Virus record (IMG/VR): IMGVR_UViG_3300040751_002124
Span: 1 to 24,697 of that record
Source of the DNA: a virus
Length of the DNA stretch: 24,697 bases
Direction: 5' to 3' (one strand)
This document shows, in pieces, positions 1 to 24,697 of this stretch (the first letter of the stretch is position 1; every line of letters starts with the position of its first letter). The position numbers and the translations under genes were made by a program. The notes beneath the pieces were generated by a model. That model was given only the letters and a program-made list of their open reading frames with translations, was not told the origin of the DNA and made no database searches.

Positions 1-879
1 AAATCAATTAGTAGCAAATTATTTGAAGAATATTATAGATATTATTTTTATGACGGAAATAAGTTTAATATTAACGGTAGAAAAATAGACTTTGACCCAC
101 GAGATATGTATAGTGAACGTGTTCCTAGATACGGCATGGACGGCGCACCTATAAACCCATTTTTTAATGAAATAAAAATTTTCCAAATGAGTAGACAAAA
201 GTATAGAGCCTATACTTTAGTTAATCCAATAGTTCAACGGTGGCAACACGATAATGTAGAGTCAAGTGATGCCTCTGGCATGATGGAAAATTCTATGACA
301 GTAATATATGAAGGTGTATTATACAGCGAAGGTGATGTTACACTAGATTCTGATCCAGTAGGATTTGGCTCTCAAGAAACACTGTATGATACTTTTCCTA
401 GTCCTTTAGGTAATGAATTAAACTATCCGGATTTAGGAGAAGGCATTTTAGGAACTATACTTGGAGTCCTTAATCCTGCAACAAGAAATCAAACTTTTAG
501 TAATATTGCTAGCACAATATTCAATGAAGTAATTAATCCTAAACAGAGAGATCCTGGAGGATATCCTAATGTGTTCTTTCCTACTATAAGCACACAAGTT
601 ACTGCTAGTAGTTTAAATAATAATGCTTCACGTCCTTTAGATAGCGGCAGAATTATTCAAACACTAAATCAAAATCCATCAGCAATGAATAGTTTTGTAA
701 ACAGGGCAATTATGACAGGTAATGTAAGAGGATATAGTGTAAATAATTTCCAAGATTATCAGAGCCTGTCTCCAAACACTCAAAGTGCAATACAATCTGA
801 TTTACTTAAAAATGTTGCAGGCGGAGATAGAAGACTACAACAAATAGCAACACAAGCAATTAACGGAGCATCAAATTAA
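1..879 (+). CDS. Tail-tube-fold virion protein (gp54/gp48-like), 5' partial
   Basis: The frame is open from base 1 with no start codon, so the N-terminus lies outside the window; the first internal ATG is at 106. The segment around residues 55-110 of the visible part (IKIFQMSRQKYRAYTLVNP, then HDN, MENSMTVIYEGVLYSEG) has the pattern of the myovirus tail tube and tube-initiator fold. In that fold a 'YTLVNP' strand is followed by a polar turn and a 'MxVxYEGVxY' strand. The rest is Asn/Ser/Gln-rich and low in recognisable motifs. By analogy with T4 it would sit at the baseplate-tube junction (gp54 or gp48) rather than be the major tube protein, because it is longer than gp19. Its stop codon overlaps the next start by one base (TAATG), so the two are probably translated together. 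The family assignment rests on remembered pattern similarity; the exact T4 counterpart is uncertain. Confidence 0.5.
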   Translation, partial: KSISSKLFEEYYRYYFYDGNKFNINGRKIDFDPRDMYSERVPRYGMDGAPINPFFNEIKIFQMSRQKYRAYTLVNPIVQRWQHDNVESSDASGMMENSMTVIYEGVLYSEGDVTLDSDPVGFGSQETLYDTFPSPLGNELNYPDLGEGILGTILGVLNPATRNQTFSNIASTIFNEVINPKQRDPGGYPNVFFPTISTQVTASSLNNNASRPLDSGRIIQTLNQNPSAMNSFVNRAIMTGNVRGYSVNNFQDYQSLSPNTQSAIQSDLLKNVAGGDRRLQQIATQAINGASN

Positions 880-1340
880 TGGCAGTATCAAGTACATATA
901 CTCCTACAAAAAATGAAGATAGTGCAGATAAGACTAAACAATTTTTTGACAGATTTTATGATAAACCTGTCAATTACAATGCGAATGAAGTTGACGCTGT
1001 TATTGCATATTTTTTGAAAAGAGGTTTTGGCGAAGTAGCAGCTATTAATACAAGTGTTGTACTACTACAGCAAGCTAAACAAGATAAAATTAATGTTTAC
1101 AAATTAATAGATACACTTAAAGGTATTAACGATATACAATTAAGTAATATTGTAACACAAATTTTAAATGATAATAGAAACAAAACAAGCACTTTAGGAT
1201 TTAGAGTTCAGGACAGGGGAACATTATTAGAAAGACGCAATGTTATAATACCTAATGCACCTGAAGAAGAAATAATACAAGATCCGCCGATATCAGATTA
1301 CATACAACCTGGATATGTACAAAGAGGTTATGTAGAATAA
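879..1340 (+). CDS. Small conserved structural-module protein, function unknown
   Basis: 153 residues starting at the ATG that overlaps the preceding stop (TAATG). The N-terminal 30 residues are polar. Residues ~35-110 are predicted mostly helical (NEVDAVIAYFLKRGFGEVAA, then a VVLLQQAKQDKINVYKLIDTL helix and QLSNIVTQILNDNR). The tail is acidic and proline-containing. I recall similar proteins next to baseplate or tail genes in marine T4-like phages, where they are annotated as hypothetical or structural. There is no catalytic motif, signal peptide or membrane segment. Context, between a tail-tube-fold protein and a fibre-like protein, suggests a virion or baseplate assembly role, but this is inference from position only. 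Confidence 0.55.
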   Translation: MAVSSTYTPTKNEDSADKTKQFFDRFYDKPVNYNANEVDAVIAYFLKRGFGEVAAINTSVVLLQQAKQDKINVYKLIDTLKGINDIQLSNIVTQILNDNRNKTSTLGFRVQDRGTLLERRNVIIPNAPEEEIIQDPPISDYIQPGYVQRGYVE

Positions 1341-1352
1341 GAGAGATGTAAA

Positions 1353-2420
1353 ATGTCATTAGTTTTAAGATTAAACAAAGGAAGCCAACTTACTTTTGAA
1401 GAATTAGACGGCAACTTTCAAGAAATAGATTTAAGATTAACTACAGTCGAAGGCGCTGCAAATGTAGGTCCTATAGATTATGAAGATCTAATTAATACAC
1501 CTAATCTTTTTAGTGGATCTTATAATGACTTAACAGATAAACCTGTTTTATTCAGTGGGTCTTTTGCAGAACTATCGGGAAAGCCTAACACTTTAGACGG
1601 TTATGGAATAACTGACGCAGCAACAGCTGATCAAGGATCAAATGCAGATGCAGCATTTGGTTGGGGCAATCATGCAAATGCAGGATATCTTACAGCAGCA
1701 ACAAGAATAGAAGACCTAGCAAATGTAAGTGGTACAGAGCCTTTATTAAATCAAGTTTTAAAATGGAATGGATTTGCTTGGGAGCCAGCAAATGATGCAG
1801 AGGGCGCAGGTGCCGGCGGCGGCGTTGATCTAACTGCTTTTAGTGTAACTTCTGCATTGCCAAGCGGAAACGGAAGTCTGTTTTATAATAATCTTAATGG
1901 TACATTTACATTTACACCACCTGATTTATCACCTTTTTTAACAAGCGTTTCGTTCAATCAGCTTACATCTACACCTACAACAATTGCAGGATATGGAATT
2001 ACTGATGCGTTTGATGGAGCATTTGCAAGTTTAAGTGCTACACCTACTACACTTACAGGTTACGGTATCACCGACGGACTTGAAGCAATTGCGTTAGGTG
2101 ATTTTGATTTTTCTGGAACAACAATAGATACAGCAGGAAGTGCGCAAATTGCAATTACGCCTGATGTAGTGTTTAACGGAGCAGTGTCTTTTACTACACT
2201 ACAATCAACCGGTGTAGGTCCGCTTACTTTAGATAGTGCAAGCAATATTGAATTAACAGCAGCAGACAGTGTTGTAGTAACCGACGGGTTATTTAGAATT
2301 GCAAGATTATCAGCAGCAGCTATTTCTGGATTGACTCCTGTCAACGGTGAAATGGTTTATAACACTGATACTAACAAATTTCAAGGATATGCTAACGGCG
2401 CTTGGGTTGATTTACACTAG
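1353..2420 (+). CDS. Fibre-like structural protein with YGITDA repeats
   Basis: 355 residues. The N-terminus (RLNKGSQLTFEELDGNFQEI) resembles the anchoring segment of many marine phage fibre and structural proteins. The body has the repetitive units typical of tail fibres: 'DLINTPNLFSG', 'DLTDKPVLFSG' and 'ELSGKP' turns followed by G-Y-G-I-T-D at three places (DNA near 1600, 1993 and 2060), plus a glycine-rich linker around residues 150-157. The C-terminus (GEMVYNTDTNKFQGYANGAW) is a common end module of marine phage fibre-like proteins. Such repeats usually form trimeric beta-structured shafts. It lies just upstream of gp4, an unusual place for a receptor-binding fibre, so it may be a baseplate or head-associated fibre. 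No chaperone or intramolecular protease domain is visible. Confidence 0.7.
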   Translation: MSLVLRLNKGSQLTFEELDGNFQEIDLRLTTVEGAANVGPIDYEDLINTPNLFSGSYNDLTDKPVLFSGSFAELSGKPNTLDGYGITDAATADQGSNADAAFGWGNHANAGYLTAATRIEDLANVSGTEPLLNQVLKWNGFAWEPANDAEGAGAGGGVDLTAFSVTSALPSGNGSLFYNNLNGTFTFTPPDLSPFLTSVSFNQLTSTPTTIAGYGITDAFDGAFASLSATPTTLTGYGITDGLEAIALGDFDFSGTTIDTAGSAQIAITPDVVFNGAVSFTTLQSTGVGPLTLDSASNIELTAADSVVVTDGLFRIARLSAAAISGLTPVNGEMVYNTDTNKFQGYANGAWVDLH

Positions 2421-2428
2421 GAGCAAAC

Positions 2429-2866
2429 ATGGGTCGTTTTGCTCAAGGAAAGTTTAACCTTAAAAATCCTGACAAATATGTAGGAAATAAAACACCAACT
2501 TATAGAAGCGGTTGGGAATTTACTTTTATGAAGTTTTGTGATGAACATCCTGCAATAGCACAGTGGGCAAGTGAAGCTGTAAGAATCCCATACAGACATC
2601 CTTTTACAGGTAAACATACTATCTATGTGCCAGACTTTTTTATTGTATATGCAGACAAAAATGGTAAACAACGAGTCGAATTAATAGAAGTAAAACCTTC
2701 TAATCAAACTAATAAAGAAAAACTTGGAAAAAGTAGATCGAATCAAGCACATTGGGTTGTTAATCAAGCAAAATGGGAAGCAGCAAGAGCTTGGGCAAAA
2801 CAAAAAGGTATATTATTTAGAATAGTAACGGAAGAAGATATATTCCATACCGGTGCTAGACGATAA
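2429..2866 (+). CDS. 4: Head completion protein gp4-like (TnsA-type nuclease fold)
   Basis: 145 residues, close to the ~150 of T4 gp4. The N-terminal GRFAQGKFNLKNPDKYVGN and 'YRSGWE' follow the gp4 pattern. A PD-(D/E)XK nuclease core of the TnsA kind is readable: Glu30 in SGWE, Asp69 in YVPDFF, and Glu87-x-Lys89 in LIEVKP, then a 'NQAKWEAARAWA' helix and a C-terminal 'FRIVTEEDIF' strand-helix. In T4, gp4 acts with gp50/gp65 in the head after packaging, preparing it for tail joining. The start is supported by an AGGAG ribosome-binding site at 2419-2423, just before the ATG. Immediately downstream lies gp16, so head completion and packaging genes are side by side. Confidence 0.85.
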   Translation: MGRFAQGKFNLKNPDKYVGNKTPTYRSGWEFTFMKFCDEHPAIAQWASEAVRIPYRHPFTGKHTIYVPDFFIVYADKNGKQRVELIEVKPSNQTNKEKLGKSRSNQAHWVVNQAKWEAARAWAKQKGILFRIVTEEDIFHTGARR

Positions 2867-2869
2867 ATA
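2862..2869 (+). promoter_or_regulatory. T4-late-type promoter box GATAAATA
   Basis: GATAAATA overlaps the stop codon of the gp4-like gene and matches the TATAAATA late consensus of T4-like phages at seven of eight bases. The predicted start point, about six bases past the box, leaves an ~8-base leader before the gp16 ATG at 2883. The box uses a stop codon in an AT-rich genome, so chance occurrence is possible. Confidence 0.45.
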
Positions 2870-2882
2870 ATACTAGCATATA

Positions 2883-3401
2883 ATGGACAAACCCATGACT
2901 AAAAAATTAGAAGACTTATTAAACTTGCCAGAAGGCAAAGAGATAGTAGAAAAAGCAGAACAGCAAGAATCTGAACAAAAAGAATATGAAATAACTGAGC
3001 AAGAAAAAACTTTTAGAGATATGGCTGAATTTGACAAGATTAGTGCAGCGTTACCTGCTGTAAAAGGTCTTGGTGAAATGGCAGACAAAGAACTAAATGA
3101 AGTTGCTGACAAAGCTATGCAAGCATACGAAGATTTAATGGACTTGGGCATGAATGTAGAAAGTCGTTACAGTGGCAGAGTTTTTGAAGTTGCAGGAGGA
3201 ATGCTTAAAACAGGCTTAGACGCTAAAGTTGCAAAACTAGATAAAAAACTTAAAATGGTCGAACTGCAACTTAAAAAAGAAAAGATGGATCGAGATAGTG
3301 GAGCATCAGATGATGAAGGCATGATCAACGGAGAAGGTTATGTTGTCACTGACAGAAACAGTCTCTTGGAGCGCCTTAAAGGTATAGATAAAGATAAATA
3401 A
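2883..3401 (+). CDS. 16: Terminase small subunit gp16
   Basis: 172 residues, near the 164 of T4 gp16. The protein is highly charged and helical. Residues ~1-40 are acidic coil. The central part contains 'NEVADKAMQAYEDLMDLG', followed by the segment MNVESRYSGRVFEVAGGMLK and a long coiled 'KVAKLDKKLKMVELQLKKEK' helix. That arrangement (helix, 'RxFEVxxxML', then coiled coil) is characteristic of marine T4-like gp16 proteins. In T4 the small subunit forms rings that recognise DNA and regulate gp17. The start is ambiguous: ATG at 2883 (used here) or the in-frame ATG at 2895; neither has a convincing ribosome-binding site. It is separated from gp17 by two hypothetical genes, a terminator and an oxygenase-like gene, unlike the adjacent 16-17 pair in T4. 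Confidence 0.8.
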   Translation: MDKPMTKKLEDLLNLPEGKEIVEKAEQQESEQKEYEITEQEKTFRDMAEFDKISAALPAVKGLGEMADKELNEVADKAMQAYEDLMDLGMNVESRYSGRVFEVAGGMLKTGLDAKVAKLDKKLKMVELQLKKEKMDRDSGASDDEGMINGEGYVVTDRNSLLERLKGIDKDK

Positions 3402-3426
3402 CATATATAGATAAGGTCATTGCGCA

Positions 3427-3984
3427 ATGAGATCATTTACAGAAATATTAAACGAATCTAAAAAAACATACCCATTTAAAATTGGTGTGGCAGGTGAACT
3501 ACCTGAAGGATTTGCAGACAAGTTAGAAACATCTTTAAAAAAATATGATGTAGCAAAAATGTCAGCAGGTAAAAAAACACCTATTCAGGAACGTCCTTTA
3601 GACTTTCCACAGCTACAAAATATGGAAGTAACATATTTTGAAGTAGAAGTAAACTATCCTACTACTCCACAAGTAATGCAAGAATATGTTGGTGCTTGCT
3701 GCCATATTCCGCAAAGTCATGTAATTGTGCGTGGAGCAAATGATCCTAGAGAAGAATATCAAGCCGAAAAAGATGATAAACCTTATGAAGCAATGTTAAC
3801 AACAGAAGATATGGGCGGTGAAACTGCACAAGAATCTGTAGGTAACAATAGAGTAATGGATCTCTTAAAAGAACTTGAAAAGGCACGTAAAGAAAGAGAT
3901 AACGATCCTATGGAAGGCGCACCTGTAGGCGAGTCAAAAGACATTGACGATAGCGAAAATGCAAAATCACCGATAGGGAGTTAA
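3427..3984 (+). CDS. Conserved phage protein downstream of gp16, function unknown
   Basis: 185 residues. It begins MRSFTEILNESKK, a short N-terminal pattern (M-x-S-F-x-x-x-L-x-E) that I recall on many marine T4-like virion proteins. Residues ~15-105 look like a compact alpha/beta domain (KIGVAGELPEGFADKLE, MEVTYFEVEVNYPTTPQVMQ, GACCHIPQSHVIVRGAND). The C-terminal 80 residues are highly charged and probably disordered. There is an unusual Cys-Cys pair in GACCHIP. An AAGG ribosome-binding site lies about ten bases upstream. The next gene starts two bases after the stop. I do not recognise a function; position between gp16 and gp17 suggests an assembly or packaging-related role. Confidence 0.6.
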   Translation: MRSFTEILNESKKTYPFKIGVAGELPEGFADKLETSLKKYDVAKMSAGKKTPIQERPLDFPQLQNMEVTYFEVEVNYPTTPQVMQEYVGACCHIPQSHVIVRGANDPREEYQAEKDDKPYEAMLTTEDMGGETAQESVGNNRVMDLLKELEKARKERDNDPMEGAPVGESKDIDDSENAKSPIGS

Positions 3985-3986
3985 TT

Positions 3987-4598
3987 ATGTCGCAAATGAA
4001 AAAACTTTTAGAGTCATTAGATCAATTACAAGAATGTCCTCCAGAAATGGCAGAAGGACCAGGAATGGCTCCAGCACCAATGGATCAAGGTAATCCAGTA
4101 ACAATGAATATTAATATGAATGCATCAGGTAAAGATCATGTTGCTGATCTTATTGATATGATGAAAAATGCAGGACTAGGCGATGCAAAGCCAGCAGCAG
4201 ATGCAATGATGCCGATGCGTCAAGACATGGAGCGTTTAGCAGCAATGATGGACGAACCAGGCGACGAAGATCCAAACGAAGAATTAGAACCTGTAGAAGA
4301 CGAAGTTGAAGAATACGCTAATTCGCCAGACGGTGTTGAAGGTGATCCAGAATATTCAGATCATGAAAAAATGACACGTGATCTAAGTGGTGGTATTAAC
4401 CGTGAGAAAAAATCATTTAAAGCAGCACAGCGCGGTGACAATGCTATGGCTGTAGAAGCTATTAAAGCACAATTAATGGCCGCTCTACAAGAAAAGAAAG
4501 CAAAGCCAGACTTTTTAGATATGGACGGTGACGGCGACAAGAAAGAGCCAATGAAAAAAGCCATTAAAGATAAAAAGTCTATGGCTAAGAAAAAATAA
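3987..4598 (+). CDS. Acidic low-complexity phage protein with DMDGDGDKKEP module
   Basis: 203 residues, strongly acidic and methionine-rich through residues ~1-130 (runs such as PMDQGNPVTMNINMNASG and GDEDPNEELEPVEDEVEEYA), ending in a lysine-rich tail. Near the C-terminus is KPDFLDMDGDGDKKEPMKKA. It has the alternating Asp/Gly pattern of calcium-binding loops, although the canonical EF-hand position-12 Glu is not in register. I recall this module at the C-terminus of several unrelated-looking marine phage proteins, so it may be a mobile tag rather than an enzyme domain. A GGGAG ribosome-binding site at 3976-3980 supports the start. It is the last gene before a strong terminator. The composition suggests an internal head or scaffold-associated protein, but this is inference. 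Confidence 0.6.
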   Translation: MSQMKKLLESLDQLQECPPEMAEGPGMAPAPMDQGNPVTMNINMNASGKDHVADLIDMMKNAGLGDAKPAADAMMPMRQDMERLAAMMDEPGDEDPNEELEPVEDEVEEYANSPDGVEGDPEYSDHEKMTRDLSGGINREKKSFKAAQRGDNAMAVEAIKAQLMAALQEKKAKPDFLDMDGDGDKKEPMKKAIKDKKSMAKKK

Positions 4599-4618
4599 AA
4601 CATTCCCCCCAGAAAATC

Positions 4619-4645
4619 AATAGCGTCTTCGGACGCTATTTTTTT
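4619..4645 (+). terminator. Rho-independent terminator with UUCG tetraloop
   Basis: A perfect 9-bp stem (AATAGCGTC at 4619-4627 with GACGCTATT at 4632-4640) closes a TTCG loop, an exceptionally stable tetraloop, and runs directly into a T tract to 4645. It lies 21 bases after the preceding stop and just before the late-type box of the next gene. It therefore separates the gp4-gp16 unit from the oxygenase-gp17 unit. Confidence 0.95.
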
Positions 4646-4646
4646 G

Positions 4647-4660
4647 GTTAAATATCTTTA
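4647..4660 (+). promoter_or_regulatory. Late-type promoter TTAAATATCTTTA abutting an ATG
   Basis: GTTAAATA at 4647-4654 matches the last six bases of the T4 late box. The 12-mer TAAATATCTTTA (4649-4660) recurs exactly at 14519-14530. Six bases past the box is A4660, the first base of the next start codon, so transcripts would be leaderless. It lies just after the terminator at 4619-4645, which fits a new transcription unit. Confidence 0.6.
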
Positions 4661-5277
4661 TGTTAGTAAATTTTCCACACAATCCGGGGTATCTATTACA
4701 CCAACTTACAGAACAAGAGTTAGAACCTATATGGAAGGAAGTTAATTGCTTTCCTGAATCAGGTAGTGATCCTAGTTTGCATAAACTGGATAAAACTTTC
4801 TATCTTACAGATAGCCATACTTACATAGAAAATCTTTTAGAACCTTATATGGCAGAATATATTGACGGATTCCGATACGGATGGCATCTTGAAAACGCAA
4901 ATGTAAGTAGACAATTAAAGCTTACTGAAACTTGGGTAACTTTTCAAAAAAGTAATGACTTCAATGCACTTCATAATCACCGAGGACAACTTAGTTTTGT
5001 TATATGGTTGAAAATACCATACATATTTGAGCAAGAACGCTCAGTAAAAAATAAATCACAATTAGATTCAGGATCTAAGAATTTTCATGGAGATTTTGAA
5101 TTTCAATGGATAGATTCGATTGGTACACTTCGCAGCCATAGTGTTGGTGCTGACAAAAGACTCGAAGGACATCTTTGTATTTTTTCTTCTAGCCTACATC
5201 ACCAAGTATTTCCGTATTACTCTACTGAGGATACTCGCATATCTATTTCAGGAAACTGGGCATTTAAAACCGATTAA
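4660..5277 (+). CDS. 2OG-Fe(II) oxygenase-like protein
   Basis: 205 residues. The core matches the double-stranded beta-helix of 2-oxoglutarate/Fe(II) dioxygenases as seen in phage members. There is an iron-site segment 'FNALHNHRGQLSFVIWLKIP' with His105 and His107, a distal His in 'SSSLHHQVFPYY' (His180/181), and a 2OG-binding Arg193 in 'TRISISGNW'. The usual HxD/E motif reads HxH here, as in the 2OG-FeII_Oxy_5-type proteins common in marine phages, so catalytic activity should not be assumed. The substrate is unknown; proposed roles for phage relatives include hydroxylation of protein or nucleic acid. It lies between a terminator and the large terminase gene. No ribosome-binding site precedes the ATG, consistent with a leaderless message. 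Confidence 0.75.
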   Translation: MLVNFPHNPGYLLHQLTEQELEPIWKEVNCFPESGSDPSLHKLDKTFYLTDSHTYIENLLEPYMAEYIDGFRYGWHLENANVSRQLKLTETWVTFQKSNDFNALHNHRGQLSFVIWLKIPYIFEQERSVKNKSQLDSGSKNFHGDFEFQWIDSIGTLRSHSVGADKRLEGHLCIFSSSLHHQVFPYYSTEDTRISISGNWAFKTD

Positions 5278-5297
5278 TTTTGTGGATAAGTAATTAT

Positions 5298-6878
5298 ATG
5301 TCAAAGAGTTTAGATGGTGTATTAACCAAAAAAGCAAATACAAAAGAAACATATACAGAACAGCAAATACAGGATCTAATGCTGTGCATGGATCCTGACG
5401 AAGGATACTTGCATTTTGCTAGACATTTTGCATTTATTCAGCATCCTGTAAAAGGTAAATTATTGTTTGATCCTTATGAGTACCAATTGCGTTTAATGCA
5501 CAGTTATCATAATTATAGATTTAATATTAATATGATGCCACGACAAACAGGTAAAACAACCTGTGCTGCTATCTACCTTGCATGGTATGCTATGTTTAAT
5601 CCTGATCAAACTATTCTTATTGCTGCACACAAATACACAGGTGCGCAAGAAATTATGGCACGTATAAGATTTGTGTATGAAACCTGTCCAGATCATATTA
5701 GGGCAGGTGTTACAAGTTACAATAAAGGTAGCATAGAGTTTGAGAATGGTAGTAGAATTGTAAGTCAAACAACAACGGGCAACACAGGACGTGGTATGAG
5801 TATTTCGTTACTATACTGTGACGAGTTTGCGTTTGTGCAACCTAACATTGCGGAAGAGTTTTGGACTTCAATATCACCTACACTAGCAACAGGTGGTCGT
5901 GCTATTATTACAAGTACACCAAATAGTGATGAAGATACATTTGCTACTATTTGGAAACAAGCAGAAGACAAGTTTGATGATCACGGAAATGAACAAGAAA
6001 TAGGGCGTAACGGATTTCATGCTTTTAGAGCTCATTGGAATGAACATCCAGACAGAGACGAAGAATGGAAATCTGACGAGATAGGTCGTATTGGCGAAGA
6101 AAAGTTCCGTCGTGAATACGGCTGTGAATTCTTAGTATTTGACGAAACTCTTATTAATTCAATCAAACTGTCAGCAATGGAGGGCGGAAATCCTATATTA
6201 AATATGGGGCAAACACGCTGGTACAAAAAACCAACCAGTCAGTATACATATTGTATTGCACTAGATCCGAGTATGGGCACAGGCGGCGATTATTCAGCAA
6301 TACAAGTATTTGAATTGCCAACATATGAACAAGTAGCAGAATGGCAGCATAATCAAACTGCTATACCAGGACAGATTAGAGTTTTATCTGACATTTGTAA
6401 ATACATTGAACAAGAAACTAGAAATCCTACAGGTATATATTGGAGTGTAGAAAACAATGGCCTGGGAGAAGCCGCACTTATTGTTATCAATGACTTTGGG
6501 GAAGAAAACATTCCTGGTCTGTTCGTTAGCGAACCCATACGTAAAGGACATGTTAGAAAGTTCCGCAAAGGATTCAACACAACCCACAGCACCAAAGTTA
6601 CAGCTTGTTCCAGACTCAAAACAATGATTGAAAATGATAAAATGGTTGTGCATTCAAAACCATTTATATCAGAATTAAAAGGATTTGTTGCAACTGGATC
6701 TAGTTATCAAGCAAAGTCAGGAATGACCGACGATTTAATCAGTGCAACACTACTTGCTATAAGAATGATGAGTGTGTTAAAAGATTGGGATCCTAGAGTT
6801 TATAATACGTTTACTCAAGCAGAAGATCTTGAAGATTATGAAGCTCCAATGCCTATCTTTATTAGCAGCAACTATTGA
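5298..6878 (+). CDS. 17: Terminase large subunit gp17
   Basis: 526 residues from the ATG at 5298; an in-frame TTG at 5280 lacks support. It is the packaging motor: an N-terminal ATPase drives DNA translocation and a C-terminal nuclease cuts the concatemer. ATPase motifs: Walker A PRQTGKTT (residues ~81-88), Walker B SLLYCDEFAF (~170-179) with the Asp-Glu pair, and coupling motif TSTPN (~205-209). RNase-H-fold nuclease acidic residues: Asp323 in ALDPSMGTGGDYSA, Glu385 in VENNGLG and Asp478/479 in MTDDLISAT. All match the T4 gp17 order. The length is shorter than the 610 of T4, mainly at the N-terminus, as in other marine T4-like phages. The gene is intact and its stop abuts the late box of the next gene. 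Confidence 0.97.
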   Translation: MSKSLDGVLTKKANTKETYTEQQIQDLMLCMDPDEGYLHFARHFAFIQHPVKGKLLFDPYEYQLRLMHSYHNYRFNINMMPRQTGKTTCAAIYLAWYAMFNPDQTILIAAHKYTGAQEIMARIRFVYETCPDHIRAGVTSYNKGSIEFENGSRIVSQTTTGNTGRGMSISLLYCDEFAFVQPNIAEEFWTSISPTLATGGRAIITSTPNSDEDTFATIWKQAEDKFDDHGNEQEIGRNGFHAFRAHWNEHPDRDEEWKSDEIGRIGEEKFRREYGCEFLVFDETLINSIKLSAMEGGNPILNMGQTRWYKKPTSQYTYCIALDPSMGTGGDYSAIQVFELPTYEQVAEWQHNQTAIPGQIRVLSDICKYIEQETRNPTGIYWSVENNGLGEAALIVINDFGEENIPGLFVSEPIRKGHVRKFRKGFNTTHSTKVTACSRLKTMIENDKMVVHSKPFISELKGFVATGSSYQAKSGMTDDLISATLLAIRMMSVLKDWDPRVYNTFTQAEDLEDYEAPMPIFISSNY

Positions 6879-6884
6879 TAAATA
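6877..6884 (+). promoter_or_regulatory. T4-late-type promoter box GATAAATA abutting an ATG
   Basis: GATAAATA begins at the second base of the gp17 stop codon (TGA) and is followed by CAAT and then ATG at 6889. The expected start point, about six bases after the box, falls at or next to the A of the start codon, so the message for the next gene would be essentially leaderless. No ribosome-binding site is seen. Confidence 0.5.
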
Positions 6885-6888
6885 CAAT

Positions 6889-8982
6889 ATGAAAGAATTA
6901 AGCATCATAGGTGAAGAACTATTCAATAAAATCCGTAGTCGTTTTCCTAACGTTACAATAGGAGACGAAGACGGCACAGTTACCAATGATCCAAAGAACG
7001 CACGTTTCTTTGATTTCGACTTCAAATCTCATGGAAAAACATTAGGAAAAGTTAGTGTTAGTGTTAATGAAGAAGATGGCGTAGCTGTAATTTATTCGCA
7101 AGACTTTGTAACAAACGAAGACGAAATAATACAAGATGACTGGTATAGTTTTTTAAAAGAACTAAGAGAATTTTCTAGGAAAAGACTTTTAAATTTTGAT
7201 GCAAGAGATATTACAAAATCAAATCTACAAAAAAGAGATTATAAATTTTTAGCACAACGCTCTGGGGACGGAACAATGACAGAATCAAAGTTATACGGCA
7301 CAGCTCGTGTAAGTTACCAAAAGGTAGGCGAAGCACGTATTATGATTAAGCATACAGAAAATATTAATCAAGAAAGTGCAACAGGCAGAACACAAAAGAT
7401 TGGAAAGATCTATATTGAATCACCAGAAGGTGAAAGATTCCGTTATCCCTATAAGCATCTTACAGGTGCTAGAGCAATGGCTCGCCACGTAGCAGAAGGC
7501 GGCAATGCTTATGATGATTTTGGTAAGCACATTGTAGGCCTATCAGAAGAAATGGCAAAACTACGCAAGTTCAAAAACTATATGGGTCGTAGTGCTGTAA
7601 TGGCAGAAAGCCTAGCAGGATATGTAGATATTGTTAAAGAGCGTATTACAACAGTTAAAAAAGAAATAGCGTCATTACAAAAGCCAGCATATTACAAAGA
7701 AGCATTTGAAAGTTTTAATCCCCCAGTACTAGAAGATGTTCCAAGTGATGTTGCTGAAAATTGGATTGACGAATTAACTATCCGTCAGTTTAACGAAGAA
7801 CTACAAGATATATTCCCATATATTTACAACTTAGTAAAAGAAGGCACAAAGGCCAAAGAACTAGGCCCAGATGATCTAGTAGATGAATCAGCACTTATGG
7901 CATATGCAGGAAAAAAGAAGCACGGTGCTGAATATATGAAGAAGGCTGCACAAGCAGGGCGTGAAGGTGCTTCACAAGAAGAACTAGGCCGCCTAAAAGA
8001 CAAGTACAGTAAAGCAGCCAAGAAAACAAAAGAAGAACTAGAACTAGAAGCAGCGTTCGAAGGCACACTAGGTCAATTCTCAGATAGTGTATGTGAAGAA
8101 TGTGGTAATCCAAGCTGGACTACACTAGGCATGACCGAAGAAGAAATTGAAGAAGGCGAACGTCACGGTAATAGTAAAATCTATGACAAATGCTGGAAAG
8201 GTTATCGCAAAGTACCTGGAAAGAAAGCAGGCGAAAAAGGCTCTTGTAAAAAGGTCGAAAGCGAACAAGATATAGAAGAAGCGTATATCAAAACACGCAA
8301 AGATGCTGTAGAAGCATTAGGTCGTTTGCGTGGCATTGGTAAAAAGATTGAAACAGGCAGAGATACATTTGACGGCAATTTAGCAAATATGTATGTAAGT
8401 GATGTTTATGATGTTTATAGTTGGATGGACAGCAAATTAGGCATCAGCGGTATGAACGATCCTAAACTAAAGCAAGTTTTAGATCCTGTTATGCAGCTAC
8501 GTGGCGAGGCTAAGAAATTAGAAACAGAACCAGGCAGCGGTGAAAATGCACGTTTTGGTAATCAAATTGTAAATGCACTATATCCACTAATGGTCTATAT
8601 TGAAGACCATATGGAAGAACCAAAAGACGAAGGTAATGCATACGCACATGCAGTACGCAAGGCTAAAATGGACGGCAAGGAAAAAGGCGACAAAGTCAAA
8701 GGTCCAGACGGTGATGAAATTACACTAGAAAAAGAACAAAAGACACCACTAGGCGAGTTTATCTTATCATACTATGATAGAGAAACAGGCAAGTTTCCAA
8801 AAGGCGAAACAGCCGTACTTACCATGGTAGAAAAAGATTACGGCGAGCAGTTCATAGAACCTGCTAAGGCGTTTATCGAAAGCATACATCAAACTTTTGA
8901 AGCGTATCAGATGCGTACACAACCACAGCAGTTGGATACACAAGAGTATGATAGAATGAAAGAGTTAGCTGGTTTACGCTAA
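6889..8982 (+). CDS. Large conserved phage protein of unknown function (697 aa)
   Basis: The frame extends upstream to an ATG at 6829 inside gp17, but the ATG at 6889 is chosen because it follows gp17's stop and a late box. Residues ~1-125 form an alpha/beta-looking domain. Residues ~170-215 contain a conserved-looking block (ESPEGERFRYPYKHLTGARA, then MARHVAEGGNAYDDFGKHI). The middle is charged and helical. Cys402, Cys405 (CEEC), Cys435 (KCWKGY) and Cys453 (GSCKK) could form a zinc site. 'CWKGY...CKK' is, from memory, a recurring module in marine phage proteins. The C-terminus 'RMKELAGLR' is another short tag I recall from such phages. Position after gp17 and the likely late promoter argue for a virion or internal head protein; no enzyme motif is recognised. 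Confidence 0.7.
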   Translation: MKELSIIGEELFNKIRSRFPNVTIGDEDGTVTNDPKNARFFDFDFKSHGKTLGKVSVSVNEEDGVAVIYSQDFVTNEDEIIQDDWYSFLKELREFSRKRLLNFDARDITKSNLQKRDYKFLAQRSGDGTMTESKLYGTARVSYQKVGEARIMIKHTENINQESATGRTQKIGKIYIESPEGERFRYPYKHLTGARAMARHVAEGGNAYDDFGKHIVGLSEEMAKLRKFKNYMGRSAVMAESLAGYVDIVKERITTVKKEIASLQKPAYYKEAFESFNPPVLEDVPSDVAENWIDELTIRQFNEELQDIFPYIYNLVKEGTKAKELGPDDLVDESALMAYAGKKKHGAEYMKKAAQAGREGASQEELGRLKDKYSKAAKKTKEELELEAAFEGTLGQFSDSVCEECGNPSWTTLGMTEEEIEEGERHGNSKIYDKCWKGYRKVPGKKAGEKGSCKKVESEQDIEEAYIKTRKDAVEALGRLRGIGKKIETGRDTFDGNLANMYVSDVYDVYSWMDSKLGISGMNDPKLKQVLDPVMQLRGEAKKLETEPGSGENARFGNQIVNALYPLMVYIEDHMEEPKDEGNAYAHAVRKAKMDGKEKGDKVKGPDGDEITLEKEQKTPLGEFILSYYDRETGKFPKGETAVLTMVEKDYGEQFIEPAKAFIESIHQTFEAYQMRTQPQQLDTQEYDRMKELAGLR

Positions 8983-8994
8983 TCGGCTAGCTCT

Positions 8995-9612
8995 ATGAAA
9001 CTATTAATTTGTGGCGATAGTTATGCTCAAGAGAATTATGAATCATTCACTTGGCCTACTAAACTTTCAAAAAAATATGATACAACTAACTTAGCTCGTA
9101 ATGGTACAGGACCACAGTGGTCGTTAATACAATTAATCGATTATCTTGATTATAACGATACAAAAGATACAACAGTTTTATTCTTCGTATCATCACATAC
9201 ACGCATCGACTTGAAAGATCACCCAATAAGTGAGCAGTGGAAATTAAAATATTCTACAAATAAATATGTAAAATGGCTGTTTAAAAACTATATAACAACT
9301 GCATCATATGATCAAACAGAAAAAGATAAAATAATTTGCTTAGTTGCACAATATGCAAAATATTTTAAAAAGGTTTTGATATGGGATATTTTTGGAAAGA
9401 AATCAGATCTTGAATATTCTTTTTTACCTAATGTCACAGTTATAGACAAGTATGACTTATATACTATAGAATATAGAGAGAACCGTCCACCGCAAGATCA
9501 TTGCATTAATCATTTGCATAAAGAAAATCATGATATTATGTATGATATGCTAGATGCATGGATAGAAAAAAATATTGCAATTGATCCTAAAAAATTGCAA
9601 AAAATCAATTGA
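8995..9612 (+). CDS. SGNH/GDSL-like hydrolase
   Basis: 205 residues. The start 'MKLLICGDSYAQ' carries the block I nucleophile GDS (Ser9) directly after a beta-strand. 'NLARNGTGPQWS' fits block II/III glycine and asparagine positions. 'VLFFVSSHTRID' is a core strand. Near the C-terminus, 'DHCINHLHKENHDIM' offers the Asp-x-x-His-like catalytic pair of block V. SGNH proteins are esterases or acyl-transfer enzymes acting on lipids or O-acetylated sugars. No signal peptide is seen, so it acts in the cytoplasm or is carried on the virion. It lies 12 bases after the previous gene without a clear ribosome-binding site and just before the gp32 promoter region. Family assignment is fair; the exact catalytic residues are inferred. 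Confidence 0.65.
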   Translation: MKLLICGDSYAQENYESFTWPTKLSKKYDTTNLARNGTGPQWSLIQLIDYLDYNDTKDTTVLFFVSSHTRIDLKDHPISEQWKLKYSTNKYVKWLFKNYITTASYDQTEKDKIICLVAQYAKYFKKVLIWDIFGKKSDLEYSFLPNVTVIDKYDLYTIEYRENRPPQDHCINHLHKENHDIMYDMLDAWIEKNIAIDPKKLQKIN

Positions 9613-9637
9613 CAAGATAAATAACTTCGTGTAGTAT
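9609..9637 (+). promoter_or_regulatory. Sigma70-like promoter of gp32
   Basis: A perfect -35 TTGACA (9609-9614) overlaps the end of the SGNH gene. It is followed by a 17-bp spacer and TAGTAT (9632-9637), which matches four of six -10 bases including the key A and final T. The predicted start is near 9644, giving a ~53-base leader. This fits host-type polymerase transcription of gp32 early in infection. Confidence 0.7.
9616..9623 (+). promoter_or_regulatory. T4-late-type box GATAAATA inside the gp32 promoter
   Basis: GATAAATA lies in the spacer of the sigma70-like gp32 promoter. Its expected start point, near 9629, coincides with the first base of the inverted repeat at 9629-9652. A late transcript would therefore begin with that hairpin, while the early one would not contain its left arm. 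Confidence 0.45.
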
Positions 9638-9652
9638 ATAACTGTGCTACAC
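9629..9652. repeat. Inverted repeat GTGTAG/CTACAC in the gp32 leader
   Basis: GTGTAG at 9629-9634 and CTACAC at 9647-9652 are perfect reverse complements separated by 12 bases. The left arm overlaps the -10 element of the gp32 promoter. It could be an operator or a 5' mRNA hairpin. T4 gp32 controls its own translation by binding a structured leader, so an RNA role is plausible but unproven. Confidence 0.5.
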
Positions 9653-9696
9653 ATTAAAGGCACAAATGCATAGGCAATATTATAGGAGGCATAACT

Positions 9697-10719
9697 ATGG
9701 CATCATTAGCAGAAATCCGAGCAAAGCTCAAAGAACAAGAAAACCGTTCAAGCGGTAATACATCAAGCGGCGGCGACAACGCAATCTACCCATTTTGGAA
9801 TATCAAAGAAGGCGAAAGTGCAGTACTTCGTTTCCTTCCTGACGGCAACGCAGATAATGATTTTTTCTGGGCAGAACGTTTGATGATCAAACTTCCATTC
9901 GCTGGTGTAAAAGGTGAAACTGATTCACGTCCAGTACAAGTACAAGTACCATGCATGGAAATGTACGGAGAATCATGTGAAATACTTAACGAAGTGCGTG
10001 GTTGGTTTAAAGATCCGACTCTAGAAGATATGGGTCGTAAATATTGGAAGAAACGTTCTTATATTTTCCAAGGCTTTGTTGTGGATAATCCATTAGCAGA
10101 GGATACAACGCCAGAGAATCCGATCCGTCGATTTATTATTGGTCCTCAGATCTTTCAAATCATCAAGCAGAGTTTGCTTGACCCAGATATGGAAGAGTTG
10201 CCAACAGATTATACAGCAGGTGTAGACTTCCGTTTGAATAAGACTTCAAAAGGCGGTTATGCAGATTACGGCACATCTAACTGGGCACGCCGTGAACGTC
10301 CGCTAGGTGATGCAGAAATGAATGCAGTCAATACAAATAGTTTGTTTAATCTTTCAGACTTCCTTCCTAAAAAGCCCGGCGATGTCGAAATCAAAGTAAT
10401 GAAAGAAATGTTTGAAGCGTCAGTAGACGGTGAAGCATATGATGCGGATCGCTGGAGTCAATACTTCCGTCCAGCAGGCATGGCAGCACGTACAGGCGAT
10501 CCAAATATGGCAGCAAGCCCACAAGCAACTGCTGTAAGTCAAAGTGCTCCACAGCCAACAGCAGCACCAGTTGCTGAAACAGTAAATGATACTGGTTGGC
10601 AAGATCCAGCACCTGCTCCAGCAGCACAGCCTGAACCTACTCCTGCTCCAGCAGCAGAAGAAAACGCAGGTGGCGCACAAGACATTCTTGCAATGATCCG
10701 CGCTCGTCAGGGACAGTAA
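9697..10719 (+). CDS. 32: Single-stranded DNA-binding protein gp32
   Basis: 340 residues, slightly longer than T4 gp32 (301). The basic N-terminus (MASLAEIRAKLKEQE) is the region used for cooperative self-association. The OB-fold core shows YPFWNIKEGESAVLRFLPDG and, near residues 100-130, 'WFKDPTLEDMGRKYWKKRSY', the hallmark of marine gp32. T4's zinc site (His-Cys-Cys-Cys) is not complete: only Cys86 and Cys94 are present in this region. The C-terminal ~80 residues are Pro/Ala/Gln-rich (low-complexity PAPAP runs), ending in 'DILAMIRARQ', instead of T4's acidic tail that recruits partner proteins. A strong AGGAGG (9684-9689) lies seven bases before the ATG. The gene has its own promoter and terminator, as expected for a protein needed in large amounts. 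Confidence 0.95.
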   Translation: MASLAEIRAKLKEQENRSSGNTSSGGDNAIYPFWNIKEGESAVLRFLPDGNADNDFFWAERLMIKLPFAGVKGETDSRPVQVQVPCMEMYGESCEILNEVRGWFKDPTLEDMGRKYWKKRSYIFQGFVVDNPLAEDTTPENPIRRFIIGPQIFQIIKQSLLDPDMEELPTDYTAGVDFRLNKTSKGGYADYGTSNWARRERPLGDAEMNAVNTNSLFNLSDFLPKKPGDVEIKVMKEMFEASVDGEAYDADRWSQYFRPAGMAARTGDPNMAASPQATAVSQSAPQPTAAPVAETVNDTGWQDPAPAPAAQPEPTPAPAAEENAGGAQDILAMIRARQGQ

Positions 10720-10724
10720 TAACT

Positions 10725-10755
10725 AATGGGGGAGAAATCCCCCATTTTGCTTTTT
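10725..10755 (+). terminator. Rho-independent terminator after gp32, GAAA tetraloop
   Basis: A perfect 9-bp stem (AATGGGGGA at 10725-10733 with TCCCCCATT at 10738-10746) closes a GAAA loop and is followed by a T-rich tail interrupted by GC (TTGCTTTTT). It lies five bases after the gp32 stop and before uvsX. No separate uvsX promoter is obvious, so it probably attenuates rather than fully blocks, making gp32 more abundant than UvsX. Confidence 0.93.
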
Positions 10756-10771
10756 AGATTAGGAGATTAAT

Positions 10772-11866
10772 ATGGCGAATAAAGCATTCGATCCTACTAA
10801 GTTTCGAACTTCTTTAACTAAATCTATTTCAGGTATGAGTGCAGGTTTTAATGACCCAACCGATTGGATTAGTACAGGCAACTTTGCACTCAATTATCTT
10901 ATTTCAGGTGATTGGAACAAAGGCATTCCACTTGGTAAAGTAAGTGTATTTGCTGGTGAATCTGGCGCAGGTAAATCATATATCTGTTCAGGTAACATTG
11001 TAAAGGCAGCACAAGATCAAGGTATCTTTGTTGTACTAATTGATTCAGAGAACGCACTTGACGAAGCGTGGCTGCAAGCACTTGATGTAGATACATCAGA
11101 AGATAAACTACTAAAACTTAACATGTCAATGATTGATGACGTTGCTAAGACTATTAGTACGTTCATGAAAGATTACAAAGAAATGGCGGAAGAAGACCGT
11201 CCTAAGGTACTGTTTGTTGTTGACTCGTTAGGTATGTTGCTAACACCTACAGACGTTGATCAGTTTAACAAGGGTGACATGAAAGGTGATATGGGTCGTA
11301 AGCCTAAAGCACTGACATCACTTGTACGTAACACTGTTAATATGTTTGGTAGTCACAATGTTGGACTTGTGGCAACTAACCACACATACGCATCGCAAGA
11401 TATGTTTGACCCAGATGATAAGATTTCAGGCGGTCAAGGCTTTATCTATGCATCATCTATCGTAGTTGCAATGAAGAAGTTGAAGCTAAAAGAAGATGAA
11501 GATGGTAACAAGATCTCAGAAGTACGCGGTATTCGTGCAGGTTGTAAGGTTATGAAAACACGTTATGCAAAACCGTTTGAAGGTGTACAGGTAAAGATTC
11601 CATATGAAACAGGTATGAATCCATATAGCGGCTTGCTTGAATTGTTTGAAGCAAAAGGTGTTATTGTCAAGCAAGGCAATCGCTTAAAGTATGAAACAAT
11701 TGACGGTGAAGAATTGCTTGAATACCGAAAAAATTGGAGTGGCGAATTACTCGATAAGGTTATGTCAGATTACTTAATTAGAGAGGCTTCTGTGGTAAAT
11801 ACCGACGAAGCTGACGAAGAAGTAGCGGAAAATAACTTTAACGAGGAAATTGTACCTAATGAATGA
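10772..11866 (+). CDS. uvsX: RecA-like recombinase UvsX
   Basis: 364 residues (T4 UvsX is about 390). It is the strand-exchange ATPase that forms filaments on gp32-coated DNA and drives recombination-dependent replication. Walker A is GESGAGKS at residues 62-69; Walker B is KVLFVVDSLG with Asp151. 'VLIDSENALDEAW' (~89-100) matches the RecA/UvsX segment holding the catalytic acidic residue. 'GLVATNHTYASQ' and 'KISGGQGFIYASS' correspond to the motif signalling ATP state and to the DNA-binding loop region. The C-terminal ~30 residues are acidic, as in many RecA-type proteins where they modulate DNA binding. The ribosome-binding site AGGAG lies just upstream (10761-10765). The end overlaps the next gene by eight bases, implying translational coupling. 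Confidence 0.97.
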   Translation: MANKAFDPTKFRTSLTKSISGMSAGFNDPTDWISTGNFALNYLISGDWNKGIPLGKVSVFAGESGAGKSYICSGNIVKAAQDQGIFVVLIDSENALDEAWLQALDVDTSEDKLLKLNMSMIDDVAKTISTFMKDYKEMAEEDRPKVLFVVDSLGMLLTPTDVDQFNKGDMKGDMGRKPKALTSLVRNTVNMFGSHNVGLVATNHTYASQDMFDPDDKISGGQGFIYASSIVVAMKKLKLKEDEDGNKISEVRGIRAGCKVMKTRYAKPFEGVQVKIPYETGMNPYSGLLELFEAKGVIVKQGNRLKYETIDGEELLEYRKNWSGELLDKVMSDYLIREASVVNTDEADEEVAENNFNEEIVPNE

Positions 11867-12095
11867 AGAACAAATTGCCGATGTTTGGATGATGTTTAAA
11901 GAATACGTAGATAAAAAGCAAGTAGATGTTGTTGCAGAAAAGTTTGTAGATCTGCTTGCTGATTACGGTATTAGTGACGAAACATTTAAAGAATTGCTCG
12001 GTACTGATTCTGATCTTGATCATGCAATCGGTTATTATCTAGAAGTAGACACAGATAAAGAAGACTGGTATGGTGAAGAAGATGAGTGGGAGTGA
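11859..12095 (+). CDS. Small acidic protein between uvsX and uvsY
   Basis: 78 residues from the ATG at 11859, which overlaps the uvsX stop (eight bases) and has GAGGAA upstream; an in-frame TTG at 11850 is less likely. It is very acidic and helical: EEQIADVWMMFKEYVDKKQV, DVVAEKFVDLLADYGISDE, then an Asp/Glu/Trp-rich tail (KEDWYGEEDEWE). I recall a protein of this kind at the same place in cyanophages, always annotated as hypothetical. It is strictly linked to the recombination genes here, with its stop two bases before the uvsY ATG. It may be an accessory factor of UvsX/UvsY or gp32; this is inferred from context, with no known motif. Confidence 0.75.
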   Translation: MNEEQIADVWMMFKEYVDKKQVDVVAEKFVDLLADYGISDETFKELLGTDSDLDHAIGYYLEVDTDKEDWYGEEDEWE

Positions 12096-12097
12096 TA

Positions 12098-12553
12098 ATG
12101 GGTTGGTATTCTCAAGTATCTAGAGATGTTTCTAAGATTCCAGATGCTATACAATATTTTGAAAATGAACTTGTGAATGCAAGATCCGAAGTAAAATTAA
12201 AAGGTAATGTTGAACGTGCCGCGGCAGAAATGCCCGGTATCGTTGAGCATCGTTTTAATCAGCTTCAAGAAATTGAAGCAATCCTCAACTACTTAAACAT
12301 CGAGCTGCGTAGATTGCGTAGCTCGTACTTTAAAAAATATTTAGAAAACTATCAACGAGCTCTGTCAAGCCGTGACGTTGAAAAATACGTTGACGGTGAG
12401 GCAGACGTTGTTGACTATGAAAAGATTATTAATGAATTTGCTTTGATGCGTAACAAGTGGTTAGGAGTCTTGAAAGCTCTTGATCAAAAGCAATGGCAAA
12501 TTACTAATGTAGTCAAACTACGTGTAGCAGGAATGGAAGATGCTGTACTATGA
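12098..12553 (+). CDS. uvsY: Recombination mediator UvsY
   Basis: 151 residues from the ATG at 12098; upstream in-frame GTG codons would overlap the previous gene. T4 UvsY is 137 residues. UvsY forms ring oligomers that load UvsX onto gp32-covered single-stranded DNA. The sequence is mostly helical and charged: an N-terminal 'ELVNARSEVKLKGNVERAAA', a central 'IEAILNYLNIELRRLRSSYFKKYLENYQRAL', and 'EKYVDGEADVVDYEKIINEFALMRNKWLGVLKALD'. These match the pattern of marine UvsY proteins as I remember them. There is no ATP site, as expected for a mediator. Position after uvsX supports the call. The stop overlaps the next gene's start (ATGA at 12550-12553), so the glycan island is coupled directly to uvsY. 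Confidence 0.8.
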   Translation: MGWYSQVSRDVSKIPDAIQYFENELVNARSEVKLKGNVERAAAEMPGIVEHRFNQLQEIEAILNYLNIELRRLRSSYFKKYLENYQRALSSRDVEKYVDGEADVVDYEKIINEFALMRNKWLGVLKALDQKQWQITNVVKLRVAGMEDAVL

Positions 12554-13275
12554 GTTTAGGTGTTTGGTGGTTAGACGGGTATGCAGGTAATTATGGTGAC
12601 ATACTTACTCCCTATATTTTAGATCATTATAATATAAATCATCATTGGGTTTCTAGTTTGAGTAAATCTTTTGATGCTATATGTATAGGATCTATTATAC
12701 GTAGAGCACAGAAAAATACCATAGTATTAGGATCAGGAGTTATTTCAAAAAACGATAGAATAAATCCAAATGCTATTTTTAAATTTGTAAGAGGACCTCT
12801 TACAAGAGATAAAGTAATTTTACAAGGCGGTCAATGCCCTGATATCTACGGTGATGCTGCGTTACTATTGCCTGAAATTGTTAATCCTAGTACAAAGAAA
12901 TATAAAATCGGCATTGCACCTCATATAATAGATTTTGCATATACTAAACAAAATTATCCAGATTATAATGTTATAAATTTAAAAACAAAGAAACCGTTAG
13001 AAGTTGCGAAACAAATAACAGAGTGTGAATATATTATTTCTAGCTCACTGCACGGTTGTATTACAGCAATTGCTTATGGTATTCCGTGTGCATGGGTAAA
13101 AATAAAAAATAAATTAAAAGGTGATGACATAAAATTTTATGATTTTTTTGAATCTGTAGGAATAAAAAATGCTGAGAGATCTACTATAGAAAGTCCTAAA
13201 TTTTTTGATGCTGAATATAACACCACACTTATTAAAGAACAATTTGAGATATTAGCTAATGAAAAAAGACATTAA
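12550..13275 (+). CDS. Polysaccharide pyruvyl transferase-like protein (first copy)
   Basis: 241 residues. It shows the signature of the polysaccharide pyruvyl transferase (CsaB/WcaK) superfamily: an N-terminal 'NYGDILTPYIL' (residues ~14-24), a central 'RGPLTRDKV' and 'GDAALLLP' (~101-108), and 'IISSSLHGCITAIAYGIPC' (~162-180), where the Ser-x-His-Gly segment belongs to the second GT-B-like domain. Family members add ketal-linked pyruvate from phosphoenolpyruvate to wall or capsule sugars. The start overlaps the uvsY stop by four bases, and the end overlaps the next gene by 17 bases. A second, more divergent member of the same superfamily lies at 17810-18730. Activity and acceptor sugar cannot be read from sequence. 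Confidence 0.75.
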   Translation: MSLGVWWLDGYAGNYGDILTPYILDHYNINHHWVSSLSKSFDAICIGSIIRRAQKNTIVLGSGVISKNDRINPNAIFKFVRGPLTRDKVILQGGQCPDIYGDAALLLPEIVNPSTKKYKIGIAPHIIDFAYTKQNYPDYNVINLKTKKPLEVAKQITECEYIISSSLHGCITAIAYGIPCAWVKIKNKLKGDDIKFYDFFESVGIKNAERSTIESPKFFDAEYNTTLIKEQFEILANEKRH

Positions 13276-13906
13276 AAGATTTATGCAATACCAGCTTGTA
13301 GAAAAAGCTGTACAAGAAGCTGGTATTACAAATTATACAATTAACATAGATCATCAAAATGGATGGAATTATGTAAATGGTGTAAAACTTAACTTAAAAT
13401 ATCCTAAATCGTTTTTGACTCAGTGCAATCAGCTTAATAACGATAAAAAGTATTTGTATGGATTTAAAGGTGGTTTTACTGCCGGAAGTGCCGATTATCA
13501 TAGAACTAAACTTTTGCAAAAATATGTACAAAGACCAGATAGTAAAGTAGTTGATACAATGGTAGGAAGAAAACGTGCAAACAAAGCAGGATTCGATACA
13601 GAATATTATCAGTTACTTGCAAGCAGTTGGTTTAGTTTATGTCCTAATTGGGCAGGTAAGTGGTGGTCACATGATAATGCTTGGACATACAGATTTATAG
13701 AAAGTATGTTTGCAAGAAGCTTACCTATAGTTTTTAATGAAACACCGTTAGGAAAAAACTTTCAAAGAGATTTTCATGTTTTTGAAAATAACGACATACA
13801 TGACAAAGAAAACTATAAAGAAAAAATAGAATCTAATTATAAGAAAGCAGTTAATATTTGGACATTAAATGCAAAAGAAATAAAGTCGATTAAAAAACGT
13901 AGTTAA
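13259..13906 (+). CDS. Exostosin-like glycosyltransferase
   Basis: 215 residues. The C-terminal half contains 'LLASSWFSLCPNWAGKWWSH' followed by 'DNAWTYRFIESMFARSLPIVF'. This is the donor-binding pattern of exostosin/GT47-type GT-B enzymes, in which a small-residue turn leads to 'R-F-x-E-x-x-x-x-x-x-x-P-V/I' with the Glu contacting the nucleotide sugar. The N-terminal half is poorly recognisable and the protein is short for a full two-domain GT-B, so it may use a minimal fold. It starts inside the previous gene (17-bp overlap) and ends convergently with the sulfotransferase gene (17-bp overlap). Specificity is unknown. Confidence 0.6.
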   Translation: MKKDIKRFMQYQLVEKAVQEAGITNYTINIDHQNGWNYVNGVKLNLKYPKSFLTQCNQLNNDKKYLYGFKGGFTAGSADYHRTKLLQKYVQRPDSKVVDTMVGRKRANKAGFDTEYYQLLASSWFSLCPNWAGKWWSHDNAWTYRFIESMFARSLPIVFNETPLGKNFQRDFHVFENNDIHDKENYKEKIESNYKKAVNIWTLNAKEIKSIKKRS

Positions 13907-14501
13907 ATTCTTCTATTACTTTTCTATAAAGTTCACTTACCCTATTCTTTGTCATGTCGTTGTAATATACTTTATAATCTCGTTCTGTTCTTAAATCGCC
14001 CTTTAATTTTGTAGTTAACAATTCGTTGTTATAAGGTAAATTTAAAGTATTCATTACTTTTGCAAAGTCATCATTTAAGTTATGATACTGAATAGTAAAA
14101 TCTACAACAGGTTTATCTTTGTAGGTATATTCTTCCCAATCTTTTAAGTAAGGTGTTTTCTTACCATCCATTACAAATGTGTCAAACCCTTTTGCTGTTC
14201 TTTTTGGATTACGTTTTTTGACCCAGTGATAGTAACTTACAACTTTGTCCCAACTATTTCTTTCAACAGTAAAACGATAATAGTCTTTCCATGCATTAGG
14301 AAATCTTCTACTGATAAACACTCTCCCTCTGTGTTCTGCAACTTCATCTAAATTGATAGGATTCATATTTTCAGGAGGCATACCTCCAAATATTAAATTT
14401 TCATCATCTGCAATTTTATCAAGTAATATTTTTTCTATACTTGACCCTGCTGTTTTTTGTGTTTTTATAAAAATGAATTTGTATTTTGGAGAAATAATCA
14501 T
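13890..14501 (-). CDS. Sulfotransferase-like protein
   Basis: 203 residues from the ATG at 14501; the open frame continues upstream to 14630 but the first 43 codons would cover the divergent promoter and part of the next gene. The PAPS-dependent sulfotransferase fold is indicated by a 5'-phosphosulfate loop, 'FIKTQKTAGSS' (residues ~11-21), and a 3'-phosphate motif, 'RFTVERNSWDKVVSYY' (~76-91) with Arg81 and Ser83. A C-terminal 'YYNDMTKNRVSELYRKVIEEF' helix is typical of the Sulfotransfer_2 group acting on carbohydrates. It would place sulfate on a sugar hydroxyl using host PAPS. It is one of three minus-strand genes in the island and ends by overlapping the exostosin-like gene by 17 bases. 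Confidence 0.85.
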   Translation of the reverse strand: MIISPKYKFIFIKTQKTAGSSIEKILLDKIADDENLIFGGMPPENMNPINLDEVAEHRGRVFISRRFPNAWKDYYRFTVERNSWDKVVSYYHWVKKRNPKRTAKGFDTFVMDGKKTPYLKDWEEYTYKDKPVVDFTIQYHNLNDDFAKVMNTLNLPYNNELLTTKLKGDLRTERDYKVYYNDMTKNRVSELYRKVIEEFNYVF

Positions 14502-14509
14502 AGTAAAAT

Positions 14510-14517
14510 TATTTATA
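14510..14517 (-). promoter_or_regulatory. Minus-strand late promoter TATAAATA
   Basis: On the minus strand the exact T4 late consensus TATAAATA runs from 14517 down to 14510. The expected start is near 14504, three bases before the sulfotransferase ATG, so the message would be nearly leaderless. It overlaps the plus-strand late box at 14517-14524 by one base. Confidence 0.65.
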
Positions 14518-14530
14518 ATAAATATCTTTA
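14517..14530 (+). promoter_or_regulatory. Plus-strand late-type promoter AATAAATATCTTTA
   Basis: AATAAATA (14517-14524) is followed by TCTTTA. The 12-mer TAAATATCTTTA at 14519-14530 is identical to 4649-4660. The expected start is A14530, immediately followed by GGAG, so the leader would be ~13 bases that begin at the ribosome-binding site of the GSCFA gene. Confidence 0.6.
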
Positions 14531-14542
14531 GGAGAGCACAAT

Positions 14543-15583
14543 ATGAATAAACGTTTAGGAAAATCAAAGTTAATAAGTCAGCCGGCATTAAAAATGGACG
14601 GAATATTTGAACAAGAAGGCAAGAGTGCAAGTAGGTCTTTTTATAGAGGAGAAAATTGTAACTTTAATCCTTATAAAAAAGATTTTGCTAATGAGGATTT
14701 CTTACAAAATTATGTGCTAAAAGGTTGGCTTCCTGAAGAACCATTAATAGATCATGATACAAAAATTACAGCATTTGGAAGTTGTTTTGCTGCAAATATT
14801 TCTAAGCATCTAAGTACAGTTGGATATAATGTATCAAAAGATAAAAATACTGAAGTTTATATTAGCAGTATTGGCGAAGGATTAGTAAACGTACATGCTA
14901 TATTATCACAGTTTCGTTGGGCGTTTGATGGACATGTTCCTAGTCAGGAACTATGGCATGGATATAAAGCAGAAACATTTGAATACGATGAATCTATTAG
15001 GTTAAAAACTAAGGAAATATTTTTAAATACTGATTTCTTTATTATTACTTTAGGATTATCAGAAGTATGGTTTGATAGTGTAACTAATGAATATTTTTGG
15101 CGTGCAATACCGCAAGATAAATTCGATCCAGCAAGGCATCAATTTAAAGTGTGTAGTATGGCAGAATCTAAAGATGCTTTACAAAAAATATTAAACTATA
15201 TAAATGACAATGTTCCAAATGCAAAAGTTCTATTTACTATGTCACCTGTACCTTTAGCAGCAACGTTTAGACCTGTAAGTTGCCTTACTGCAAATTCAGT
15301 TAGTAAAAGTGTTCTACGAGCAGCACTAGATGAAATGATAAGAGACAATGAAGAACTGTTGAATAAGAAATTGTTTTATTGGCCTTCTTATGAAATTGTA
15401 AAAGAATTATTTGTTAATGAATTTACTGAAGACAATAGACATCCTCATCCTGATATTTTAGCAATGATTATGAGACTGTTTGAATCACAATACTGTCGTT
15501 CTAATATAGACGTAAATGAAATAGAAGCGCAGTATAAAAATATAAGAAAAAATAATATAGCTTCTGTAAAGCAATTCAAATAA
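14543..15583 (+). CDS. GSCFA-domain protein (SGNH-like)
   Basis: 346 residues. The family signature is literal: 'ITAFGSCFAANIS' contains G-S-C-F-A at residues 79-83. Further family features are 'FIITLGLSEVW' (~165-176), 'LFTMSPVPLAATF' (~240-250) and a C-terminal 'DNRHPHPDILAMI' that can supply the Asp-x-x-His of an SGNH-type active site. GSCFA proteins have unknown or poorly defined activity and are often next to polysaccharide genes; by fold they resemble carbohydrate esterases or O-acyltransferases. A GGAG ribosome-binding site lies nine bases before the ATG at 14543. It is divergent from the sulfotransferase, sharing a 41-base intergenic promoter region. The first ~70 residues are an extension without recognised motif. 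Confidence 0.85.
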   Translation: MNKRLGKSKLISQPALKMDGIFEQEGKSASRSFYRGENCNFNPYKKDFANEDFLQNYVLKGWLPEEPLIDHDTKITAFGSCFAANISKHLSTVGYNVSKDKNTEVYISSIGEGLVNVHAILSQFRWAFDGHVPSQELWHGYKAETFEYDESIRLKTKEIFLNTDFFIITLGLSEVWFDSVTNEYFWRAIPQDKFDPARHQFKVCSMAESKDALQKILNYINDNVPNAKVLFTMSPVPLAATFRPVSCLTANSVSKSVLRAALDEMIRDNEELLNKKLFYWPSYEIVKELFVNEFTEDNRHPHPDILAMIMRLFESQYCRSNIDVNEIEAQYKNIRKNNIASVKQFK

Positions 15584-15605
15584 ACAATTTTGAGTTATAG
15601 TAGCA

Positions 15606-15619
15606 TATAAATATCATTA
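15606..15619 (+). promoter_or_regulatory. Late promoter TATAAATATCATTA abutting an ATG
   Basis: An exact TATAAATA (15606-15613) is followed by TCATT and the ATG at 15619. The expected start point, six bases past the box, is the A of the start codon. TAAATATCATTA differs by one base from the 12-mers at 4649 and 14519. There is no ribosome-binding site, so a leaderless message is predicted. Confidence 0.7.
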
Positions 15620-16386
15620 TGAAAGTAGTATTAGTTACAGGCGGATTTGATCCTCTGCACAGTGGACATATTGCATATTTTAAAGCAGCAAGAGAATTAG
15701 GAGATCATCTTGTAGTTGGACTCAATTCAGATGCTTGGCTTACACGTAAAAAAGGTCGTCCGTTTATGCCTATGGAAGAACGGGCTGCTATTATAGAAGC
15801 ATTAGAATGTGTAGATGAAGTTATTGCATTTGACGATAGCGACAACACAGCATGTGCTGCTATTATGCAAGTTTTATCTACTAAAGCTACATCTTGGGAA
15901 GTTGTATTTGCAAACGGCGGCGATAGAACAAACACCACAACACCAGAATACGAAACATATGGTGATAGAAAAGATGTACATTTTGCGTTTGGCGTCGGCG
16001 GCGAAGATAAAAAGAATTCAAGCAGTTGGATATTAAAAGAATGGAGTCAGCCTACCACAGAACGTGCATGGGGCAGATATACTGTCCTTGACAAAGGCGA
16101 AGGCTGGCAAGTAAAACAACTTGCATTTGACGCAGGTAAAGCCCTTAGCGATCAGAGACACTTTAATCGTTCAGAACATTGGCATGTTGTTGAAGGACAA
16201 ATATCAATGGCATTAGAATCTCCTACTGGCTGGAAAGTAACAAAAGAGTGTGAGTCTGGAGATAGTATAGATATACCTGTACACACATGGCACAAAGCAA
16301 CTAATGTTGGTAGTAAAACTGCTCGAGTAATAGAAGTATGGATGGGTAACGAACTTACTGAAGAAGATATTGAAAGAAGAGATTAA
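15619..16386 (+). CDS. Nucleotidyltransferase-cupin (type II mannose-6-P isomerase) fusion
   Basis: 255 residues in two domains. Residues 1-~138 are a cytidylyltransferase-like domain close to the C-terminal half of HldE: GGFDPLHSGH (8-17) is the HxGH nucleotide site, 'GLNSDAWLTRKKGRP' and 'PMEERAAIIEALECVD' follow in order, and 'FANGGDRTNTT' (~98-107) corresponds to the GGD segment. Residues ~146-250 are a cupin matching the C-terminal isomerase domain of ManC-type proteins (ERAWGRYTVLDKGEGWQVK, then SDQRHFNRSEHW and PVHTWHKA). Metal ligands His181, Glu186 and His187 are visible. The His that often follows as QxHxH is Asn183 here. Together the domains could isomerise a sugar phosphate and activate a sugar-1-phosphate. 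The substrate is inferred only. The stop overlaps the next start (TAATG). Confidence 0.85.
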   Translation: MKVVLVTGGFDPLHSGHIAYFKAARELGDHLVVGLNSDAWLTRKKGRPFMPMEERAAIIEALECVDEVIAFDDSDNTACAAIMQVLSTKATSWEVVFANGGDRTNTTTPEYETYGDRKDVHFAFGVGGEDKKNSSSWILKEWSQPTTERAWGRYTVLDKGEGWQVKQLAFDAGKALSDQRHFNRSEHWHVVEGQISMALESPTGWKVTKECESGDSIDIPVHTWHKATNVGSKTARVIEVWMGNELTEEDIERRD

Positions 16387-17057
16387 TGAAAGTATTTGTA
16401 GGATATGACACTAGAGAAGATATTGCATATCAAGTTTGTAAACACAGTATTAAAACTAAGAGCAAATTAGCTGATGTACGTCCGTTAAAACAACAGGAAC
16501 TACGTGACGCAGGATGGTATACAAGACCAATAGATAAACTAGCAAGTACAGAGTTTACATTCACACGTTTCCTTATACCAGAACTTATGAACTTTAAAGG
16601 TTGGGCTGTGTTTATGGACTGTGATATGATTCTTACAACAGATATAAAAGAACTGTTTGATCAAGCAGACGACAAGTATGCAGTTATGTGTGTACAGCAT
16701 GATTACACACCCAAAGAAGGCACAAAGATGGATGGTCAAAAACAAACCATTTATCCACGTAAGAATTGGTCAAGTGTGATGTTGTTTAACTGTGCGCATC
16801 CTAGTAATGCAAAACTTACTATGGATCTAGTTAATAATCCTGAAATAAACGGAGCATATTTACACAGATTTAGTTGGTTAAAAGATGAAGAAATTGGAGA
16901 ATTGGACCACACTTGGAATTATCTTGTTGGTGTTTATGATGACATTGATACACCCAATTTGATACATTACACAGAAGGCGGGCCATGGTTTGAAAACTAC
17001 AGGGATTGTGAGTTTAACGAACTTTGGAAAAAAGAATTGTATGATATGTTTAAGTAA
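16386..17057 (+). CDS. GT-A (GT8-like) glycosyltransferase
   Basis: 223 residues. The N-terminus 'MKVFVGYDTREDIAYQVCKHSI' is the nucleotide-binding strand and loop of GT8-like enzymes. The metal-binding D-x-D is MDCDM at residues ~77-81, preceded by 'FTRFLIPELMNFKGWAVF'. 'NWSSVMLFNCAHPSN' (~126-140) and 'LDHTWNYLVGVYDD' near the C-terminus match acceptor and donor-site positions of the fold. It transfers a hexose or related sugar from a nucleotide donor. No membrane segment is seen, so it acts in the cytosol or loosely at the membrane. It is coupled to both neighbours: a one-base overlap upstream and a 17-base overlap downstream. Confidence 0.8.
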   Translation: MKVFVGYDTREDIAYQVCKHSIKTKSKLADVRPLKQQELRDAGWYTRPIDKLASTEFTFTRFLIPELMNFKGWAVFMDCDMILTTDIKELFDQADDKYAVMCVQHDYTPKEGTKMDGQKQTIYPRKNWSSVMLFNCAHPSNAKLTMDLVNNPEINGAYLHRFSWLKDEEIGELDHTWNYLVGVYDDIDTPNLIHYTEGGPWFENYRDCEFNELWKKELYDMFK

Positions 17058-17808
17058 AAATCTTACAGACGAATATGTCAATATGTTTGCCAAAGGTGCC
17101 GGACTTCCTATACAGGATTATGATTCAGACTATGGTAGTAATCCTATACTAATTAGAAGTATGGGCAAAAGGAAACTTATAAAACAGTGCTGGCAAAATC
17201 AACATACCTTTTATTATATGGATAGCGGTTATGTTGGAAACTATAAGTCTGCAAATAATCCAAATGGTTGGAAATATTACCATAGAATTGTAAAAAATGA
17301 TGTGCAGCATAGTGATATAATAGATAGGCCTGACGATAGATGGAAGTCATTAGACTATCCTATAGAAAATAGGAAATCAGGAAGGCACATTTTGTTAGTA
17401 ACACCTTCCGAGAAGCCATGTAAATTTTATGGTATAGAAAGAGATAGTTGGGTAGAAGAAACAGTTGCAGAAATAAAAAAGCATACAGATCGTCCTATTC
17501 GTATTAGAGACAAAGCATCGAGACAGCAACGTATTACAAAAACAATATTTCAAGATTTAGACGATTGTCACGCACTGGTGACATATCAAAGCATAGCAGC
17601 AGTTGAAAGTGTATTATATGGTGTCTCAGCGTTTACACTAGCGCCTACAGCAGCTGATCCAGTATGCGATAAGGATCTGAGCCTGATCGAAGCTCCAACA
17701 CAACAAGATCGCGATAAAATATATAAATGGGCCTGTCATTTAGCATATGGTCAATTTCATATAGAAGAATTTAAAAATGGTAGTGCATACAAATTATTAA
17801 AAGGATAA
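17041..17808 (+). CDS. Capsule-synthesis-like protein, paralogue 1 of 3
   Basis: 255 residues from the ATG at 17041, which overlaps the previous gene by 17 bases; an ATG at 16990 would overlap by 68. It shares an ordered set of motifs with the products at 18727-19626 and 22246-23094: 'RKSGRHILLVTPSE', 'EIKKHTDRPIRIR', 'ALVTYQSIAAVESVLYGVSAF' and 'LSLIEAPTQQDRDKIYKWACHLAYGQFHIEEFKNGSAY'. The pattern (Pro/Arg strand, Ser-rich turn, small-residue helix, Gly-Val/Val-Ser strand) resembles the second domain of KpsC/KpsS-type capsule glycosyltransferases (Capsule_synth family). In this copy the His-Pro after the TDRP strand is replaced by RDKAS, so it may have altered activity. Function is inferred from similarity of pattern only. 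Confidence 0.6.
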   Translation: MICLSKNLTDEYVNMFAKGAGLPIQDYDSDYGSNPILIRSMGKRKLIKQCWQNQHTFYYMDSGYVGNYKSANNPNGWKYYHRIVKNDVQHSDIIDRPDDRWKSLDYPIENRKSGRHILLVTPSEKPCKFYGIERDSWVEETVAEIKKHTDRPIRIRDKASRQQRITKTIFQDLDDCHALVTYQSIAAVESVLYGVSAFTLAPTAADPVCDKDLSLIEAPTQQDRDKIYKWACHLAYGQFHIEEFKNGSAYKLLKG

Positions 17809-17809
17809 A

Positions 17810-18730
17810 ATGATGGTTAGGCCAATAGTAGTTCATAGATTAGATAAAAACAATGTAGGTGATATGGCTAGCGACCCGCTAAGGTATTTTATGCCAGGCA
17901 AGTATGATGTAATAGATGTAGCCGAATTGCATTCTGCAAAATACGATCATAATAGACCTATTATAGTAGGCGGCGGCGGACTAATTGCTAATGACTTTAT
18001 AGGAGATTCGATTAAAAGAGTCTTATCTTCAAACGATTACAATCAATTATTACAAGTTGCTAATAATGCATGGGATGTAAGTGATCCTAATAATACACAA
18101 TTACGCTCTCGATTTATGGAGCAATTACAGGAACTTGTTAGAAATTATATTATACAATTAAAACAAAGTACAAATGCTCCTAGGATTGCATGGGGTATAG
18201 GACACAATGCAGATGCAGGCAAACGGCCAAAAGGAATTGAATATCCTGATTGGTTAGTATGTTTTGACAAACTAGGAATAAGAGATTTTAACCAACAGTA
18301 TCCTTATGCACCATGTGCAAGTTGTATGCATCCTGCATTACGTAAAAAGTATCCTATAAAAAACGAAATAATTTGGTTTGAGCACAAAAAACAATTGCTA
18401 AAGTCTACAGACTTTGGTCCATATAGTATACCAAGATTTGTTAATAGTGGTGCTAATATAGAACAAACAATAGAATTGTTAGGTAGTGCAAATGTTATTA
18501 TTACTAACAGTTATCATGGTGCTTACTGGGGTATGTTGTTAGGTAAAAAAGTTATTGTACAGGACAGTTGGAGTACTAAATTTTATTATATGAGACCATC
18601 ACCTGCAATGGCAGCGAAAGGAACAAAATTAGAAGATTTAATTCCTACTGTGAAAGTGCATACCACTGCTCTAGATGAATGCATAAACATTACAGAAAAA
18701 TATTGGGCAGATGTAAAGGGGATGCTTTGA
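17810..18730 (+). CDS. Polysaccharide pyruvyl transferase-like protein (second copy)
   Basis: 306 residues, nearer the usual length of the family than the copy at 12550. Features: 'NNVGDMASDPLRYF' (~14-27), 'PIIVGGGGLIANDF' (~50-63), 'RIAWGIGHNAD' (~125-135) and 'VIITNSYHGAYWGMLLGKKVIV' (~229-250), with the Ser-x-His-Gly motif shared with the first copy. A Cys pair 'APCASCMHPAL' lies near 168-177. The expected role is addition of pyruvate ketal or a related group to a polysaccharide, although members with other activities exist. AAGGA upstream supports the start, with a second ATG immediately following as the alternative. The stop (TGA) overlaps the next gene's proposed TTG start. Confidence 0.75.
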   Translation: MMVRPIVVHRLDKNNVGDMASDPLRYFMPGKYDVIDVAELHSAKYDHNRPIIVGGGGLIANDFIGDSIKRVLSSNDYNQLLQVANNAWDVSDPNNTQLRSRFMEQLQELVRNYIIQLKQSTNAPRIAWGIGHNADAGKRPKGIEYPDWLVCFDKLGIRDFNQQYPYAPCASCMHPALRKKYPIKNEIIWFEHKKQLLKSTDFGPYSIPRFVNSGANIEQTIELLGSANVIITNSYHGAYWGMLLGKKVIVQDSWSTKFYYMRPSPAMAAKGTKLEDLIPTVKVHTTALDECINITEKYWADVKGML

Positions 18731-19626
18731 AACAAGTAGTAGCATATGCAGCAGGAATACCTAATCCTCACAAAGGAGGACATAAGTTAGAAATCCTCAA
18801 GAGATTTATCGACGGTGTAAAAGTCAAAGGCGACATAGGCATTGTTCATAATGGCAACAATATTGTCAAATGCGATGTAGGTGTAATCCAAGGTTGGGTA
18901 CATGAAGGTAGTCCGAATACACCTCATTTACGTCTTAGAAAACAGGCAGCAGAAGCAGGCAATTGTATTATTGTAGACAGTAACTTATTCAATTATAATG
19001 TAGGCAAACTTCATCCTATGCAATATCTTAGATATAGCCTCAATGGAGTTTTTCCAACTACAGGTAATTATTTTGATTCAGAAGTAAATCCAGCAAGATG
19101 GAAAAAGATAAGCAAAGACTTAAACATACACCTTAAAGACTGGAGGCAAACAGGCAATCATATCCTAATTTGCACACAGCGCAATGGCGGTTGGAGTATG
19201 CAAGGATTAGACGTTGTTCAATGGGTAAAAGGGACTGTACAAGAATTAAGAAAATATACAGATAGACCTATTATTGTTAGAGGACATCCTGGTGACAAAC
19301 ATGCAAGAAACTATCTTAGAAATAATGGATGGAAAATAAGTAACAAGGAACGGTTAACTGACGATTTGCAAAATGCATGGGCAACAATTACATACAATAG
19401 CAGTCCAGGTGTAGCTAGTGCTATAGAAGGCGTGCCTATTTTTGTTACTGACCCAAATCCAAAAATTAGTCAAGCATTTCCTGTATCTAATACTCAACTT
19501 AAAGATATAGAAAATCCTAAAACTTATGAAAGACAAGAGTGGATTGAAAAATTATCAATGAGTCATTATAACTTTTTTGAACTATCAAATGGCATTGCAT
19601 GGGAACACATAAGGAAATATGTATGA
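18727..19626 (+). CDS. Capsule-synthesis-like protein, paralogue 2 of 3
   Basis: 299 residues from a TTG at 18727. This start is preferred because AAAGGGGA lies just upstream and TTGA overlaps the previous stop; the in-frame ATG at 18679 would overlap by 52 bases. Shared motifs with the other two copies are 'LKDWRQTGNHILICTQRN', 'ELRKYTDRPIIVRGHPGD', 'ATITYNSSPGVASAIEGVPIF' and 'LKDIENPKTYERQEWIEKLSMSHYNFFELSNGIAW'. The 'RGHP' and 'SSPGVASAIEGVP' elements are intact, fitting KpsC/KpsS-like capsule glycosyltransferases. The N-terminal ~90 residues (VVAYAAGIPNPHKGGHKLEI) have a Gly-rich loop typical of GT-B enzymes. It overlaps the next gene by four bases (ATGA). Confidence 0.65.
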   Translation: MKQVVAYAAGIPNPHKGGHKLEILKRFIDGVKVKGDIGIVHNGNNIVKCDVGVIQGWVHEGSPNTPHLRLRKQAAEAGNCIIVDSNLFNYNVGKLHPMQYLRYSLNGVFPTTGNYFDSEVNPARWKKISKDLNIHLKDWRQTGNHILICTQRNGGWSMQGLDVVQWVKGTVQELRKYTDRPIIVRGHPGDKHARNYLRNNGWKISNKERLTDDLQNAWATITYNSSPGVASAIEGVPIFVTDPNPKISQAFPVSNTQLKDIENPKTYERQEWIEKLSMSHYNFFELSNGIAWEHIRKYV

Positions 19627-20351
19627 AAATTATATGGTCAGGATTAGCAGATGCAAAATATTATGAATATATTGCAAAGTATTGTTTACCATCTTGGAGT
19701 AAATTACCCGGAGCAAAATATATTGTTCATGATAGCAACTTAATTAAAGACGACCATCTCACAGTAGTAGATTGGAGAGCAGTTGGTAATTATAATGCAC
19801 CTTTTTGGAAAATACAAAAGGAAAGAAAAAAGACCAATAACTTTTGGCGCAAGATGCAAGCACAAGTATGGGCAATGCGTAATCTAAGAGACTGTGACTT
19901 TTTAGTTTTATTTGATACTGATATAGAAGTTTTAGATTTTGACAATGAATTATTCGAACAAGAGCTAGAAAACTTTAAAGCAAGCGGATACATATGGGCA
20001 ACTGGTAGATCTCAATCAAGGTTACACGATAGTGGATTTATTGTAATTGATGTTAATCACCCTCAATTAGACGAATTGACAAACCATTATGAAAACATTT
20101 GGGATAGCGGCGGCATATTTGATCTACGTAAATCTTATGACGGACATGCTGTAGAAAGTATGTTTCCTACCTATCCTTCATATAAAATAATGAATACTGA
20201 CTATGGCAAAGGTTTACACATTTATCCTGTAGGCGTAGTACATTGGGGAAGTAAATTGCCAAAACAATTGCGTCGAGAATGGACAGGCGAAACTAAAGAT
20301 CTTATCGCAAAGAGATTGTCTGAAGTAACAGTGAAGACCTATAAAAATTAG
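19623..20351 (+). CDS. GT-A-fold glycosyltransferase with DTD motif
   Basis: 242 residues from the ATG at 19623 (ATGA overlap with the preceding stop, AAGGAA upstream). 'RDCDFLVLFDTDIEVLD' (~89-105) carries the metal-binding Asp-x-Asp. 'FWRKMQAQVWAMRN' just before it is the helix that usually precedes this strand in GT-A enzymes. 'HDSGFIVIDVNHP' (~140-152), 'SYDGHAVESMF' and 'HIYPVGVVHWGSK' follow in the order expected for donor and acceptor contacts. The enzyme would transfer a sugar from a nucleotide donor; specificity is unknown. It converges on the minus-strand glycosyltransferase with a four-base overlap of stop codons (TTAG shared). Confidence 0.75.
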   Translation: MKIIWSGLADAKYYEYIAKYCLPSWSKLPGAKYIVHDSNLIKDDHLTVVDWRAVGNYNAPFWKIQKERKKTNNFWRKMQAQVWAMRNLRDCDFLVLFDTDIEVLDFDNELFEQELENFKASGYIWATGRSQSRLHDSGFIVIDVNHPQLDELTNHYENIWDSGGIFDLRKSYDGHAVESMFPTYPSYKIMNTDYGKGLHIYPVGVVHWGSKLPKQLRREWTGETKDLIAKRLSEVTVKTYKN

Positions 20352-21196
20352 CTACGCCAATATGTTTCATTTCTGTTAACCATAATATCAGAAGTTTTAG
20401 ATTTTCCGGTAACTTTCCTATCACCTTTCATATGGTCAATCCATTTACCTAACACAGTGTTAATTAAAGGATGGCCTCCACCGCCTGATTTAGCTTCCTT
20501 TAAATACATTTCGGCGCTGTAATCTAGTACATTTGGATGAAGCAATTTCATACGATTTACAATATCTCCGAAAATAAAACTATCGTGCCATTCGACTAAT
20601 TTGAACATACCATTTTCTGCGTCTTCGTACATACGTTCAAATTGTTTTAGAAAATCTTTACAAGTGTTATCTTTTAAATTCATTCCATAAAATCCGCACT
20701 CTGGCCAAGTTTGCGATCCTTTACCTCTTCCTACATATGTAATCCAGCTTGTTTCCGGCAGTAGTTCTTTAAATTGGTCATATGTCCAGTCGCTATGTAC
20801 AAATGTATCTGCATCCATCCATACACACCAATCTTCGCTACGCTCGCAAGCATCAAATACTGCATATACTTTATTAGCAAATCTTATAGCATCCCATTTG
20901 AACTTTTTCTGCCAGTCTTTGCGGCCTCGTCTTGCAGGATGATTTGTAATATCTCCATTTGCATAAGGCACAGATCTCCATTTAGCTTTAAAGGCATTAA
21001 GTTTAGGAAGTACTTCTTTAGCATTTAGTACTGTAATATTTTCACACATAGGATCTACACTAGGAGAACAATCTTCAGCATATACTAGTAATTTTATGCG
21101 TTTGTCTACACGTTCTGCAAAACTGTCTAAAAATCTTTGTCCATAAAGATCTAATCCCGGTTTATGAAATGTTGTTACTACAGTAATATTGCTCAT
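20348..21196 (-). CDS. GT-A-fold glycosyltransferase with DAD motif
   Basis: 282 residues. The N-terminal strand 'ITVVTTFHKPGLDLYGQRFL' and the metal motif 'DWCVWMDADTFVH' (Asp-Ala-Asp at ~128-130) are typical GT-A features. 'KKFKWDAIRFANKVYAVFDA' is the preceding helix. 'GFYGMNLKDNTCKDFLKQFE' and 'WHDSFIFGDIV' (~200-210) fit the acceptor side. It begins with AAGGAAAC as ribosome-binding site and follows the epimerase gene on the same strand after nine bases, so the two probably form a two-gene operon: one makes the sugar nucleotide, the other uses it. Sequence pattern differs from the GT at 19623, so they are probably not recent duplicates. Confidence 0.75.
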   Translation of the reverse strand: MSNITVVTTFHKPGLDLYGQRFLDSFAERVDKRIKLLVYAEDCSPSVDPMCENITVLNAKEVLPKLNAFKAKWRSVPYANGDITNHPARRGRKDWQKKFKWDAIRFANKVYAVFDACERSEDWCVWMDADTFVHSDWTYDQFKELLPETSWITYVGRGKGSQTWPECGFYGMNLKDNTCKDFLKQFERMYEDAENGMFKLVEWHDSFIFGDIVNRMKLLHPNVLDYSAEMYLKEAKSGGGGHPLINTVLGKWIDHMKGDRKVTGKSKTSDIMVNRNETYWRS

Positions 21197-21205
21197 TATG
21201 TTTCC

Positions 21206-22207
21206 TTAAATTAATTTGTCTTTCCAGGTAAGTGGAGTTTTTTCATTTATAATTTCTAGAGGAAAGTTATACTTAAACGGAAGTGTTCCTCTATTTTTTA
21301 TATAAGATGTTGTTAACTTTATCGAGTTATGCAAACTAGTTTTTGTTTCGTATCCTAAAAGCTTTCTTGCTTTGTCACTGCTACACATTGCATGTTTAAC
21401 TTCTGTTGGCCTATCTGTTGTGTGTATAGGGTCTTGATTACATCCTGTTTCATTTGCTACTAGCTTTGATAATTCTTTAATAGTTATAGTTTCTTCGTCA
21501 GGTCCAATATTAATAGTTTCGCTTACTAGATTACTATTCAATGCCATTTCTTGTAAACAGTCAACACAATCGTCTACATAACTAAAACATCTTGTTTGAA
21601 GCCCATCGCCGTATATTATACTAGGCTTTCCTTGTAAATTTCTATTAATCATTATACTCATGACATTTCTAAAAGGATCGTCGTATCTCTGCCTAGGCCC
21701 TACAATGTTATGCGGAACAGCAATATTCCATTCCATGCCGTGAGTGTTAGATAATGCTTTAAGTATATCTTCTCCTGCAACTTTTGCAATTCCATACGGA
21801 TCAACAGGCGCCGGTGTCATGTCTTCAGTAAAAGGTGCTAACTGATTACCGTATCGTGCCATACTTGTACAGTAGACAAATCTTTTTACTTTGTTTTGTA
21901 TTGCTGCACTAATAGTTGATACAGATGCTTGAAAAATATTTCTAGTTATAAAGTCTGGACTAAAAACACTTAAACCTTCATGTGCAGTAGCAGCAGTGTG
22001 AATTACAATATCAGCACCAGACATTATGTCTGCCATTCGAGAATTGTCACAACAGTCTACTTTGTAAAAGTCAACATTTGGATTTACATTATCTTCGTAG
22101 CCGCCAATTAGTGTATCATTTCCAGACACACTATGACCTAATTCTAAAAATCTATCAGCTAAGTGGCTACCTAAAAATCCAGCAATTCCAGTTATAAAAA
22201 TGTGCAT
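21206..22207 (-). CDS. NAD-dependent nucleotide-sugar epimerase/dehydratase (extended SDR)
   Basis: 333 residues, the normal length for the family. The NAD-binding Rossmann motif is TGIAGFLGS (residues 6-14). The catalytic triad is visible: Ser115 in 'VYCTSMARYG', and Tyr138/Lys142 in 'DPYGIAKVAGED'. 'VPHNIVGPRQRYDDPFRNVM' and 'CFSYVDDCVDCLQEMAL' are the usual substrate-binding and closing segments of UDP-hexose 4-epimerase-like enzymes. It would epimerise or dehydrate a UDP-, GDP- or dTDP-sugar; which one cannot be told. It is the first gene of a minus-strand pair with a glycosyltransferase. A minus-strand CAAAGG lies ~5-10 bases upstream of the ATG, and a late-like GTTAAATA lies at 22244-22237. 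Confidence 0.93.
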   Translation of the reverse strand: MHIFITGIAGFLGSHLADRFLELGHSVSGNDTLIGGYEDNVNPNVDFYKVDCCDNSRMADIMSGADIVIHTAATAHEGLSVFSPDFITRNIFQASVSTISAAIQNKVKRFVYCTSMARYGNQLAPFTEDMTPAPVDPYGIAKVAGEDILKALSNTHGMEWNIAVPHNIVGPRQRYDDPFRNVMSIMINRNLQGKPSIIYGDGLQTRCFSYVDDCVDCLQEMALNSNLVSETINIGPDEETITIKELSKLVANETGCNQDPIHTTDRPTEVKHAMCSSDKARKLLGYETKTSLHNSIKLTTSYIKNRGTLPFKYNFPLEIINEKTPLTWKDKLI

Positions 22208-22236
22208 TAAAAACCTTTGTAAATAGCATATAGGAA

Positions 22237-22244
22237 TATTTAAC
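22237..22244 (-). promoter_or_regulatory. Minus-strand late-like box GTTAAATA
   Basis: On the minus strand GTTAAATA (22244 down to 22237) is the same box as at 4647-4654. It lies ~30 bases before the epimerase ATG, leaving a ~24-base leader that contains the CAAAGG ribosome-binding site. Two mismatches to TATAAATA make this a moderate call. Confidence 0.4.
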
Positions 22245-22245
22245 T

Positions 22246-23094
22246 ATGAGATTTAGTTTATGGACAAATTATGGCGCACTTAATAGTAAGCCAGTATTTC
22301 AAGCATTTGCAGATAGTTTAAAGTCTGCAGGGCACACTGTAGTTTATAACGACAATAAAAGCGATATAGATGTTATATGGAGTGTGCTTTGGAATGGCAG
22401 AATGACTAATAATAAACTAATTTGGGAAAGCAATAGGAAAATTAATAAACACACTATTGTTTTAGAAGTAGGTGGAATAAAACGTGGAACAACATGGAAA
22501 GTGGGATTGAATGGAATTAATAGAGATGCTTATTTTGGTCCTTCCGGTAACGATAATACTAGGGCAGAGCATTTGGGTTTGCGCCTTGGTGATTGGAGAA
22601 AGTCTGGGGATTATATCTTAATTTGCGGACAGCATGATAAAAGTTTACAATGGCGTAATATGCCACGTATGAGCAATTGGTTTTTACAAACCTACGATAC
22701 AATACGCAAACATACTGACAGACCAATTATATTCCGTCCGCATCCACGTTGTAGATTAGAACACATTGAACGTGGCTTACGTTATGTAGAAAGACAAGAA
22801 CCAAGACATTTGGAGGGCACCTATGACGATTTTGATATGGGCTTTGATAATGTATATTGCACTGTTAGCTGGAGCAGCAATCCTGGGATTCATAGTGTCA
22901 TCAACGGGGTTCCTGCTTTTGTTGGCCCTTCTTCTCTTGCTTATGATGTAGCAGGACACGATCTAAATTTAATTGAGTACCCACAAACACCAGACAGAAC
23001 ACAATGGCTAAATGATTATGCTTGGACAGAATACACTGTTGAGGAAATAGCAAACGGATTGCCTTTAAAACGATTGACATCTAAGCTACATTAA
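22246..23094 (+). CDS. Capsule-synthesis-like protein, paralogue 3 of 3
   Basis: 282 residues. The same ordered motifs as in the genes at 17041 and 18727 are present: 'LGDWRKSGDYILICGQHD', 'TIRKHTDRPIIFRPHPR', 'CTVSWSSNPGIHSVINGVPAF' and 'LNLIEYPQTPDRTQWLNDYAWTEYTVEEIANGLP'. 'FRPHPR' and 'SSNPGIHSVINGVP' look like an intact KpsC/KpsS-type donor site. The N-terminal part (residues 1-90) has its own sequence, 'SLWTNYGALNSKPVFQAFADSL', and is the most variable region among the three copies, as expected if acceptor specificity has diverged. It is divergent from the epimerase gene with 38 bases between them. No clear plus-strand promoter box or ribosome-binding site is visible in that gap. The end overlaps the promoter of the next gene. 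Confidence 0.65.
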   Translation: MRFSLWTNYGALNSKPVFQAFADSLKSAGHTVVYNDNKSDIDVIWSVLWNGRMTNNKLIWESNRKINKHTIVLEVGGIKRGTTWKVGLNGINRDAYFGPSGNDNTRAEHLGLRLGDWRKSGDYILICGQHDKSLQWRNMPRMSNWFLQTYDTIRKHTDRPIIFRPHPRCRLEHIERGLRYVERQEPRHLEGTYDDFDMGFDNVYCTVSWSSNPGIHSVINGVPAFVGPSSLAYDVAGHDLNLIEYPQTPDRTQWLNDYAWTEYTVEEIANGLPLKRLTSKLH

Positions 23095-23102
23095 GCTATA
23101 CT
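23074..23102 (+). promoter_or_regulatory. Near-consensus sigma70 promoter with leaderless start
   Basis: TTGACA (23074-23079), a 17-bp spacer and TATACT (23097-23102) form a near-perfect sigma70 promoter overlapping the end of the preceding gene. The ATG at 23109 lies seven bases past the -10 element, exactly where transcription should start, so the mRNA is predicted to be leaderless. Confidence 0.85.
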
Positions 23103-23108
23103 TGTATT

Positions 23109-24335
23109 ATGAACATTGTAGCTGAAACTATCGAAGATCTTCTTGAAATACTTGCAGGATTAAAATTAAAGCCTGTCATAAAAATAGAATCTAATGATGC
23201 AACTATTATGCATAGCATCGCTAGACAGACTTTTAGAGGCACTGCTTTAACAGATAGACAATTTAATTTGATGCAAGAAAAATTACTTCATTACCGCAAA
23301 GACTTTATGGAGTTAGGATATAATTTTGATCTTGCTCTAGAAACACTTAGACAACCTTTACGCCAAATTGATAGAAGTAAATTTATCAAACTAGTTAAAA
23401 CTTCAGATGTATTTCAAGACCAAGTTTACGAAAGTTACAAAACCGACTGGGCATGGGTACAAGTAAGATTTCCTTTTAGTAAAACCTTAATAATGAAAAT
23501 TAACAGTATTAGAGCTGTAAGAGATTACGTACACCATAAAGGCGAACATTCACACTATTTTAAGTTTAATGAAAAAAATGTAAAATCTATTATAGAAGCC
23601 TTTTCAAATTCTAATTTTGAAATTGAAAAAGATATTTTAGACTATTATGAAAAAATTAAAATAATAGAAAATTCAAAAGAGGAACATATTCCTTCGATTA
23701 AAAATTGCCAACTAGTAAATGTAAACCAAAATGCTAAAAAGTTAATTGCCAACGAAATTGGCGAAATTTCTAAAAACAATATTTTACAATTAATTGATCG
23801 TAAGAATAGATACGGAATAACAAATTTTACATATACAAATCAAAAAGGCACATTACAAGAAACTATTGCTTTAAGAGAAAGCAGAGATATACTTTTTAGG
23901 CCTAATGAATATAAATTAAATGATGTATTGTATGCACTAAATGATTTAAATAGGTATCCTTTGTTATTTGTACTTGACGAAATACATGCTGAAAAACAGT
24001 TACATCAAACTTTTAATTTTTATAAAGATTTTATACCTGCTGAACAGCAGAGTGTGCTTTTTAGACTTGAAGGAAGCGACCAAGAATTTAATCAAATGGT
24101 TAAAGATTATAAAATTAATAATTGGGTTGACAGTTCTACAAAGATAGTGTATACTAGTGTTAACAAAATTCCAAAAGTTTTATTTAAAGCAGACTGGCAA
24201 CCTATTGCAACAGTTTCATTTAATAGTAAAACAAATAGAAATTTAGATTTATATACAAAAACTTATTGTGACTTAATAATATTTTATGATAATGAAATAA
24301 GTCCACTTAGAAGGTATTCAAGTTATTATGTCTAG
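23109..24335 (+). CDS. Conserved phage protein upstream of uvsW, function unknown
   Basis: 408 residues, not recognised as a known family. The N-terminal part is helical and charged (AETIEDLLEILAGLKLKPVI, 'RGTALTDRQFNLMQEKLLHY'). A middle segment 'WAWVQVRFPFSKTLIMKIN', then 'VHHKGEHSHYFKFNEKNVKSII', contains a His-rich patch. The C-terminal third has an alternating strand-helix pattern: 'YPLLFVLDEIHAEKQLH', 'EQQSVLFRLEGSDQEFNQMV', 'STKIVYTSVNKIPKVLF' and 'CDLIIFYDNE'. 'VLDEIHAE' resembles a helicase Walker B (DExH), but no Walker A is present in this protein, so it is not a complete ATPase by itself. Position directly upstream of uvsW and a strong early-type promoter suggest a replication or recombination role; that is inference. 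It overlaps uvsW by eight bases. Confidence 0.7.
   Translation: MNIVAETIEDLLEILAGLKLKPVIKIESNDATIMHSIARQTFRGTALTDRQFNLMQEKLLHYRKDFMELGYNFDLALETLRQPLRQIDRSKFIKLVKTSDVFQDQVYESYKTDWAWVQVRFPFSKTLIMKINSIRAVRDYVHHKGEHSHYFKFNEKNVKSIIEAFSNSNFEIEKDILDYYEKIKIIENSKEEHIPSIKNCQLVNVNQNAKKLIANEIGEISKNNILQLIDRKNRYGITNFTYTNQKGTLQETIALRESRDILFRPNEYKLNDVLYALNDLNRYPLLFVLDEIHAEKQLHQTFNFYKDFIPAEQQSVLFRLEGSDQEFNQMVKDYKINNWVDSSTKIVYTSVNKIPKVLFKADWQPIATVSFNSKTNRNLDLYTKTYCDLIIFYDNEISPLRRYSSYYV
24127..24155 (+). promoter_or_regulatory. Internal sigma70 promoter for uvsW
   Basis: Inside the 408-residue gene, TTGACA (24127-24132), a 17-bp spacer and TATACT (24150-24155) repeat exactly the hexamers and spacing of the promoter at 23074. 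The predicted start, near 24162, gives uvsW a ~165-base leader. Exact conservation within coding sequence argues against chance. Confidence 0.8.
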
Positions 24336-24697
24336 TTGTAAACTTATAATTGAAGATGAAGTAAACATCAAACTAGAAGGACTAGAGGTAGATGTCAGAC
24401 GAAAGCTCGCCAATGCTCTTAAGTTTGAAGTACCATATGCACGTTATATGCCGCAATACAAACTAGGACGCTGGGATGGCAAAGTTGCTTTCTTTGGCAT
24501 TGGCGGCACAGGATATGTCAATCATCTTGATACTATTGTTTCAGTACTTGAAAAAAATAAAGTTCAAATAGTAGACATTGAAGATAGACGACATCCTGTA
24601 CAATTAGACTTTCAGCCTATTGACGAACGCTACTGGGCAGACCAGGGTGTTGTATGGCCTAAAGGTCATCCAGCAGAAGGCGAAGAGATTATTCTAC
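24328..24697 (+). CDS. uvsW: UvsW helicase, N-terminal part (3' partial)
   Basis: The ATG at 24328 overlaps the previous stop by eight bases, and the frame runs open to the window end (123 complete codons), so the helicase domains lie beyond it. The visible N-terminal domain, 'DVRRKLANALKFEVPYARYM' followed by 'YKLGRWDGKVAFFGIGGTGY', matches the small double-stranded DNA-binding domain of T4 UvsW (the 'RxNPxxxxGxWDG' pattern). UvsW is a superfamily 2 helicase that remodels branched DNA, regresses forks and removes R-loops, switching the phage from origin-dependent to recombination-dependent replication. Transcription probably comes both from 23074 and from the internal promoter at 24127. Spelling of the rest of the protein cannot be checked here. 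Confidence 0.88.
   Translation, partial: MSSCKLIIEDEVNIKLEGLEVDVRRKLANALKFEVPYARYMPQYKLGRWDGKVAFFGIGGTGYVNHLDTIVSVLEKNKVQIVDIEDRRHPVQLDFQPIDERYWADQGVVWPKGHPAEGEEIIL

Follow-up and report, generated by a model that had tools for sequence, protein, structure and literature searches.

The window analyzed here, meaning the whole 24,697-nt stretch of IMG/VR record IMGVR_UViG_3300040751_002124, belongs to a large, uncultured, oceanic phage, for which a megablast search found no close relative among named phages. A preliminary description had placed a 13-gene glycan island between uvsY and uvsW, and the ORF calls confirmed all 13 open reading frames at 12550-23094. Genes for gp32, UvsX and UvsY lie upstream, and the stop codon of uvsY overlaps the start of the first island gene. 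Core recombination genes do flank the island on both sides as described, except that it does not directly abut uvsW, because a gene encoding a 408-aa protein (U408) comes between them. The features are listed below, with fractions giving the number of relatives' complete uvsY-uvsW intervals that contain each gene.

12098..12553, + strand: uvsY, recombination mediator, left boundary (PHROG 231, 3e-17)
12550..13275, + strand: I1, polysaccharide pyruvyl transferase, accessory, 8/72 (PF04230, PS_pyruv_trans, 4e-13)
13259..13906, + strand: I2, exostosin-like GT47, partial domain only, accessory, 3/72 (PF03016, 7e-9)
13890..14507, - strand: I3, sulfotransferase, accessory, 6/72 (PHROG 3347, 4e-13; PAPS-type motifs)
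14510..14517, - strand: late-promoter-like TATAAATA directly upstream of I3 (motif scan)
14518..14524, + strand: late-promoter-like ATAAATA upstream of I4 (motif scan)
14543..15583, + strand: I4, GSCFA-family, SGNH-like, putative acyl transfer or hydrolysis, accessory, 1/72 (PF08885, 2e-39)
15606..15613, + strand: late-promoter-like TATAAATA of the core operon, 5 nt before the I5 start codon (motif scan)
15619..16386, + strand: I5, HxGH nucleotidyltransferase fused to a type-II mannose-6-P-isomerase-like cupin, core, 72/72 (PF01467 and PF01050)
16386..17057, + strand: I6, GT8-type glycosyltransferase, core, 69/72 (PF01501, 5e-7)
17035..17808, + strand: I7, core, 72/72, Kdo-transferase-like paralogue that has lost both donor-site motifs (family alignment, motifs, tree)
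17810..18730, + strand: I8, second pyruvyl-transferase-like protein, accessory, 5/72 (PF04230, 3e-6, a short match of 39 aa)
18679..19626, + strand: I9, Kdo-transferase-like paralogue with RxHP, core, 72/72 (family alignment, motifs, tree)
19599..20351, + strand: I10, GT-A-like, DTD motif, accessory, 4/72 (sequence; alignment with I11)
20348..21196, - strand: I11, GT-A-like, DAD motif, core, 72/72 (alignment with I10)
21206..22207, - strand: I12, NAD-dependent nucleotide-sugar epimerase/dehydratase, accessory, 4/72 (PF01370, 1e-45)
22246..23094, + strand: I13, core, 72/72, paralogue of Kdo-transferase fold that has RPHP but not the QxxxD Asp (AF2 model, Foldseek, motifs)
23109..24335, + strand: U408, 408-aa conserved protein beside uvsW (hhalign to a 212-aa protein of phage Phosso)
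24337..24697, + strand: N-terminus of uvsW, cut by the record end (recognized by sequence and position; 89% DNA identity to uvsW of relative L351)

Pfam and PHROG searches backed the glycan-related families previously assigned to the pyruvyl transferases, exostosin, sulfotransferase, GSCFA protein, nucleotidyltransferase-cupin fusion and epimerase, placed I6 in GT8, and gave no accepted Pfam match for I7, I9, I10, I11 or I13. The PHROG matched by I3 is galactose-3-O-sulfotransferase, and the protein contains the PAPS-type motifs KTQKTAGSS and RNSW; its longer ORF, 13890-14630, is probably over-extended at a TTG start. I5 combines cytidylyltransferase-like (9e-16) and MannoseP_isomer cupin (1e-20) domains, with the motifs of both conserved in the alignment. 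Homologues of this fusion occur in SAR86 and in numerous SAR11 genomes; in the SAR11 genomes inspected the gene sits between polA and an MFS gene, and these bacterial contexts identified no substrate. Matches in Rhodobacteraceae Water_Bin34, UBA4009 and Neomarinimicrobiota PBPT01 were rejected as host evidence because they look like phage contigs in bins. I10 and I11 each carry a DxD motif and could be aligned together, the orientation of I11 flips among relatives, and I6 and I7 are fused in 13 of them. U408 aligned to the Phosso protein with an E value of 5e-6 (probability 86), and because this homologue lies near uvsW in an island-free phage, we judged that U408 probably belongs to the backbone, outside the insertion. 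A fold search with U408 returned no convincing match, and a 501-aa Phosso protein was ruled out as its counterpart.

The uvsY gene is 82-93% identical in the best 80 IMG/VR relatives, and we compared 72 complete and distinct uvsY-uvsW intervals found in IMG/VR, of which about 60 are independent. These intervals have a six-gene core in the same order (nucleotidyltransferase-cupin, GT8, the three capsule-like paralogues and one GT-A enzyme), with each gene present in 72/72 except GT8, which was present in 69/72. The seven accessory genes (both pyruvyltransferases, exostosin, sulfotransferase, GSCFA, the other GT-A enzyme and the epimerase) were each found in 1-8 of the 72. Every complete interval reached by uvsY alone, and so not picked for glycan genes, contained the core. 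Each core paralogue formed one clade with full support in the tree, and in the records of six relatives the best-scoring matches of the capsule-like family all lay at the uvsY-uvsW locus. Correlations between uvsY and core-gene distances were positive but modest (0.13-0.50), so that the case for shared ancestry is made by synteny and monophyly, and recombination is likely. The preliminary description had regarded the 13 genes as a self-contained pathway, which these comparisons contradicted: seven of the 13, among them every gene for capping with pyruvate, sulfate or acyl groups, occur in no more than 8 of 72 relatives, and the genes for CMP-Kdo supply lie outside the island, beyond uvsW, in relatives. 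The refuting condition that it had set, that relatives carry these genes separately and unlinked, failed for the six core genes, which were always linked, and partly held for the seven accessories.

I7, I9 and I13 are one sequence family, in agreement with their earlier description as three capsule-synthesis-like paralogues, and the fold predicted for I13 agrees with that label. The I13 AF2 model (pLDDT 95, pTM 0.90) has the modified GT-B fold of retaining beta-Kdo transferases, with which I7 and I9 are placed by sequence family only, and its top 26 PDB chains in Foldseek were all such enzymes (WbbB, KpsC, KrkA), with E values of 2e-7 to 2e-4 and TM scores (query) of 0.44-0.57. The family profile had no PDB sequence match, and Pfam Capsule_synth (PF05159) had no match in the window and gave sub-threshold hints only in relatives. 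In retaining beta-Kdo transferases RxHP binds CMP (PMC12887879), and this form of the (K/R)xHP motif was present in 19/19 I13 sequences and in all core I9 rows and was absent in I7. A QxxxD motif with a nucleophilic Asp is the family rule (PMC12887879, PMC10148158). This Asp is missing in all three core copies, where the position reads mostly QH[DE]xS in I13, QRxGG in I9 and PSxx[PV] in I7; the Gln is kept in I9 and I13, and I7 lacks both the Gln and HP. In relatives there is also an accessory sister clade, in which QxxxD is found in 15/15 sequences and RxHP in 14/15. The missing catalytic Asp counts against a firm choice of donor and mechanism for the core copies. They expose a Kdo-transferase superfamily branch from which the nucleophile has been lost, and could show how these unusual enzymes evolved.

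Genes for KdsA and KdsB, which direct CMP-Kdo synthesis, lie 2-6.5 kb past uvsW in most relatives, a region beyond the end of the window, and both were present in 16 of the 19 loci long enough to show it. In four genomes KdsA scored above the TIGR01362 cut-off and lay next to a KdsB-type cytidylyltransferase. L351, a near relative whose sequence continues beyond the window end, has both genes. Locus L348 (from the same record as L070) lacks KdsA and KdsB next to uvsW and keeps the core without GT8, so donors other than Kdo may also be used. No SIS-family KdsD was found in five phage records.

The core operon begins with a TATAAATA-like promoter motif, as T4-type late genes do. Among relatives, ATAAATA was found upstream of 67/137 I5 genes and of all vs2 and vsp genes, and was not found upstream of uvsX (0/94), uvsY (0/119), U408 (0/71) or uvsW, nor at KdsA/KdsB; in a 357-kb relative it marks the genes for sheath, tube, baseplate and fibres. 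TATAAATA was not over-represented across the whole window, and the signal is its placement. These motifs suggest that the locus is probably switched on late in infection.

The locus most likely makes a Kdo-type glycan late in infection, destined for the host envelope, which we favor, or for the virion; the surface or virion role first proposed for the island is plausible. Our best explanation, to which we give slightly less than even weight, is that core and accessory genes together build this glycan on a host envelope acceptor. As part of it, and just as tentatively, the locus is seen as serving glycan assembly throughout a clade of marine jumbo T4-like phages, inserted between uvsY and the U408-uvsW pair. 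KdsA and KdsB would raise CMP-Kdo in infected cells, the host supplying arabinose-5-P and the Kdo-8-P phosphatase, and the nucleotidyltransferase-cupin would activate a second phosphorylated sugar or polyol. GT8 and the GT-A enzyme may assemble a short chain, which I9 and I13 would extend with CMP-activated (Kdo-type) residues; I7 is perhaps a degenerate partner of GT8. The accessories would then cap the chain, with pyruvate, sulfate and possibly acyl groups in the window and often by methylation in relatives. The acceptor would most likely be an LPS-core-type glycolipid intermediate of the host envelope, flipped by host machinery, and a surface altered late in infection would no longer bind progeny or competing phages. 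The phage records searched contained no Bac_transf or Polysacc_synt (Wzx-type) genes, so the host probably supplies the carrier and export steps. The core, the CMP-Kdo genes in most relatives and the late motifs together make a testable hypothesis concerning CMP-Kdo as donor, late timing, and envelope versus virion.

Two points weigh against the proposed pathway: KdsA/KdsB carry no late motif and are located beyond the window. Late expression would fit virion decoration equally well, which counts against the envelope reading. It is possible, if rather unlikely, that the same enzymes work in the cytoplasm on a virion protein (capsid, tail or fibre) and so coat the particle with a Kdo-type glycan whose decoration varies between strains. 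The core operon shares its late-promoter motif, at nearly the same spacing, with a virion-protein gene, all island proteins look soluble (hydropathy predicted no transmembrane protein among the 13 products), and the carrier and export families are missing from the phage records. However, soluble LPS-core enzymes and a host flippase explain the missing exporters equally well, no candidate acceptor protein was identified, and methyl, sulfate and pyruvate decorations with Kdo are typical of cell-envelope glycans. A more specific version, which we consider quite unlikely, is that the core paralogues are an undescribed CMP-ulosonate glycosyltransferase family, derived from Kdo transferases without the covalent nucleophile, that makes with phage KdsA and KdsB a Kdo-based, strain-variable virion coat, a "capsule" of the particle.

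Phage sugar clusters are usually seen as shuffled cargo, and the island might likewise be ordinary hyperplastic-region cargo, LPS and capsule genes shuffled by horizontal transfer, with no fixed product and at most a role in superinfection exclusion, as proposed for cyanophages and pelagimyophages. The highly variable accessory part, the AT-richer stretch at 12.5-15 kb and the existence of similar clusters agree with this, but six genes in fixed order over about 60 lineages, as constant as the neighboring recombination genes, and the monophyly of each paralogue do not; already weakened by this invariant core, such an origin appears decidedly improbable. DNA glycosylation is known in T4-like phages, and the island has a nucleotidyltransferase and glycosyltransferases that could act on phage DNA. 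Against such hypermodification, two long relatives have genes of the thymidylate-synthase family with the residues PFN, which we take to denote thymidylate synthase rather than dCMP hydroxymethylase, the promoter motifs are late and not early, and the fold is of the KpsC/WbbB type, making it very improbable.

The core paralogues resemble WbbB (GT99), KpsC (GT107) and KrkA (GT140) in the fold of I13, in the CMP-binding motif and QxxxD Gln of I9 and I13, and through the QxxxD of the accessory sister clade, and differ in lacking the nucleophile Asp (with Gln and HP also lost in I7) and any significant match to sequences of solved structures. Judged by hydropathy, the 13 island proteins include none of the membrane transporters of a group 2 capsule locus. 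The cultured jumbo phages RaK2/CBB/Atu_ph07/Phosso and Vibrio 2.275.O have the same gp17-gp32-uvsX-uvsY backbone in the stretches compared, with as much as 67% identity in UvsX. The order continues with uvsW in Phosso, CBB and Vibrio 2.275.O (none was seen in the Atu_ph07 stretch), and these three lack a glycan island between uvsY and uvsW, which marks the island as a genuine insertion. The pelagimyophage host-recognition cluster (PMC7029224) is likewise a hypervariable, glycosyltransferase-rich island with prominent GT8 and a superinfection hypothesis, but it sits between VrlC and gp14 rather than between uvsY and U408-uvsW, and the parts consulted mention no KpsC-fold core. Phage-borne Kdo precursor genes also occur in a marine virus with Gmd, WcaG, ManC, NeuA, KdsA and WaaG (PMC5332604) and in Synechococcus phage S-SCSM2R, which has KdsA/KdsB, although in the portions of these sources consulted no link to a conserved transferase module is described. 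Clustered glycosyltransferase and nucleotide-sugar genes, as found here, characterize the LPS/capsule clusters of cyanophages (P-SSM2 type; Iyer et al. 2021, PMC7824862), which share HIGH-type nucleotidyltransferases, cupins, epimerases and a proposed surface role. Those clusters are described as sporadic and polymorphic, whereas the locus reported here has a syntenic core common to the whole clade and centered on a Kdo-transferase-fold family.

The 24,697-base record, all of it spanned by the window, follows a T4-like backbone of neck and packaging genes, gp17, the virion-protein gene vs2, gp32, uvsX, a small ORF and uvsY. Downstream of uvsY, the preliminary description had placed 13 glycan-related genes (I1-I13) at 12550-23094, and these were borne out; they are followed by U408, which encodes a 408-aa unknown protein, and the start of uvsW. 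Family matches backed I1, I2, I3, I4, I5, I6, I8 and I12, and DxD motifs marked I10 and I11 as GT-A-like. Because the nearest cultured UvsX proteins are those of jumbo phages Atu_ph07, Phosso and Vibrio 2.275.O (62-67% identity), and contigs as long as 357 and 342 kb are among the window's relatives, the record almost certainly represents part of the genome of a marine jumbo phage that has not been cultured. An SGNH-hydrolase-like protein with a GDSY motif near its start (8995-9612, between vs2 and gp32), possibly another sugar-acyl enzyme outside the island, has weak relatives in the same position in some loci.

We fetched relatives with three queries (uvsY, NT-cupin and U408) and compared 72 distinct complete uvsY-uvsW intervals of 6.7-15.8 kb, representing about 60 independent lineages. 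NT-cupin (I5), the capsule-like paralogues cap7, cap9 and cap13 (I7, I9 and I13), the GT-A-like I11 and U408 were present in the same order in all 72, and GT8 (I6) in 69, in its usual order. The NT-cupin and U408 queries were biased toward finding this core, and only the uvsY query was unbiased; every complete interval reached through uvsY alone (15 relatives and the window) carried the core. The eight longer uvsY loci without NT-cupin all ended before uvsW. Of the 13-gene island first described, then, six genes stood as a linked set in common order, but the other seven each occurred in only 1-8 of the 72 intervals; relatives instead filled the accessory slot with FkbM and other methyltransferases, GT25, UDP-glucose dehydrogenase and further genes. 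GT8 and cap7 were fused into one protein in 13 loci, which argues that they function together. In six records searched whole, the best-scoring matches of the I13 type all fell at the island locus. Outside this clade, the NT-cupin fusion is a conserved SAR11 chromosomal gene, flanked by polA and an MFS transporter in the loci inspected (L266-L336). NT-cupin also lies near a divergent terminase (about 31% identity) of another phage lineage (L257, L258, L259, L265), whose contigs were binned into Rhodobacteraceae and Bacteroidetes MAGs.

The order uvsX-uvsY-exonuclease-uvsW was found in Vibrio 2.275.O and Pectobacterium CBB, and three unknown genes separate uvsY from the helicase in Sinorhizobium phage Phosso. 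None of these three has glycan genes in this interval, which confirms the earlier view of the island as an insertion between uvsY and uvsW. A 212-aa protein of the Phosso interval is homologous to U408 (hhalign, E 5e-6), which places the insertion between uvsY and U408 and makes U408 part of the backbone. U408 adjoins uvsW in every complete interval of the window's clade; a fold search with its AF2 model (pLDDT 89) gave no convincing known fold, helicase-like matches being weak. A more distant relative (L339, 3068-4826), whose uvsY shares 72% identity, carries GT8 shortly after uvsY and may represent an intermediate in the island's origin.

The best 26 PDB matches of the predicted I13 model (pLDDT 95) were all retaining beta-Kdo transferases (WbbB, KpsC, KrkA), which use a covalent Asp within a QxxxD motif and bind CMP via (K/R)xHP (PMC12887879, PMC10148158). 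In our alignment, I13 and I9 kept the Gln of QxxxD and RxHP and lacked the Asp, I7 had lost both motifs, and a fourth, accessory paralogue clade, absent from the window, had QxxxD in 15/15 and RxHP in 14/15 members. Each of the four groups formed one fully supported clade. The core copies thus resemble Kdo-transferase superfamily members by predicted fold and CMP site; because the aligned sequences lack a defining catalytic feature, we do not class them as retaining Kdo transferases.

A PF02348 search located a gene past uvsW. In six of seven records read in this region, KdsA adjoins a KdsB-type cytidylyltransferase; L348 had neither there. KdsA scored above the equivalog cut-off in four genomes, the best matches of its neighbour were KdsB-family models, all under their cut-offs, and PDB relatives of both proteins agreed with these assignments. 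Both genes occurred in 16 of 19 loci reaching at least 7 kb beyond the uvsW start, and are carried by L351, in which the N-terminus of UvsW shares 93% identity with that encoded by the window. The window stops before this position, and the pair is known here from relatives' loci.

kdsA-kdsB pairs downstream of uvsW in relatives of the window
L344, 6798-8899: kdsA-kdsB pair
L345, 7309-8734: kdsA-kdsB pair
L346, 8402-10523: kdsA-kdsB pair
L347, 8212-9637: kdsA-kdsB pair
L349, 7858-9970: kdsA-kdsB pair
L350, 12042-13542: kdsA-kdsB pair
L351: kdsA-kdsB pair

Accompanying the pair, and likewise outside the window, are a conserved cupin of small size and an unknown protein of 170 aa; KdsA was found in other marine phages too.

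The T4 late-promoter core ATAAATA was rarer in the window than in shuffles (8 vs 15), and seven of the eight copies lay near gene starts. Across loci every vs2 and vsp gene was preceded by it, as were 71% of gp16 genes and 49% of NT-cupin genes, against no uvsX, uvsY or U408. With one free base allowed, it preceded 71% of NT-cupin genes (expected 16%), with spacers to the start clustering at 5 and 8 nt, and about 41% of I11 and I13 (expected 7-9%); KdsA, KdsB and uvsW were at background. In the 357-kb relative, the motif marks genes for sheath, tube, baseplate, fibre and further virion proteins, and also a handful with non-structural products, ribonucleotide reductase among them. From this placement before core and virion genes, we infer that the core is transcribed late in infection. 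In the window, the motif (at 15606-15619 for I5 and 6878-6889 for vs2) ends only 4-5 nt ahead of the start codons of these two genes, which would yield nearly leaderless mRNAs. Other RNA genes of the 357-kb relative are a GOLLD RNA, which lies inside an array of 24 tRNAs, and a permuted tmRNA (L103 8839-9303; L105 15184-15629).

All island proteins appear soluble by hydropathy, and searches of the phage records detected neither Bac_transf nor Polysacc_synt genes. The glycan would therefore have to be built either on a carrier that the host supplies and flips or on a protein in the cytoplasm, for instance a virion component. We lean, weakly, toward the host envelope as target, since Kdo with methyl, sulfate and pyruvate caps is envelope chemistry and soluble enzymes can extend the LPS core at the membrane's inner face. 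Decoration of the virion, which assembly on a cytoplasmic protein would permit, seems only somewhat less likely. Glycosylation of phage DNA is unlikely, as thymidylate synthase genes in two long relatives resemble ordinary thymidylate synthases.

A partial literature search found no paper describing this locus. Phage LPS and capsule clusters, with the superinfection hypothesis, are already established (PMC7824862, PMC7029224), as is kdsA in phages (PMC5332604). New relative to these systems are the clade-wide syntenic core, its Kdo-transferase-fold family with the nucleophile lost, its pairing with KdsA and KdsB, and the evidence from late-promoter motifs.
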